A program made the translations under genes and the position numbers. A DNA stretch of 56,720 nt from the NCBI GenBank assembly GCA_016281335.1, contig JAEEIK010000034.1:1-56720 (forward strand). The letters run 5' to 3'. Positions 1 through 56,720 of this stretch are shown piece after piece. The notes beneath the pieces were generated by a model. The model was not told the origin of the DNA. It searched no databases and saw nothing but the letters and a program-made list of their open reading frames with translations. Origin of the DNA: Lachnospiraceae bacterium. GTDB taxonomy: Bacteria; Bacillota; Clostridia; Lachnospirales; Lachnospiraceae. Positions within the stretch are counted from its first letter, which is position 1. Each line of letters opens with the position of its first letter.

Positions 1-165
1 AGGCCCTTGCTAGGCCGGGCACCCACTAAGCTCAAACTTCGCAGCAGAACTATCCCCTGACTCGCTTTCGTTCCCTCCGGGAAGTTGCTGCGTCAGGGAT
101 ATGCTGCTCGTTTTTGCTAAGTGTTGCCCTCAATCGCAGTGCCTGATATCTTTCTGCGTCTCTGT
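1..165 (-). ncRNA. Candidate rod-like structured RNA, partial at the left edge
   Basis: Read on the minus strand, about 165 to 1 folds into one long interrupted hairpin. GGGCA(A)CAC pairs with GTGGGTGCCC, CTTAGC with GCTTAG, GCAGC with GCTGC, and ATCCCTGAC with GTCAGGGGAT; the tip is a TTCCC/GGGAA stem. A second GGCC/GGCC hairpin follows at the window edge. No good reading frame is present. A single rod with internal loops is the shape of the 6S RNA family, but I see no family-specific primary motif and the 3' end is outside the window. The strand is inferred from the direction of ridA and could be wrong. A hairpin at 186-212 lies just upstream. Confidence 0.35.
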
Positions 166-225
166 TCTATAAGGTATTGACGAGGAACGCCCCCGTGGCG
201 TTTCGCGTTCCGTCCCCGCAACCAG

Positions 226-247
226 CGGGACGGTTCTGTGGTTGGCC
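226..247 (+). repeat. Solitary end of the GGGGACGG repeat family
   Basis: The left-end motif GGGACGGTTCTG-GGTTG-CC matches the left arm of the element at 42203-42293 at about 20 of 22 positions. No matching right arm follows, so this is a degenerate or solo end. Confidence 0.5.
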
Positions 248-262
248 GCGGTTGACGGGTAG

Positions 263-420
263 ATAAACACTGCAAATGATCGATTCCGGTGCAGGACTGT
301 GTGAGGCCGCCGGTGCTTAATGAGCAGAAGTCCAAGGGACGCGCTGCGAATTTAGCACCGCTGCGAGCCCGAACCCAAGCGGAAGCGGGTCCTGCACGGA
401 ACGATCTTTGCAGTGTTTAT
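263..420. repeat. 158-bp element with terminal inverted repeats (MITE-like)
   Basis: The left arm 263-297 starts ATAAACACTGCAAATGATCG and the right arm 389-420 is its imperfect reverse complement, ending GCAGTGTTTAT. The two differ mainly by three single-base insertions. Inside, CGGTGCTTAA near 308 pairs with TTTAGCACCG near 352. No protein of useful length is encoded. The structure is that of a non-autonomous miniature element or a large RNA fold. An arm-like copy without a partner lies at 459-477. Confidence 0.6.
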
Positions 421-423
421 GGA

Positions 424-453
424 AAGATAAAAGCCACGGGGCGTACCCGTGGC
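424..453 (-). terminator. Rho-independent terminator of the ridA operon
   Basis: On the minus strand GCCACGGG and CCCGTGGC form an 8-bp stem with a 5-nt loop, followed by TTTTATCTTT. It lies 25 bases after the ridA stop codon. Confidence 0.85.
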
Positions 454-458
454 TCGTA

Positions 459-477
459 GAACGATATTTGCAGTGTG
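459..477 (+). repeat. Solo copy of the 263-420 element arm
   Basis: GAACGATATTTGCAGTGTG is a near copy of the inner part of the right arm at 399-417 (GAACGATCTTTGCAGTGTT). It abuts the ridA stop codon, so the ridA terminator is bracketed by direct copies of this motif. Confidence 0.5.
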
Positions 478-852
478 TCAGGCGAGTTCGGCGATGACTT
501 CGATCTCGCAGAGGACGTTCTTGGGAAGGGCTTTTACGGCCACGCAGCTGCGGGCGGGCTTGGAAGTGAAGTATTCGGCATAGACGCCGTTGAAGGCGGC
601 GAAGTCGCCCATATCGGCGAGGAAGCAGGTGGTCTTGACTACGTTTTCGAAGCTTAGGCCGGCGGCTTCGAGGATGGCGCCGACGTTTTTGCAGGCCTGA
701 TGGGTCTGTTCTTCGATGGTGCCGGTGCAGAGTTCGCCGGTTTCGGGGATAATGGGTATCTGGCCTGATGCGTAGAGAAAGCCTCCTGCGATCTTAGCCT
801 GAGAGTAAGGGCCTATGGCTCCGGGTGCCTTGTCTGTTGAGATGGTTTTCAT
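478..852 (-). CDS. ridA: RidA family enamine/imine deaminase
   Basis: A 124-aa cytoplasmic protein of the YjgF/YER057c/UK114 family. These hydrolyse reactive enamine and imine intermediates such as 2-aminoacrylate from PLP-dependent threonine and serine dehydratases, protecting PLP enzymes. Visible hallmarks are the N-terminal [11 protein letters not shown] segment, the ASGQIP motif, the [11 protein letters not shown]-type stretch, the conserved arginine in ARSCVAVK that binds the substrate carboxylate in the family, and the C-terminal CEIEVIA. The length is typical. The start overlaps the preceding gene by 4 bp (ATGA), and it is the last gene of the operon before the terminator at 424-453. 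The identification is secure; a physiological link to the flippase in the same operon is not obvious. Confidence 0.93.
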
Positions 853-1097
853 TGTTTTCCTCCTTTTTCGTCGTCAAATATTACTGTTACGTAGAAACCA
901 CGCGGGGTTTCTTCTATCTTCTCCACAACGCCTTCTTTGACATACAGCCTTTCGGCAAGCTTGTAGTTGGCGCTCATGGCAAGTGACGGGTCAATGGTGT
1001 AATAATAACTGCTGGGCAGGATGCCTTCGGTCACACTGACCTTTTCTCCTTCCTTAAGCAGTCCCTGTCGTTCCATTTTGAAATCCATTTTTCTCAT
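849..1097 (-). CDS. Small hypothetical protein in the flippase-ridA operon
   Basis: An 82-aa soluble, charged protein that I do not recognise. It has a basic start ([12 protein letters not shown]), a central [15 protein letters not shown] segment and a beta-strand-like tail ending in [16 protein letters not shown]. No signal peptide or membrane segment is seen. The gene overlaps both neighbours by 4 bp (ATGA at each end), which argues strongly that it is a real translated gene coupled to the flippase upstream and ridA downstream. The GGAG-type site for ridA lies inside its last codons. A small regulatory or assembly role for the flippase would be a guess. Confidence 0.75.
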
Positions 1098-2683
1098 GTT
1101 GTTTTCCTTCTTAGTCTTAAGCAGCCTGTGAGCAGCAATGTAAGTGCATATACGATAAATGCAGTGATCATAGCAAGCGCAAAAGCTATAAGAGTGCCGA
1201 CAAAAGCACTTCCGCCGATCCGTCCGTTAAGCAGTGCGTATACTCCTCTAGCAGCCAGTCCCATTAACAACGAACAAAAGAGGGGCTTTAAAAAAGAGTC
1301 CATCCATTTGAAGCTGTAATCGGAAAGCTTTACCAGACTTCTGCAGTTCATGAGGCTGACGCACAGAGGGAAGGTGACGTTACCGATCAGCAGCGCGGAA
1401 ACTTCCATATCCGTAAAGAGCAGGAAGCCGGCGACTATCACTACATGTATCCCGAGGGATATAGCCGAGTGTATCACGGGGGTGCGCATGTGATCGCAGC
1501 CCTGCAGTATAGAAGTGGTCACTGTGGAAAGCGCGTAGAACACCACTGCGAAAGAGCCGTAAGTAAGCAGGTTCACAGCTGTATCATGAAGATCCCCGAG
1601 ACCGGGAAAAAGCAGCCGCATGATAGGATCGGCAAGGGCTGTAAGGCCTATGGCGGAAGGAATGGCTATCAGCATATTTACCTTCAGTACCGTATCGGTC
1701 TTACGGCGTACTTTGTCTTTCTCGCCCTTGGTGTAGGAAACTACAATGCTCGGAAGGGTAGCGGCAGCCATGGCGGTAGCCACGGCCACAGGCAGATTTA
1801 TCATCTGGTTATACTGGGTATTGAACACGCCCTGCAGAGCGGTGGTCAGTTTTTCGCTGAAGCCCTTTCGGATCATCAGGTTGCCGAAGATCAGGTCGTC
1901 TACGGTATAACCGAGCTGGTATATGGTCTGGCTTAAAATGACCGGCAGCATGGTAAGACGAATGGCTTTCATTACAGTCTTATGATCTTCATCGAGTACG
2001 TCTTCGCCCTGTCCCAGAGCAGTAAAAGCCTTACGGTCCCTGAAGAGCAGGATAAGGAAGAAAACAAAAGCGGAAGCGGCGCCGGCAAAGGTACCGAGGG
2101 TACCGCCCATTGCACCGTAGGAAGCGGCATCCGTTTCCGCGGCCATCTTTACAAAAGTTGAAGCGGCCACAACGCTGACGATGGCATTGATGATCTGCTC
2201 GATGATCTGGGAGATGGCGGTAGGCACCATATTCCTGTGGCCCTGATAATAGCCGCGGCAGGTGCCGAGCAGGGCAACAACAAATACCGTAGGTGCCAGT
2301 ATGCGTAAGGGGCGCTCCAAGCCCTCCTTATGATAAATAGCGGCGAAGCCGGAGGCTCCCACATAAAGGATAAGGGCGGCCAGAAGACCACTTATAAGCG
2401 CAAAAAGAAACGCATCCGCAAAGAGGCGGCGTGCGTTTTTATACTGTTTCTTAGTCAGTCTGGCACTCAACAGTTTGGACACGGCTAAGGGCATGCTGTA
2501 AGAAGACAGGGTCAGGGCTATATTGTAGATGCCGAAGGATACGGAGTACAGACCGTTTCCGTTATTTCCCATGATGTTTGCCATGGGAATACGATAAAGA
2601 AAGCCGATCACCTTGGTGATCAGGCCGGCTCCTGCAAGTATGGAACCCTGCATTACTATGGATTTTTTTCTGTGATCAGCCAA
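1094..2683 (-). CDS. SpoVB/MurJ-type polysaccharide or lipid flippase (MOP superfamily)
   Basis: A 529-aa polytopic membrane protein with about 14 hydrophobic segments. The N-terminus (KSIVMQGSILAGAGLITKVIG, FLYRIPMANIMGNNGNGLYS) is characteristic of the polysaccharide-transport branch that includes Bacillus SpoVB and YtgP. Such proteins flip undecaprenyl-linked precursors, either lipid II or oligosaccharide units, across the cytoplasmic membrane. Its start overlaps the 68-aa gene by 8 bp and its stop overlaps the 82-aa gene by 4 bp. No glycosyltransferases are adjacent, so it is more likely a housekeeping or sporulation-class paralogue than part of a capsule locus. The family is clear; the substrate cannot be read. 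Confidence 0.88.
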   Translation of the reverse strand: MADHRKKSIVMQGSILAGAGLITKVIGFLYRIPMANIMGNNGNGLYSVSFGIYNIALTLSSYSMPLAVSKLLSARLTKKQYKNARRLFADAFLFALISGLLAALILYVGASGFAAIYHKEGLERPLRILAPTVFVVALLGTCRGYYQGHRNMVPTAISQIIEQIINAIVSVVAASTFVKMAAETDAASYGAMGGTLGTFAGAASAFVFFLILLFRDRKAFTALGQGEDVLDEDHKTVMKAIRLTMLPVILSQTIYQLGYTVDDLIFGNLMIRKGFSEKLTTALQGVFNTQYNQMINLPVAVATAMAAATLPSIVVSYTKGEKDKVRRKTDTVLKVNMLIAIPSAIGLTALADPIMRLLFPGLGDLHDTAVNLLTYGSFAVVFYALSTVTTSILQGCDHMRTPVIHSAISLGIHVVIVAGFLLFTDMEVSALLIGNVTFPLCVSLMNCRSLVKLSDYSFKWMDSFLKPLFCSLLMGLAARGVYALLNGRIGGSAFVGTLIAFALAMITAFIVYALTLLLTGCLRLRRKTT

Positions 2684-2882
2684 GAGCCTTTCTCTTATAC
2701 TCCGCGCATTCCTCGGGAGTTCCTATATCACGATAGGTCTGCAGCTCTCTTAAGAGAGCGACAAGATAATCGATGTCCTTCTGACGCATAACAGAGTTGG
2801 CACTCTGAACGGTGCCTTCATCGCTGATGGAAAGAGAGTCCATAAGGACCTGTAATTCATTGCCCGAATATTCGTTTGCCAT
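2676..2882 (-). CDS. Small hypothetical protein, first gene of the flippase-ridA operon
   Basis: A 68-aa acidic, helical protein with no membrane segment that I do not recognise. Its middle (DEGTVQSANSVMRQKDIDYL) and the YRDIGTPEECAEYKRKALG tail look like a small alpha-helical bundle. Support for a real gene comes from a clear GGAGG site 7 nt before the ATG, a strong promoter at 2914-2942 immediately upstream, and an 8-bp overlap with the flippase start. Similar short proteins ending with an EC-EYK pattern are often found alone in Lachnospiraceae genomes, but I cannot name a family. Confidence 0.72.
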   Translation of the reverse strand: MANEYSGNELQVLMDSLSISDEGTVQSANSVMRQKDIDYLVALLRELQTYRDIGTPEECAEYKRKALG

Positions 2883-2913
2883 ACTGAACCTCCATGCAAA
2901 TTACTTGGAAGAG

Positions 2914-2942
2914 ATTATATCACATAGGAAAAATAATGACAA
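2914..2942 (-). promoter_or_regulatory. Sigma-A-type promoter of the flippase-ridA operon
   Basis: On the minus strand TTGTCA (2942-2937), a 17-bp spacer and a perfect TATAAT (2919-2914) lie 31 bp before the ATG of the 68-aa gene. Confidence 0.85.
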
Positions 2943-2959
2943 TGGGGTGGCGGCGGCTC

Positions 2960-2988
2960 TTGTCACCCTGCTATCTTTATGTTATAGT
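2960..2988 (+). promoter_or_regulatory. Sigma-A-type promoter of the GNAT-argJBD operon
   Basis: TTGTCA (2960-2965), a 17-bp spacer and TATAGT (2983-2988) diverge from the promoter at 2914-2942, with only 17 bp between the two -35 boxes. Transcription should begin near 2995, which excludes in-frame starts further upstream for the GNAT gene. I did not find a convincing ArgR box. Confidence 0.8.
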
Positions 2989-3021
2989 ATACTGATTATT
3001 TGTGTAAAACGGAGAAATCTT

Positions 3022-3468
3022 ATGACCATCAGGGCAATGGAAGAAAAAGATTATGATAAGGTGAAGGCACTCTGGATGACCATCCACGGTTTTGCGATAC
3101 GCAGCGTGGATGATTCGAGAGAGGGTGTTATCATGTTCCTTAAGCGTAATCCCGGCTGCAGCGTGGTGGCGGAAGAGGACGGAGAGATAATAGGAGCCAT
3201 CTTATGCGGACATGACGGCAGACGCGGCTGTCTTTATCATGTCTGTGTCAGAGAGGACCATCGACGACGAGGTATCGGTAAAGCCATGGTGGTTCACTGC
3301 ATGAATGCGCTCAAAGCGGAACACATCAACAAAGTATCTCTGATAGCTTTTACTAAAAATGATGTGGGAAATGCCTTCTGGAGATGCATAGGCTGGACTA
3401 AGAGGGAAGATCTGAACTACTACGACTTTACCCTTAACGAAGCGAATATAACTGCATTTAACGAGTAG
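3022..3468 (+). CDS. GNAT family N-acetyltransferase
   Basis: A 148-aa acetyltransferase of the GCN5 fold. The acetyl-CoA pyrophosphate loop is visible as EDHRRRGIGKAMV (Q/R-x-x-G-x-G/A type), preceded by the strand CLYHVCVRE and followed by the C-terminal NAFWRCIGWTKR. The frame is open upstream, but the ATG at 3022 is chosen because of the GGAGA site at 3011 and the promoter at 2960-2988. It is the first gene of the arginine operon, 10 bp before argJ. GNAT enzymes include N-acetylglutamate synthases, but this short form could equally acetylate proteins or small amines. The link to arginine synthesis rests on position only. Confidence 0.85.
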   Translation: MTIRAMEEKDYDKVKALWMTIHGFAIRSVDDSREGVIMFLKRNPGCSVVAEEDGEIIGAILCGHDGRRGCLYHVCVREDHRRRGIGKAMVVHCMNALKAEHINKVSLIAFTKNDVGNAFWRCIGWTKREDLNYYDFTLNEANITAFNE

Positions 3469-3478
3469 GAGATAAACT

Positions 3479-4717
3479 ATGAAAGAATATATAAAAGAGA
3501 TCGAGGGAGGCATATGCGCCCCCAAAGCTTTTTATGCAGCAGCTGCTGCGGCAGGCATTAAGTATCAGGGACGTACGGATATGGCCCTTATTTACAGCGA
3601 AGAACCCTGTATCACCGCAGGAACCTTTACCTCCAATCTGGTAAAGGCAGCGCCGGTGAAATGGGACATGAGGATAGTTGAAAACGGAACAGCGGTAAAA
3701 GCTGTGGTCGTCAATTCCGGAATAGCCAATGCGGCTACAGGAGAAAAGGGCATGGAGATCTGCGATAAGACCGCAGAGAAAATGTCAGGCTTGTATAAGG
3801 GTGATAAGTACAGCGTGCTGGTGGCATCCACCGGCGTGATCGGAATGCAGATAGATCCGGATAAGATCTGCAGGGGCTGTGAGCTCTTGTTTGCTGCTAA
3901 GGCAGATACCAAAGAGGCGGCAAGCGACGCTGCAAAGGCCATAATGACTACCGATACCCATAAAAAAGAGATCGCCGTAAGCGTAAAGCTCACTGACGGC
4001 AGTGTTGTTCATATCGGTGCTATGACGAAGGGTTCGGGCATGATACATCCGAATATGTGCACGATGCTGGGCTTTGTCACTACGGATGCAGTGATAGAAA
4101 AGAAGCTCCTTCAGAAGATACTTAAGGAAGTCGTTGACGAGAGTTTTAACATGATCTCCGTTGACGGAGATACCTCCACCAATGATACCTATGTGGTGCT
4201 GGCTAACGGAGCGGCAGGGAATGCGAAGATAGACAGTGAAGGCGAAGATCTTGAACGTTTCAAAGAAGCGCTCATGTATGTCAGCATATATCTGGCAAAG
4301 CAGATGGCAGGCGACGGCGAGGGGGCTACGGCACTCTTCGAATGCCATGTTTACAATGCTTCCGACAGAGAAGCGGCTAAGAAACTGGCTAAGTCGGTCG
4401 TATGCTCAAGTCTCTGCAAAGCGGCGATATACGGTCATGATTCCAATTTCGGAAGGATTCTCTGCGCCCTTGGCTACGCAGGCACGGATTTTGATCCTGA
4501 TAAGGTGGACCTGTATTATGAGAGCGCTGCCGGAAAGATGAAGATAGTGGAGAACGGCATGGGCACCGGTTATGATGAGGAAGAGGCTACGAAAGTACTC
4601 TCGGAAGAAGCCGTCACGGTACATGTGGATATGCATGCAGGCAATGCCGAGGCTACGGCCTGGGGCTGTGACTTAAGCTATGATTATGTCAAGATAAACG
4701 CTGATTACAGGAGTTAA
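3479..4717 (+). CDS. argJ: Bifunctional ornithine acetyltransferase / N-acetylglutamate synthase
   Basis: A 412-aa ArgJ. It moves the acetyl group from N-acetylornithine to glutamate, which recycles it in arginine synthesis, and some members also use acetyl-CoA. The precursor self-cleaves before a catalytic threonine into alpha and beta chains. The cleavage region is [15 protein letters not shown], with Thr195 as nucleophile at 4061-4063. Most homologues I recall have Ala before this Thr; here it is Cys194. Other marks are [26 protein letters not shown] and the C-terminal [16 protein letters not shown]. It is followed after 11 bp by argB with its own ribosome-binding site. argC and the later arginine genes are not in the window. 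Confidence 0.95.
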
Positions 4718-4728
4718 GGAGAAAGCAT

Positions 4729-5622
4729 ATGTATACAAATAACATGGACGAGTTGCTGAAGAAGGCAGAAGTACTGATAGAAGCGCTGCCTTATATACAG
4801 AAGTTCAACCGCAAGGTGATAGTGGTCAAGTACGGCGGCAGCGCCATGACGGATCCGGAACTTCAGCGTAACGTGATAAAGGACGTAACACTGCTCAAGC
4901 TGGTAGGTTTTAAGCCTATCATCGTACACGGCGGCGGCAAGGAAATAAGCGCCTGGGTACAGAAGACAGGTAAGGAATCCCGCTTTGTCAACGGCCTCAG
5001 GGTTACGGATGCCGAGACCATGGAGATAGCCGAGATGGTGCTTTCCAAGGTGAACAAGCGCCTTGTGGCAATGGTAGAGGAACTCGGAGTAAGGGCCATA
5101 GGCATCTCCGGCAAGGACGGCGGGCTCTTAAAGGTTGAGAAGAAGTATTCCGACGGACAGGATATAGGCTATGTGGGCCAGATAACAGCCGTGGATCCGA
5201 AGATACTCTTTGATCTTATCGAAAGAGATTTTCTTCCCATAGTAGCGCCCATAGGAATGGATGAGAATTTTGAAAGCTATAATATCAATGCCGATGATGC
5301 GGCCTGCGCAGTGGCAAGGGCGGTAGGCGCCGAGAAGCTGGCATTCCTGACAGATATAGAGGGCATATACAGGGATATCGAGGATAAGTCAAGTTTCATC
5401 TCCAGGCTCACGGTTTCGGAAGGAAGGGAACTGATGGGAAGCGGCGTTATAGGCGGAGGCATGCTGCCCAAGCTTAACAACTGCATAGATGCCATTGAAA
5501 ACGGCGTCGGCAGGGTGCATATACTGGACGGTCGTATTGCCCACTGTCTGCTGCTCGAGATCTTTACCAAGAAGGGCATAGGAACGGCCATAATCGGCAA
5601 CGGGGATGACCCTGTGGAGTAA
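4729..5622 (+). CDS. argB: Acetylglutamate kinase
   Basis: A 297-aa amino-acid-kinase fold enzyme that phosphorylates N-acetyl-L-glutamate, the second step of arginine synthesis. The nucleotide-binding start [11 protein letters not shown], the substrate loop [11 protein letters not shown] and the GRVHILDGR segment near the end are all present, and the length is normal. The N-terminal helix before the kinase core ([19 protein letters not shown]) is the type found in arginine-inhibited hexameric enzymes, so feedback inhibition by arginine is plausible. The start at 4729 follows AAGGAG by 7 nt; Met6 is a possible second start. It is flanked by argJ and argD at 11 and 12 bp. Confidence 0.96.
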
Positions 5623-5634
5623 GGAGGATATATC

Positions 5635-6822
5635 ATGGGAAAAATGTCTGAATATATAGAACAGGCGGAGAAGGATCTTTTCCATCTGTATAACCGTTAT
5701 CAGATAGTGCTTGACCACGGCGAGGGGATGAGGCTCTTCGACATTGAAGGCAAGAGTTATCTGGATTTCATGTCGGGCATAGGAGTATTTGCCCTGGGTT
5801 ACGGCGACAAAAAGTTTAATGATGCGCTTCATGCCCAGGTGGATAAGCTGCTCCATACTTCTAATTATTTTTATAACGAGCCTGCAATAGAGGCGGCTAA
5901 GGCAATAAAGAAAGCTTCGCGCATGGACAGGGTGTTCTTTACCAACAGCGGCGCGGAGGCTGTGGAGGGCGCTCTTAAGGCAGCAAGAAAGTATGCATAT
6001 TTAAAAGACGGAAATACGGATCACGAGATAATAGCCATGGATCATTCTTTCCACGGACGTACTTTCGGCGCGCTTTCCGTTACCGGCAAGGAGGCTTACA
6101 GAAAGCCTTTTGAGCCGATGATAGGACATATAAAATTTGCAACATATAATGACTTAGACAGCGTGAAGGCTCTGGTAAATGACAAGACCTGCGCGGTCAT
6201 AATGGAAACGCTGCAGGGCGAAGGCGGCATCTATCCTGCAAGTGAAGACTTCCTTAAGGGAGTGAGAAAGCTCTGTGACGATAACGATATGCTGCTGATC
6301 CTTGACGAGATACAGTGCGGAATGGGCAGGACAGGTGAGTACTACGCTTGGCAGAACTATGATGTTAAGCCGGATATACTGACTACAGCTAAGGCACTTG
6401 GCGGCGGCGTGCCGGTGGGAGCCTTCCTGGTGAACGGGAAAGTCGGAGAGCATTCGCTGGTTGCCGGAGACCACGGAACCACTTACGGCGGCAATCCTCT
6501 TGCGGGTGCAGCCATAAGCGCTACATTCAAACGCTATGAAGAACTGGATCTTCTTAACAATGTTAAAAAGACAGGCGCAATACTCTATGATGCGCTGGAA
6601 GAGATAAAGGCCGGCAATCCGCATATAAAGGATCACAGGGGCCTGGGTCTCATGCAGGGCCTTGAGTTTGACGGAGCTGTTGCGGATATCATCGCTAAGG
6701 CACTGGAAAAGGGACTGATACTGATAAATGCAGGCCCGAATATCATTCGTTTCCTGCCGCCCCTTATCTGCGGCGAAGCGGAAGTCAGGGAGATGGCTGA
6801 TATCCTCAGGGAATGTTTGTAA
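5635..6822 (+). CDS. argD: Acetylornithine aminotransferase
   Basis: A 395-aa class III PLP aminotransferase that makes N-acetylornithine from N-acetylglutamate semialdehyde and glutamate. Visible marks are the phosphate-binding TNSGAEAVEGALKAARK, the FHGRTFGALSVTG loop, LILDEIQCGMGRTG with the PLP-ring Asp, and the Schiff-base lysine Lys253 in TTAKALGGGVP. AAGGAGGAT precedes the ATG by 7 nt. Codons run without a break from argB. The stop codon is immediately followed by the ATG of the next gene, so translational coupling to the solute-binding protein is likely. Confidence 0.95.
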   Translation: MGKMSEYIEQAEKDLFHLYNRYQIVLDHGEGMRLFDIEGKSYLDFMSGIGVFALGYGDKKFNDALHAQVDKLLHTSNYFYNEPAIEAAKAIKKASRMDRVFFTNSGAEAVEGALKAARKYAYLKDGNTDHEIIAMDHSFHGRTFGALSVTGKEAYRKPFEPMIGHIKFATYNDLDSVKALVNDKTCAVIMETLQGEGGIYPASEDFLKGVRKLCDDNDMLLILDEIQCGMGRTGEYYAWQNYDVKPDILTTAKALGGGVPVGAFLVNGKVGEHSLVAGDHGTTYGGNPLAGAAISATFKRYEELDLLNNVKKTGAILYDALEEIKAGNPHIKDHRGLGLMQGLEFDGAVADIIAKALEKGLILINAGPNIIRFLPPLICGEAEVREMADILRECL

Positions 6823-8241
6823 ATGAAACACAGACGTATCACGATACTGACAAGAGTAGTATTGTTCATTGCTGCCGTTATCTGCTGCGGCAGCTTTTTC
6901 CTGTATGAAAAAAAGCAAAAAGGACAGGAGGAAGTAAGTGCTTCTGCCAATATGACCGCACGCAGTAACAAAGATCTGATCCTCTGGTATACGGATGAGG
7001 GACTGACGGATTATATAAATGATACCTCCGGCAGACTCAGAGCGGAAAAGGGGATAAACGTTATTGCTTTTCACAAGAGCGGGCTTAATTATCTTGAAGA
7101 AGTGGAAGCTGCTTCGGTAAGCGGAGTTAATGCGCCGGATGTATACCTGATAGGGGCGGATCAGCTGGAGAAAGCGCTTCTTATGGGACTTGCGGAGACC
7201 ATCAGGGATCCGGACGGTACCGTCGGTGTCTTCAATTTCCCGGAAAATGCACTTGATGCAGTCACGGTAAACGGAAGAAAGGTCGCTTATCCGTTTTATT
7301 ATGAGACCTCTTTTCTTTTGTACAATTACACTTATCTGAGTGAGATCGCCGAAGAAGCTCTGAGGATGGATATGACCGGGGAAAACACCGAGGAAGAAGC
7401 TGTTGTGGTAGAAGGAATACCTGAGGGCTTTACCGAAGAAAGCTGGAAGGCGGCAGTCAGAAAAAAGGCCATGGAGATGATACCTTCGTCGGTTGCGGGG
7501 ATCAAGGACACGGCTGCGCTGTACAGCGCTCCGGAAGGAATGGAAAACTTTTTTGTCTGGGATGTATCCGATATTTTCTACAATTACTTTTTCACCGGAG
7601 CCTATATGGATGTGGGCGGAGTATGCGGTGATGATGAAAACAGGATAGATATATGCAATGAAGAGACCATACACTGTATGGAAGTGTACGGCGGACTTCA
7701 TCAGTTTTTCTCGATAGAACAGAAGGAAAGCAGTTACGAAAAAGTCATAACGGATTTTCTTGAGGGAAAGACGCTGTTTACGATAGCGACAACTGATGCA
7801 TTGAAGCGGATCAAGGATAAGACGGAGGCCGGAGAGTTTCCCTATGTTTATGGTGTGGCTGCTCTTCCCGGAGCGGATGAGGAACATGAAGCAAGGGGGC
7901 TGGCAAATACAAGTGCCGCAGTCGTGAATCCTTACGGCAGGGATACCGGGGCGGCGGACGAACTGGCGGAATATCTTGTATATAACAACGCATCCTCGCT
8001 TTATGACTTAAGCGGAAAGCTGCCCTGCGTGAACGGAAGCTGGGAAAAGGAATACAGGGATGCAAGGACACAGGTGAGAGCGCTTTATACGGAGAGCGCT
8101 TCACTGCCTAAGCTGATGAAGCTGGAAGATTTCTGGATGCAGCTGGAGACCGTATATAACAGGGTATGGGACGGCGCGGATCCCGAGAGCGCTCTTTCGG
8201 AGCTTGAAGAAAAGATGAAAGCGCGTTACGGTCCGGAATAA
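6823..8241 (+). CDS. Membrane-anchored extracellular solute-binding protein (orphan)
   Basis: A 472-aa protein with one N-terminal transmembrane helix (about residues 10-28) and no lipobox, followed by a periplasmic-binding fold of the family 1 (maltose/sugar) type. Features are DLILWYTDEGL, a hinge region with APDVYLIGADQLEKA, the aromatic YPFYYETSFLLYNY segment, and a late EDFWMQLETVYNRVWDG helix resembling the end of sugar-binding proteins. No ABC permease or ATPase is nearby. The ATG follows the argD stop with no gap and only a weak GGGA site. It may be a sensor or serve a permease elsewhere. The ligand is unknown, and its place after the arginine genes may be incidental. Confidence 0.72.
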   Translation: MKHRRITILTRVVLFIAAVICCGSFFLYEKKQKGQEEVSASANMTARSNKDLILWYTDEGLTDYINDTSGRLRAEKGINVIAFHKSGLNYLEEVEAASVSGVNAPDVYLIGADQLEKALLMGLAETIRDPDGTVGVFNFPENALDAVTVNGRKVAYPFYYETSFLLYNYTYLSEIAEEALRMDMTGENTEEEAVVVEGIPEGFTEESWKAAVRKKAMEMIPSSVAGIKDTAALYSAPEGMENFFVWDVSDIFYNYFFTGAYMDVGGVCGDDENRIDICNEETIHCMEVYGGLHQFFSIEQKESSYEKVITDFLEGKTLFTIATTDALKRIKDKTEAGEFPYVYGVAALPGADEEHEARGLANTSAAVVNPYGRDTGAADELAEYLVYNNASSLYDLSGKLPCVNGSWEKEYRDARTQVRALYTESASLPKLMKLEDFWMQLETVYNRVWDGADPESALSELEEKMKARYGPE

Positions 8242-8261
8242 AAATTTTTGGAGAAAACCTC

Positions 8262-8290
8262 TTGAAACTGTAAGTTCTTTAGCTTACAAT
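8262..8290 (+). promoter_or_regulatory. Promoter of the comEA-TCS-comEC operon
   Basis: TTGAAA (8262-8267), a 17-bp spacer and TACAAT (8285-8290) lie 53 bp before the comEA start, separating this operon from the arginine genes. Confidence 0.75.
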
Positions 8291-8343
8291 GATTTTGCGA
8301 TGTCTGAGAAGGCCTTTACGCTTAACGGCGGAGGTGACAACGC

Positions 8344-8952
8344 ATGAAATACGGATCAATCAGGATAGGGCTTATTGCAGCAACTCTCGTTCTGTCGTGC
8401 AGCCTGGCTTCCTGCGGACTCGAAGAGATAAACGCAGGCGGCGGATCAACTTTTCAGGAAGAAAACACAGAAGATTCCGGCTTTGATGACATGTCCGGGA
8501 TTGAAGATGAGACTGCGGGCAGCAGGGTCACGGTACATATCGCGGGAGCGGTAGTGCATCCGGGCGTGTATGAACTTGAGGCGGGAAGCAGACTTACGGA
8601 TGCTGTAAAAGAAGCCGGCGGCTTTTGTGAAGATGCTGCGGAGGGCTACTGTAATCTGGCTGCGGAATTGGAAGACGGAAGGCAGTATACGATCCCGACA
8701 GAGAGTGAGCTTAAAGAAGGCGGGAACGGTGAAGGACCGGAGCCTTATGCCGCGGACGGAAAGCTCGATATCAACAGGGCCGGAGTAAGCGAACTGATGA
8801 CGCTTGCAGGCATAGGGGAGAGCAGGGCCAAAGCGATAATCGCATACCGTGAGGAACACGGGAGTTTCGCTAAGATCGAGGATATCATGAAGGTTTCGGG
8901 TATCGGAGAAGGGCTCTACGGAAATATAAAAGACGAGATAATGATAAGATAA
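8344..8952 (+). CDS. comEA: ComEA-like DNA-binding competence protein (lipoprotein form)
   Basis: A 202-aa exported DNA receptor for natural transformation. After a signal peptide with a lipobox (LASC, Cys about residue 24), an SLBB domain (VTVHIAGAVVHPGVYELEAG, about 60-115) is followed by a ComEA helix-hairpin-helix pair (LDINRAGVSELMTLAGIG and YREEHGSFAKIEDIMKVSGIG). Canonical Bacillus ComEA is held by a transmembrane helix; here lipid anchoring is suggested. The start follows GGAGGTGA by 7 nt. The same operon ends in comEC, which supports a DNA-uptake role. Whether this organism is competent cannot be read. Confidence 0.9.
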   Translation: MKYGSIRIGLIAATLVLSCSLASCGLEEINAGGGSTFQEENTEDSGFDDMSGIEDETAGSRVTVHIAGAVVHPGVYELEAGSRLTDAVKEAGGFCEDAAEGYCNLAAELEDGRQYTIPTESELKEGGNGEGPEPYAADGKLDINRAGVSELMTLAGIGESRAKAIIAYREEHGSFAKIEDIMKVSGIGEGLYGNIKDEIMIR

Positions 8953-8962
8953 GGACATAAAA

Positions 8963-9655
8963 ATGGCGGATAAGATACTGATCGTTGATGATGAGAAGCT
9001 GATAGTCAAAGGACTTAAATTCAGTATAGAAGCTGACGGTTACGAGACCGATGTGGCATATGACGGTGAGGAGGCGCTTGAAAAAGCAAAGAACAATAAG
9101 TATTCGCTCATACTTCTGGATCTGATGCTGCCGAAGATGGACGGCATGGAAGTATGCAGACAGATACGGACTTTCTCCGATGTGCCGGTGATCTTCCTTA
9201 CGGCTAAGGGTGATGATATGGACAAGATCCTCGGTTTTGAATCCGGTGCGGATGATTATATAGTTAAACCGTTCAATGTGCTGGAAGTTAAGGCAAGGAT
9301 AAAGGTCATAATGAAAAGGACATCCCGTACCAAAGCGGAAAGCAGCAAGACAGGTGCAATGGTAGAGGACGGGGAGTTCAGATTCGATATCGAAAACAGG
9401 AGTCTTTTCATTAAAGGACGCGAGATAAATCTGACCGCCAAGGAATTTGACATATTGGAGATACTGGTGAAAAATCCGGGAAAAGTTTATTCCAGGGATA
9501 AACTGCTGACTCTCGTATGGGGTGAGGACTATCCGGGAGATGCCAGGACCGTGGATGTTCATGTCAGGAGACTCAGGGAAAAGATAGAAGACACGCCGGG
9601 TTCACCCAAGTATGTACAGACAAAATGGGGTGTCGGATATTTTTATAAAGGCTGA
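8963..9655 (+). CDS. OmpR/PhoB-family response regulator
   Basis: A 230-aa two-domain regulator. The receiver domain has the acidic pair in ILIVDDE, the phospho-acceptor Asp53 in LLDLMLPKMDG, the switch Thr in IFLTAKG and Lys in YIVKPF. The DNA-binding winged helix (NLTAKEFDILEILVKNPGK, then DVHVRRLREKIE) ends with the usual GVGYFY. Its stop overlaps the kinase start by 1 bp, so the two form a cognate pair. It lies 10 bp after comEA, and the operon ends in comEC. It may control DNA uptake genes or may simply be co-transcribed with them. Confidence 0.93.
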   Translation: MADKILIVDDEKLIVKGLKFSIEADGYETDVAYDGEEALEKAKNNKYSLILLDLMLPKMDGMEVCRQIRTFSDVPVIFLTAKGDDMDKILGFESGADDYIVKPFNVLEVKARIKVIMKRTSRTKAESSKTGAMVEDGEFRFDIENRSLFIKGREINLTAKEFDILEILVKNPGKVYSRDKLLTLVWGEDYPGDARTVDVHVRRLREKIEDTPGSPKYVQTKWGVGYFYKG

Positions 9656-11112
9656 TGAGTATATTTAGATCAAACGGGATCCTTAAGAGTTTCAGGCTCA
9701 GGATCTTTCTGATAATCTTTATCACCGGACTTTTAAGTGCAGAGATAGTAAGGCTGTGCATAGTCCACAGCTATACCGACAGAGCGCTGAAAGAAAAGGC
9801 TATGGAGGTCACGGAACACATGACCGTCATGGCTAACAGGCTGATAAGCTATCATTATCTTGAGGATGGCGATTCCGACATCATAAGTGCCCAGCTTTCA
9901 ATCTATTCCACACTTTTCGACGGACGCGTCATCGTGATCGATGACAATTTCCGCGTTATAGAGGATACTTATGCGCTCAGTGTGGGCAAAACCATGATAG
10001 GCGAAGAGGTGATCCGCTGTTTTCTCGGAGAGACCATAAGTAATATAAATGCAGGTTTAGACCATGTGGAAGTGGCTGTGCCGGTGACAAAGACAGATGC
10101 CGAGACCGGTGAGGTCACGGTTGACGGAGTGCTGCTTGCCGGTGCTTCCACTTCATCCATAGAACGCAGCCGTGAGGAACTCTCAAGGCGCGCAGGCATA
10201 ATAGAAATAGTTTATCTGATACTGCTGCTCGGCTCCGGGGCTTTGTTGTCGGGAGTATTGGTAAAGCCCTTCAACCGCATTTCAAAAGCTATAGGCAGCA
10301 TGGTATCCTTTGAAGATGAAACACCGGTGGTCTCCGACTATAAGGAAACGGAGGAGATAGCCGAGGCGTTCCGCAAGCTCTGGCAGCGCATGAAAGTCCT
10401 TGACGATTCCAGAAAGGAATTCGTGAGCAATGTCTCTCACGAACTCAAGACCCCCATCACTTCGGTAAAAGTCCTGGCAGATTCCCTGAATATGCAGGAG
10501 GATGTGCCTGTAGAGGTATACCGTGAGTTCATGCAGGATATAACTACTGAGATAGACAGGGAAAGTAAGATCATAGAGGATCTGCTGGAGCTGGTAAGGA
10601 TGGAGCGCGGAGCTTCGGGCATGCATGTCGAAAACAGGGAGATCAACCCACTGTTGGAACAGATAGTAAAGCGTCTTGCTCCTTTGGCCAGAAGTGAGGA
10701 AGTGGATCTGATACTGGAGAGTAAGAGAAGTGTCAGCGCCGATATAGATGAGGTGAAATTCACCCAGGCGATCACCAACATCATCGAAAACGGTATTAAG
10801 TACAATAAGCATCCGGGCTGGGTGAAGGTGGTGCTTGATGCAGATCATAAGCAGATGGAGATAGTCATCAGCGATTCGGGAATGGGCATACCTGAAGGTG
10901 AGCTGGATCATATTTTTGAACGTTTTTACAGAGTGGACAAGTCACATTCGAGAGAGATAAACGGAACAGGATTGGGTCTGGCCATTACCAAGAAGACGGT
11001 ACTTTTACATAAGGGATCCATAGAAGCTAAAAGTACTTTAGGTGAGGGAACGGAGTTCAGGGTAACGATGCCTTTAAGTTATATAAGGGAGAATGCCGGT
11101 GAGACGCTTTAA
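9655..11112 (+). CDS. Membrane sensor histidine kinase
   Basis: A 485-aa kinase. A first transmembrane helix (about 14-32) is followed by an extracellular sensor domain of about 150 residues and a second helix (about 182-203). Next come a HAMP linker, the HisKA domain with phospho-acceptor His262 in SNVSHELKTPITS, and an HATPase_c domain with the N box (NIIENGIKYN), G1 (DSGMGIP), FERFYRVD and the G2 box NGTGLGLAI. The layout resembles WalK/PhoR-type kinases. It is paired with the response regulator just before it and overlaps the GerMN lipoprotein gene by 20 bp. The combination regulator-kinase-GerMN lipoprotein recalls the actinobacterial MtrAB-LpqB set. Confidence 0.92.
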   Translation: MSIFRSNGILKSFRLRIFLIIFITGLLSAEIVRLCIVHSYTDRALKEKAMEVTEHMTVMANRLISYHYLEDGDSDIISAQLSIYSTLFDGRVIVIDDNFRVIEDTYALSVGKTMIGEEVIRCFLGETISNINAGLDHVEVAVPVTKTDAETGEVTVDGVLLAGASTSSIERSREELSRRAGIIEIVYLILLLGSGALLSGVLVKPFNRISKAIGSMVSFEDETPVVSDYKETEEIAEAFRKLWQRMKVLDDSRKEFVSNVSHELKTPITSVKVLADSLNMQEDVPVEVYREFMQDITTEIDRESKIIEDLLELVRMERGASGMHVENREINPLLEQIVKRLAPLARSEEVDLILESKRSVSADIDEVKFTQAITNIIENGIKYNKHPGWVKVVLDADHKQMEIVISDSGMGIPEGELDHIFERFYRVDKSHSREINGTGLGLAITKKTVLLHKGSIEAKSTLGEGTEFRVTMPLSYIRENAGETL

Positions 11113-12025
11113 TAAAAAATCTATATTGTTCCTTGCGCTGCTTACGGCTCTTATATCCCTTCTGTGTTCCTGCGGAAAAGAAGTCAGGAAGGAAGAGAGC
11201 GGCTACAGGGTTTATTATCTGAATAAAGACGCTACGGGACTCGTATACGATAATTATGAGCTGAAAAGCGAAAAGACCACGGAGATGCTGACGGAGCTCC
11301 TGGCATATCTTGCTGATCCGGGAGACTGGGACAGACGGGCGCCCTTAAGCTACGGTTTTGCGGTAACGGACTGTGTGCTGGACAATAATCAGATCAAGCT
11401 GACCGTGGATGAGCATTATACGGAGCTGCCGCCGACGACGGAAATACTTGTAAGAGCTGCGCTGGTACGTACGCTGCTGCAGCCTGAAGAGGCCGTGGGA
11501 CTAACCATGTTCATAGGAGAGGAAGAGCTTAAGGACAGGAAGGGAAATCCCATAGGCATTATGACGGCAGACACATTTATCGACAATGAAGGCGTGGAGA
11601 TCAATTCCTATCAGGAAGTGAATCTGACCTTATATTTTGCGACCGAAAGCGGTACTGCCTTGAGACCTGTGCAAAGTTCGGTGGTCTATAATACCAATGT
11701 TTCCATGGAAAGACTGGTGGTGGAACAGATAATAAACGGGCCGGAAGACAGAAACTCTTATGCCACAGTGGATCCGTCCACAAAGGTGATCTCAGTGACT
11801 GTTACGGAAGGCGTGTGCTTTGTTAATCTTTCTTCCGATTTCCTTAATCCGGTAGGCTTTGTAACACCGGAAGTAACCATATATTCAATAGTCAATTCCC
11901 TTGCGGAGCTTTCCAGCATCCGTAAGGTTCAGTTCCATATCAACGGCGAATCTAAGATAGTATATCGCGAGATCGTCGATCTGGAAAATCCCTTAGCCAG
12001 AAATCTGGACATAGTAGAAAAGTAA
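11093..12025 (+). CDS. GerMN-domain lipoprotein linked to the two-component system
   Basis: A 310-aa exported lipoprotein with the lipobox LCSC at about residue 27. Two GerMN-like halves follow, about 65-160 and about 172-295. The second holds the typical pattern VNLTLYFATESG, VEQIINGPED and ...VCFVNLSSDF. GerMN domains occur in the spore protein GerM and in LpqB, the partner of the MtrAB two-component system. The gene overlaps the kinase gene by 20 bp, so the protein probably modulates the kinase at the outer face of the membrane; this is inference. ATG 11093 follows AAGGGAG; GTG 11099 is an alternative start. Confidence 0.82.
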   Translation: MPVRRFNKKSILFLALLTALISLLCSCGKEVRKEESGYRVYYLNKDATGLVYDNYELKSEKTTEMLTELLAYLADPGDWDRRAPLSYGFAVTDCVLDNNQIKLTVDEHYTELPPTTEILVRAALVRTLLQPEEAVGLTMFIGEEELKDRKGNPIGIMTADTFIDNEGVEINSYQEVNLTLYFATESGTALRPVQSSVVYNTNVSMERLVVEQIINGPEDRNSYATVDPSTKVISVTVTEGVCFVNLSSDFLNPVGFVTPEVTIYSIVNSLAELSSIRKVQFHINGESKIVYREIVDLENPLARNLDIVEK

Positions 12026-12046
12026 ACAGAAAAAAGGAGAGAAGCA

Positions 12047-14431
12047 TTGAGAAGACCATTATGTATGGCCTGTCTTTTGTTTTTGCTGCTGGTAAGGATA
12101 ATCCTTGCCTTCTTCGGCGTGCCGGAGAATGAATATATATCCATGGAAGGAGAGCGGATGCTCCTGTACGGAAAAGTGGCAGAGAAAGAACAGAAGACGG
12201 GCAGGACGGTTTTTCGTTTATCCGAAGTGTCTGAGACTGCAGGCGGCAGTCCTTTTACCGATCTGGAGCTTATATGTTATCCGGGGGAGGATATGACGCT
12301 TCCACGCATAGGCAGCAGGATAAAGATTTCCGGCCGTCTCTGGCTGTATAAAAAGGCCACAAATCCGGGGCAGTTTGATACTTACTCCTATTACCTGTAT
12401 AAGAACGCAGGCGCCGGATTCTCGGCGGAAGACTGGGAATATACGGACAAAAGATACAGCGTGTACAGGGAGAGTATCTGGAATATCAGGCTGATATTCG
12501 GAAGCATATATGACCATATCCTAACTGCCGCTGATGCTGCGGTGATGAAGGCTGTGATCCTTGGTAATAAGAGCGAACTGGACAGTGAGCTGAAAGAACT
12601 CTACAGGGTAAACGGTATAGCGCATATACTGGCCATAAGCGGCTTACACATCTCTGTTATCGGTATGGGATTATACAGGGGATTAAGAAAACTTACGATG
12701 CCTATAACTCCGGCTGCCATGGCCGCTGTTATTGTTATGGTGAATTATGCGCTGCTGGTTGGAGCGGGGACTTCCACATTGAGGGCAGTGACCATGTTCA
12801 TCATAATGTGTGCGGCGGATTCCATGCGGCGCAGTTACGATCTGCCGACAGCCCTTTCGGCTTCTGCAGCCAGTACGGTTTTTTTCAGTCCTTATGAACT
12901 TATGCAGTCGGGCTTCTGGCTGTCTTATCTTGCGGTGGCAGGCATAGCCATATTTTTTCCTGCGCTGATCAGGGGCATGGGAAAACTCAGCGGAGTACGG
13001 AATAAGCTCTTTCAGAGTGTGGCAGGCTGCGCGGCAGTCAGCTGCTTTACGCTGCCGCTTATCGTACACAACTATTACGAAGTGCCGCTTTATTCGGTTC
13101 TGTTAAATCTTCTGGTGATCCCTCTGATGAGTGTGCTGATGGTGAGCGGGATACTCTCGCTTATGATCGGGATGATATCTCTGAAGGCGGGCATGCTGTG
13201 CGCTGTTCCGGCGCAGCTTGTGCTGAATATCTATGACAGTCTGTGCAGGGAAATCGCGAAGCTGCCGTATCACAGCATCATTACCGGCGGGCAGGGAAGT
13301 ATAAGACTGCTTTTTTCTTATGTACTGCTGAGTCTTCCGATCGTGATGAACCGGCGTTTCATTAACAGATATCTGAGGGGAACGTTGATAGAAAAGAAAA
13401 CGGCAATGCTCAGCGACGCGGAGCTGATACCTGTAAGGATAACGGTCAGTGTTTTTGCTGTGGCGCTGAGTGTCATCTGTCTTAAGCCGGCTTTCAGACT
13501 TACTTTCATTGATGTGGGACAGGGAGACGGTATCTGTGTGGACACAGAGCAGGGAACAGTGATGATAGACGGTGGTTCTTCTTCGGAGGATGAACTGTAC
13601 AAATATACACTTTCACCTTTCCTTAAACACCAGGGTATAAGCGTGATAGACAGCTGGTATCTGTCGCATCCCGATGCGGATCATATATCGGGATTAAAGG
13701 ATATGCTTGCGGATGACGGGTGCAATATCAGGATAAAGCGGGTAATACTTCCGGATGCAGAGGGAGCAGCTGAAGATTTTAAGGAACTTATCACGCTGGC
13801 AAAACGCAGGGGCTGTGAGATAAGCTATGCGCATACGGGTTCGGAACTTAAGCTCGGAGAGCTGAAGATAGTAAATCTTCATCCCTCAAAGGGCTATTCC
13901 TGTGAGGACGTGAATGAGTATTCCCAGATACAGATGCTGGAATACGGAAGCTTAAGTGTGATGCTGACCGGAGATGCAACGATGGAAAGCGAAGCGGCGG
14001 TGCTTAAGGAGCTGAAGAACGGAGGAAATGCTGGGCTTTTGAAGGGGCTGAAGCAGATATATGCGGCAACGGCTAAGACGACGGACCCCGGCGGCACAGG
14101 TGTTTCAAAGGCGCTAAAGAGTGGCACTGCTTCAAAGACGTTGCAGAGCGGCGCTGCTTCCGGGGAGTTGTTACTCGGACAGGTGGATATATTGAAAGCA
14201 GGACACCACGGCTCGCATACTTCGAGCTCAGAAGAATGGCTAAACCTGCTTAAGCCTGAAGTGACTGTTATCTCCTGCGGCCGCAACAACCACTACGGCC
14301 ATCCTCATGCGGACGTGCTTGAAAGGCTTGAAAGTATCGGAAGCAGCATATACCGTACGGACCAAAGCGGAGCCGTGATCGTGACTGCGGACAGCGACAG
14401 ATGGAAAATGCGAACATTTCTGCATTATTAG
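12047..14431 (+). CDS. comEC: ComEC/Rec2 DNA-uptake channel protein
   Basis: A 794-aa membrane protein that in competent bacteria carries single-stranded DNA through the cytoplasmic membrane. It has an N-terminal DUF4131-type domain, the competence transmembrane domain (HILAISGLHISVIGMG and GAGTSTLRAVTM are signature stretches), and a C-terminal metallo-beta-lactamase domain (TFIDVGQGDG, SHPDADHISG, MLTGDAT, LKAGHHGSHTSSS). The start is TTG at 12047, placed by AAAGGAGAG 8 nt upstream. It forms one operon with comEA, the two-component system and the GerMN lipoprotein. A low-complexity insert near residues 665-705 (TDPGGTGVSKALKSGTAS) breaks the lactamase domain and may be a flexible loop. Confidence 0.93.
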   Translation: MRRPLCMACLLFLLLVRIILAFFGVPENEYISMEGERMLLYGKVAEKEQKTGRTVFRLSEVSETAGGSPFTDLELICYPGEDMTLPRIGSRIKISGRLWLYKKATNPGQFDTYSYYLYKNAGAGFSAEDWEYTDKRYSVYRESIWNIRLIFGSIYDHILTAADAAVMKAVILGNKSELDSELKELYRVNGIAHILAISGLHISVIGMGLYRGLRKLTMPITPAAMAAVIVMVNYALLVGAGTSTLRAVTMFIIMCAADSMRRSYDLPTALSASAASTVFFSPYELMQSGFWLSYLAVAGIAIFFPALIRGMGKLSGVRNKLFQSVAGCAAVSCFTLPLIVHNYYEVPLYSVLLNLLVIPLMSVLMVSGILSLMIGMISLKAGMLCAVPAQLVLNIYDSLCREIAKLPYHSIITGGQGSIRLLFSYVLLSLPIVMNRRFINRYLRGTLIEKKTAMLSDAELIPVRITVSVFAVALSVICLKPAFRLTFIDVGQGDGICVDTEQGTVMIDGGSSSEDELYKYTLSPFLKHQGISVIDSWYLSHPDADHISGLKDMLADDGCNIRIKRVILPDAEGAAEDFKELITLAKRRGCEISYAHTGSELKLGELKIVNLHPSKGYSCEDVNEYSQIQMLEYGSLSVMLTGDATMESEAAVLKELKNGGNAGLLKGLKQIYAATAKTTDPGGTGVSKALKSGTASKTLQSGAASGELLLGQVDILKAGHHGSHTSSSEEWLNLLKPEVTVISCGRNNHYGHPHADVLERLESIGSSIYRTDQSGAVIVTADSDRWKMRTFLHY

Positions 14432-14504
14432 CCTGAGTCTGAGCATTAAGCGGCTCGTGGCGGTATTTTTTTACTGGCGGACTCAATGCATGTCGCAGTG
14501 CCAG

Positions 14505-14690
14505 CTGTAATTCGGGGTGTTAAGCGGAAAATTACAGCCGGAAAGTCGGAAAAACAATGATTTGAAAGGAGTGTTGGCTGTAATTTGGGGTGTTAGGTGG
14601 AAAATTACAGCCGGAAAGTCGGAAAAACAACGATTTGAGAGAAGTGTTGGCTGTAATTCGAGGAATAAAATGGAGAATTACAGCCAGATC
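14505..14690 (+). repeat. 73-bp tandem repeats, each with a palindrome (2.5 copies)
   Basis: Copies lie at 14505-14577, 14578-14650 and a partial 14651-14690. Copies 1 and 2 differ at six positions, all transitions. Each copy has the inverted arms GGCTGTAATT (copy 1 AGCTGTAATT) and AATTACAGCC around a variable 15-17 nt loop, followed in copies 1 and 2 by a constant GGAAAGTCGGAAAAACAA. The period is not a multiple of three, so the unit is unlikely to be coding although a frame is open through it. The array ends 30 bp before the start of the next gene. Confidence 0.8.
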
Positions 14691-14720
14691 GGATTATATA
14701 TGGATGAGGAGAGGAAAAAG

Positions 14721-15536
14721 ATGATATATATTAAGGACTTGGAAAAAACTTTAGGATTATATAAAAAGCATTTGGAAAGAGCCGGGAAAGAAGCGGATAA
14801 ACTTAAAAAGAAGGTTCAACCGGGTATCAGACTATATTCGATGAAACACGGAAAAACATTTCAGTATTTCATTAGAACTAAAAGCATGGAAACTCATGGA
14901 AAATATATAAAAAAAGATGATATAAAAACCGCGGAAATGCTGGCTCAGATTGAGTATGATGAGTATTTATCGGAAGCATTACAAAAGTCTGTAAAGGATA
15001 TAGAGCAATTAAAACGGAAACTGGAGAAAGATCCTTTTAGATCAGCAGAGCAAAAGCTTAGTGCCGGTAAAAGAGCGTTGATCAACAGGCTGTATGTCTC
15101 AGACGAAGATTATATAAAAGAGTGGCTTGATGAAAACTATGATATGATGGGATTCAGGGAAACGGAGAAGGAGTTTTATACCAGAGCAGGCTTAAGAGTC
15201 CGTTCCAAGTCGGAGCTTATCATTGCGGAAAGTCTTGATGAGGAGAAGATACCCTTTCGTTATGAGAAACCTCTGAAACTCAGATCGGAAACGGTTCATC
15301 CGGATTTTACACTGTTGAATATCAAAGAAAGAAAAGAAGTATACTGGGAACATTTCGGGATGATGGATGATATAGAATACAGAAACAATGCATTTATAAA
15401 GATAAGGGAATATGAAGACTGCGGGCTGTATCAATATGATTCAATGATATGGACTTTTGAGACTTCAAGGTATCCGCTTAATACAAAGAATCTTCGCGGG
15501 ATGATAAAAAAACTTAAACAAGTATTTGGATATTGA
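14721..15536 (+). CDS. PD-(D/E)XK nuclease-like protein of unknown role
   Basis: A 271-aa protein. Its N-terminal half is a Lys/Glu-rich helical, coiled-coil-like region (YKKHLERAGKEADKLKKK and IEQLKRKLEKDPF). The C-terminal half has a restriction-endonuclease-like pattern: SKSELIIAESL (Glu near 164), HPDFTLLN (Asp near 194) and YWEHFGMMDD (Glu-x-His near 209). The final lysine of the PD-(D/E)XK motif is replaced by His here, if the alignment is right. The frame is open back to 14517, but that part lies in non-coding repeats, and ATG 14721 has GAGGAG 8 nt before it. The gene is more AT-rich than its neighbours, which suggests transfer. No methylase, helicase or toxin partner is adjacent. Confidence 0.65.
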   Translation: MIYIKDLEKTLGLYKKHLERAGKEADKLKKKVQPGIRLYSMKHGKTFQYFIRTKSMETHGKYIKKDDIKTAEMLAQIEYDEYLSEALQKSVKDIEQLKRKLEKDPFRSAEQKLSAGKRALINRLYVSDEDYIKEWLDENYDMMGFRETEKEFYTRAGLRVRSKSELIIAESLDEEKIPFRYEKPLKLRSETVHPDFTLLNIKERKEVYWEHFGMMDDIEYRNNAFIKIREYEDCGLYQYDSMIWTFETSRYPLNTKNLRGMIKKLKQVFGY

Positions 15537-15636
15537 GAAAAGGTTTTACTGTGAGAGACTAAAGAGGGGAGCGTTATGGATTTCTCTATTAAGTGTTACA
15601 TATTCCATAGCGCGTCCCTCCTTGATCTATTGTAAA

Positions 15637-15739
15637 TGTCATCCGCTACCTCACGTGATCACCGCATCGCCTACGCGTAAGAAAAAAGTGCCGTGGGTAA
15701 TACCTGCATAAAGCAGGCACTCTCATCGAACGGATGACA
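15637..15739. repeat. Inverted-repeat element with competing hairpins in a 418-bp intergenic region
   Basis: TGTCATCCG (15637-15645) and CGGATGACA (15731-15739) bound about 103 bp. Within it AGTGCC (15687-15692) pairs with GGCACT (15716-15721), and on the minus strand this stem is followed by TTTTTTC. CCTGC (15703-15707) pairs with GCAGG (15713-15717), sharing bases with the first stem, so the two are mutually exclusive. This could be a mobile miniature element or a terminator with an alternative fold. No gene of either strand is clearly served. The rest of 15537-15954 holds the promoter and leader of the next gene and no credible coding sequence. Confidence 0.45.
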
Positions 15740-15823
15740 AGCATATTATAGCAGATATAAGAATCTTGCGCAAAAGAAACAGGGAGTAAAAAAGGTCGGG
15801 AAGGAGGATGGAAAACACAGGGC

Positions 15824-15851
15824 TTGAAAAACGGGTTTTTTGCGATATAAT
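15824..15851 (+). promoter_or_regulatory. Promoter of the first lipoprotein gene
   Basis: TTGAAA (15824-15829), a 16-bp spacer and TATAAT (15846-15851). The predicted leader is about 95 nt and contains the hairpin element at 15878-15912. Confidence 0.7.
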
Positions 15852-15877
15852 GCATCGGGGAAATAAATACGGAGGGG

Positions 15878-15912
15878 TTGCTTCACTTTTGCTACGCCTT
15901 AGGGCGTAGAAT
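15878..15912 (+). promoter_or_regulatory. Element shared with the upstream region of the second lipoprotein gene
   Basis: TTGCTTCACTTTTGCTACGC, then a perfect CTACGCC-TTAG-GGCGTAG hairpin (15892-15909) and AAT. The same layout, with a direct repeat of TTGCT-C at an 11-bp step, is found at 18494-18527. Confidence 0.55.
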
Positions 15913-15954
15913 CCGGACTCATAACAAAGACATAAAAAACGGAGGAAAGAAAAA

Positions 15955-17064
15955 ATGAAAAAGAGAGTATTGACGGTATTGATATCAGGAGCTCTGGCAG
16001 TCGCCTCATTCAGCGCATGCAGCGCAGACAGTGTAAACACCGGAGAGGTGGCGGAGACTGTTAAGGATGCAGTGGAAGAAGCAGCGGAGAATGTTACAGA
16101 GCAGGATGTTGAAGAAGTAAAGGAAGCTGTTCAGGAAATAGCGGAGAAAGCGGAAGATATAAAAGCAGAGCTTCCTGAATATGTGTATCCGGGACCTGAA
16201 GCATTCTATAGCGTGCTGTATGATTATGTTATCAGAGAGATGGGAAAGAATTCCGAGGGCGGAGTTGCTATTCCGGACATAATGGTCACCGGCATCGATG
16301 AGAGCGACAAGGATGATATCAAAGTATACGGAGATTTCGCCTGCTACAGATATACCTTAGACGGAGACACACTGGAGCGTACTTCAGGCGGATCTTATCC
16401 GGGCTGCATCCATATTAAGCAAAGTGCTGACGGATATACAGTGACCGGCATGGATATGGTGGAAGACGGAAGCGGTTTTGATGAGAGCGTAGACAGGATA
16501 TTCGGAGACTACGCCGCTGATTTCAGAAAAGCATACTCGGATGATGCAAAGAAGGAAGAAGTATGGACACAGACTCTGGCCAATTATGTGGCAGCAAACG
16601 GACTGGATATTGCATACGTGAAGGATTACGGCTGGGATCCGGTAAAACTTCCTGCTGAGAATATTGACAGCTTTTACAGCATACTTGACGGAGTGGACGA
16701 GGGCGGCACGGATATACAGGCAGTGCTCGGTTCAGTCACATATATGGGCGGCCTCTATATCTCTGATCCGGAAAATGACCTGATGTTCTCCCTGTTCAGA
16801 AATGATGACGGAAGCATCGTGGCTATAGTTACCAAGCTCGGAAAGCTGTATTACGGCATTGTCGGGGACACGCCTTCCGCCACACTTGATGACGGGCGTG
16901 AGTATACACAGTTTGCTGTCGAGGATCATACTTTCGGATATAATTTCGGTGATGATGCAAATGATCCCTTTGTGGTAGACGAGGACGGAAAAGTATACAC
17001 AGCTAAGAATCTGGACGAGAGCGTAGCAAGAGACATGGTGGTACAGTCGCTTACAGGCAGATAA
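15955..17064 (+). CDS. Lipoprotein with shared C-terminal module (long form)
   Basis: A 369-aa exported lipoprotein (lipobox FSAC, Cys about residue 22). A long acidic amphipathic helix region (about 30-75, EVAETVKDAVEEAAENV and similar) is followed by a unique domain of about 180 residues and a C-terminal module (about 255-369). That module starts TYMGGLYISDPENDLMF and contains GDTPSATLDDGREYTQF and VEDHTFGYNFGDD. The module is nearly the whole mature part of the 18629-19168 protein. I do not recognise a named family. GGAGGAAAG precedes the ATG. Its stop codon is only 3 bp from the convergent HAD-like gene. The role is unknown; it acts at the cell surface. Confidence 0.8.
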   Translation: MKKRVLTVLISGALAVASFSACSADSVNTGEVAETVKDAVEEAAENVTEQDVEEVKEAVQEIAEKAEDIKAELPEYVYPGPEAFYSVLYDYVIREMGKNSEGGVAIPDIMVTGIDESDKDDIKVYGDFACYRYTLDGDTLERTSGGSYPGCIHIKQSADGYTVTGMDMVEDGSGFDESVDRIFGDYAADFRKAYSDDAKKEEVWTQTLANYVAANGLDIAYVKDYGWDPVKLPAENIDSFYSILDGVDEGGTDIQAVLGSVTYMGGLYISDPENDLMFSLFRNDDGSIVAIVTKLGKLYYGIVGDTPSATLDDGREYTQFAVEDHTFGYNFGDDANDPFVVDEDGKVYTAKNLDESVARDMVVQSLTGR

Positions 17065-17067
17065 GCT

Positions 17068-17559
17068 TTATTCGGAAAAGTCTCTTTTGCGGATCTCATC
17101 GGCCCGGGCAATGATCTTCTCTTTCCAGTCATCGTCCTGGGCGTTAAGCTGATAGACATTATAACCATACTGGCGGCCGAGATTGCAGACTATGGTCTCA
17201 TCGTCGATATGAAGAGAAATACGGTAATGATTAGGGAGCTTCTGGGGCAGGAGCTCCTTTTTATCGCGCTGCACTTCTTTCATATGGCGGGTGCCGTTTA
17301 CTATGCCGTCGAAACGCACTCCGTAGTATTTGAAAAGCTTTTTTATATATTTCTCCGAGCGGAAGGATGAGGTGTAGACCCAGACCTCATATCCCTGCTT
17401 CTGAAGCGTTGAAATAAGCTCGGGTGTACCGAGGCGCAGCCGCTCCTTATATATAAGACTGAGAGGCCAGGGCAGGGGCGGTTCGGTTTTATGGGTACCC
17501 GGAAGGACAAAGAGAACTTCATCCAGATCGAAGGATACCCTCATTTTCCTTTCGCTCAT
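17068..17559 (-). CDS. HAD-like phosphatase-fold protein
   Basis: A 163-aa soluble protein with haloacid dehalogenase motifs: SFDLDEVLF (motif I, DxD), WVYTSSF (motif II), a Lys in NGTRHMK, and HIDDE (motif IV). The stretch KERLRLGTPELISTLQKQG is shared with the C-terminal half of the next gene, so the two are tandem paralogues. Its start overlaps the upstream gene by 4 bp (ATGA). It is probably an active Mg-dependent phosphohydrolase of unknown substrate. The N-terminus before the fold is very short, so there is no separate domain here. Confidence 0.75.
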   Translation of the reverse strand: MSERKMRVSFDLDEVLFVLPGTHKTEPPLPWPLSLIYKERLRLGTPELISTLQKQGYEVWVYTSSFRSEKYIKKLFKYYGVRFDGIVNGTRHMKEVQRDKKELLPQKLPNHYRISLHIDDETIVCNLGRQYGYNVYQLNAQDDDWKEKIIARADEIRKRDFSE

Positions 17560-18455
17560 TTTTCCTTATCCTTTAATATGCGTTCAAGAACAGTCATTAC
17601 CTCATGAGGCCAGTCCGAAGGCTCGCAGTTGAGATCAAACTGCTCGCAGCCCTTTTGACCTCTGATGGTGTGCACGATCCCGAGACTGTCTATAGTCAGG
17701 GTTTCCATGTAATTCGCATTGAACAGCTCCTTTATCCTGCTGATCTTTGCGGTGTTTTCTTCGTTCTTCTCAAGCTTTCGCTTCGTTCCCGTAATGACTC
17801 CGTCGACGTGGGCATTATAGAGCCGTAACAGATGCTTTATATAGTCATAGGAGTAGTAGGATGAAGTATACAGCCATATGTCATATCCCTGCTTTGCAAG
17901 AAAATGAAAGATCGCCGGTATGCCGATTCGTATGCGTTCTTTGTAGGTCAGTCCACGAGGGAAGGCAAGAGGCTTCATCAAAAGTTCTGTATTGCCGGAA
18001 GCAAATACCAGCTCATCCAGATCGAGACTGACACGTTTATCGTGTTTGGAATTCTCAATGATCTTTTCAATATCGGTCTCCTGGGTCAGATTCACGATCT
18101 TAACAGGAATCTGCTTAACACCGCAGCGCATCGCGGCAGCCCAGCGGTGATGGCCGTTTAAGATAAGATAACCGTCGGGGGACATCTTCTCAACCAGTAC
18201 CGGTTCGTCAAAAACATCCAGCTCATATTGCTGGGCTTTTCTGATCTTTTCCTCATATTCGCCGATTATTCGATAGCTGGGGCCTATTTCCGGAAAGCAG
18301 AATTCATCAGCCGGATTAGGGTGCAATCTGTCGCAGGGAAGCTTTTTAAAGAACATTCTTTCAAACATGCCGGCTTTCCGGGGCATGCCTATGCCTTTAT
18401 ATTTCCTGACCTGTGAAGCAATATAATCATCGAATTCGGTATGAGAAGCGGCCAT
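17556..18455 (-). CDS. ParB/sulfiredoxin-like domain fused to a HAD-like domain
   Basis: A 299-aa soluble protein. Residues about 60-130 show the ParB/Srx nucleotide-binding fold: DVFDEPVLVEKMSPDGYL, then ILNGHHRWAAAMRCGVKQIP with the GHHR motif. Residues about 145-299 are a HAD-like domain: VSLDLDELVF, WLYTSSYYS, TGTKRK. Motif IV is only TIDSLG, with one acidic residue, against HIDDE in the partner at 17068-17559, so activity may be altered. The two genes overlap by 4 bp and probably form an operon. GHHR proteins include ATP-dependent kinases and sulfiredoxin, CTP-using ParB and some nucleases. A paired kinase/phosphatase-like function is conceivable but unproven. Confidence 0.7.
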   Translation of the reverse strand: MAASHTEFDDYIASQVRKYKGIGMPRKAGMFERMFFKKLPCDRLHPNPADEFCFPEIGPSYRIIGEYEEKIRKAQQYELDVFDEPVLVEKMSPDGYLILNGHHRWAAAMRCGVKQIPVKIVNLTQETDIEKIIENSKHDKRVSLDLDELVFASGNTELLMKPLAFPRGLTYKERIRIGIPAIFHFLAKQGYDIWLYTSSYYSYDYIKHLLRLYNAHVDGVITGTKRKLEKNEENTAKISRIKELFNANYMETLTIDSLGIVHTIRGQKGCEQFDLNCEPSDWPHEVMTVLERILKDKEK

Positions 18456-18493
18456 AAGATTTTCCTCCGTATGTATCTGATATTATACATTAT

Positions 18494-18527
18494 TTGCTAC
18501 ACTTTTGCTACGCTCTTTGTTGTAGAA
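18494..18527 (+). promoter_or_regulatory. Element shared with the upstream region of the first lipoprotein gene
   Basis: TTGCTACACTTTTGCTACGC, then an imperfect CTACG...TGTAG hairpin and AAT, matches 15878-15912 closely in sequence and spacing. Here it lies 29 bp before a candidate -35 box rather than in the leader. Confidence 0.55.
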
Positions 18528-18555
18528 TGTGTAACTGTAAAGAAAAACAAAAAAC

Positions 18556-18583
18556 TTGACAAGCCCCAAATAAATGATAAGCT
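18556..18583 (+). promoter_or_regulatory. Candidate promoter of the second lipoprotein gene
   Basis: TTGACA (18556-18561), a 16-bp spacer and a weak TAAGCT (18578-18583), 46 bp before the ATG. Confidence 0.45.
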
Positions 18584-18628
18584 AATGGGCGCTGACATGA
18601 AGAAAGGACTTTAAGGAGGAAAAAAGTT

Positions 18629-19168
18629 ATGAAAAAGAGATTGGCAGTATTAATGATGGCAGGTGTTATGGCTTTCGCCGCACTTACAGGATGCGGAAGT
18701 GAGAAGGCAAGCGAGACAGCAGCTGCAACAGAAACAGCAGAGACCGAAGCTCCGGCAGCTGACAGCAGTGCTCCCGCAGCTGACAGCGCAGACGATGAGG
18801 ACAATGTTGATAATGAGATCGAGCTGGTACAGGCTTCACTTACTTACATGGGCGGCCTTTATATCTCGGATCCCGAGAACGATCTGATGTTCTCTATCTT
18901 CAAGAATGAGCAGGGTGATCTGGTATCTGTTGTTACCAAGCTTGACAAGTTATATTACGGTATCCTTGGTGACACACCTTCCGCTACGCTTGATGACGGA
19001 CGTGAGTACACACAGTTTACCGTAGAGGATCACACTTTCGGTTACTATTTCGGAGATGAGACCACTGATTCTTTCGTAGTAGATGAAGACGGAACGGTTT
19101 ATTTCGGAAAAGATCTTGATGAGAGCGTTGCCAGGGATATGGTGACCAGGACACTCAGCGGAAATTGA
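18629..19168 (+). CDS. Lipoprotein with shared C-terminal module (short form)
   Basis: A 179-aa exported lipoprotein (lipobox LTGC, Cys about residue 21). A Thr/Ala/Glu-rich low-complexity linker (about 25-65) leads into the module that starts TYMGGLYISDPENDLMF (Tyr73) and ends ESVARDMVTRTLSGN. The module matches the C-terminus of the 15955-17064 protein at most positions, while the DNA differs mainly at synonymous sites. This points to old duplication under protein-level constraint. AAGGAGG precedes the start. The function is not recognised. Transcription probably ends at the hairpin 19200-19227. Confidence 0.82.
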   Translation: MKKRLAVLMMAGVMAFAALTGCGSEKASETAAATETAETEAPAADSSAPAADSADDEDNVDNEIELVQASLTYMGGLYISDPENDLMFSIFKNEQGDLVSVVTKLDKLYYGILGDTPSATLDDGREYTQFTVEDHTFGYYFGDETTDSFVVDEDGTVYFGKDLDESVARDMVTRTLSGN

Positions 19169-19178
19169 GAAGAACAGC

Positions 19179-19227
19179 TCATCAGTCACCTTCGGGTACA
19201 GCTTCCCTCTTTAGAGGGGAGCTTTTT
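19179..19227 (+). repeat. CTCATCAGTCA double-hairpin repeat, copy A (terminator)
   Basis: CTCATCAGTCACC, then AGCTTCCCTC-TTTA-GAGGGGAGCT followed by TTTTTAC. The 10-bp stem at 19200-19223 works as the plus-strand terminator of the short lipoprotein gene. On the minus strand the repeat encodes the last residues of the acyltransferase. Confidence 0.75.
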
Positions 19228-20276
19228 ACTTTTCCGGTAAGTATGGGGAAGAAGCGGTTGATGATCAGGATCAGAGGGATCTCTTCCAGCAGAGTCAGCA
19301 GCAGAGTGAGTATAAAGAAGCACGGTCCGGCCTGATCGCCGCAGATTTTTACGGCCAGCAGCTTAGCGGGACTTAAGAGGTAAAGATCCATATGCGTGAG
19401 CAGTATTATAAGGGAGTTAGCCCCGAGAAAAGCAAAGGGACGGCTGAGCTTCAGCAGGGAAAGGCATCTGGCGAGCAGTATGATCCCGGTGCAGCCGAAA
19501 AAGATCGATAAAAGATAAAGTATGGGGAAGAAACCGTAATATACCATTCCCATGCTGCCGCCTCCGTTGGTGATGGAGATAAGATAGCAGAAACCCAATA
19601 AGAGAAGCGTAAGGGGAAAAGTTATAAAGGCATTAAGTTTCAGCTTCCTGAGTTTGGGAGCGAGATAATAGGCCACTCCGTAAACGATAAGGCAGAGAGG
19701 CAGTCTTGCCACTGCAGATACCAGGCAGCAGAGGAAGAAGGAAGGAATATCATTCTCCGAAGCGGTGGTGGCATACCAGACTATAAGTAAGCTGCCGAAG
19801 CTGTTGATGATAAAGAAAGCTGCGAACACAGCTATTGCAACAAAGAGCTTGAGCAGGCGTTTCAGTTTAAGCCAAAGTGAAAAGAGCAGCTCCGTTACGA
19901 TAAGCGCCGATAAGAACCAGGTCACCGATATGCCGAAGCCGGAAAAGAACAGCGCGAGGCAGCGCAGCAGCTCACCGGTGTCAAAGCCTCCGGTCTTGGC
20001 ATAGGCAACGAAGAGACTCATCAGAGTATCTATAAATGAAAAGCAGAGGTAGGGGATAAAGAGTCTCTTTAAGCGGGACTTAAGCGTTTCAGCTGTCTTG
20101 AGTTTATCCCCGGCAAAAGCTGCAGAGAGCACAAAGAAAAGCGGCACCTGAAAAGAGGACATAAAGAAAAAAGCATTGCCTTCATCGATGCCGGCATGCT
20201 GAAGTATTACCGCAAATATGGCAAAGGCTTTTGCCGTATCCGGTTCCGGAAATCTTTTTTTGATATTTTCACCCAT
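19182..20276 (-). CDS. Acyltransferase family 3 membrane protein
   Basis: A 364-aa protein with about ten membrane helices. The N-terminal pattern PDTAKAFAIFAVILQHAG, with the conserved His in helix 1, and the following SSFQVPLFFVLSAAFAG and RLKRLFIPYL mark the Acyl_transf_3 family, which O-acylates cell-wall or exported sugars using acyl-CoA. The start at 20276 fits the family N-terminus, but no ribosome-binding site is seen; TATAAT lies 7 nt before the ATG, so the mRNA seems leaderless. The C-terminal tail SSPLKREAVPEGD is encoded by the intergenic repeat at 19179-19227, so the original end of the protein was probably replaced. Confidence 0.85.
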   Translation of the reverse strand: MGENIKKRFPEPDTAKAFAIFAVILQHAGIDEGNAFFFMSSFQVPLFFVLSAAFAGDKLKTAETLKSRLKRLFIPYLCFSFIDTLMSLFVAYAKTGGFDTGELLRCLALFFSGFGISVTWFLSALIVTELLFSLWLKLKRLLKLFVAIAVFAAFFIINSFGSLLIVWYATTASENDIPSFFLCCLVSAVARLPLCLIVYGVAYYLAPKLRKLKLNAFITFPLTLLLLGFCYLISITNGGGSMGMVYYGFFPILYLLSIFFGCTGIILLARCLSLLKLSRPFAFLGANSLIILLTHMDLYLLSPAKLLAVKICGDQAGPCFFILTLLLTLLEEIPLILIINRFFPILTGKVKSSPLKREAVPEGD

Positions 20277-20283
20277 GCAAACA

Positions 20284-20311
20284 ATTATAATCGTTTTCCG
20301 ATCAATGTCTA
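20284..20311 (-). promoter_or_regulatory. Promoter of the acyltransferase gene, leaderless geometry
   Basis: On the minus strand TAGACA (20311-20306), a 16-bp spacer and TATAAT (20289-20284), then 7 nt and the ATG at 20276. The predicted transcription start coincides with the A of the ATG. Confidence 0.65.
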
Positions 20312-20315
20312 CTTA

Positions 20316-20344
20316 TTGATAAATTTAGCAACAAATGATATAAT
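20316..20344 (+). promoter_or_regulatory. Promoter of the HD-GYP receptor operon
   Basis: TTGATA (20316-20321), a 17-bp spacer and TATAAT (20339-20344), 37 bp before the ATG at 20382. It diverges from the acyltransferase promoter with 4 bp between the -35 boxes. Confidence 0.8.
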
Positions 20345-20381
20345 GTTAGCTCAGATTGATAATCGATCGGTAAGGGGAATT

Positions 20382-23300
20382 ATGAAAACATCAAAGATAA
20401 TAAGCGTGACTATACTAAGTCTTATAATAAATCTCGCAGGTAAGGCTGTTGCCAGCAGTTTTAACCTGCCGTTCTGGCTTGATTCTTTCGGGACCGTTTT
20501 TACTGCATATCTGCTGGGACCTGTACCGGGAGCAGCCGTGGGGCTCACCACCAATCTTATATACGGGGTGATCGCTTCTACTTCGACGGAGATGATCTAT
20601 TGCATCATAAATATGAGCATAGGTATTGCGGTAGGTATCTGTGCCCGTAAGAAAATGATGGAGACCATCTTCGGAGCTATGTGTGTTTCGGTCATAGTGA
20701 CACTTGTCTCGGTAATACTTTCTTTCCCGCTTAACATGATCTTTGCGGGGGGCAGAACCGGTAATTATTTCGGAGACGGCGTGACGGATTTCCTGATAAG
20801 TAATCATATTCCGCCGGTAATAAGCTGTATTGTCGGCGAGTTTTATATCGATTTTGTTGACAAACTGCTGACCATGGCGGTTCTTTTTGCTGTTATCAGA
20901 TTGAGCAGGACCATCAGAAACAAAAGGGCTGCTGCGGCTCTGTTACTTCCTTTTGTATTGATCTATGCCTTCGCATCCCTGCCTTTGTCGGTAAAGGCAG
21001 AAGAAGATGAGGATGAAGACTTCAATTTCTATTCTTATACCCAGACCGTGTATTCCAGTGATAACGGCCTTCCCTGCGGGGAAGCGAATGACGTGGTCCA
21101 GACCAATGACGGTATATTGTGGATAGGCACCTATGCAGGTCTGTACAGGTATAACGGCAGTGATTTTAAATGGATGAGCGAGTTTGACTCCGTTAAGAAT
21201 GTCAACTGTCTGTATGTGGATATTGAAGGCAGGCTGTGGATCGGAACCAATGATAACGGCCTGACCATCAGCATAGGTGAAAACGTATCCAACGTGGTGG
21301 ATATGACAGCGGGACTTCCGTCTAATTCCGTGCGCAGCATTACAAGCGGAACCGACGGCCTGTATTATGTGGGTACTTCGGATGCGCTGCAGATAATACG
21401 TTTAAGCGGCGGACTGACCCTTTTGGACCCTATCCCCGAGATACTTTATGCTCACAGCATCGCTGCGGATGAATCGGGCTATGTGGCGGCGGTAACGGCT
21501 AAAGGAGAACTCTTTGTTCTGAAAAACGGAAAGATAGTCTCCGGACCGTATATGAACAGCGGCGAGGAGATATATACCTGCTGTACTTTCGGAAGTAACG
21601 GCTTGCTCTATGTAGGCACTTCGGGCATGGATATATATTCTTTTATCATATTTGAGGGTGAGCTCAGCAAGAAGGAAGTTCATCATTGTCCGGGTCTGAG
21701 ACAGATAAACAGCGTCAGCTTTGATAACAATAATAGTCTTTTTGCATGTTCGGACAGCGGTGTCGGATTCTTTGACGGAAAGGGGCATTTCAAAAGGGTA
21801 AATACACCGACGTTCAGCAACTCTATTGATAACATGACCGTTGATTACCAGGGCAATTACTGGTTTACTTCATCGAGACTGGGACTTTTACGCGTATCCA
21901 AGGCGGCATTTACCGATATATACGGGCTTGCCGGGACAGAGCGTAAGGTTGCCAATACAGTTACCAGATGGAATGATCTTCTTTATATCGGGACTGATAC
22001 GGGACTTGATGTATTATCGGCGGACAATTATAACCGTGTTTCGAATCGCTTTGCCCAGTCACTGGGAGAAGTTAGGGTGCGCTGCGCTTATGTTGATTCA
22101 AAAAACAAACTTTGGCTCTGTACCTACGGTAAGGGACTTGTCTGTGTAGAGGACAGCGGAAAAGAGGAGTATTTCAGTCAGACAGCCGGTTTTACCGACA
22201 GGGTCAGGGCGATAGCCGAGAATGTCGACGGCTCTCTCATAGCTTCGGGTGATAACGGCGTGGCACTGATCAAAAACGGACGCATTGAAAAGGTGCTTGA
22301 GTATGGCAGTGATTTCTCCTCTGCCATGATACTGTCAATACTCTGTGAAGAGGACGGTACCGTGCTGCTTGGAAGTGACGGTGACGGCATAGTGGTGCTT
22401 AAAGACGGTAAAGTCACAAAGAAGATCGGCATGGCAGACGGCTTAAGTTCAGAGGTGATCCTGCGCATAACAGCGGCTACGGACGGCTCGGGCCGGTTTA
22501 TCGTGACCAGCAACGGTCTGTGTTTTATGGATAAGGAGGGGAACATCCGCATATTTAAAAACTTCCCCTATTATAATAATTATGACATGGTGGTCAATAA
22601 AGACGGCAAGGCTTTTGTACTTGGCAGCGCAGGCATTTATATCGCGAATGAAGCAGAGATGATAGAAGATGAATACAACTATCCCAGCGAGCTTCTGGAT
22701 TCCAGAAGAGGACTCAATACTGCACTCACGGCGAATTCCTGGAATTATGTGAGTGCAGAGGGCGAACTCTTCCTTTCCTGCGACAAGGGCATCTATCTTC
22801 TGGATATGGATGATTACGGATCGGAACAGAGATCATACAGAATGAAGCTTTCTTCCGCAGTGATCGACGGCGTAAATCATCAGGTAGAGAGAGGTATGGA
22901 ATTTAAGGTAGAGAGTGATGCATCGAGGATAGAACTGTATCCGGAGATACTGAATTATACGGTTGAGGATCCGAGCGTGATCTATATGCTGGAGGGCTTT
23001 GATACAGAGCCGAAGATAGTGAAAGCCAGCGAGATATCAAATGTTGTCTATACCAATCTGCCTTCCGGCAGCTATGTTTTCCATATGGCGATACTGGACA
23101 ATGACAAGAACGTGATAGAGGAGAGCAAGTATCCCATTGTCAAGATGATGAAGGTTTATGACAAGCCCTGGTTCAAGATATATATGCTGACTGTGGCAGC
23201 CATAGCTATTGCCTGGTTTACCTGGTTCATAGCAAGGACACAGATACAGAGGACGCTGAACTTCCAGAAAAAGGAACTGGAATTTGCGAGAAAACAGCTG

Positions 23301-23918
23301 GAGATGGGTAATGAGACCATTCTGGCTATAGCAAAGACCGTCGATGCCAAAGACGAGAATACCAGCCAGCATTCCCAGAGAGTATCGGAGTATTCCGTAT
23401 TAATTGCCAAAGAACTGGGCTTTACAAAGGATGAATGCGAGAATATCAGAAAAGCTGCACTGCTTCACGACATAGGAAAGATAAGCATCCCGGACAAGAT
23501 ACTCAACAAGCCTGCGAAGCTTGATGATGCGGAGTATTCGATAATGAAGACCCATGTGGAGAACGGAGCGGAGATACTCAAGGACTTTACACTGGTAGAT
23601 CATGTTGTGGAAGGCGCATTGTATCATCATGAAAGATATGACGGTTCAGGATACACCCATGGACTTAAAGGGGCGGATATACCTCTTTACGGCAGGATCA
23701 TAGGTGTTGCCGATGCTTTCGATGCCATGACACAGAACCGTGTGTACAGAAAGAGCCTGAGTATGGATAAAGTGATCGGGGAGCTCAAGGCCGGCCGGGG
23801 TACGCAGTTTGATCCCGAGATAGCGGATATAATGCTGAGACTGGTCGAAGAGGGGAAGGTCAGACCGGATTCCGGCGGAACCGGCATAGCAGATGAAAAG
23901 GACGGTGAAAAAGAATGA
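20382..23918 (+). CDS. ECF-S-like / beta-propeller / HD-GYP multidomain receptor
   Basis: A 1178-aa protein. Residues 1 to about 190 form a polytopic membrane domain like ECF-transporter S components (LPFWLDSFGTVFTAYLLG, PVPGAAVGLTTNLIYGV). Next is a membrane helix ending SLPLSVKAEEDEDED. About 225-800 is a two-component-regulator propeller (ILWIGTYAGLYRYNG, LWIGTNDNGL and other blades), followed by a Y_Y_Y-like domain (about 840-915). A transmembrane helix (about 929-951) and a coiled linker lead to a cytoplasmic HD-GYP domain with LLHDIGKISIPDKIL (His near 1029) and HHERYDGSGYTHGLKG, where GYP reads GYT. HD-GYP enzymes hydrolyse c-di-GMP. ATG 20382 is chosen for AAGGGG and the promoter. It overlaps the BMP gene by 4 bp. 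Confidence 0.87.
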   Translation: MKTSKIISVTILSLIINLAGKAVASSFNLPFWLDSFGTVFTAYLLGPVPGAAVGLTTNLIYGVIASTSTEMIYCIINMSIGIAVGICARKKMMETIFGAMCVSVIVTLVSVILSFPLNMIFAGGRTGNYFGDGVTDFLISNHIPPVISCIVGEFYIDFVDKLLTMAVLFAVIRLSRTIRNKRAAAALLLPFVLIYAFASLPLSVKAEEDEDEDFNFYSYTQTVYSSDNGLPCGEANDVVQTNDGILWIGTYAGLYRYNGSDFKWMSEFDSVKNVNCLYVDIEGRLWIGTNDNGLTISIGENVSNVVDMTAGLPSNSVRSITSGTDGLYYVGTSDALQIIRLSGGLTLLDPIPEILYAHSIAADESGYVAAVTAKGELFVLKNGKIVSGPYMNSGEEIYTCCTFGSNGLLYVGTSGMDIYSFIIFEGELSKKEVHHCPGLRQINSVSFDNNNSLFACSDSGVGFFDGKGHFKRVNTPTFSNSIDNMTVDYQGNYWFTSSRLGLLRVSKAAFTDIYGLAGTERKVANTVTRWNDLLYIGTDTGLDVLSADNYNRVSNRFAQSLGEVRVRCAYVDSKNKLWLCTYGKGLVCVEDSGKEEYFSQTAGFTDRVRAIAENVDGSLIASGDNGVALIKNGRIEKVLEYGSDFSSAMILSILCEEDGTVLLGSDGDGIVVLKDGKVTKKIGMADGLSSEVILRITAATDGSGRFIVTSNGLCFMDKEGNIRIFKNFPYYNNYDMVVNKDGKAFVLGSAGIYIANEAEMIEDEYNYPSELLDSRRGLNTALTANSWNYVSAEGELFLSCDKGIYLLDMDDYGSEQRSYRMKLSSAVIDGVNHQVERGMEFKVESDASRIELYPEILNYTVEDPSVIYMLEGFDTEPKIVKASEISNVVYTNLPSGSYVFHMAILDNDKNVIEESKYPIVKMMKVYDKPWFKIYMLTVAAIAIAWFTWFIARTQIQRTLNFQKKELEFARKQLEMGNETILAIAKTVDAKDENTSQHSQRVSEYSVLIAKELGFTKDECENIRKAALLHDIGKISIPDKILNKPAKLDDAEYSIMKTHVENGAEILKDFTLVDHVVEGALYHHERYDGSGYTHGLKGADIPLYGRIIGVADAFDAMTQNRVYRKSLSMDKVIGELKAGRGTQFDPEIADIMLRLVEEGKVRPDSGGTGIADEKDGEKE

Positions 23919-25114
23919 AAAAGATCAATACCGTTTCAATCATAGTCTGCGCGCTTGCTTTTATACTTTCACTGATAGTGTTCTCCTTATTCAGAACGAC
24001 GGATGACGGAACAAAGGTCATAAAGGTCGGTTTCGTATACGACGGTGACGAGAGCGCGCCCTATACATATAACTTTATCAGGGCCCAGAAAGCCGTGGCA
24101 GAGGAGTATGGAGATAAGGTAAAGATAGCAGTAAAGAGCAATATTACCGATGAGTATGCCGAGGCTGCGATCAGGGATCTGGTTTCGGAAGGTTGCGACC
24201 TTATCTTCACTACCAGTTACGGTTACGGAGAAGCTGCCAAAAAACTCGCTCAGGAAAACCCCGGGGTACAGTTCTGCCAGGCGACCTGCAGCAATGCAAA
24301 TACCGAGCCTTTTTGCGATAATTACCATACCTTTATGGGTGAAATATACAGCGGCAGATACATTGCAGGACTTGCGGCAGGGCTGAAACTAAAGGAACTC
24401 ATTGATTCGGGACGTATCACGGCAGATATGGCAAAGATAGGTTATGTGGCGGCCTATCCCTATGCAGAGGTTATCTCGGGTTATACGGCCTTTCTTCTCG
24501 GCGTCAGGAAGCAGGTTCCGGAAGCAACAATGACCGTTATTTATACTAATACCTGGGGAGAGTATATACTGGAAAAGAATACGGCAGAACGGCTGATAAA
24601 AGAAGGCTGTGTTGTGATATCCCAGCATTCCGATACCATAGGCCCGGCAGTGGCCTGTGAGGAAGCAAAGGTCTCGCACCCTGTATTCCATGTCGGTTAT
24701 AATGACAGTATGCTTGATGTTGCACCTACAACATCCCTGATCAGTTCCAGGATCAACTGGACACCGTATATTACCGCCGCCGTGGGAGCGGTGCTTAAGG
24801 ATAAGAAAATCGAAAAGTGCGTTGATGCCAATGTATACGGTAATGACTGTGCTGCGGGCTTTGACAGGGACTGGGTACAGATGGTCGAATTGAATTCCTA
24901 TATAGCGGCAGAAGGTACGGAGGAACTGATAGAGAAGGCAACAGATGATTTTAACAAGGGTCGCATTACGGTATTCAAGGGTGCTTATACCGGAGTGGAT
25001 CCTTTTGACCCGAATGATACCATCGATCTGAGCAAAGGATATGTGGAGAACGAAAAGCAGTCTGCGCCTTCATTCCACTGGGTGCTTAATGACGTTATAA
25101 CCGTGGAAGAATAA
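23915..25114 (+). CDS. BMP/PnrA-family ligand-binding protein
   Basis: A 399-aa protein with an N-terminal transmembrane helix (about 7-25, no lipobox Cys) and a BMP-type binding fold. Features are VIKVGFVYDGDESAPYTYNFI, IFTTSYGYGEAAKKLA, NYHTFMGEIYSGRYIAGLAAG and GYVAAYPYAEVISGYTAF. Characterised members such as PnrA/TmpC and Med bind nucleosides or similar small molecules. The gene overlaps the HD-GYP receptor by 4 bp and no transporter genes follow, so I infer that it presents its ligand to the receptor rather than to a permease. The ligand is not readable; purine nucleosides are the default guess from the family. Confidence 0.85.
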   Translation: MKKINTVSIIVCALAFILSLIVFSLFRTTDDGTKVIKVGFVYDGDESAPYTYNFIRAQKAVAEEYGDKVKIAVKSNITDEYAEAAIRDLVSEGCDLIFTTSYGYGEAAKKLAQENPGVQFCQATCSNANTEPFCDNYHTFMGEIYSGRYIAGLAAGLKLKELIDSGRITADMAKIGYVAAYPYAEVISGYTAFLLGVRKQVPEATMTVIYTNTWGEYILEKNTAERLIKEGCVVISQHSDTIGPAVACEEAKVSHPVFHVGYNDSMLDVAPTTSLISSRINWTPYITAAVGAVLKDKKIEKCVDANVYGNDCAAGFDRDWVQMVELNSYIAAEGTEELIEKATDDFNKGRITVFKGAYTGVDPFDPNDTIDLSKGYVENEKQSAPSFHWVLNDVITVEE

Positions 25115-25123
25115 AATCAATCA

Positions 25124-25207
25124 GGGGGACGGTTCCTTGATCGGTGCCCCTCATCAGTCAGCGCGTAGCGCTGACAGCTTCTCCCCGAGGGGAGAAGCCT
25201 TTTTTTG
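25124..25207 (+). repeat. Composite repeat: GGGGACGG solo end plus double-hairpin copy B (terminator)
   Basis: GGGGGACGGTTCC-TTGATCGG (25124-25144) is a left end of the GGGGACGG family without a partner. It runs into CCTCATCAGTCAGCGC (copy B). The second hairpin GCTTCTCCCC/GGGGAGAAGC (25177-25198) followed by a T run to 25206 is a strong terminator for the receptor-BMP operon. Confidence 0.8.
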
Positions 25208-25210
25208 TTG

Positions 25211-25261
25211 TTGACATGTTTTTAATGATGTGATATTGTGTATATACAACATACACAATAT
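25211..25261 (+). promoter_or_regulatory. Promoter with palindromic operator of the ABC-CPBP-GntR operon
   Basis: TTGACA (25211-25216), a 17-bp spacer and TATTGT (25234-25239). A perfect inverted repeat, ATATTGTGTAT (25233-25243) and ATACACAATAT (25251-25261) with a 7-bp spacer, covers the -10 box and the start site. Its GTGTA/TACAC core resembles YtrA-type GntR operators. The operon's own YtrA-like regulator at 28563-28931 is the obvious candidate to bind it. Confidence 0.8.
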
Positions 25262-25290
25262 ATGCAATCCGAATCTGTGGGAGAGAAGCT

Positions 25291-26166
25291 ATGGAATATG
25301 AAAATGCTATAGAAATAAAGAATCTGACAAAGAGGTATGACGGCTTTACGCTGGATGATATCTCCTTCAATGTTCCGAAGGGAAGCATCATGGGATTCAT
25401 AGGGCAGAACGGCGCGGGCAAGACCACGACTATCAACTGCCTGCTGAACCTGATAAAAAGGGATGGGGGAGAGGTCAGGCTATGCGGCATGGATATGCCG
25501 GAAAAAGAGATAGAGATAAAGAAATATATCTCTGCCGTGTTTGACGAGATGCCTTTTAATGAGGAGCTGAATGCGGTCATATTGGATAAGATCTTAGCCG
25601 GTGTATTCAGTCAGTGGGATCATAAAGTCTTTACGGAATATCTGGACCGTCTTCAGCTGCCTTCCAAAAAGAAATTCAAGGACTTTTCAAAAGGTATGAA
25701 AATGAAGCTTCAGATCGCAGCAGCGCTTTCGCATCATGCCAGGATACTGATCATGGATGAGGCGACCACAGGTCTGGATCCGGTGGTCCGTAACGAGATA
25801 CTGGACATCTTTCTTGAGTACTTACAGGATGAGGAAAATGCCATACTGATGTCTTCGCATATCACCTCGGATCTTGAAAAAGTAGCGGACCGGGTGAGCT
25901 TTATAGATAAGGGCAAGCTGCTCCTGACCGGCGTGAAGGATGAGATACTGGATGCTCACGGCATCATGAGGGTAGGAAAGAAGGAGCTTGCGGATATCGA
26001 CCGCGAGGATTATATCAGTGCAAGGGTAACGGATTTCGGAGCGGATCTGATGGTGGCCGACAGAGCTAAAGCAGCAAGGAAATATCCCGCTGCGCTGATA
26101 GATAAGACTACGCTGGAAGAGATAATGCTCTTCTACGTTAACAGGAACAAGACCTTTGATGCATAA
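25291..26166 (+). CDS. ABC transporter ATP-binding protein
   Basis: A 291-aa ATPase of the drug/bacteriocin exporter type (YtrB/BcrA-like). Walker A is GFIGQNGAGKTTT, the Q loop lies near VFDEMPF, the signature is the variant FSKGMKMKL in place of LSGGQ, Walker B is ILIMDEATTGLD, and the switch His is in LMSSHI. The SKGM-type signature is usual in YtrB-like proteins. It is the first gene behind the palindromic operator and is followed by two membrane proteins. It powers an ABC-2-type exporter or a membrane-stress complex. The substrate is unknown; peptide antibiotics are plausible from the family. Confidence 0.9.
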   Translation: MEYENAIEIKNLTKRYDGFTLDDISFNVPKGSIMGFIGQNGAGKTTTINCLLNLIKRDGGEVRLCGMDMPEKEIEIKKYISAVFDEMPFNEELNAVILDKILAGVFSQWDHKVFTEYLDRLQLPSKKKFKDFSKGMKMKLQIAAALSHHARILIMDEATTGLDPVVRNEILDIFLEYLQDEENAILMSSHITSDLEKVADRVSFIDKGKLLLTGVKDEILDAHGIMRVGKKELADIDREDYISARVTDFGADLMVADRAKAARKYPAALIDKTTLEEIMLFYVNRNKTFDA

Positions 26167-26181
26167 GAGGGAGAACGGGTT

Positions 26182-26925
26182 ATGACGTTGAAGAAACTGA
26201 TATACAGGGAACTGTATCTTTCGAAAAAAAACATACTGATATGCCTGGGGATAGGGATCATGTGTTTTCTGTTTGCTGTGCTGTTGCTGCTTTCCTGCAG
26301 GTTCGGTAATTTTGCAAAGTATAATGAGCCGGATAAGATCCGGGAAATCATGAATTCCGTATCCGCATATCTGCCGATAATGCTCTACAGTATATTTATG
26401 GTTGAAGGTGTTGATGCGATCCCGAACCAGATCTTCACTGACCGTCTCTGCGGCTGGCATAAGTTTATAAGGAGCAGCGAGGTGAAGGCGAAGGATTATG
26501 TGGGTGCGAAATATGCGGCGATACTGATCCTGTTTGCCGGGGCCACGCTGTTAATGTTCATAGTCTGTCCGGTATTCTTTCTTTTGAGCGGGACTAAGGA
26601 GATAAACCTGACAGGGCTTATAGCGGTACTGGACTTTGTATTGTTTTTTACGGATTTTAACCTGCCCCTGTTCATGTGGGCCAAGACCCGTGAAAAAGCA
26701 ATGTTCTGGAGTACCGTACCCATATGGGCTTTTGCTTTCATAGCCCCTACGGCAGCAATGCTGAATGCTGAGAAGTTTAACGATGCTGACATCATCGAAG
26801 TATTGATCGAGAAGTATTCAAACGGCAATTTCATGCTGGCGGGGTGTATATTATTCGGAATACTGGCTGTACTGCTGTATGTAAGCTACAGGCTTTCCGT
26901 GCACTTTGTGGAGGTGGAAGGATGA
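26182..26925 (+). CDS. ABC-2-type permease subunit 1
   Basis: A 247-aa membrane protein with six likely helices, starting KKLIYRELYLSKKNILICLG. The cytoplasmic amphipathic start and the KAKDYVGAKYAAILILFAG loop are typical of ABC-2 permeases in YtrA-regulated operons. AGGGAG precedes the ATG. Its stop overlaps the next permease start by 4 bp. No catalytic motif is present. It presumably forms a heterodimer with the 26922-27692 protein. Confidence 0.8.
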   Translation: MTLKKLIYRELYLSKKNILICLGIGIMCFLFAVLLLLSCRFGNFAKYNEPDKIREIMNSVSAYLPIMLYSIFMVEGVDAIPNQIFTDRLCGWHKFIRSSEVKAKDYVGAKYAAILILFAGATLLMFIVCPVFFLLSGTKEINLTGLIAVLDFVLFFTDFNLPLFMWAKTREKAMFWSTVPIWAFAFIAPTAAMLNAEKFNDADIIEVLIEKYSNGNFMLAGCILFGILAVLLYVSYRLSVHFVEVEG

Positions 26926-27692
26926 GCGGTTTTATACTGAAGGATCTGTATATCATGCGAAAACGCATTATAATGAATATAGGTTATTTGCTGGGGATGA
27001 TGATCCTGACGGATATCATAGCCGGTACTTTAAAGAATATGGCGCCTATAGAAGACAGAAATGTGATCGCGGCGGGAGTGGCGATAATGATGTCGGTGCT
27101 CGTTTTTATGGTACTCTATTCACTTGAATGCGATTTGTTGTTTACGGATGAGCGCAGAAAGTGGAATGCTTATTCCGCAGCCAGTGAGGGAGGAGTTAGG
27201 GCTGTGGTAGGTGCAAAATACACACTCTGCTTTATCATTTCATTCCTGGGGTATCTGATCTGCAGATTTAATGATATTGTCCTGTCACTGATCTTTGGAC
27301 GGACGGTGCAGCTTTCCATGTTCTATCTGGGGCTTGTATTTTCGATAACCATGCTGATGGCTGTTCAGTTATCCTTCGGCTTACGTTTCGGTGCAAAATA
27401 CGGAACGAACTTAAGGATCGCTTTGTTTATCGGGATATTTGTCCTGGGCTCAATATACGCAATGTTCGGAGACGTTGACTGGCTGATGGGAGAAGGCGGC
27501 GTAAGAGATAATATGCGCTATCTGCTGGAACACCTGGATGATGCGGGAGTAAAGGATTATATCGCAAAGCTCAGCGGAGGAGCCGCGGCGGTACTCAGTC
27601 TGATCCCCCACGCGATAGTGGGAATGTACTGGCTTTCCTTTCGCTCATCCTGCAGGGCATATACAAAGGGGGCTGAGAATTATGACAAGTAA
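26922..27692 (+). CDS. ABC-2-type permease subunit 2
   Basis: A 256-aa membrane protein (six likely helices) starting MSGFILKDLYIMRKR, an opening typical of ABC-2 permeases. ATG 26922 lies behind GGAGG and overlaps the previous stop as ATGA; the frame is open further upstream, but this start gives the usual N-terminus. LLFTDERRKWNAYSAAS and VGAKYTLCFIISF resemble the partner subunit's loop. It overlaps the CPBP protease gene by 11 bp. Confidence 0.8.
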   Translation: MSGFILKDLYIMRKRIIMNIGYLLGMMILTDIIAGTLKNMAPIEDRNVIAAGVAIMMSVLVFMVLYSLECDLLFTDERRKWNAYSAASEGGVRAVVGAKYTLCFIISFLGYLICRFNDIVLSLIFGRTVQLSMFYLGLVFSITMLMAVQLSFGLRFGAKYGTNLRIALFIGIFVLGSIYAMFGDVDWLMGEGGVRDNMRYLLEHLDDAGVKDYIAKLSGGAAAVLSLIPHAIVGMYWLSFRSSCRAYTKGAENYDK

Positions 27693-28572
27693 GAAAAAGG
27701 ATCTTCTCAGTATAGCGGTATATATATTTATCTGTTTTACGCTTATGTTCGTGTTCGGACCGCTTATATATACTGCGGAAGAGGGGGCGGATTTCGGTGC
27801 TTATCAGATCGTATATCTTATGGCAGCCTTCAGTCCCTGCATTGCCTGCCTGCTAACAAGACTTTTGTTCCGTGAAGGATTTAAGGGGCTGCTGTATCCA
27901 AAGTTTAGCGGGAATTTTAAAGCGTACTTTTTAGCTGTTATAATACCGCTGGTATTCGGTATCTTAAACTGCGTGCTCATTACCGTAAGTACAGGAGCGG
28001 GATTTACGTTTAAACTTGAAGGAGGCATTTTCACGGCACTGGGAAACAATATGCTGATGAGCGTATACGCGTATTATGCAATGATCGTTATCATCGGTGA
28101 AGAGCTGGGCTGGAGAGCCTTCCTTTACGATAAGCTGGAAAAATGCTTCGGGCTGAACGGTTCCGTGGTGATCGGAGGTATCATCTGGGGACTGTGGCAC
28201 ATACCGCCTATAGTGCATATGGGACTGAACTTCGGTAAGGACTATCCGGGATTTCCTTATGTCGGAATTGCGCTGATGTGCGTGATGTGTATAGGCTTCG
28301 GTGCATTCCTGCAGCTTATCCGGAAGATGAGCGGCTCGGTCATAGCCCCGATAATTGCGCACGGGCTGATCGATTCCGTAAGCAATTCACTGGCCACCAT
28401 GTTCCTTTCGGAAGAGATGATCATGGATATGGCCGGCGGGAAGAAGTTCATCGTCGGTATCTGCATTACTGTATTGGCAGTGATAATCGGGATACCCTGC
28501 TGGGTAATATTGAATAAGAAATATAAAAAGGGACTTTCGGCTAACACAGGAGCGGAAAACATATGGATATAA
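27682..28572 (+). CDS. CPBP-family intramembrane metalloprotease
   Basis: A 296-aa polytopic protein of the CAAX-protease / bacteriocin-processing (Abi, CPBP) family. All three motifs are visible: EELGWRAFLYD (EExxxR), GGIIWGLWHIPP (motif 2 His) and APIIAHGLIDS (motif 3 His). Relatives process prenylated proteins in eukaryotes and act in bacteriocin self-immunity or maturation in Firmicutes. Its place inside an ABC-2 exporter operon, overlapping the permease by 11 bp and the GntR gene by 10 bp, supports a role in peptide export, processing or immunity. No small precursor peptide gene was found nearby. Confidence 0.88.
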   Translation: MTSKKKDLLSIAVYIFICFTLMFVFGPLIYTAEEGADFGAYQIVYLMAAFSPCIACLLTRLLFREGFKGLLYPKFSGNFKAYFLAVIIPLVFGILNCVLITVSTGAGFTFKLEGGIFTALGNNMLMSVYAYYAMIVIIGEELGWRAFLYDKLEKCFGLNGSVVIGGIIWGLWHIPPIVHMGLNFGKDYPGFPYVGIALMCVMCIGFGAFLQLIRKMSGSVIAPIIAHGLIDSVSNSLATMFLSEEMIMDMAGGKKFIVGICITVLAVIIGIPCWVILNKKYKKGLSANTGAENIWI

Positions 28573-28931
28573 TAATCTCAAATTCATCGAACGATCCGAT
28601 CTACTTACAGATCGTAAAGCAGATCAAGGCAATGATAATGAGCGGGGAACTGAAAGCAGGAGACCCGCTCCCTTCCATGCGTAATATGGCTCTGCAGCTT
28701 CGTCTCAGTCTGATCACCACCAAGCGGGCTTACGAGGAACTGGAGCGGGACGGCTTTATCGAGACCTATACAGGTAAGGGCAGCTTTGTCAAAGCACAGA
28801 ATCAGGAATTCATGAGGGAAGAAAACCTACGGCAGATAGAGGAGCTTATGTCGCAGGCCGTGGACAAGGCAAAGCTGGCAAATATAGATGCAGAGGAGCT
28901 TAAGAGCATAGTGGACATGCTGTATCAATAG
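28563..28931 (+). CDS. YtrA-like GntR-family repressor
   Basis: A 122-aa regulator: an N-terminal winged helix-turn-helix (NDPIYLQIVKQIKAMIMSGEL, DPLPSMRNMALQLRLS, TTKRAYEELERDGFIETYTG, KGSFV) and only a short C-terminal helix pair for dimerisation, with no ligand-binding domain. This short form is the YtrA subfamily, whose members usually repress the ABC transporter operon that encodes them. It is the last gene of the operon, and the palindrome at 25233-25261 is the predicted site. AGGAG lies 9 nt before the ATG. Confidence 0.9.
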   Translation: MDIIISNSSNDPIYLQIVKQIKAMIMSGELKAGDPLPSMRNMALQLRLSLITTKRAYEELERDGFIETYTGKGSFVKAQNQEFMREENLRQIEELMSQAVDKAKLANIDAEELKSIVDMLYQ

Positions 28932-28963
28932 TCTTATCCGTGTTTTGATAGAAAGCGTAAAGA

Positions 28964-28998
28964 ACAGTCTTGCAATTATGTAAGGCTGTTTTGTTTTT
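28964..28998 (+). terminator. Terminator of the ABC-CPBP-GntR operon
   Basis: ACAGTCTT (28964-28971) pairs with AAGGCTGT (28982-28989), one G-T pair, 10-nt loop, followed by TTTGTTTTT. Confidence 0.8.
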
Positions 28999-29017
28999 AT
29001 GAAAACTAAGGTAAAAT
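28991..29017 (+). promoter_or_regulatory. Weak candidate promoter of the kinase-regulator-NUDIX operon
   Basis: TAAAAT (29012-29017) with a poor TTGTTT (28991-28996) at a short 15-bp spacing. It overlaps the T run of the preceding terminator. Confidence 0.35.
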
Positions 29018-29055
29018 AGAAGCGGATTAAATAATTTCGAAAGGGGTTTCGGATT

Positions 29056-30975
29056 TTGAAGAAGTATCTGCTCCCGGCATTTGTAATGCTCCTTCTGGCA
29101 GCGTTCTTTATCTTCTGCAGAGGACGATTCAGGACGGATATTCCTGTCATAGGACATGAGGATGGATTTGCGGATCTGAGGGGATACGATCTGAATAATG
29201 AAGTATACCATCTGGTGAACAACTGGGACTGTTTTCCGGGAGTTCTTTATATGCCTTCGGATTTTGCGGATGAGGACAGCGCGCCTGTTCCCGATAATGA
29301 GAGCCCCCGTAATGAAAATCTCGGGACATACAGGATGCGGCTTGTGACCAAACCGAATCAGTGGCTGTCTGTATGCGGGTTCTCCGTGGATTTCGGCACC
29401 CGTGTCTTTGTAAACGGACAGGAGGTACTCAATGTCGGCTATGTATCGGACGATCCGGAAAAGGCGATCCCCAAGAGCCGCTACATGATCATTCCCATGT
29501 ATTCGGGAGAGAGCGGAGAGATAGAACTTATATATCAGTACTCCAATTATGTCCATAATGAAGGAGGATTCATACAGACCACATATATCGGCACACCCGA
29601 GAATATCGATGAATACCGCCGCGGTATAGCCGCCTGGTCTCTTAGCATCGGAGGAGGTCTGGTATTTCTTATGTTCTGGTTCATGCTGTCGGGAACCATA
29701 CAGAAGAGCCGTGAATACCTGGCACTGGCGCTGTGCTGTCTTGTCATAGCCGTCAGAAACCAGTATTTTTTCGCTGAGTATTTACTGGATCCGGGCTACA
29801 GTTTTTATTGGGAATACAGGGCAGTGGTGCTGGGGGTGTCTCTGATACCTGCCTCCGCCATGTACCTGCTTTATGCCTTCTTTCCTAAAGCCATAGGAAA
29901 AAAGACTGCATATGTATTTACCGGCATGTTCGCGATATTGACCTGTCTGCACTGGATACTTGATACCAGGGCATTGGTAGCACTGTGTCACATATCATAT
30001 TACAGCTGCATTCCATTTCTTTTTTGGAGTATTTTCTGTATGTGCAGATATTTTATAAAAGAGCATAAAGCCGACAGAACGGACATGATAACCTTGGGAG
30101 CGGTAGGCATCTTCATAGTAATGCTTATCATAGAGGGAGCATCCAGCGGCAGCAATCAGATGGTCAATCATTTCGGCATCATGCCGATGGCGATGGTGAT
30201 ATGCCTGATGCTGCTGGCCGTTGTCATCAACGGCAGGATAGCAAAGAAAATGCTGGCTCTGGAGCAGGAAAGAGAGAAGGCAAGGCTGCTGGAGAAGGTT
30301 AATGATATGAACAGGGATTTCCTGCGGATGGTAGCTCATGAACTGAAAACACCGCTTGCCGTGATCTCGGGATATGCACAGCTCTCGGAACTTCAGTTGG
30401 GAAAGCAGGGGGAGCCGGAAAAAGTGGCAGCCCGCTTAAGCACCATACGGGAGGAAGCGGAGAGACTGGCAGACATCGTAAACAGACTGATGGATTATAC
30501 CTATAACAAAGACCGGGATGCCGAAATGAGTGCGCTGGATGTCGAAGAACTCTTAAACAGCGCGGTGGCGGTCATGACACCTGTATGCCTGAAGAACGGG
30601 AACAAGTTGGAGGTGGAGAACAACTGCAGCAGGATGATACACGGAAATCATGAGCTCTTGCTGCAGGTGCTTATCAATCTGATAGCGAATGCCAGCCGTC
30701 ATACCAGGAACGGAACTATCAGGATCGAAACAGCAGAAGAGGAGCTGGATGAAGTGTTTCTGGTATCCGATACGGGGAGCGGGATACCGGAAGACGTGAT
30801 CCCTCATATTTTTGAAAAAGGCTATACAACGGGAGAGGGAAACGGACTGGGCCTGGCGATATGTCTGGAAACCGTGGAATTGCACGGAGGCACGTTGGAA
30901 CTGGTTTCTACCGGCCCTGACGGAACGACATTTGCTTTTACGGTACCGTCGGAAGGAGAAAAGCATGGGGTATAA
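29056..30975 (+). CDS. 7TM-DISM-type sensor histidine kinase
   Basis: A 639-aa kinase. A signal/anchor helix (1-20) is followed by an extracellular beta-sandwich of about 150 residues (LGTYRMRLVTK, GTRVFVNGQEVLNVG), as in 7TMR-DISMED domains. About seven helices follow (about 195-405), then HisKA with His428 in RMVAHELKTPLAVI, and HATPase_c with NLIANASRH, VSDTGSGIPEDV, HIFEKGYTT and GNGLGLAI. The start is a TTG at 29056 with AAGGGG about 11 nt before it; it directly precedes KK and the hydrophobic helix. Met11 is the alternative. The DISM fold is often linked to carbohydrate or small-molecule sensing. It overlaps its response regulator gene by 11 bp. Confidence 0.85.
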   Translation: MKKYLLPAFVMLLLAAFFIFCRGRFRTDIPVIGHEDGFADLRGYDLNNEVYHLVNNWDCFPGVLYMPSDFADEDSAPVPDNESPRNENLGTYRMRLVTKPNQWLSVCGFSVDFGTRVFVNGQEVLNVGYVSDDPEKAIPKSRYMIIPMYSGESGEIELIYQYSNYVHNEGGFIQTTYIGTPENIDEYRRGIAAWSLSIGGGLVFLMFWFMLSGTIQKSREYLALALCCLVIAVRNQYFFAEYLLDPGYSFYWEYRAVVLGVSLIPASAMYLLYAFFPKAIGKKTAYVFTGMFAILTCLHWILDTRALVALCHISYYSCIPFLFWSIFCMCRYFIKEHKADRTDMITLGAVGIFIVMLIIEGASSGSNQMVNHFGIMPMAMVICLMLLAVVINGRIAKKMLALEQEREKARLLEKVNDMNRDFLRMVAHELKTPLAVISGYAQLSELQLGKQGEPEKVAARLSTIREEAERLADIVNRLMDYTYNKDRDAEMSALDVEELLNSAVAVMTPVCLKNGNKLEVENNCSRMIHGNHELLLQVLINLIANASRHTRNGTIRIETAEEELDEVFLVSDTGSGIPEDVIPHIFEKGYTTGEGNGLGLAICLETVELHGGTLELVSTGPDGTTFAFTVPSEGEKHGV

Positions 30976-31636
30976 GATATTGCTGGTGGAGGATAATCCC
31001 CACATCATGGAGATCAATACCGAGGCGCTTGAGATGGAAGATTATGAAGTGCTTCAGGCAACGGACGGGAAGAGCTGCATGGATGTACTTGATTCCTGCG
31101 AGGTGGATATGGCTGTTCTGGATATCATGCTTCCGGATACTGACGGCCTTAAGCTGTGCCAGCAGATAAAAGCTAAGGCAGATATTCCGATACTCTTTTT
31201 ATCGGCGCTTTCGGAAAACGAGCAGATCGTGGAGGGGCTCAGATCCGGAGGGGATGATTACCTTACCAAGCCTTATGATATAGCTGTGCTGCTTGCACGG
31301 GTGGAAGCAAGGCTGCGGGCTTCGCAGCACAGAAAGCGTTTCGTCAGTTTCAAGGGTCTTAAGCTGGATACTCTGGCAATGACCGGATATTATGCCGAAA
31401 AAGATCTGCTGCTGACTCAGAAGGAATTCCTGCTTTTACGAATGCTCTCGGAAAACATAACCGGCTTCACCGATCCGGACGAATTATACAGTAATATATG
31501 GGGCGGACAGGCCGGTAGCGATCATAATGCCATTTATACAACTGTCTCACGGCTTAATAAGAAACTGGACGGCGTGGGCGCGGAGGTTCGGGTGTCTTAC
31601 AGACGCGGAGACGGATATGCACTGGAGGAAATATGA
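30965..31636 (+). CDS. OmpR-family response regulator
   Basis: A 223-aa regulator: receiver domain with ILLVEDNP, phospho-acceptor Asp53 in AVLDIMLPDTDG, LFLSALS and YLTKPYD; then a winged-helix effector domain (LLTQKEFLLLRMLSEN, IYTTVSRLNKKLD, YRRGDGYAL). The frame is open to 30812, inside the kinase gene, but ATG 30965 is preceded by GGAGA and gives the normal N-terminus. It overlaps the kinase stop by 11 bp and the NUDIX start by 4 bp, so all three genes are coupled. Its targets are unknown. Confidence 0.92.
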   Translation: MGYKILLVEDNPHIMEINTEALEMEDYEVLQATDGKSCMDVLDSCEVDMAVLDIMLPDTDGLKLCQQIKAKADIPILFLSALSENEQIVEGLRSGGDDYLTKPYDIAVLLARVEARLRASQHRKRFVSFKGLKLDTLAMTGYYAEKDLLLTQKEFLLLRMLSENITGFTDPDELYSNIWGGQAGSDHNAIYTTVSRLNKKLDGVGAEVRVSYRRGDGYALEEI

Positions 31637-32103
31637 TAGTTTCAACGCTTTGTTATCTTGAGAAAGACGGACAGTATCTGATGCTGCTTCGGAACAAAAA
31701 GAAAAATGATGTAAATGAGGGAAAGTGGATCGCACCCGGCGGGAAAGCTGAGCCGGGAGAAAGCCCCGAAGAATGTGTATTAAGGGAAGTATGTGAGGAG
31801 ACCGGATTAACGGTCGGCAGGCTTAATATTCGAGGGATACTTACCTTTTCTTCGGAAGGCTGGGAGGATGAATATATTTTTGTGTTCACGGCCACGGAGT
31901 TTTCGGGAGAGATCATTGAATGCAACGAAGGGGAGCTTAAGTGGATAGATAAAAAAGATATCCTGTCCCTCAATCTGTGGGAAGGGGACAGGATATTCCT
32001 GAAAATGCTTATCGAAGATGCGCCTTTTTTCTCACTCAAGCTTTCTTATAAAGGGGATGAACTTATAGAGAAGAAACTGAGTACTTACAGTTTAACGCTG
32101 TAA
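31633..32103 (+). CDS. NUDIX hydrolase (MutT-like)
   Basis: A 156-aa NUDIX protein with a complete box: GGKAEPGESPEECVLREV followed by CEETGL (G-x5-E-x7-REV-x-EE-x-GL). The pattern WIAPGGKAEPGE and the C-terminal WEGDRIF resemble 8-oxo-dGTP diphosphatases of the MutT/MTH1 type, which cleanse oxidised nucleotides, but substrates in this superfamily cannot be assigned from the box alone. It overlaps the response regulator by 4 bp. Its 3' end overlaps the convergent GH26 gene by 19 bp. Confidence 0.87.
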   Translation: MIVSTLCYLEKDGQYLMLLRNKKKNDVNEGKWIAPGGKAEPGESPEECVLREVCEETGLTVGRLNIRGILTFSSEGWEDEYIFVFTATEFSGEIIECNEGELKWIDKKDILSLNLWEGDRIFLKMLIEDAPFFSLKLSYKGDELIEKKLSTYSLTL

Positions 32104-33023
32104 TTGCTTGCATACATTTCTTTTAATCTGTTCAGCTTATTGTGCTCTTCGCCGATGATCCATTCCTTGGACCAGGTCATGTAGTAAGCCCAGGGAATGC
32201 GGGATTTTTCAAGGATATTGATATCCGGCATGATCCCGACTTCGGCAAGGGCCATTACTTTATTGCCGCCGGTGGCTTCTTTTAAGCGCCCGTATTGTTC
32301 ACTATAGTCGGTGTCTTCATATTTTTCGAGATATACGTCCATGGAGATCACGTCCACGTATTCGTCACCGGGATAGGCTTCCTTTAAAGGACAGTTCCAG
32401 ACCCAGAGAAGGTTATCCAGCTGTTTTTCGTTCACATAGTAGTCGAACATCAGCTTATAAAGTTCCATTGCGACTACTGCGCCTTTTGCACCCCACCAGA
32501 ACCAGGTTCCGTCGCTCTCGTGGAAAGGTCTCCAGAGTATGGGGATGTTCTCCTCTTTGAACTTTTTGAGTTCTTCTGCGATCACATCCATATCGTGGTA
32601 AAAGGCTTTTCTTTCGGCGGAGCCTTCCTCAAGGACTCTTGATGCATCAAAATCAGTATGTTCGGCATAAAAGCTCTTATCCCTGCCGCCTAAGGGTGAG
32701 AACCAGTGGAAGCTGAAAGTGACTATACCGTCTGTAGCCTTGGCCCAGTCCATGGCGACTTTCAGCGTATCGCGGTTTTCATATACTTCCGTAAGACAGG
32801 CTTCCGAAGCATCTTCATAGTTGATATTTGGTGAGTAGGAAAGCAGTTCGAAACCGCGAAGCTTAGGCTCCGCTCCGCCTGTCTGTTCGCGTATGTAAGT
32901 TATCTCTTCACAGGGAATGGTCTGGGTATGCTGACCGGTGATGATCTTTTTGCCGGCAGTTTCGTACAGATAATTAAGCAGGGCTGCGGCTTCTTTGCAT
33001 GCATTTTTATTTACGGGTTTCAT
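32085..33023 (-). CDS. GH26-family glycoside hydrolase (beta-mannanase-like), cytoplasmic form
   Basis: A 312-aa TIM-barrel hydrolase. The start NYLYETAGKKIITGQHTQ, the acid/base Glu169 in LWRPFHESDGTWFWWG and the nucleophile Glu261 in VMALAEVGIMPD follow the GH26 pattern. Other barrel strands are IVTFSFHWFSP and VDVISMDVYLE. There is no signal peptide, so it should act on imported mannooligosaccharides, or on other GH26 substrates such as mixed-linkage glucan fragments. GGAGG lies 7 nt before the ATG. No transporter or other mannan gene is adjacent. The end overlaps the NUDIX gene tail to tail. Confidence 0.87.
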   Translation of the reverse strand: MKPVNKNACKEAAALLNYLYETAGKKIITGQHTQTIPCEEITYIREQTGGAEPKLRGFELLSYSPNINYEDASEACLTEVYENRDTLKVAMDWAKATDGIVTFSFHWFSPLGGRDKSFYAEHTDFDASRVLEEGSAERKAFYHDMDVIAEELKKFKEENIPILWRPFHESDGTWFWWGAKGAVVAMELYKLMFDYYVNEKQLDNLLWVWNCPLKEAYPGDEYVDVISMDVYLEKYEDTDYSEQYGRLKEATGGNKVMALAEVGIMPDINILEKSRIPWAYYMTWSKEWIIGEEHNKLNRLKEMYASNYSVKL

Positions 33024-33053
33024 AGGGATACCTCCGTATATATGATATTGCTA

Positions 33054-33082
33054 AACATATCATGGAGCTTGTCGGCGGTCAA
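33054..33082 (-). promoter_or_regulatory. Promoter of the GH26 gene
   Basis: On the minus strand TTGACC (33082-33077), a 17-bp spacer and TATGTT (33059-33054), 31 bp before the ATG. An imperfect palindrome GATATT...CATATC (33043-33060) overlaps the -10 box and could be an operator. Confidence 0.65.
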
Positions 33083-33130
33083 GAGAAAGAAGGCGTGCCG
33101 GTGGCAGAGGCTTCCCCCGGAAGTTGTCAG

Positions 33131-33193
33131 CCCATCAATAAGGCTTCTCCTTGAGGAGAAGCTGTCAGGCCGAAGGACTGACTGATGAGGTGG
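33131..33193 (-). repeat. CTCATCAGTCA double-hairpin repeat, copy C (inverted)
   Basis: Read on the minus strand: CCACCTCATCAGTCAG, hairpin CAGTC..GACAG region, then GCTTCTCC-TCAA-GGAGAAGC and CTTATTGATGGG. The same two-hairpin plan as copies A, B and D. It ends 12 bp before the extended -10 box of the methyltransferase gene. Confidence 0.75.
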
Positions 33194-33202
33194 TATATTT
33201 TG

Positions 33203-33221
33203 TGTTATAATACTACCCATG
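33203..33221 (+). promoter_or_regulatory. Extended -10 promoter with leaderless geometry
   Basis: TGTTATAAT (33203-33211) is an extended -10 box (TGnTATAAT). Seven nt follow, then the ATG at 33219, so the A of the start codon should be at or near +1. No good -35 box and no ribosome-binding site are seen. Confidence 0.7.
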
Positions 33222-34022
33222 AAAACGATACAGATAGATACACTGGAATTAAAAGAACTGGAAATATACAACAGCCTGAATGAGCCGCAGCTCAAACATT
33301 ACTTTGAGCCGGATGTGGGGATATTCATAGCTGAGTCTGTGCTGGTAATAGACAGGGCGTTGGATGCGGGTTATGAACCTTTAAGCGTGCTGGTCGAACA
33401 CTCCCAGGCCGCCGGCAATGCGAAAGAGTGTATTGAACGCTGCAGGAACGTGCCGGTATATGAAGGATCAATAGAGCTTTTAAGTACCATCACGGGCTTC
33501 AAGATCACAAGAGGCATACTCTGCGCAATGAGGAGACGCCTGCTTCCGACAGTGGAGGAAGTGTGTACAGGTATGCGGCGTATAGTCGTGCTGGATGAAG
33601 TGGTAAACCCTACCAATGTAGGAGCCATATTCAGAAGCGCGGCGGCTCTCGGAATGGAGGCGGTGCTGCTGACACCTTCCTGCGCGGATCCCTTATATAG
33701 GCGGGCACTACGCGTCAGCATGGGTACGGTGATGCAGATACCCTGGACTTTTCTTCCGGAGAAAGGCTGGATGGATAAGCTGAAAGAAATGGGCTATAAG
33801 ACAGCGGCCATGGCTCTTAAGGATAATGCGTTAAAGCTGGGAGACGAGAAGCTTAAGGAAACGGCGAAGCTGGCAGTGATCATGGGCACCGAGGGAAGCG
33901 GGCTTTCCGATGAAGTGATAAATGCAAGTGATCATGTGGTGATGATACCGATGCAGCACGGTGTCGACTCGCTGAATGTGGCTGCCGCCAGTGCCGTGGC
34001 TTTCTGGGAACTGAGTAAATAA
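33219..34022 (+). CDS. SPOUT (TrmH/SpoU family) RNA 2'-O-methyltransferase
   Basis: A 267-aa methyltransferase. The C-terminal SPOUT knot carries all three motifs: VLDEVVNPTNVGAIFRSAAAL (motif 1), AVIMGTEGSGLSD (motif 2) and IPMQHGVDSLNVAAASAVAF (motif 3). An N-terminal substrate-binding domain of about 100 residues precedes it. Such enzymes methylate ribose 2'-OH in tRNA or 23S rRNA with S-adenosylmethionine, and the exact target is not readable. It is monocistronic, preceded by repeat copy C, and appears to be expressed from a leaderless mRNA. The protein begins at the only suitable ATG. Confidence 0.92.
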   Translation: MKTIQIDTLELKELEIYNSLNEPQLKHYFEPDVGIFIAESVLVIDRALDAGYEPLSVLVEHSQAAGNAKECIERCRNVPVYEGSIELLSTITGFKITRGILCAMRRRLLPTVEEVCTGMRRIVVLDEVVNPTNVGAIFRSAAALGMEAVLLTPSCADPLYRRALRVSMGTVMQIPWTFLPEKGWMDKLKEMGYKTAAMALKDNALKLGDEKLKETAKLAVIMGTEGSGLSDEVINASDHVVMIPMQHGVDSLNVAAASAVAFWELSK

Positions 34023-34095
34023 ATGATTCACGATGACGTTTTTGGGGCAGGGCTGTAATTTAGACGAAAGACAGTAGGTAGTATAGGAGGATAGG

Positions 34096-34704
34096 ATGAA
34101 AAAGATAGTGGCTGTTATGCTGGCAGCGGTGTTGATGCTTACCGCCTGCGGAAAAGAAGAGACTGTTGAAACAGGCAGGGATAGAGTGAGAGAAGAAAGG
34201 ACGAAAGCAGGGACTGATGCTGATGCAGGCTTCGCTGACCGGGCAAATGCGGATAACGGGACAGGCAGCATAAAGGAGCTTTCGGAAGGTGATGTTGCTC
34301 CGGATTTTACGGCGGAGCTTGTAGACGGAAGCAGTTTCAAGCTGTCCGAGCATGATGACAAGGTGGTGCTGATCAACTTCTGGGCTACCTGGTGCGGACC
34401 CTGTGTAAGGGAAATGCCTGCATTCGAGATGCTTAAGGCTGATAACATGGATGGTTTTGAACTGGTATGCGTTAACTGCATGGATGACAAGTCCACGGTT
34501 GATGCTTTTGTAAAGGAAAACGGGTATGGCTTTAATATCGCCTATGATACTGACGGACGCATTGAAACTTATTATCCGACGGAGGGCATACCCTATACGC
34601 TGATCGTTGACCACGGCATCATATCAAAGATCTATGTGGGAGCCATGGATGCGGAAACACAGTACAGAGAGTATAAAGCAGCGATAAAGGAAGCTATGAA
34701 ATGA
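34096..34704 (+). CDS. TlpA-like thioredoxin-fold lipoprotein
   Basis: A 202-aa exported lipoprotein (lipobox LTAC, Cys about residue 18). A charged linker (about 20-60) precedes a TlpA/ResA-type thioredoxin domain: DVAPDFTAELVDGSSF, LINFWATWCGPCVREMPAF with Cys100 and Cys103, and the cis-Pro in EGIPYTLIVD. It should reduce or oxidise disulfides outside the membrane. It is the first gene of a three-gene set with a CxxC membrane peptide and a NapH-like iron-sulfur protein, overlapping the next gene by 4 bp. The membrane partners probably supply its electrons. AGGAGGAT precedes the ATG. Confidence 0.92.
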   Translation: MKKIVAVMLAAVLMLTACGKEETVETGRDRVREERTKAGTDADAGFADRANADNGTGSIKELSEGDVAPDFTAELVDGSSFKLSEHDDKVVLINFWATWCGPCVREMPAFEMLKADNMDGFELVCVNCMDDKSTVDAFVKENGYGFNIAYDTDGRIETYYPTEGIPYTLIVDHGIISKIYVGAMDAETQYREYKAAIKEAMK

Positions 34705-34844
34705 TGAAGAAGAAAAACATCATCCGGATCGTACTTGCCCTTGCATCAATACTGCTGATAGTCATCGGACTTAATGAAGGCGGGTTTACGGATGTGATAA
34801 ACAAGGCCGTAAGGATATGTTACGAATGCATAGGGATAGGTTGA
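34701..34844 (+). CDS. CD1871A-type CxxC membrane peptide
   Basis: A 47-aa protein starting MMKKKNIIRIVLALAS. It has one membrane helix (about 8-24), a short outer segment, and ends in KAVRICYECIGIG with a CxxC pair (Cys40, Cys43). This matches the CD1871A family of CxxC peptides that accompany TlpA-like and NapH-like genes in Clostridia. The start overlaps the TlpA-like stop by 4 bp (a second ATG lies at 34704), and its last 28 bases overlap the next gene. The cysteines probably relay electrons between the iron-sulfur protein and the thioredoxin-fold partner. This is inference from position and motif. Confidence 0.82.
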   Translation: MMKKKNIIRIVLALASILLIVIGLNEGGFTDVINKAVRICYECIGIG

Positions 34845-35665
34845 AAAAACACGGGCGGCAGTATGTGCAGCTGCTGGCGGCTGTGCTGTACAACTGTAAT
34901 ATCACAGGTTTTGCCACGGGGAAGATATATAAGGGAAAGCTGAAAGGCTTGTGCGCGCCGGGACTTAACTGCTATTCCTGTCCCGGAGCTGTGGCTTCCT
35001 GTCCATTGGGCAGCCTGCAGTCCGGGCTTCTGATGTCAAAATATAAAATACCCTATTATGTGCTGGGTACCCTGCTTTTATTTGGCCTGCTCTTCGGCAG
35101 GCTTATCTGCGGTTTCTTATGTCCCTTCGGGCTGCTGCAGGATCTGCTGGATAAGCTGCCATTTCCGAAGATAAAGAAAAGCCGGATCACACGGATCCTT
35201 TCGTATCTGAAATATCTGATCCTGATAGTATTTGTGATCGTGATACCGCTGGTGCATATGGTGCCGGGGTTCTGCAAATATATCTGTCCGGCGGGAACGC
35301 TGGAGGGCGGAATACCGCTGACGGCGGCGGATGGGAAGCTCAGAGGACTTATCGGCTTCCTCTTTGGCTGGAAGGTATTTATACTATGTCTGATACTTCT
35401 GTTATGCATGTTCTGTTACAGGGCGTTCTGCAGATTCTTATGTCCGCTGGGAGCACTGTATTCTTTCTTTAATCCCGTGAGTTTCTTCGGTATACGTGTG
35501 GATGAAAATAAATGCACACACTGCGATGCATGTGTAAAAAACTGTAAGATGGACATTAAGAAAGTCTGTGACCGTGAATGCATACACTGCGGGGAATGCA
35601 TGGCACACTGCCCGACGGCTGCCATTTCGTACCAACCGGGGGGACGGTTCTCTGATCGGCCTTGA
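34817..35665 (+). CDS. NapH/YccM-like 4Fe-4S membrane protein
   Basis: A 282-aa membrane protein with about five helices. It has the NapH-type cytoplasmic-loop motifs GRLICGFLCPFGLLQDLLDK and RAFCRFLCPLGALY, an early CAPGLNCYSCPGAVASCPLG cluster, and two C-terminal 4Fe-4S motifs (CTHCDACVKNCKMD, CIHCGECMAHCPTA). It moves electrons from the cytoplasm to the outer face, here probably to the CxxC peptide and the TlpA-like protein. ATG 34817 or 34826 is the start; both lie inside the preceding gene. The last residues, GGRFSDRP, and the stop come from the intergenic repeat at 35638-35730, so the tail was remodelled by the repeat. Confidence 0.88.
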   Translation: MLRMHRDRLKKHGRQYVQLLAAVLYNCNITGFATGKIYKGKLKGLCAPGLNCYSCPGAVASCPLGSLQSGLLMSKYKIPYYVLGTLLLFGLLFGRLICGFLCPFGLLQDLLDKLPFPKIKKSRITRILSYLKYLILIVFVIVIPLVHMVPGFCKYICPAGTLEGGIPLTAADGKLRGLIGFLFGWKVFILCLILLLCMFCYRAFCRFLCPLGALYSFFNPVSFFGIRVDENKCTHCDACVKNCKMDIKKVCDRECIHCGECMAHCPTAAISYQPGGRFSDRP

Positions 35666-35730
35666 AAATAGCGCGGGTGAGAGGATTGAGTGGCTGAAAT
35701 ATGGCCGAAATCAACCGGAGAACCGTCCCC
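35638..35730 (+). repeat. GGGGACGG...CCGTCCCC element, copy 1
   Basis: About 93 bp bounded by GGGGACGGTTCT and AGAACCGTCCCC, with related interior (CTTGAAAATAGCG, GGATTGAG, ATCAACCGGAG). It is homologous along its length to 42203-42293. It begins inside the NapH-like gene and lies 75 bp before the first giant surface-protein gene. Confidence 0.85.
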
Positions 35731-35805
35731 GTGATTGCAGGAAGCATGAGGAGATGTTATCATTATAACGTTATTTTTTCACGTATCTTTTAAAGGGGGA
35801 AATGT

Positions 35806-38805
35806 ATGAAAAACAGACTCAAACGCTGGCTGGCATTGATGATGTGCGCAGTGATGATGGCGGGCATGGCACCGGAGACGATAATTGCCGCTGAAGAAGC
35901 AACGGAAGAGGTAAGAGAAGAGGCGGGCTTATTTCCTGAGTCCATCGATCTGGAGCCGGGAGACTGGTTACCTGATCAGATAGAAGCGGGAAAGCAGCTG
36001 TTAAGCCCGAATGAGTCTTCTAATCCGACGGGGGTTGACGGGTTATATTGGCGCCTTGAGAATATTTATGAGGATGAGGATTATACTACATGTTTAAGGT
36101 TGCTGGAACTTATCGATATTGACGGAGAAGGGTATAACTGCCACGAGGCTTTTGCGAAAAACCGTACCTATTATTTGGATTTTTATGTCTACTCATTCGG
36201 AGAACCGGAAGATGGCGCTATTCCCATGTTTGATTACACCGGAAACGTAAGGATACGCGGGAATACCCTGAAAAAAGTAGAAGGCATGGAAGGCCACTTT
36301 TTTCTGGAGATGGCTACAGGCACAGTGGTTCGGCATAAGCTGACAGTATCCATGGGAGATCACGGAACACTTCCGGAATCCGTAAAAGACGGTATCATGT
36401 TCGAAGAGGGGGCAGATATCAGTATTGCTCTTGGAGCTAAATTTTCAGATATAACAGCTGCGGTAAACGCCGTAAACGGATATTACGTGACCGGATGGAG
36501 TGACGGGAAAACGACCGTTACAGAGCTTAAAGGTTATGATATTACGAAAGCTGTGGCTGATGTTACATTAACGGCTCAATGGGCTCCAATAAGTGTTGTG
36601 ACCGGCGCGGATTTTCGCTTCAACCTGCCGTATTACGGAATGAGTGAGAATGATATCAATAGCAAAGGATTATTTAAACGAAGCGAAACACAATTAAGTT
36701 GTCGCTGTTACGGGATTTATACGGATAAGGATCTGGAAACTCCGGTTGACGATGATCATCAGCTTGAAGAAGGGAAAGTTTATTATGCGAGGATCCAAGT
36801 TGATCCAGTAAAAGGCTGGGTTATCGATAAAGACTCATTACCTGACGTTACCGTAAACGGAGAAAGAGTTGAGTTATATTATTGTGTAGTAGAAAATGAT
36901 GCAACCCAAGAACAGTATGAATTCTGGTGTTTTGACTGGTCATTTACTCCGGAAGAAAAAAAGACGCAGTATTATGACCTGGTGCTGAATTATAATTATC
37001 CGGGTGAGCCGGAATATAAACATAGGATAAGCGGCATACCGGAAGGCACGGATATTGATGCGGAAGGCGATTTTTCACTCCTGAAGGCCCTCAGATACAA
37101 AGTCACAGAGGGCGCCGGTATCACATATGACGAATATCTGGCGTTGCTTGAAGAACACAAGGATGATGAAAATTTCCCGGCAAATCAGGAATATGTCAGC
37201 TTACGGCAGGTTAACGGTCATTACTGCAGGGAGCAGATAAAAACCAGTCCCTCCTTTGATGATTATGAGTCTTACCGGGATGATACGTTTAATACAGAGA
37301 TTGATAAAGATCTGAACTTGTATTATTTCTGGGCGCAGGAACTTAAAAGCGCAGAGATCGAGAGCATAGTGGCGCCCGTCTGCGGTCAGAAACAGGAGGA
37401 TTACAATGGCGGTTTAGGTCCGGGGACAGGCGGTATCACTTACGAGACCGGTATCAGGGGATATACATGGAAATTTGTCCTGTCCGATAACAAAGCCGGA
37501 AGGCTGGATGAAGATACTGTATTTGAAGGAGATAAAGAGTATTATATCCTGTTAGACGGATTTACCTTTGACGAAGGCGAGGCAGGTTACAGATTTTTCG
37601 ATAAATATATGACGATGGACGTTAAGCTCAGCTATAACGGTACGGAGTACGCGCAAGATGAAAACTATGATTACCTTATCCCGGTAAAAGCAGTGCATGA
37701 TATGTCGGCAGAAGCTGCGACAGAAAAAGAAAATGAGGTGGCTGCAAAATGTGAAACGGCGGGCTCCTATGACGAAGTATTGAAATATGAGTGTACCTAT
37801 TGTCATAAGACAATCGAGACGGTCACGCATAAGACGGTAGATGCGCTGGACCATGACTGGGGTGAGTGGACCGTAAGTAAGGAGGCTACGGAAACCGAAG
37901 ATGGTGAAGAGGTAAGAGTATGTAAGAGGGATCCGGATCATAAAGAAAGCAGGGTGATACCAAAGAAGGAAAAGCAGGAAGAACAGAAGGACGACGACAA
38001 TAAAGATGATGATAAGAAAGAAGACGACAGGAAGGATGATGATAAAAAAGACGATGATAAGAAGGACGACGATAAGAAAGAAGAAATAATACCCGATATA
38101 CAAAAGCCCATAACTGTTTCAGAGAACATAATGTTAAAGTTTAATGAAGCGGATATCACCATAGAAGCGGATGTCACTTATCCCAAGGCTGTGAGCTGGA
38201 CCGGTAACAAGATAACAAAGGAACAGCTGGCGGCACTTTCCAAGGATGGCGTTATCGCAAGAGTGAAGATATCCGGACTGGAAAAGGCTATAGAGGGAAT
38301 GAACAGGGAGGCGGACACAGGAAAACTGTTCAACTTAAGCTATGTGATAGACAAGGAGAAAAAAGTCAATTCCAAAGGAAGCTTTTATGTGAAGCTCAAG
38401 CTGAATAACAAGGAGGTTAAAAAAGCCAAGATAAAAGGAAAGGATAAAAAGGCTCTCGGAAATATCGTAAAGGATCTTAACAGGCAGTTTAAAGATAATC
38501 CTTACAGCTTTGACATAGTGCCGATAGAACTGAAGGACGCCGAGAGCGTAACCATCAAGGCGAAGCTCAAGAAGGACGAGCTGCAGTTAAATGATGACGG
38601 AAGCATCAAGGGATTTAAGAGCCTGAAGATCAAGGTAAGGATACCGGGTAAAAAGGCTGCCAAGACCTACAGCTTCAGCGCCAAGAAAGCACTTAAGTGT
38701 TTTACGATAACAGTAAGCGATAAGCAGAATAAAAAAGCGGAGGTTACGGCACTGGCCGGACAGAACTTCGCAGGAACGAGAAGCGGAGCAGATATCACAA
38801 AATGA
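35806..38805 (+). CDS. Large secreted surface protein with InlB-type repeat and basic C-terminal domain
   Basis: A 999-aa protein with a signal peptide (KRWLALMMCAVMMAGMAPE, cleavage near IIAAE). An InlB_B-type repeat (about 180-265, TVSMGDHGTLPESVKDGIMF ... LTAQWAP) is followed by a region shared with the 42317 protein (from about 394, NYNYPGEPEYKHRISGIPEG). Next are a CxxC-containing module (KYECTYCHKTIETVTHK, DHDWGEWTVSKEAT), an Asp/Lys linker (about 725-760) and a Lys-rich domain of about 230 residues (KAVSWTGNKITKEQL to the end). No LPXTG is present; the basic C-terminal domain may hold it to the wall. AAAGGGGG precedes the ATG. It is a probable adhesin or matrix protein; its ligand is unknown. 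Confidence 0.83.
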   Translation: MKNRLKRWLALMMCAVMMAGMAPETIIAAEEATEEVREEAGLFPESIDLEPGDWLPDQIEAGKQLLSPNESSNPTGVDGLYWRLENIYEDEDYTTCLRLLELIDIDGEGYNCHEAFAKNRTYYLDFYVYSFGEPEDGAIPMFDYTGNVRIRGNTLKKVEGMEGHFFLEMATGTVVRHKLTVSMGDHGTLPESVKDGIMFEEGADISIALGAKFSDITAAVNAVNGYYVTGWSDGKTTVTELKGYDITKAVADVTLTAQWAPISVVTGADFRFNLPYYGMSENDINSKGLFKRSETQLSCRCYGIYTDKDLETPVDDDHQLEEGKVYYARIQVDPVKGWVIDKDSLPDVTVNGERVELYYCVVENDATQEQYEFWCFDWSFTPEEKKTQYYDLVLNYNYPGEPEYKHRISGIPEGTDIDAEGDFSLLKALRYKVTEGAGITYDEYLALLEEHKDDENFPANQEYVSLRQVNGHYCREQIKTSPSFDDYESYRDDTFNTEIDKDLNLYYFWAQELKSAEIESIVAPVCGQKQEDYNGGLGPGTGGITYETGIRGYTWKFVLSDNKAGRLDEDTVFEGDKEYYILLDGFTFDEGEAGYRFFDKYMTMDVKLSYNGTEYAQDENYDYLIPVKAVHDMSAEAATEKENEVAAKCETAGSYDEVLKYECTYCHKTIETVTHKTVDALDHDWGEWTVSKEATETEDGEEVRVCKRDPDHKESRVIPKKEKQEEQKDDDNKDDDKKEDDRKDDDKKDDDKKDDDKKEEIIPDIQKPITVSENIMLKFNEADITIEADVTYPKAVSWTGNKITKEQLAALSKDGVIARVKISGLEKAIEGMNREADTGKLFNLSYVIDKEKKVNSKGSFYVKLKLNNKEVKKAKIKGKDKKALGNIVKDLNRQFKDNPYSFDIVPIELKDAESVTIKAKLKKDELQLNDDGSIKGFKSLKIKVRIPGKKAAKTYSFSAKKALKCFTITVSDKQNKKAEVTALAGQNFAGTRSGADITK
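37979..38085 (+). repeat. Asp/Lys repeat linker (in-frame)
   Basis: Runs of codons for DDDKK-type units encode an acidic/basic linker between the CxxC module and the C-terminal domain. Copies are imperfect at the DNA level. Confidence 0.8.
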
Positions 38806-38812
38806 TCTGACA

Positions 38813-38836
38813 GGGCGGGGAGTAAGATCCCCGCCC
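38813..38836 (+). terminator. GC-rich hairpin after the first giant surface-protein gene
   Basis: GGGCGGGG (38813-38820) pairs with CCCCGCCC (38829-38836), followed by TATTGTATG. The U-tract is poor, so termination may be partial. Confidence 0.6.
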
Positions 38837-38838
38837 TA

Positions 38839-38867
38839 TTGTATGATCACGGGATGCAGGGTATAAT
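38839..38867 (+). promoter_or_regulatory. Promoter of the xylosidase-glycosyltransferase pair
   Basis: TTGTAT (38839-38844), a 17-bp spacer and TATAAT (38862-38867), 37 bp before the ATG and directly after the hairpin at 38813-38836. Confidence 0.75.
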
Positions 38868-38904
38868 ATAAAGGTTAGTGAAAACCATATAGGAGGTATT
38901 TGAG

Positions 38905-40905
38905 ATGCAGTATTTTGTTAATGCAAATGCTTGCTGTGACGGGGACGGAAGTAAGGAGAGACCTTACAAATGCATAAATGATGCGGCTAAAGTAGCAAAG
39001 GCGGGGGATGAGGTAACAGTAGCACCGGGCATATACAGGGAGTATGTATGCCCCGTGAATGCGGGAACAAAGGATGCGCCTGTGACATATGTATCCGAAG
39101 AGCCACTGGGAGCGGTAATTACCGGCGCGGAGATACTGAAGGGCTGGAAGAAGTATAAGGGAAATGTATGGACCGCAAGAGTGGCAAACGGCATATTCGG
39201 CAGCTATAACCCTTATAAGACTTTCGTATACGGCGACTGGTATTTCTCCGACACCATAAGGCATGCGGGCTCGATCTTTATAAATGACCGGGAATTATAT
39301 GAAGTGATGAGCTTTGAGGAATGCTTAAGTTCCAAGGCCGACGAGTTCGCCTGGAACCCGGAGGAGTCAAAATTTAAATGGTATACCGAAGCAGACGGTG
39401 ACGAGACCGTGTTCTATGCCAATTTCCGCGGCATGGATCCCAATAAGGAAAAGGTTGAATTCACGGTAAGGCGCAACTGCTTTATGCCGGATAAGAATTA
39501 CGTGGACTATATAACGGTACGCGGTTTCAATATCAACAAGGCTGCAACGACCTGGGCTCCGCCTGCGGCTTACCAGGATGGAATGATAGGACCCCACTGG
39601 AGCAAGGGCTGGGTGATAGAGGACTGCGAGATATACGGAAGCCGTTGCGTCGGCATATCCCTCGGCAAATACCTTGATCCCGAGAATGACATGTATTTCA
39701 CGACAAAGCGTGTTAAGAGTCCTACCCAGATGGAAAGGGATGCGGTATGCCGCGGACAGTATCACGGCTGGACTAAAGAGAGGATAGGACATCATACCAT
39801 AAGGCGCTGCCATATCCACCACTGCGGACAGGGCGGTGTTGTCGGACGTATGGGCGGAGTGTTCTCCACCATAGAAGACAATCATATACATGATATCTGC
39901 AATTCCGCACAGCTTCGAGGAGCGGAGACTGCAGGCATCAAACTGCACGCAGCCATCGATGTGACGATAAGACGCAACCATATACACCACAGCATAATCG
40001 GTGTATGGCTTGACTGGCAGGCTCAGGGAGCAAGAGTAAGCCAGAACTTCATGCATCACAATTACAGGCCCGAGGGCGTAAAGACCGTAGGCGGCATCAT
40101 GTTTTCAACGGATGTCTTTATCGAAGTGGGACACGGTCCTACGCTGATAGACAACAACCTGCTGCTTTCCAAAACCTCGGTGACTATACCAAGCGAAGGC
40201 ATAGCCTGCGTACACAATCTGATGCTCGGAGGCTTCAGCCTGATCAATTCAGGTGTGGACAGCATCGTGAACGGTCAGAGAGAACCAAGATTTACGCCTT
40301 ACCATATACGTCACAGAACCGAGGTTGCGGGTTTCATGACCATACTTCACGGAGACGACCGCATCTATAACAATATCTTCATTCAGCAGCATAAGATCGC
40401 TGATAAGAAGATGACTCCGAAGGATGCCGAGTATGCGGCTGTGGGAACGAAGTGCTTCGATATCTTTCCGACCTATGAAGAGTGGAGAAAGCCCTTCGAC
40501 GAGGGTGAGCGGCCTGACATGGGTAAGCTTGCGGAAGCCCACTTCGGCCATCTGCCGGTATGGGTCGGCGGCAATGCATATTTTAACGGCGCCAACCTGT
40601 ATAAAAAAGAGAAGAACAGGCTTGTGGATAAAGAGCATAAGGTAAGCGTAGAAGTAGTGGAGAAAGACGGGAAATACTTCTTTAAGACAAATGTGGGAGA
40701 TTTCCTTAAGGACTTCAACTGCAGTATGATCAACAGTGATGTGCTGGGCTGTGCTTTTGAACCGGAGCAGAGATTCGAGTCTCCCGATGGTACGCCGATC
40801 ATCTTCAATCGTGATTATTTCGGTGCTCACAGGGGCGCTGCGGTATTACCGGGACCTTTTGCGGATTATGAGTGGGCTAAGAAGAGAAATAAGAGTTTTG
40901 CCTGA
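38905..40905 (+). CDS. GH120-like beta-xylosidase, right-handed beta-helix, cytoplasmic
   Basis: A 666-aa protein without a signal peptide. Its N-terminus (GSKERPYKCINDAAKVAKAG) and repeated turns (IHHCGQGGVVGRMGGVFSTI, ETAGIKLHAAIDV) form a right-handed beta-helix. The order of motifs, FGSYNPYKTFVYGDW, then VWLDWQAQG, then DVFIEVGHGP, matches the GH120 beta-xylosidase family as I recall it. The catalytic pair would be Asp370 and Glu407. The distance between them is 37 residues, about 14 more than I recall for the family type enzyme, because of an insert around RPEGVKTVGGIMF. It should release xylose from imported xylooligosaccharides. AGGAGG precedes the ATG. A glycosyltransferase gene follows after 49 bp. 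Confidence 0.83.
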   Translation: MQYFVNANACCDGDGSKERPYKCINDAAKVAKAGDEVTVAPGIYREYVCPVNAGTKDAPVTYVSEEPLGAVITGAEILKGWKKYKGNVWTARVANGIFGSYNPYKTFVYGDWYFSDTIRHAGSIFINDRELYEVMSFEECLSSKADEFAWNPEESKFKWYTEADGDETVFYANFRGMDPNKEKVEFTVRRNCFMPDKNYVDYITVRGFNINKAATTWAPPAAYQDGMIGPHWSKGWVIEDCEIYGSRCVGISLGKYLDPENDMYFTTKRVKSPTQMERDAVCRGQYHGWTKERIGHHTIRRCHIHHCGQGGVVGRMGGVFSTIEDNHIHDICNSAQLRGAETAGIKLHAAIDVTIRRNHIHHSIIGVWLDWQAQGARVSQNFMHHNYRPEGVKTVGGIMFSTDVFIEVGHGPTLIDNNLLLSKTSVTIPSEGIACVHNLMLGGFSLINSGVDSIVNGQREPRFTPYHIRHRTEVAGFMTILHGDDRIYNNIFIQQHKIADKKMTPKDAEYAAVGTKCFDIFPTYEEWRKPFDEGERPDMGKLAEAHFGHLPVWVGGNAYFNGANLYKKEKNRLVDKEHKVSVEVVEKDGKYFFKTNVGDFLKDFNCSMINSDVLGCAFEPEQRFESPDGTPIIFNRDYFGAHRGAAVLPGPFADYEWAKKRNKSFA

Positions 40906-40954
40906 AGATAAAGCAAAGCGGCCGGGATCAAACTGACAGGGAAGGTTACGGACA

Positions 40955-42115
40955 GTGTTTAAGACTGAGAGAAAAATAACTGAATGGATAGCAAAGCATG
41001 TATCGCTGCTGTATTTTGCGGCGATAACGCTGCTTGCATTCTATATCCGCTACATAGGCAGAACGGTGACTTCACCGGATATGAGGGATTTCCTGCTTCC
41101 CTGGTACTACAGTATGAAGGAAGCGGGAGGTCTGTCCGCACTTTCGGTGCAGATGGGTGATTACAATGTACTCTATCAGACACTGATTGCCCTGATGACC
41201 TATCTGCCCTTAAATCCCCAGACCATGTACAAAGGACTTGCCTGCATCTTCGATTATCTTATGGCCTTCGCTGCGGCTGGACTGATATGCGAGAGCCTGA
41301 AGAAAGAAAGATTCGGCGCAACGTTCAATGCCGTATACACGATAGTGCTGTTTCTGCCTACAGTGGTCATTAATTCGGCATACTGGGGCCAGTGTGATTC
41401 CATGTATACCTTTCTTATGCTGATGGCGCTGTGGCTGCTTTACAAAAGAAAGCATAAGACCTCGTTTTTCATGCTGGGCCTTGCCTTCGCGCTGAAGCTG
41501 CAGACCATTTTCATCCTGCCTTTTATCGTTGCGTATTATCTGGTTAAAAAGAGCTTCAGCATACTGAATTTCGGCATAACGCTCCTGACCTTCTGGCTGT
41601 CCGGCGTGCCGGCCTATATAGCGGGACGGGATATTCTGACCCCGTTCAAGATCTATCAGATGCAGACCGGAACCTACAGTAAGATGTGGCTGAATGCGCG
41701 TTCCTTCTGGATACTCTTCGGTGATGATTATAACGCCTACAGGGGCATGGCCATTGTGCTGGCACTGGTACTCTGCGGTCTTGGCTGTTATATGATGCTT
41801 CTGGGAAAGAAGAAGACGGACACAGCCTTCAGATACATCAGTACGGCAGCCTGGTTTGTGTGGGTATGCATCTACTTCCTACCTGCCATGCATGAGAGAT
41901 ATGCCTACGGCCTGGATATATTGTTGATCATCACTGCTTTTCTTGATAAGAAGTATATTAAATTTGCCATATTGTCTGCGGTGCTCAGTTTTATTTCCTA
42001 CGGCCCCTTCCTTACCCAGTACGGCGGGGTGAATATGACACATGCACTTATTGAGTTCTTGGCATTCAGCTGGTTTACTTATCTGCTGATAAATAACGAT
42101 AAAGAACAGGCTTAA
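40955..42115 (+). CDS. GT-C-type membrane glycosyltransferase (mannosyltransferase-like)
   Basis: A 386-aa protein with about ten membrane helices. The early acidic loop TSPDMRDFLLPWYY, followed by NSAYWGQCDSMYTFLML and PAMHERYAYGLDILLI, matches the Gpi18/PIG-V-like and PMT-like GT-C glycosyltransferases, which use lipid-linked sugars at the outer face. The start is GTG at 40955, with GGGAAGG about 8 nt before it. It lies between two genes for giant secreted proteins, so it might glycosylate surface proteins; this is inference from position only. A strong terminator follows at 42134-42168. Confidence 0.8.
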   Translation: MFKTERKITEWIAKHVSLLYFAAITLLAFYIRYIGRTVTSPDMRDFLLPWYYSMKEAGGLSALSVQMGDYNVLYQTLIALMTYLPLNPQTMYKGLACIFDYLMAFAAAGLICESLKKERFGATFNAVYTIVLFLPTVVINSAYWGQCDSMYTFLMLMALWLLYKRKHKTSFFMLGLAFALKLQTIFILPFIVAYYLVKKSFSILNFGITLLTFWLSGVPAYIAGRDILTPFKIYQMQTGTYSKMWLNARSFWILFGDDYNAYRGMAIVLALVLCGLGCYMMLLGKKKTDTAFRYISTAAWFVWVCIYFLPAMHERYAYGLDILLIITAFLDKKYIKFAILSAVLSFISYGPFLTQYGGVNMTHALIEFLAFSWFTYLLINNDKEQA

Positions 42116-42133
42116 AACAGACAGTATAGTTTG

Positions 42134-42168
42134 ACGCTGCGTCTTTACGGACGTGGCGTTTTTTTTAT
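42134..42168 (+). terminator. Terminator after the glycosyltransferase gene
   Basis: ACGCTGCGTC (42134-42143) pairs with GACGTGGCGT (42150-42159) over 10 bp including two G-T pairs, followed by eight T. Confidence 0.9.
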
Positions 42169-42202
42169 ATTTATGGTAGAATATTGCGGACAGATCCAAT
42201 CA

Positions 42203-42293
42203 GGGGACGGTTCTGCGGTTGACCTTGAAACAAGCGGGTTTTGGCGGTTGAGAAGGCCTGGATTGGGGCAAAATCAACCGGAGAACCGTCCCC
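42203..42293 (+). repeat. GGGGACGG...CCGTCCCC element, copy 2
   Basis: About 91 bp with nearly perfect terminal inverted repeats of about 22 bp (GGGGACGGTTCTGCGGTTGA and TCAACCGGAGAACCGTCCCC). It is homologous to copy 1 at 35638-35730, and its right end lies 23 bp before the ATG of the second giant surface protein. Confidence 0.88.
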
Positions 42294-42316
42294 ATGATCG
42301 TTAAGGAGGACATAAA

Positions 42317-45300
42317 ATGCATAACAGGATGAAGAGACAATTGAGAAGATGGCTGGCAATGTTCATGTGCGCAGTGATGATCACAGGCATGATGCCGGAA
42401 GCGGTACTGAAGGCGCATGCGGAGGAAGAGAGCGTGCAGTCTGAAGCTGATACGGCAAAAGAGACGACTGTGCCGGAGGATGAGGCCGGAACTGATGCGA
42501 TCGTAGAAGAAGCGGGAAATGATAAAGGAACGCCGGCAGCATATGTAAAAATGATAAATCTGGCAAACCCGGCAGGAGAGGCGGTCACCTTGAATTCAGG
42601 AGACAGCATGGAGGGCTATGCTTCATTTAATAATGGCGTGCTGACTCTTAAACAAGGTGTCGGGGACACTATTCCTAAGAGCGGTCTAAATAATAGTTGT
42701 GCTATAGCCATATATGCGCCAGGTGATCTTATAATTGAACTTGAATGTGGGAGCGCTGATGAACCTGCTGTTTTTGCAGGAAAAGACAGTCAATATTCGC
42801 TTTGCGCAGACGGAAATATTACAATAAGAAATGCAGGCGGAAAAAGCGGATATGCTTTATTTCAGGCTCAGAATAGGAATAACCTGTCATATTTGCAAGG
42901 AATTGAATGCAGGGGCAAACTGACCATAGAAGAACAGGACGGAGGAGAAGTGGCGGTAAGTGTTGTCGCTACCCCCCTCGAAGGCGCAAAGCCTCAATAC
43001 AATTTTGGAGTATATGCACAGGATGGATGCGAAATAAAAAGAGGGGCTGAGTTATCCGTATCAGGCGGAAACGCATCACAAGGCAGCGCGGGATTATATT
43101 TGGGCAATAACGGTCATTTAACTATAGGAGAAGGAGCTAAATTGACGGCTGCAGCCGGCAATGTAAGCAGCGCTTATGAAAATCAGATCAGTGCAGGCAT
43201 TTATGCCTATAACACTCTGGAAGCGGATATTGATGATGGGGCCGAGGTGATAACACAGCACGGAACCGTTTCAAACGGAAATAAGGTCGGGGACGTATAT
43301 GTTAAGGATGAGGAGATCAATTATACTCTCGGCGTTACACCGCTTAATGCTTTTTATGTTTATACGGATCAATATGAAAGCTCGGCATATATCAATATAG
43401 GAGACGCGGTTGAGCAGGGGATGCTGCCGGATGATCTTAAGACATACCTTGAGGGGCTTGAAGCAGCTTATGAAAGATCATACAGCATGGGCAGTTCTTT
43501 CAGGGTGATCAATACTTTAGCCGGTATCTATGAGCTGCCTGAAGCAATAAGCGAAAAATATGACATAGGATATATTACCGAAGAAGATTATCAGGCTGTT
43601 GCTGCCGGAACAAAGACGGCAGCTGAGGTGATCAGCTATGATACGGCTGATAAGCTCTGCATGAACAGGGATAAAGGCTGCCAGCTGTGTTTCAGGGAAA
43701 AGTGGTCAGCAGTCGAAAAAGTGAAATTCAGCGAAGACGGTAATGAGGTAAAATATGATAATAAGAAGCCTTTATTACTGAAAGTCGGAGAGGCGGCAGT
43801 ACTGGATGTGGAGATAGAACCTGACGGCGCACTGCAGGAGATCGGATTTGCGGCATTTTCCCTGACAGATGTGAATAATACTGCTGCAGATATAGCAAAA
43901 GGTCCTGACAGCAGCAGGCTTGAGCTTACTTATGAGAATAACAGCTTAACACTCAACGGTAAAGAAATCGGATATGCTGCAGCTGCCGCATTTCCGAAAA
44001 AAGCTCTTGATGCATATGCAAAGGGGGAAATGACTGTTGCGGAACTGGTAAGTAAAAGAATAGCCGGTTCTTCGATCTGTGTTCAGCTATATGCAGAAAA
44101 GAAGTATACGCTCCATGCCAACGGAGGCAGGTTTATCCCGGCAGAGAATCTTAAGAGTTATGCGACAGAAGGCAAAATTTCCTTTGATGATGTTTATGAA
44201 ACGGGAACGGAGACCATATCGTTCATGGCACCGGACAGCTGTACCCGTGTGCAGTGGGGACAGATAATGTCTGATCGTCTTAAGGCCATGGACTATTACA
44301 TGAATGAAAATATATCTGCTTTTGCATACGGCAGCGCTATTGACGGTACCATAATACTTATGACTCATTCCGGAGATGTTACGGATGCGGACAGTTCCTT
44401 TATTAAACTTGATGATAAGCATAAGCCGATTGACTCTCCTATGCCGGAGAATGTTACTGATTTCTATATACCATGGAAAGCGACGGAAAACACTTCGGCA
44501 CGCTTTGTGACCGACGGCGGCAGCATTGACTGGAAAGCTGATGTTCAGGTGACTGCTGATGGTCAGGATTATCTGTACAGCGGTGCTGAAAACAGCAGAT
44601 TCATTTTCCCGGAAGCAGTCAGAGAAGGATACTTCTTTATCGGATGGAAAACACAGGTGGGCAAAAAGGATATCCTCCGTTTTGCAGGTGATGCGGGGGT
44701 CCTGACGAATACCCAATATACCGCTTTGTGGCAGACTGAGATAAAAAGGATAGATCTGACCTCAAATCTTCCGGCAGCTCTTTCGGTCGGAGAAGCGGGG
44801 GTATACAACATTCAGGCGGTAACGAACGGTATAAATGCATATTTCCAGGGATTCACAGATGCGTTTGCCGGAGACGAGGTGGATCGTATAGAGGCGGATC
44901 ATTCATATTATGTATGTATCAGCGTTCAGTATGATCCGGGTGAATACTATATTGATCGTGAAAGTGTCGAGATATATCTGGGCGATGAAAAACTCAAGGC
45001 TATACCCGGCGGCGGCGGACCGGGTGTCAATGAAATACTGGCGTTTAAAAAGTATACCGTAGGAACGCCTAAAACTCACAAGCTGACTTTTGACCTGCAG
45101 GGAACAGGCGAGTTGCCTGATTTTGCAAAGAACGGTTTTGTTTTTGAAGAAGGAGAAAACCTGCGTTCCTTAATGACTGAAACACAGCTGAATGAACTCC
45201 TGTACATGAGATATACGGGCGCTGATGGGAAGTATTACGGCTTCTGGTATCCTGACCGTGCATGCAGGGAAGATGAGCGTATAGGGACAGGTAATGACCC

Positions 45301-48034
45301 GCTTCGCGGAAAGAAAGAAGATGTAACCTTTTATGCCGGATGGACTAAGATCAGTTATATACGTTCAGAGACTCTGGAAGTTGCCGTTCCGCAGGATGGC
45401 ATGAAAACTGACGGTGAAGGCAAATTTGATACAGACTGGATGAACGGCAGTAATGACGAGATAAGCTGGTCCGGAGAAGATTTCTGGTATGACAGCGGAG
45501 CGAGTGAGCCGGTAAAAGCAACTGATTCCTTTAAGGCCGGAAAAAAATACTATGCAAGGATATCTTTTTGGTGCCATGATGGTTTTGAATTAGATCCGGA
45601 CAATCTGCCGCGGATCATAGTGAACGGAAATAATGCCGTGGTCAGTATCCGTAAAAAGGTATCAGGTTACAATCAAACTGTTTATTATGCAGTATTTGAG
45701 TTTATACCGGCTGCGCAGAGCGGGATCGATCTGACCCTGGATTATAATTATCCGGACGGGACAGAGTACAGCCATACCATCAGCGGCATACCGGCAGGTA
45801 CGAAGCTTAGCGGAACCGGTTTCAGACTCAGGGATGCCCTGTTTATCGGTGATATGACCTGGGAAGAGTTCTGCACACTTAAGCAGGAATATACGGAAAC
45901 GAATAATGAGAATACATTCTACGCAGCGCATGAAAAGATCCTGCCGGCTGAAAATACAGGATACAGATGGAGAGGCATAGCTTCGAAACGGAAGTATTCA
46001 AGCTATAATGATGCTTGCGGTGACAGCATGAGCCTTGCGTCTTTGGCCTTGGTAAATGATACAACCCTGTATATAAGCTGGGATGAAGAATTAAAGCTCA
46101 TTCCGTTAAATGGCATCAATGTGCCTGAATGTCGTATGTGTGTAGATGAGTATTATGAGCTGTCAGATTACGGAGTGGATTTTGAGGGCGGAAGCAGCGT
46201 GAGCAGCGCAGGCTTTTACTGGGTTGATGTGACAGACCATGATAACAGATTTGATGATGGATATGTGTTTAACGGAGGAAGTACGGCCGCGCTTCATCTG
46301 GAACTGAGACTTCAGAATGGTATCTATTTTGACAGGTTTATAACGGAAGATACGAAGATACGCTATAACGGCAACGATTATGCCTGCGAGAATTTTACGG
46401 GTGACGATATGGAGTTTTATATTCCCGTGACTATCGGGCATGTTCTTCCGAAAGATGCAACTGTAGAAAAGAGCAATGTGGTCGAAGCGAGCTGCACAGC
46501 AGGAGGTTCTTATGATGAAGTAAGAAGCTATAAGTGTACGGCCTGCGGTACTGATGTGGAGAATGAGCTGATCCACTGCCATGTTCCGGCTCTGGGGCAT
46601 GAGCTGATAAGGCATATGAAGGTGGAGCCGACACTGGGTAAAGCCGGTAATATCACATATTGGGAATGTGACAGATGTAAGAAACTTTTTGCAGATGAGA
46701 ATGGAAAGAACGAGATAACAAAGGAAGATACAGTCATACCCGTGCTTGAAGAGACAGAGATCGATCCGGACCATCAGCATGCGCTTATCAGGCATAAAAG
46801 GGTTGAACCTACTGCTGCGACAGCAGGTAATATTGAGTATTGGGAATGCATTGATTGCCACAGATTCTATTCTGATGCGGAAGGAAAAAATCAGATAAGT
46901 CTGAAGGACACAGTGCTTGCGGCAAAAGGAGAACCTGCACCCGATCCGGACCCCAATCCGGACCCCAATCCGAATCCTGATCCGAATCCGAATACGGATA
47001 CCGATGCGGAACCGGAGGATACACCGGAGGAAGCACCCGAGGAGGCGCCGGAGGCTACGGGAGTTAGCTTAAGTGAAAACAAGATCGAAATAAAGATCGG
47101 CGAGAGTAAAGCGCTTAAAGCTGTCGTTGCTCCCGAGAATGCAAAAGATAAGTCACTCTCATGGGTAAGTGATAATGAGAACGCAGTTACCGTCGATAAG
47201 GACGGTAAGATCACGGGCGTATGGGCAGGAACAGCGAAGATAACGGTGACCACGGTGAACGGCAAGAGCGCCGTATGCGAAGTTACAGTGCTGCCTGCAT
47301 TTAACAATGATAATGAGGAAACGATGAAGATGTCACCGGAGGATATTAAGAACTATGTCGTGCCTCAGAGAATAGGCAAGCCGATACCCGAGTCCAAGCC
47401 CGTGAAGATCGGTGACAAAGAGGTGAAACTCAATGTATCCGTAAGCTACTGCAATGCGGTGACCTACACCGGCAAAGCAATTAAGGCCCAGGATGTGCTG
47501 GATATCAATTACGACTTCTCCGACATACTGAAGGCAGCAGGAGCTGAAGGCAAGGATCAGGATAAGATGTTTAAGTTGAGCTACATCAATAAGAAGAACA
47601 AGAATGCCGGTCATGAAGCATCTTTCTATGCAAAGATCAGCCTTAAGAAGACAGCAAAGAAAGATTGCGGCCTTTCGGATGCTCAGGTGAAGGACCTCAA
47701 GAAGCTTATCAAGGCCGAGAACAGCGTGATGAAGAAGAATCCCTGCAAGTATACGATCAATAAGGCCTCTCTTACGGATCTTGCGGAGATAAAGCTGCAC
47801 GCTAAGCTGACGAAAGACGGAAAGCTGAATCTGATCACCAAGGGCAAGAAAGCAGGAAATATCAAAGGCTTCAAGAGTGTAACGGTAAAAGTTAATGCTT
47901 CCGATCAGAAAGCAAAGAAACTCTCTGCAAAGGCAGGTTACAGCTATGAGGTGACGGATGCCGAAAAGTGCAGGGTGAAGATCAAAGGAAATACCAACTA
48001 TACCGGTTTTGTAACGGTGACGGCGGAGAAGTAA
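42317..48034 (+). CDS. Giant secreted multidomain surface protein (BIG2, InlB-type repeats)
   Basis: A 1905-aa protein with a signal peptide (RRWLAMFMCAVMITGMMPE, cleavage near KAHAEE). In order: a Gly/Ala-rich repeat region resembling a beta-helix (about 60-345, ILKQGVGD, LTIGEGAKLTAAAGN); several InlB_B-like repeats (about 590-830 and 915-1015, ARFVTDGGSIDW, GFWYPDRACREDE); and the region shared with the 35806 protein (from about 1139, DYNYPDGTEYSHTISG). Then come CxxC modules (YKCTACG, WECDRCKK, WECIDCHR), a PDPNPDPN linker (about 1540-1578), a BIG2 Ig-like domain (about 1579-1660, GVSLSENKIEIKIGESKALK) and the conserved Lys-rich C-terminal domain (from about 1675). No sortase motif. Probably an adhesin or biofilm component. 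Confidence 0.83.
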   Translation: MHNRMKRQLRRWLAMFMCAVMITGMMPEAVLKAHAEEESVQSEADTAKETTVPEDEAGTDAIVEEAGNDKGTPAAYVKMINLANPAGEAVTLNSGDSMEGYASFNNGVLTLKQGVGDTIPKSGLNNSCAIAIYAPGDLIIELECGSADEPAVFAGKDSQYSLCADGNITIRNAGGKSGYALFQAQNRNNLSYLQGIECRGKLTIEEQDGGEVAVSVVATPLEGAKPQYNFGVYAQDGCEIKRGAELSVSGGNASQGSAGLYLGNNGHLTIGEGAKLTAAAGNVSSAYENQISAGIYAYNTLEADIDDGAEVITQHGTVSNGNKVGDVYVKDEEINYTLGVTPLNAFYVYTDQYESSAYINIGDAVEQGMLPDDLKTYLEGLEAAYERSYSMGSSFRVINTLAGIYELPEAISEKYDIGYITEEDYQAVAAGTKTAAEVISYDTADKLCMNRDKGCQLCFREKWSAVEKVKFSEDGNEVKYDNKKPLLLKVGEAAVLDVEIEPDGALQEIGFAAFSLTDVNNTAADIAKGPDSSRLELTYENNSLTLNGKEIGYAAAAAFPKKALDAYAKGEMTVAELVSKRIAGSSICVQLYAEKKYTLHANGGRFIPAENLKSYATEGKISFDDVYETGTETISFMAPDSCTRVQWGQIMSDRLKAMDYYMNENISAFAYGSAIDGTIILMTHSGDVTDADSSFIKLDDKHKPIDSPMPENVTDFYIPWKATENTSARFVTDGGSIDWKADVQVTADGQDYLYSGAENSRFIFPEAVREGYFFIGWKTQVGKKDILRFAGDAGVLTNTQYTALWQTEIKRIDLTSNLPAALSVGEAGVYNIQAVTNGINAYFQGFTDAFAGDEVDRIEADHSYYVCISVQYDPGEYYIDRESVEIYLGDEKLKAIPGGGGPGVNEILAFKKYTVGTPKTHKLTFDLQGTGELPDFAKNGFVFEEGENLRSLMTETQLNELLYMRYTGADGKYYGFWYPDRACREDERIGTGNDPLRGKKEDVTFYAGWTKISYIRSETLEVAVPQDGMKTDGEGKFDTDWMNGSNDEISWSGEDFWYDSGASEPVKATDSFKAGKKYYARISFWCHDGFELDPDNLPRIIVNGNNAVVSIRKKVSGYNQTVYYAVFEFIPAAQSGIDLTLDYNYPDGTEYSHTISGIPAGTKLSGTGFRLRDALFIGDMTWEEFCTLKQEYTETNNENTFYAAHEKILPAENTGYRWRGIASKRKYSSYNDACGDSMSLASLALVNDTTLYISWDEELKLIPLNGINVPECRMCVDEYYELSDYGVDFEGGSSVSSAGFYWVDVTDHDNRFDDGYVFNGGSTAALHLELRLQNGIYFDRFITEDTKIRYNGNDYACENFTGDDMEFYIPVTIGHVLPKDATVEKSNVVEASCTAGGSYDEVRSYKCTACGTDVENELIHCHVPALGHELIRHMKVEPTLGKAGNITYWECDRCKKLFADENGKNEITKEDTVIPVLEETEIDPDHQHALIRHKRVEPTAATAGNIEYWECIDCHRFYSDAEGKNQISLKDTVLAAKGEPAPDPDPNPDPNPNPDPNPNTDTDAEPEDTPEEAPEEAPEATGVSLSENKIEIKIGESKALKAVVAPENAKDKSLSWVSDNENAVTVDKDGKITGVWAGTAKITVTTVNGKSAVCEVTVLPAFNNDNEETMKMSPEDIKNYVVPQRIGKPIPESKPVKIGDKEVKLNVSVSYCNAVTYTGKAIKAQDVLDINYDFSDILKAAGAEGKDQDKMFKLSYINKKNKNAGHEASFYAKISLKKTAKKDCGLSDAQVKDLKKLIKAENSVMKKNPCKYTINKASLTDLAEIKLHAKLTKDGKLNLITKGKKAGNIKGFKSVTVKVNASDQKAKKLSAKAGYSYEVTDAEKCRVKIKGNTNYTGFVTVTAEK
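46939..47010 (+). repeat. Asp-Pro-Asn repeat linker (in-frame)
   Basis: Short repeats of GATCCGAATCCG type encode DPNPDPN units. They form an extended, probably wall-spanning linker before the BIG2 domain. Confidence 0.8.
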
Positions 48035-48036
48035 TA

Positions 48037-48090
48037 CCCCTCATCAGTCAGCTCTTCGAGCTGACAGCTTCTCCCCAAGGGGAGAAGCCT
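48037..48090 (+). repeat. CTCATCAGTCA double-hairpin repeat, copy D
   Basis: CCCCTCATCAGTCAGC-TCTTCGA-GCTGACAG, then CTTCTCCCC-AA-GGGGAGAAG. It begins 2 bp after the stop codon of the giant protein and runs up to the terminator at 48095. Confidence 0.8.
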
Positions 48091-48094
48091 GAAA

Positions 48095-48121
48095 GCCACG
48101 GATACTGTCCGTGGCTTTTTT
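48095..48121 (+). terminator. Terminator of the giant surface-protein gene
   Basis: GCCACGGA (48095-48102) pairs with TCCGTGGC (48108-48115), 5-nt loop, then TTTTTT. The T run overlaps the stop of the convergent GGDEF gene. Confidence 0.9.
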
Positions 48122-49511
48122 AGCGGTATCTGCGATCCGGATGGGTCGCATAGTATTCACGCTTATCGGTATACATGCCTTTGTCGGCGGAGCGCATGGC
48201 CTGACGGATGTCTTCACCGATCTGCACTACGTGGGTGCCGATGGCAAAATGGAGTCCGTCAACCCTGGCGGCTTCTTCTCTTATGCGGGCTTCTCTTTTC
48301 TTTACTTCGGCTTCATCCATGCCCATGGCGATGACCATGAATTCGTCGCCGCCGGCGCGGTATACGTCGCTGTCGGGGAAAGTCTCTTTTAAGATTGCAG
48401 CGGCTTTTTTCAGAACATTGTCTCCTGCGCTGTGCCCGCTTTCGTCATTAACCTGTTTAAGACCGTTTAAGTCGGCAAAGAGCACGGCATAAGGATAACT
48501 GATCTCCATCTCGCCGTTTATGATATCGTCCACAAGGGCATTCATGGAGTTGCGGTTCTTTGCCTCAGTAAGCATATCCATGGAACTGAGTATCTCCAGC
48601 TTGCTTAAGAGCTGGTAATTGGCAATCTCTGCCGCAATAAAGAAGGTGGAGAGTTCAAGGGTCTCTTTGATCTTAACTGTATTTTCAACATTGAAGTTGA
48701 TCGACCACATAAAGCCGAGGGTTTCATTGTTGTACTTGAGCGGGAAGATAACTATGCTGTGCGCGCCGGCCTCTGTGAGAGACTTATGCCACCCGGGATT
48801 AACGCTTTTCAGCCATTCCATATCGCCTTCGTCTTTGATGATCAGACAGGTGCTGTCGCCGATGGTGGAAGCCCAGGTCTTGCATATATCATAGAAGTCC
48901 TCATTAAGATAGGTATCCATAGGGAGCAGTCCGCAGTTCGGCTTGATAGCCTCACAGAGACTGGAGCAGCGGCGCTTTTTATCATTGATCAAAAGGATGC
49001 AGCAGTGATCCGAATCGCAGATCTGTCTTATATCATCTATGACATCATTGAAAGTCTGCTGTTTATTGTCTGAACCCCGCAGCTTTATGCAGGTCTGAAG
49101 GACCGCAGCTGAGGTATCGGCATCCAGGCTTGCCCTTTGCTCCGAATCCGCTTCCGGCGTCACCTCATAAGAATAGATGCAGTAACCGGTATCTTCCTTA
49201 TCAGAGGTAAGAGGCAGCAGAAACATATTGAGCCAGAGTTTAAACTGGGGAAGTTCAACATAGGTATGCAGGGGCTGGCCGAGTACGGCACAGCGGTAGC
49301 AGAAATCTTCAAAATTCTTGTTTTCGGGGAAATACTCGGCATAAGGAGAATCCGGTATAAAAGCTTTATGCATGGTTGAAAGCATATCATCGCAGTGAGC
49401 CTTGTTCCCGTCAGCTATGCGTATGTTACCGTAGCTTCCGTCCGGAAACTTCTCAACTGACATTATACAGGTCTTGGTCTTATAGGCAGAAAGAATATTC
49501 TCAAAATTCAT
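48120..49511 (-). CDS. GGDEF diguanylate cyclase with PAS- and GAF-like sensor region
   Basis: A 463-aa soluble protein. The N-terminal part (about 1-115) looks PAS-like; the middle (about 130-290, TFNDVIDDIRQICDSDHCCI, GAHSIVIFPLKYNNETLGF) looks like a GAF domain. The C-terminal GGDEF domain (about 300-463) has DMLTEAKNRNSM, the active-site AGGDEF and the usual ADKGMY helix. The RxxD inhibitory site is not evident. It makes c-di-GMP and is the natural counterpart of the HD-GYP receptor at 20382-23918. GGAGGG precedes the ATG. The gene is monocistronic and ends against the terminator of the giant protein gene. Confidence 0.88.
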   Translation of the reverse strand: MNFENILSAYKTKTCIMSVEKFPDGSYGNIRIADGNKAHCDDMLSTMHKAFIPDSPYAEYFPENKNFEDFCYRCAVLGQPLHTYVELPQFKLWLNMFLLPLTSDKEDTGYCIYSYEVTPEADSEQRASLDADTSAAVLQTCIKLRGSDNKQQTFNDVIDDIRQICDSDHCCILLINDKKRRCSSLCEAIKPNCGLLPMDTYLNEDFYDICKTWASTIGDSTCLIIKDEGDMEWLKSVNPGWHKSLTEAGAHSIVIFPLKYNNETLGFMWSINFNVENTVKIKETLELSTFFIAAEIANYQLLSKLEILSSMDMLTEAKNRNSMNALVDDIINGEMEISYPYAVLFADLNGLKQVNDESGHSAGDNVLKKAAAILKETFPDSDVYRAGGDEFMVIAMGMDEAEVKKREARIREEAARVDGLHFAIGTHVVQIGEDIRQAMRSADKGMYTDKREYYATHPDRRYR

Positions 49512-49533
49512 GGTATTTCCCTCCTGAATTCAT

Positions 49534-49562
49534 ATTATACAAAAAACGGCAGACTGCCGCAA
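49534..49562 (-). promoter_or_regulatory. Promoter of the GGDEF gene
   Basis: On the minus strand a weak TTGCGG (49562-49557), a 17-bp spacer holding the hairpin CGGCAG/CTGCCG with TTTTTT, and TATAAT (49539-49534), 22 bp before the ATG. Confidence 0.6.
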
Positions 49563-49589
49563 GCGTTCACAAGCCATGTTTAAGGCGGC

Positions 49590-49618
49590 TTGAGACAAGC
49601 GGCTTTTTATGATAAAAT
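49590..49618 (+). promoter_or_regulatory. Promoter of the rhomboid-phosphatase-ATPase operon
   Basis: TTGAGA (49590-49595), a 17-bp spacer and TAAAAT (49613-49618), 33 bp before the rhomboid start. Confidence 0.75.
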
Positions 49619-49651
49619 ACAAGGTTATAAGATGATTGAAAGGAATACAAA

Positions 49652-50221
49652 ATGAAGAAGAAAATAAAGATAACTTTCAATGCGCCGGTGGTGCTTACAT
49701 TTGCACTTATAAGTCTGCTGGCGCTGATACTTTCTTATATTACCTTCGGGGTGAGCAATAAGCTGCTGTTCATGACTTACCGTTCTTCGCTGCTTTCGCC
49801 CCTGACGTATCTGAGACTGTTTACCCATGTGCTGGGACACAGCGGCTGGGCGCATTTCATAGGAAACATGGCATATATACTGCTGCTTGGACCTATGCTG
49901 GAAGAGAAATACGGTTCTTCCGAGATCATATGGATAATCGTAAGTACCGCAGTGGTGACAGGTCTGGTCAACTGCCTGCTGTTCCCACTGACAGCGCTTT
50001 GCGGGGCCAGCGGTGTCGTATTTGCATTTATACTGCTGACTTCCTTTACAAGCTTTAAGCAGGGGGAACTGCCAGTATCGGTGATCCTGGTAGCTATGAT
50101 CTATATAGGCCAGCAGGTCTATGACGGGCTCTTTGTACAGGACAATATCTCCAATCTTTCACACATCATAGGCGGTTTGGTGGGGGCAGTCATCGGATAC
50201 AGACTGAATAAAAAGAAATGA
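49652..50221 (+). CDS. Rhomboid-family intramembrane serine protease
   Basis: A 189-aa protein with six membrane helices. The catalytic pair is Ser120 in CGASGVVFA and His171 in NLSHIIGGLVGA; HFIGNMAYILLLGPMLEEKYG is the helix-2 signature with the conserved His and Asn. Rhomboids cut transmembrane segments of substrate proteins; bacterial substrates are mostly unknown. It starts the operon behind AAAGGAAT and overlaps the phosphatase gene by 4 bp (ATGA). All catalytic residues are present, so activity is expected. Confidence 0.93.
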   Translation: MKKKIKITFNAPVVLTFALISLLALILSYITFGVSNKLLFMTYRSSLLSPLTYLRLFTHVLGHSGWAHFIGNMAYILLLGPMLEEKYGSSEIIWIIVSTAVVTGLVNCLLFPLTALCGASGVVFAFILLTSFTSFKQGELPVSVILVAMIYIGQQVYDGLFVQDNISNLSHIIGGLVGAVIGYRLNKKK

Positions 50222-50778
50222 GCGGGAAGCTGTATATAATGCGTCATGGCAGGACGGACTGGAATGACCGGCACAAGCTGCAGGGTCAGACGGAGATACC
50301 GCTTAATGAAGAAGGCAGGAAAATGGCTGCTGCGGCAGCGGAAGAATATAAGGATGTGCACTTTGATGTGGCCTTCTGCTCCCCGCTGATCCGGGCAGTG
50401 GAGACGGCAGAGATACTGCTGAAAGGCAGAGGGATACCGATCATCTGCGATGACAGGCTCAAAGAGGTGCGTTTCGGCATATATGAAGGCATAGAGAACA
50501 GCTTTGATATCCCGGACTGTCCGGTGAATGTGTTTTTCTTCGAACCGCAAAATTATAACGATCCGCCGGAAGGGGCCGAGAGCATAGATGAGCTGATGGA
50601 GCGGACCGGGGAGTTTCTGAAAGAGAAGGTTGAGCCTGAACTTGAGGCCGGAAAGGATGTGCTGATAGTCGGCCACGGAGCCATGAATTCGGCCATAATA
50701 ACCCGGGTGAAGAACAGGGAAAAGAGTGAATTCTGGAAGGATGGCATAGAGAACTGTAAACTCATGAGACTCAGATAA
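50218..50778 (+). CDS. Histidine phosphatase family protein (phosphoglycerate mutase-like)
   Basis: A 186-aa enzyme of the branch-1 histidine phosphatases. The phospho-accepting His lies in IMRHGRTDWN (RHG), the second Arg in FCSPLIRAVETAEILL, Glu in LKEVRFGIYEG, and the second His in VLIVGHGAMNSAI. The loop VFFFEPQNYNDPPEGAES is typical of Lachnospiraceae members. Substrates range from sugar phosphates to alpha-ribazole phosphate, so none is assigned. It is translationally coupled to the rhomboid gene. Confidence 0.9.
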   Translation: MSGKLYIMRHGRTDWNDRHKLQGQTEIPLNEEGRKMAAAAAEEYKDVHFDVAFCSPLIRAVETAEILLKGRGIPIICDDRLKEVRFGIYEGIENSFDIPDCPVNVFFFEPQNYNDPPEGAESIDELMERTGEFLKEKVEPELEAGKDVLIVGHGAMNSAIITRVKNREKSEFWKDGIENCKLMRLR

Positions 50779-50791
50779 GGGGGAGATGTGA

Positions 50792-51337
50792 ATGAACTTT
50801 AACATGAATGACGGCAATCTGAATCCGGAAACGGAGAAGGGCATCAGCATCGCTTCGGCGGGAATAGGAGCAGTAAAGTATCTGGTGGCCGCAGGAGCCA
50901 TGCTGTATATACTCTTTGGCAACGACCTTATTGATAAATTCGAGGGAACAGGTGATCAGGTATTGATGTCTGTTGCCGGGGCGATGAAGATAATGCTGGC
51001 TGCCTTTCTTATCATGTGCGTGGCGGCATTTATACAGAATCTGATACTGCTGATAATCTTGCTTAAAGGTGATCAGGAGACGGATTTCGGTATGAGGTTC
51101 ATAAAGATCTCCGGAGTGATACAGCAAAGCGCAGGTCTTGTGATACAGTTCGTGATGGGGGCGGTATTTGCAGTTGTCGGCATCTGGTCCATGACGGGAG
51201 CCGGCGGAGTTATTAAGGAAGGCGACGAGAATGGATTCCTGATAGTGGGAGGTATCTTTGCCATAGCCGGTATAGGCTGCGCCGTCGGGGCCATTATAGG
51301 TTTAGTTAAAACAGCAAAAGGAGCATTGGGAGAATAA
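50792..51337 (+). CDS. Hypothetical four-helix membrane protein
   Basis: A 181-aa protein with a hydrophilic, Asn-rich start (MNFNMNDGNLNPETEKG) and four likely membrane helices (about 25-45, 60-90, 110-135, 147-170) with Gly/Ala-rich faces (IGAVKYLVAAGAMLYILFG, GIFAIAGIGCAVGAIIGLV). I do not recognise a family. Its stop overlaps the ATG of the P-type ATPase by 1 bp, so it is probably made together with the pump and might be an accessory subunit. GGGGGAG precedes the start. Confidence 0.7.
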   Translation: MNFNMNDGNLNPETEKGISIASAGIGAVKYLVAAGAMLYILFGNDLIDKFEGTGDQVLMSVAGAMKIMLAAFLIMCVAAFIQNLILLIILLKGDQETDFGMRFIKISGVIQQSAGLVIQFVMGAVFAVVGIWSMTGAGGVIKEGDENGFLIVGGIFAIAGIGCAVGAIIGLVKTAKGALGE

Positions 51338-53967
51338 TGAAAACCAAGGGATTAACAAGCGCTGAAGTACTTGAGAGAGCGAAGGACGGGAAGAACGTTC
51401 TGACACAGGGTAAAAAGAAGAGCCTGTTTTCAGTGATACTTTCACAGTTTGCTTCACCACTGCTGATATTATTGATCGTTGCAGCTGTGATCTCCATAGC
51501 AACCGGAGAGCTGATCGACGGCATCATAATAATCATCGTCGTACTGGCAAACGTGATCATCGGAACACTGCAGGAGCTGTCGGCAGAGAAGTCGGTGGAA
51601 GCACTGAAACAGATAAATGCTTCTACCGCAGTGGTCATAAGGGACGGAGCGGAGAAAGAGATACCCGCATCTGCGCTGGTGGTCGGTGATTACGTGATAC
51701 TTGAAGCGGGACGCGTGATCCCGGCGGATCTGCATCTGGTACAGACCAGTTCACTGAAGGTAAATGAGTCGGCTCTTACAGGTGAGAGCCTTGCCGTTGA
51801 AAAAGACTGTAACGATAAAAGTGATGAGAAGACGCCTCTCGGAGACCGCAGGGACAAGGCCTTCATGTCCACGCTGGTGGAATACGGAAGAGGCGAGGGC
51901 ATAGTAGAAAGGATAGGTGACAACACCCAGATCGGCAAGATCTCAGGCATGCTCAACAGCATCACCAAACAGGAGACGCCGCTTCAGAAGAATCTTAACA
52001 GCATCTCAATGGTGCTGGGTATCGCGGGCGTGGTACTCTGCATACTCATGTTCGTGTGCCAGATCTTCATCTATGATACCGAGATCATAGAGACGCTGAT
52101 GATCTCCATAGCCTTTGCGGTAGCAGTCATACCCGAAGGACTGGCAACAGTGGTGACGCTGGTGCTTTCCGCAGGCATACAGAAGATGAGTAAGAGAAAC
52201 GCCATAGTCAAACAGCTGCATGCTGTGGAGACTCTCGGCGCGGTCAATGTGATCTGCTCGGATAAGACCGGAACACTGACCCAGAATAAGATGACAGTGG
52301 TCAGATGGTATCTCTGCGGAGAGGAAAAGGAAGCGGGCAAAGTAAAGACGGAGGATCCTGTATTCTCCAAACTGCTGACCGGCTTCCTTGCTTGCAATGA
52401 TGCAAAGTATTCGGAAGAGACAGGGGAAGAGATAGGCGATCCCACGGAGACCGCTTTTATCAAGTACGTTAAGGATAATAAGCTGGGCTATGATGAGATC
52501 ATGTCCGGCATAAGCCGCTTTGACGAGATACCCTTTGATTCAGACAGGAAGATGATGACTACTCTGGACAGGGTGGAAAAGAGCGGAAATACGCTCAACG
52601 TCTCCTTCACCAAGGGAGCCATAGATTCGGTGATCGTGAACTGTGACCGTATCCTTGATGAAAAGGGCGTAAGGAAGATAACGAATGAGGACGTGCTGCT
52701 GGCAAGCCACTGCGCCGAAAAGATGAGCTCAGAGGCCTTGAGAGTCCTGGCTCTTGCATATCGTGAAGGGGATGAGAAACCTCAGGAGAAGGATATGATC
52801 TTTGCCGGACTTGCGGCCATGATCGATCCGCCCAAAGAGGGAGTTAAAGAGACTGTGGATCAGTGCCACCACGCAGGCATCGATGTGGCCATGATCACCG
52901 GTGATCACAAGATCACGGCTTTTGCCATAGCAAAGGAACTGGATATAGCAACGGATATATCCCAGAGCATCTCCGGTGCCGAGATCGACGCGACGGACCC
53001 GGAAGAATTCAGGAAGAACGTACTTAATTACCGTGTATTTGCCAGGGTATCACCTGAGAACAAAGTTCAGATAGTACAGGCTTTCCAGTCCCACGGCAAG
53101 ATCTGTTCCATGACCGGTGACGGCGTGAATGACGCGCCATCGCTTAAGGCTGCGGACATAGGCGTGGCCATGGGCATAGGCGGAACGGAGGTGGCAAAGG
53201 ATGCCGCCGAGATGATACTTGTGGATGACAACTTCATCACGATCAAGAATGCCGTGATGGAAGGAAGGAACCTGTTCAACAATATCAAGAAATCCGTGGT
53301 CTATCTCTTAAGATCCAACTTCGGAGAAGTGGTGCTGATGGCGTCCGCAATTTTTGCGGGACTGTCCGCGCCGCTCTCAACCATACAGATACTCTGGGTG
53401 AACCTTCTTACCGACACTGCGCCTTCACTGGCGCTGGGCATGGATGTAGGAAGCGATGCCGTAATGAACGAGAAGCCGAGGGATGTGAAGAGCGGGATAC
53501 TTAATAAGGGCGATTATCTCAATATAGTGATACAGGGCGTGATAAGCGGATGCGCAGCTCTGTTTGCCTTCCTGTTTCCCTATATAGCAAGATACGGGGC
53601 AAACGATATAGCAGGAGTGATAGGCAGTGATCCGGAACTGCTGAAGCTCTGCAGGACCTACTGCTTCAGCACACTTGCCATCAACGAGCTTTTGATGGCC
53701 TATGTCTGCAAAACAAAGGGAAGCCTCGCTTTTGCAACGAAGGAATCCTGGAATAATAAAGTGCTCAATAGCATAACGCTGGTGGGGATAGTACTGCAGC
53801 TTTCGGTACTCGTGATATCGCCATTGCGTTCATTGCTGAAACTCGCAGAAGTTGGTATCGGAGATATATTAATCATCATACTGATCGCTGTAGCAGGGGT
53901 GCTGGTCAACGCAGCTATCACACTTGCAAAAGAACGACTGGACATAAAGAAGGAAAGAAATATATAA
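51337..53967 (+). CDS. P-type cation-transporting ATPase, Ca2+ (P2) type
   Basis: An 876-aa pump. The actuator motif TGES (about 148), the PEGL motif of helix 4 (AVIPEGLATVVT, about 266), the phosphorylation site CSDKTGTLTQN with Asp309 and the hinge TGDGVNDAPSLKAADIG (about 593) are all intact. So is the helix-6 cation site WVNLLTDTAPSLALGMD (about 687-703). The Asn and Asp of that helix, together with PEGL Glu, are the SERCA/PMCA-like Ca2+ ligands. It probably exports Ca2+, or less likely Mn2+ or Na+. It overlaps the small membrane protein gene by 1 bp and is followed after 24 bp by a large protein of unknown function. Confidence 0.93.
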   Translation: MKTKGLTSAEVLERAKDGKNVLTQGKKKSLFSVILSQFASPLLILLIVAAVISIATGELIDGIIIIIVVLANVIIGTLQELSAEKSVEALKQINASTAVVIRDGAEKEIPASALVVGDYVILEAGRVIPADLHLVQTSSLKVNESALTGESLAVEKDCNDKSDEKTPLGDRRDKAFMSTLVEYGRGEGIVERIGDNTQIGKISGMLNSITKQETPLQKNLNSISMVLGIAGVVLCILMFVCQIFIYDTEIIETLMISIAFAVAVIPEGLATVVTLVLSAGIQKMSKRNAIVKQLHAVETLGAVNVICSDKTGTLTQNKMTVVRWYLCGEEKEAGKVKTEDPVFSKLLTGFLACNDAKYSEETGEEIGDPTETAFIKYVKDNKLGYDEIMSGISRFDEIPFDSDRKMMTTLDRVEKSGNTLNVSFTKGAIDSVIVNCDRILDEKGVRKITNEDVLLASHCAEKMSSEALRVLALAYREGDEKPQEKDMIFAGLAAMIDPPKEGVKETVDQCHHAGIDVAMITGDHKITAFAIAKELDIATDISQSISGAEIDATDPEEFRKNVLNYRVFARVSPENKVQIVQAFQSHGKICSMTGDGVNDAPSLKAADIGVAMGIGGTEVAKDAAEMILVDDNFITIKNAVMEGRNLFNNIKKSVVYLLRSNFGEVVLMASAIFAGLSAPLSTIQILWVNLLTDTAPSLALGMDVGSDAVMNEKPRDVKSGILNKGDYLNIVIQGVISGCAALFAFLFPYIARYGANDIAGVIGSDPELLKLCRTYCFSTLAINELLMAYVCKTKGSLAFATKESWNNKVLNSITLVGIVLQLSVLVISPLRSLLKLAEVGIGDILIIILIAVAGVLVNAAITLAKERLDIKKERNI

Positions 53968-53991
53968 AAACAAGGATGGAGGTATTGAAAA

Positions 53992-56082
53992 ATGGCTGAT
54001 TATCTGTTTGAAGCAAAATATGATCCCTCGGGTAAGAAGTATGCTTACACTGAGAAAAAGCTGGTGCTGACACATCTGCTGCATAGCGCTGTCCAGCAAT
54101 TGAGCGGATTGGGACAGATCCTCAGTGAAGAAGAGAATAAAGAGGTTGAAGACCTCATGGAAGCTCTGGTGATGGAGAAGGAGAAACCGTTTCCGCAGGA
54201 TGAGGCAAAAAACTATTCCGAGTTTAACGGTGAGGGAGTCGAGATCCACAGTAACCAGTTCACACTGTATTATGAAGAGAAAGATGAGCAGTGGATAGAG
54301 GAAAAGCTGGAGAGGGTAAAGGAACTCAACCGGAAACTGGCGGAGAAGATAAAGATACCTGAGATGTCTGAATTCTACAGGATAAATGCGGAACTTATCG
54401 ACATTTCAAAGGGAAATTTTTATCAGGCGGTAGAAGAGAACCCCTTCCTCGGGAGCCTTGTGGCCAGCCGTACTGCCATTGTCAAGTCCTCAGAGAGTAT
54501 GCCGATGGAGAAGGCAGTCAATGGTATGAAGGGACTGGATGAGGCACAGAAAAACCTCCCGGAAAACCAGAAGGTGGATATCTTTGCTGACTATATGACC
54601 GTGCTCAACGGCGGTGAGGGAGAACTGGCTGCGGAATATCAGCGTCAGGAACTGGACAGAGACGGCTGGGAGGATCAGGAGGCTGTCGATGAATATGCAA
54701 AGAAGCTCCGCAGGGAACATCAGAAGATCATAGATGCCTTTGAACGGCTGTGTGAAGTAGAGGATAAGGGGCAGTACGATGCTTATATCAATAATATTCT
54801 TAATCACTTAACGGAACAAAGACCTGCAAATAATGGTGAAGGCGCCATAAGAGGACTGACCGCGGCTATCGGAGCCATGAAAGGGGAAGTGCATGCCCTT
54901 GACAAAGGCTGGGGAGCCAGGGATGTGGGCATCTTTTCTGTATTCGGAGCCATAGAGGGAGGCATAAATAAGGCAAAACATATCCTGACTGATAAGGATC
55001 AGATCGAGATGAACAAAGTTCTTGAGGAGGACTTTAAAAAATTTAAGGATAAATACTGGGATCTGGAAAATCCTACTGCAGAGGAAAAACTTCAGATAAG
55101 CCGGGAGTTAAAAGGCTTTATCAGCAAATACCGCAGTTATCCTGCCTTTTCCTGGGCTTCTTCGTCATTTTCAAGGATGGAGAAATGTCTTGCAGATATA
55201 CGAAAGGATGCGGAAAAAGAATATGCCGAAGAGCACAGCGCTTCCGAGGTCTCTAAGAGGGATGATAAGGAATACCAGAATGTGCTTGATTATTATGAAC
55301 AGCTGCAGGATGTCATGGACAGCGTAAAAAGGATAAAAGAAACCTTCAATAAGATAGAAGAGATCATGACGAATGATGAAAAAAGGAGGATGCAAGATCA
55401 CAAACTGCCTGAAACCGGCTTATACAGGACGATGAGGTCCGCGCTTAATGAGCTGACACCTAAGAAAAAGGAGCTGACACCTGATAATATCAATCTCAAC
55501 CTTAGCAGGCTGGTGGCAGTCATGGATAAAATGAAGGAGCTGCAGCCGGGAGTCCTGCCGGCAGACATGATAGGGCTTGCCCGTGACGGGAAAGAGCTTC
55601 TGGGTAATCCTGTGCCTGAAATGAATGCAAAGCTTAAGGGTTCCGTTGATTATAACCGTCCTTTTAGGGAAAGCATGGAAGTGATGATGAGGAGCGGGAA
55701 GAATAAGGCTGCGGTCTATGTTGCAGGCGGGCTGATGGATCTTAAAAATGACAATCCCGACAATATCCTAGGCGGAGCGGAGTTCGAAGTGGTCGGTGAT
55801 GACGAGATACGTGCGGCAAAAGCCGGAGCCATAGACCGTAAGCGTTATGAGGCAGAACATAAGGAGGAACTGGAAGCCACCGCAAAGAGAAATCTGGAGG
55901 AACGCAAGGCCAGGGAGAAAGCCGAAAAGAATGGTAAGAAAGGCAAGAGCAGCAAGACGGATGTGAAACATCTGATAATTGAAGAAGGCATAGAGGAGCC
56001 TGAAAGGGAGAGTACAGGCAGGAGATCAAAGGACAGCGATCAGCCTGCAAAGGAGATAAAAAAGTCCGGAAAGAAGAAATGA
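53992..56082 (+). CDS. Large cytoplasmic helical protein of unknown function
   Basis: A 696-aa, strongly charged, mostly helical protein with no signal peptide or clear membrane helix. Residues about 1-140 are acidic (LSEEENKEVEDLMEALVMEK), and several coiled-coil-like stretches follow (WIEEKLERVKELNRKLAEKI, YYEQLQDVMDSVKRIKETF). One Gly-rich stretch (GIFSVFGAIEGGINKAKHIL, about 320-340) is mildly hydrophobic. The last 90 residues are a basic, low-complexity tail (EERKAREKAEKNGKKGKSSK). I recognise no family. GGAGG precedes the ATG. It lies 24 bp after the ATPase, so it is probably in the same operon. A scaffold or secreted-effector role would be speculation. Confidence 0.78.
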   Translation: MADYLFEAKYDPSGKKYAYTEKKLVLTHLLHSAVQQLSGLGQILSEEENKEVEDLMEALVMEKEKPFPQDEAKNYSEFNGEGVEIHSNQFTLYYEEKDEQWIEEKLERVKELNRKLAEKIKIPEMSEFYRINAELIDISKGNFYQAVEENPFLGSLVASRTAIVKSSESMPMEKAVNGMKGLDEAQKNLPENQKVDIFADYMTVLNGGEGELAAEYQRQELDRDGWEDQEAVDEYAKKLRREHQKIIDAFERLCEVEDKGQYDAYINNILNHLTEQRPANNGEGAIRGLTAAIGAMKGEVHALDKGWGARDVGIFSVFGAIEGGINKAKHILTDKDQIEMNKVLEEDFKKFKDKYWDLENPTAEEKLQISRELKGFISKYRSYPAFSWASSSFSRMEKCLADIRKDAEKEYAEEHSASEVSKRDDKEYQNVLDYYEQLQDVMDSVKRIKETFNKIEEIMTNDEKRRMQDHKLPETGLYRTMRSALNELTPKKKELTPDNINLNLSRLVAVMDKMKELQPGVLPADMIGLARDGKELLGNPVPEMNAKLKGSVDYNRPFRESMEVMMRSGKNKAAVYVAGGLMDLKNDNPDNILGGAEFEVVGDDEIRAAKAGAIDRKRYEAEHKEELEATAKRNLEERKAREKAEKNGKKGKSSKTDVKHLIIEEGIEEPERESTGRRSKDSDQPAKEIKKSGKKK

Positions 56083-56102
56083 TAACTGTATAAAGGCATA
56101 AA

Positions 56103-56134
56103 AAAAGAGCGGCGCTGATCAGCGCCGCTCTTTT
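56103..56134. terminator. Bidirectional terminator
   Basis: GAGCGGCGCTGA and TCAGCGCCGCTC form a perfect 12-bp palindrome (56107-56130) flanked by A6 and T4. It serves the unknown 696-aa gene on the plus strand and the GGGtGRT gene on the minus strand. Confidence 0.9.
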
Positions 56135-56142
56135 AAGTATAT

Positions 56143-56720
56143 TTAGAACTTACCTGCCTTTGCAGCCTCTTCGATGGAAACTGCGGTAGAAACTGTCATA
56201 CCTACCATAGGGTTGTTGCCGGCACCGATCAGACCCATCATCTCAACGTGAGCGGGAACTGAAGAAGAACCTGCGAACTGTGCATCTGAATGCATACGGC
56301 CCATGGTATCGGTCATACCGTAGGAAGCGGGACCTGCAGCCATGTTATCGGGATGAAGTGTACGGCCTGTGCCGCCGCCCGATGCAACCGAGAAATACTT
56401 CTTGCCTGCTTCAAGGCGTTCCTTCTTGTAGGTACCTGCAACGGGATGCTGGAAACGGGTAGGGTTGGTTGAGTTACCGGTGATGGAAACGTCAACGTTC
56501 TCTTTCCACATGATAGCAACGCCTTCGCAAACATCGTTTGCACCGTAGCAGTTAACCTTTGCACGGGGGCTGTTAGCATCCTTGGAGTAGCACTTTCTGA
56601 ATACTTCCTTTACGGTGTTGGTGTAAGGATCGTACTCGGTTTCAACGAAAGTGAATCCATTGATTCTGGAGATGATCTGTGCAGCGTCTTTGCCAAGTCC
56701 GTTAAGGATAACGCGAAGGG
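56143..56720 (-). CDS. GGGtGRT-family protein, 5' end outside the window
   Basis: The last 191 residues of a protein whose frame stays open to the right edge (first in-window residues LRVILNGLGKDAAQIISRIN). The name-giving motif is visible as FSVASGGGTGRTLHPDNMAAG. Other conserved parts are KVNCYGANDVCEGVAIMWKE, FQHPVAGTYKKERLEAGKKY, and MIGAGNNPMVGMTV-like GLIGAGNNPMVGMTVSTA near the C-terminus. The internal Met at 56509-56511 is not the start. The family is a conserved, cytoplasmic, glycine-rich group in Clostridia without an established function. The gene is followed by the bidirectional terminator. Confidence 0.85.
   Translation of the reverse strand, partial: LRVILNGLGKDAAQIISRINGFTFVETEYDPYTNTVKEVFRKCYSKDANSPRAKVNCYGANDVCEGVAIMWKENVDVSITGNSTNPTRFQHPVAGTYKKERLEAGKKYFSVASGGGTGRTLHPDNMAAGPASYGMTDTMGRMHSDAQFAGSSSVPAHVEMMGLIGAGNNPMVGMTVSTAVSIEEAAKAGKF

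Follow-up and report, generated by a model that had tools for sequence, protein, structure and literature searches.

A receptor and a binding protein encoded by overlapping genes probably constitute a two-gene, membrane-bound nutrient receptor, in which a purine-occupied BMP protein acts through a propeller on an HD-GYP domain and an ECF-S domain serves as a second, non-transporting sensor. Both genes, with the parts of them described below, lie on the forward (+) strand of the window, the stretch of 56,720 nucleotides of Lachnospiraceae DNA that was analysed. The receptor gene (20382..23918) encodes 1,178 amino acids from an ATG at 20382; an alternative in-frame ATG at 20196 would run into a divergent gene at 19182-20276. 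The stop codon of the receptor gene overlaps the start codon of the gene for a BMP/PnrA-type binding protein (23915..25114; 399 amino acids; PF02608, E = 5.6e-31; model pLDDT, 94.1) by 4 bp (ATGA, 23915..23918). The coordinates, gene order and overlap given in a preliminary description of this DNA agreed with the ORF limits and Pfam matches. The domain series proposed there, namely, ECF-S, helix, propeller with Y_Y_Y, TM helix and HD-GYP, was also recovered by Pfam, NF045596 and an AlphaFold model (mean pLDDT, 85.9; pTM, 0.64), but the persistence of a single polypeptide was placed in doubt by a conserved motif of the signal-peptidase I type. No Rfam family matched within the window at gathering scores.

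Contig C146 of the same genome carries a paralogue of the pair (49% and 50% identity), in which gene order and overlap are the same. This copy and the recurrence of the pair in dozens of genomes indicated that the pairing is more than chance. Combination of an ECF-S domain with an HD-GYP output had been regarded as unusual, but it is not unique, as the genome encodes the C146 paralogue and three shorter ECF-S/HD-GYP proteins, and the wider ECF-S-propeller family has several output types.

The adjacency of receptor and BMP proved to be conserved in homologues when approached from either side, as the earlier proposal had implied. Among BMP relatives (best 80 of 480), a receptor, uncut or cut by a contig limit, was present directly upstream in 79. 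All three receptor domains were found in 69 of these (65 uncut and 4 N-terminally cut by a contig start) and part of a receptor in 10, nine of which extend past the contig start; the tenth (L191) has lost its N terminus at the contig start and carries one in-frame stop. At the remaining locus (L129), the BMP gene sits at a contig edge. Examination of 22 same-clade receptors (20 fetched and 2 from the genome itself, with exclusion of G151 at L105, a 278-amino-acid open frame near a contig end) detected a full BMP gene beside 19, one cut by a contig end beside 1 and none beside 2 (L077 and L079). The genomes of the latter two lack a close BMP elsewhere (no match in G009 and one match with an E value of 2e-5 in G248), which indicates that BMP is not indispensable. 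A neighbouring BMP gene was absent from all 17 ECF-S-propeller receptors of more distant kinship, one of which (L098) has no downstream sequence.

An overlap of exactly 4 bp was present in 31 of 77 upstream pairs, and junctions ranged from a 57-bp gap to a 155-bp overlap under a longest-ORF rule that placed some BMP starts too early; at L142 and L169 this rule overlooked the BMP ORF, which was found separately. The C146-type clade was monophyletic in both the receptor and BMP trees (support, 1.0). Pair distances for BMP correlated with those for the ECF-S, propeller and HD-GYP domains to near-equal extents (0.75, 0.76 and 0.72, respectively), so that no contact domain was singled out. Inspection of 78 module loci by eye revealed no recurring third gene other than neighbours shared by close relatives. 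The pair is kept together in many gut and rumen bacteria, with host labels of Lachnospiraceae, other Clostridia and Treponema. Its prevalence is patchy: a module-type BMP was detected at an E value of ≤1e-130 in 3 of 398 genomes of a phylum sample, including the source genome, and 6 of 295 in an order sample scored below 1e-150.

The extracellular part of the receptor consists of a double beta-propeller (about residues 215 to 812; 21024..22817; Reg_prop, E = 1.5e-18), whose limits were taken from the model, and a Y_Y_Y domain (about residues 813 to 921; 22818..23144; PF07495 at residues 865 to 910, E = 3e-7; model strands at 820 to 921). The top Foldseek match of the propeller was the periplasmic domain of BT4663 (4a2m; E = 7.1e-33), and BT3049 was also among the top matches. 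A TM helix leads into a signalling helix in the model (about residues 925 to 989; 23154..23348), where a continuous helix of residues 929 to 989 runs to the cytoplasmic HD-GYP domain (residues 985 to 1150; 23334..23831; HD_5 at residues 985 to 1147, E = 2.9e-40). Pfam searches of the window receptor detected HD-GYP as the only output, with no histidine kinase or receiver domain and no GGDEF-EAL domains.

Conservation was counted over 91 receptors, with contig-cut receptors excluded. This set contains 85 distinct sequences, of which 79 were left under 80% identity; its redundancy arose because some genomes were reached by two routes (the L068 record is L124, and L084 is L138). Four of its members are distant receptors that lack BMP (L092, which also bears a receiver domain, L096, L097 and L100). 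Residues H997, H1029, D1030, K1033, H1058, H1082, H1083 and D1111 were invariant in all 91 receptors (85 distinct), the metal-ligand set being the HD-domain His and Asp residues as aligned to PmGH (4mcw). The GY of the GYP motif was also invariant, with P at the third position in 33 of 91 and T in the window copy (GYT). On the basis of the conserved metal ligands, the domain is predicted to be a c-di-GMP phosphodiesterase. A search of the genome for c-di-GMP-I riboswitches gave no match and was uninformative, as controls were equally silent.

The ECF-S domain (residues 1 to 178; 20382..20915) was delimited from a family match, identity to stand-alone S-components and model helices. NF045596 (NCBIfam, CD3073 family) matched residues 11 to 173 with 70 bits (E = 1.7e-19), short of the 180 bits set as its curated cut-off; the scores of three S-components encoded in ECF operons (86 to 102 bits) were also below it. 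Identity between the receptor domain and stand-alone S-components of ECF operons was 36 to 41%, and residues 3 to 178 of the AlphaFold model formed S-component-like helices, with the fit judged by eye. Residues 1 to 206 had no Pfam match at an E value of ≤1, and 5TMR_LYT (PF07694) was not matched at this threshold. The family match and these identities supported the proposed kinship to ECF-S proteins. At 10 loci of close stand-alone homologues, EcfT/EcfA genes were present and a nucleoside-phosphorylase-like gene adjoined 6 (both by eye; three of the six were typed); EcfT/EcfA was not a recurring neighbour at module loci, again by eye. An Rfam scan of 9 of 17 stand-alone ECF-S loci at gathering scores gave only RNase P, FMN and molybdenum matches. 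No purine or nucleoside riboswitch was found at these 9 loci and no purine riboswitch in the source genome.

The domain is joined to the propeller by a segment resembling an internal signal peptide (residues 179 to 206; 20916..20999), where a candidate cut site for signal peptidase I follows VKA and lies between A206 and E207. Model confidence was low at residues 181 to 184 and 186 to 212. A shuffle test, based on a simple [AV]xA pattern with no trained predictor, detected the motif in 65 of 79 receptors compared to 27 expected. This motif suggests that predicted cleavage may separate the ECF-S part from the rest of the protein. L105 was considered as an unfused form and rejected, as it differs by one in-frame stop within the hydrophobic stretch of the linker and hence provides no evidence for such a form. 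We regard it as possible, though tentatively, that the receptor is a cleaved polyprotein, from which signal peptidase would release a retired nucleoside-transporter S-component; this would remain in the membrane as a subunit of its own next to the propeller/HD-GYP receptor. Together with BMP, the two would make a three-part sensor reporting two related ligands, a nucleoside in the membrane and a purine outside, to c-di-GMP.

Nineteen positions (N17, G20, L29, P30, W32, D34, G37, T38, P47, G50, G54, N58, Y73, G85, G124, N128, G131, D160 and K161) were at least 90% conserved both in 11 stand-alone S-components and in the 91 receptors. These shared positions, and the two same-clade receptors without BMP, would fit an ECF-S domain that is the principal ligand site, fed by BMP, with the propeller as a scaffold. 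This arrangement appears unlikely, as the nineteen positions may be structural, cleavage before the propeller would uncouple it from the ECF-S domain and the propeller proteins of the same genome with kinase-like C termini have no ECF-S domain.

It is less likely still that the ECF-S part, once cleaved off, works as a normal S-component for transport through the shared ECF module of the cell, the fusion serving only to equalise amounts. The nearest relatives of the domain are transporter S-components, the cleavage motif is conserved and the genome has an EcfT-like match (C6:8275-8892) of 96.7 bits, under the model cut-off of 111.8. Against this, the helix-1 positions A5, A12 and G15, which hold small residues in all 10 stand-alones, do so in just 6, 24 and 17 of 91 receptors. 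These position-wise counts superseded a search for the literal AXXXA motif, and as a test of EcfT docking they are weak because that motif is missing from the stand-alone S-components too.

The N-terminal helix of BMP (residues 2 to 27) has no lipobox and is read as a putative membrane anchor. A lipobox pattern was present in 3 of 78 and 0 of 19 module BMPs (6 of the 19 are within the 78). No ABC partner genes recurred at module loci by eye; the closest transport relatives are accompanied by ABC genes. Foldseek matches included 6pi5 (AtzT), 3s99 and PnrA, and the closest solved structures include complexes with guanine (6pi5), modelled adenine (3s99), guanosine and adenosine; fold matches also take in PnrA with thymidine or uridine and the riboflavin binder RfuA. 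BMP retains the Glu and the stacking residues seen in AtzT with bound guanine. Across 83 pairs (77 distinct BMPs, without dereplication), the equivalents of the AtzT guanine site were conserved at Y50 (82/83), S101 (77/83), E185 (82/83) and W214 (83/83). His and Asp replace Asn218 and Asn220 of AtzT, and BMPs of the C146 clade lack the S101-Y102 pair, so the ligand is not necessarily guanine.

Residues Y50, S101, E185, W214, H238 and D240 were common to 12 of 13 transport relatives checked, L230 having F at position 50. A purine riboswitch lay directly upstream of the BMP gene at 3 of 9 transport loci scanned and was missing at the other 6; xanthine phosphoribosyltransferase genes were present at L220 and L227. 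L221, fetched as a transport-type locus, had no BMP ORF and was excluded. By eye, a nucleoside deaminase gene overlapped the BMP gene by 4 bp at 2 of 82 module loci (typed as adenosine deaminase-like at L225 and cytidine deaminase-like at L130). The earlier suggestion of a nucleoside-like ligand thus gained independent support and was narrowed to a predicted purine for BMP. The two lines of evidence point to different molecules, nucleosides for ECF-S and a purine base for BMP. That the adjacency reflects a shared regulon only, with a propeller that senses a glycan, like the hybrid sensors of Bacteroides, and a BMP unrelated to it, is improbable: the propeller does best match the heparin sensor BT4663 and the C146 copy adjoins a GH10 xylanase-like gene (by eye), but the pairing is near-universal, with 4-bp overlaps in the window copy and others, the pair has been co-duplicated with no recurrent third gene, and BMP has lost its lipobox and ABC partners.

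In the favoured reading of a BMP-propeller-HD-GYP receptor, anchored BMP would bind an extracellular purine, either a nucleobase (for example, guanine or xanthine) or a nucleoside, and, with its ligand, dock on the extracellular double propeller/Y_Y_Y part. From there, the single TM helix and the uninterrupted cytoplasmic helix that follows it would relay the change to HD-GYP; we infer that this domain responds, in whichever direction, with altered c-di-GMP hydrolysis. The ECF-S domain would descend from a nucleoside-transporter S-component: residues shared with the transporters are kept, but the small residues along one face of helix 1 have mostly gone. Its present role would be that of a second sensor subunit without transport function, which signal peptidase may cut from the receptor.

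Parts of this arrangement have known counterparts. The Bacteroides hybrid sensors BT4663 and BT3049 share the double propeller and Y_Y_Y ectodomain but have a kinase output and are not known to have an ECF-S domain or a dedicated binding protein. CD3073-family S-components (NF045596) show sequence kinship, with a score under the cut-off, and helices that resemble those of the model by eye, whereas the ECF-S domain of the window is fused through a signal-peptide-like helix. Module BMP has the fold and most AtzT ligand-contact positions in common with BMP/PnrA proteins (AtzT, 3s99, PnrA and BmpD) but differs from the transport proteins in having a signal anchor for a lipobox, no ABC genes and a dedicated receptor partner. 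In Vibrio cholerae, nspS and mbaA are neighbouring genes; NspS is a PotD-type binding protein, and the system is not known to have a propeller or an ECF-S part. Passages of PMC8967002 describe NspS-MbaA as a periplasmic binding protein through which a membrane-bound c-di-GMP enzyme senses the ligand; the window pair is similarly a binding-protein gene beside such an enzyme gene, unlike NspS-MbaA in its ligand (polyamine there) and output (GGDEF-EAL there). Propeller-Y_Y_Y receptors had been described as known mainly from Bacteroidetes hybrids, but a GGDEF output is already published for Xanthomonas oryzae: GdpX2 and GdpX3, listed as GGDEF proteins with Reg_prop and Y_Y_Y in passages of PMC6637768, resemble the window receptor with GGDEF in place of HD-GYP, and those passages mention no ECF-S part or BMP partner. 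One further paper naming Reg_prop and HD-GYP places Reg_prop/Y_Y_Y with hybrid kinases. As described in PMC11109136, 5TMR receptors use the S-component fold in sensing, are kin to S-components by fold only and have a directly cytoplasmic output; the window receptor has sequence-level kinship and an interposed extracellular propeller. In the open-licence literature searched, neither a receptor of the ECF-S/propeller/HD-GYP kind nor a BMP protein paired with one was the subject of any paper listed.

If correct, this reading would connect the purines available outside gut and rumen bacteria with a second messenger made from GTP and would offer a sequence-level view of a transporter part turned sensor. 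It would also provide candidate ligands for an ECF-S family whose model name assigns no substrate and for BMP proteins retired from transport.

Annotation of the receptor gene (20382-23918, plus strand, 1178 aa) detected an ECF-S domain at residues 11-173 (NF045596, E=1.7e-19), and Pfam analysis detected Reg_prop, Y_Y_Y (865-910) and HD_5 (985-1147). An ATGA at 23915-23918 was common to the stop of this gene and the start of the second (23915-25114), whose product was assigned to Bmp/PnrA by Pfam. An AlphaFold model of the receptor, built from 55 sequences, had a pLDDT of 85.9 and a pTM of 0.64, with pLDDT values of <50 at 181-184, 186-212 and 1165-1178 only, and the BT4663 ectodomain was its top match among solved structures. 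The BMP model (pLDDT, 94.1) had an N-terminal helix at residues 2-27. We infer a receptor topology in which six transmembrane helices have cytoplasmic ends, a seventh leads out to an external propeller and an eighth leads in to an internal HD-GYP domain.

Conservation of the pairing was examined from both sides. An ECF-S match at E≤1e-5 was detected in 81 of 250 genomes sampled from the family, a set that includes the own genome, and most ECF-S open frames fell into size classes of ∼190 to 230 aa (stand-alone proteins), ∼700 to 770 aa and ∼1170 to 1630 aa (receptors). In other genomes, the 20 closest receptors encoded by long ORFs were retrieved, and a full BMP gene was located directly downstream of 17 of them. 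The downstream BMP gene of L073 was cut by the contig end, and BMP was absent downstream of the L077 and L079 receptors, with no close BMP found elsewhere in these two genomes. Among the best 80 of 480 loci encoding a BMP relative (55 to 79% identity), all three receptor domains were immediately upstream in 69 (65 uncut and 4 N-terminally cut by the contig start) and a partial receptor in 10; the remaining locus, L129, starts at a contig edge. Nine of the 10 partial receptors run off the contig start. That of L191 (1-3345) lacks its N terminus at the contig start and is also split by one in-frame stop; the L105 receptor gene (3-1598, minus strand) likewise has one in-frame stop, which falls within the hydrophobic stretch of the linker. 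Inspection of 78 loci by eye detected no third gene recurring beside the module except for neighbors common to close relatives. A nucleoside deaminase gene had a 4-bp overlap with the BMP gene of the module in L225 (8660-9616, adenosine type) and L130 (6234-6626, cytidine type). Most loci were metagenome assembled and some gene identities were assigned by eye; the module was present in Treponema bryantii B25 (L202), a record without a MAG label in its title, and this adjacency and the repeated recovery of the pair argue against an assembly artifact.

Own-genome contig C146 carries a second pair (P0003 and P0004, with 49% and 50% identity to the window pair) that repeats the domain architecture and the gene overlap of the first. 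The C146-type clade (C146, L080, L081, L085 and L086) was monophyletic, with a support of 1.0, in both the receptor and BMP trees, and hence receptor and BMP were probably duplicated together. In neither tree did the four Treponema-labeled loci group as a single clade, a pattern suggestive of transfer or of mislabeled bins.

A set of 17 more distant ECF-S-propeller receptors (L088 to L104) was utilized as a control, with outputs assigned by BLAST and, for five, also by Pfam. BMP was found beside none of the 17, of which L098 runs off its contig and so could not show one. The outputs were GGDEF (L091, L101 and L104), HATPase (L095), HD-GYP with a receiver (L090, L092, L093 and L099), HD-GYP (L096, L097 and L100) and, in the remaining six, a kinase with a receiver (L088, L089, L094, L098, L102 and L103). 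Those with GGDEF or kinase-receiver outputs make up a broader, modular family of receptors not paired with BMP.

In AtzT, guanine is sandwiched by Tyr45 and Trp194 and bonded by Ser97, Glu165, Asn218 and Asn220 (PMC6834077). The aligned residues of P0002, the window BMP, were Y50, W214, S101, E185, H238 and D240, conserved in 82, 83, 77, 82, 82 and 83, respectively, of 83 module BMPs. Identical letters at all six positions were present in 12 of 13 transport-type relatives checked, L230 having F at position 50. ABC ATPase and permease genes adjoined the BMP gene in all 15 transport-type loci (L212 to L220, L222 and L227 to L231; by eye), and 14 of these 15 BMPs had a lipobox, the exception being L229, whose called start was too early for the scan. 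Xanthine phosphoribosyltransferase genes adjoined the BMP gene in L220 and L227, and a purine riboswitch was directly upstream in three of nine transport-type loci scanned (L219, L227 and L231). The L227 ATPase and one permease had 'putative B6 ABC transporter' models as best NCBIfam matches, below cutoffs; the riboswitches point to a purine as the ligand of these three BMP-ABC transporters. For module BMPs, a lipobox was found in 0 of 19 and the pattern in 3 of a set of 78 that includes 6 of the 19, and no ABC neighbors recurred in 78 loci viewed by eye. The S101-Y102 pair was absent from C146-clade BMPs, which may bind something else. The next Foldseek matches of the BMP included RfuA, which binds riboflavin, and complexes with guanosine, adenosine, thymidine, uridine and inosine, so that the ligand is not fixed by fold alone.

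The 10 closest stand-alone homologues of the ECF-S part (36 to 41% identity) adjoin EcfT and EcfA genes, and six (L106, L107, L108, L111, L112 and L115) adjoin a nucleoside-phosphorylase-like gene (both by eye). Neighbors of L106, L107, L115 and the more distant L120 were uridine or purine nucleoside phosphorylase-like, below cutoffs, and a phosphopentomutase was found near L115. In L106 to L115, the CD3073-type family is thus a candidate S-component of an ECF transporter for nucleosides. Nineteen positions, which may be structural, were at least 90% conserved in stand-alones and receptors alike. Helix 1 positions A5, A12 and G15 were small in 10/10 stand-alones versus 6, 24 and 17 of 91 receptors, a change in the same sense as the lost EcfT docking face that PMC11109136 describes in receptors. 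The stand-alones likewise had no literal AXXXA.

The linker that joins ECF-S to the propeller mostly combined a stretch of basic residues with a hydrophobic core and a motif ending in alanine (60 of 91 receptors viewed), the last being VKA in the window receptor, and 89 of 91 had a lenient linker motif. Under the strict pattern, [AV]xA no more than 14 residues from the linker core, a match was detected in 65 of 79 nonredundant receptors, compared to 26.9 expected from shuffled windows, and after the second transmembrane helix in 1 of 79 (2.3 expected); the distant receptors had it in the linker in 13 of 17 (6.9 expected). A site for signal peptidase I on the outer face would be expected to have this appearance. 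Bacterial signal peptidases are able to cut inside a polyprotein, as for cytochrome b/c1 of Bradyrhizobium.

In the HD-GYP domain, H997, H1029, D1030, K1033, H1058, H1082, H1083, D1111, R1120 and Y1122 were invariant in 91 of 91 receptors, and the GYP motif reads GYT in the window receptor. The position aligned with Glu185 of PmGH, a metal-site residue, is Asn in the window domain, making a two-metal site likelier than a three-metal site. The own genome had 42 GGDEF matches, 41 of them above the cutoff, and c-di-GMP signaling is thus plausible. An ORF matching GGDEF (L025, 14904-15545; match at C146:15090-15536) lies 40 bases past the C146 pair; upstream of the pair, this locus (L025, 1087-15545) also has a GH10-like gene and apparent cobalamin biosynthesis genes (by eye). 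Three more own-genome ORFs, on C60, C32 and C97 (L027, L028 and L029), combine ECF-S and HD-GYP without a propeller (Pfam for two); the proteins are ∼720 aa, with a middle part without assignment, and a propeller protein with a kinase-like C terminus is directly downstream on C60 and C32. P0005, P0006 and P0008 are own-genome propeller proteins with kinase-like C termini (by eye) and without ECF-S. Within the window, a GGDEF match (48156-48584, minus strand) was located inside a 463-aa ORF (48120-49511), ∼23 kb from the pair; a 999-aa protein (35806-38805) had zero Pfam matches at E≤1e-5, and a 1905-aa protein (42317-48034) had Big_2 as its sole match.

Reg_prop/Y_Y_Y on GGDEF proteins has already been published for Xanthomonas (PMC6637768); what is unusual here is the ECF-S part, the HD-GYP output under a propeller, a BMP dedicated to the receptor and, possibly, cleavage. 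In NspS-MbaA, the state of the enzyme is set by binding-protein occupancy, and this system is a working precedent for a BMP-receptor mechanism (PMC8967002). The architecture, pairing, pocket residues, metal residues and linker motif are read from the sequences; we infer that purine-loaded BMP would dock on the propeller of the receptor, that helix 929-989 would relay the signal and that c-di-GMP hydrolysis would rise or fall as a result.
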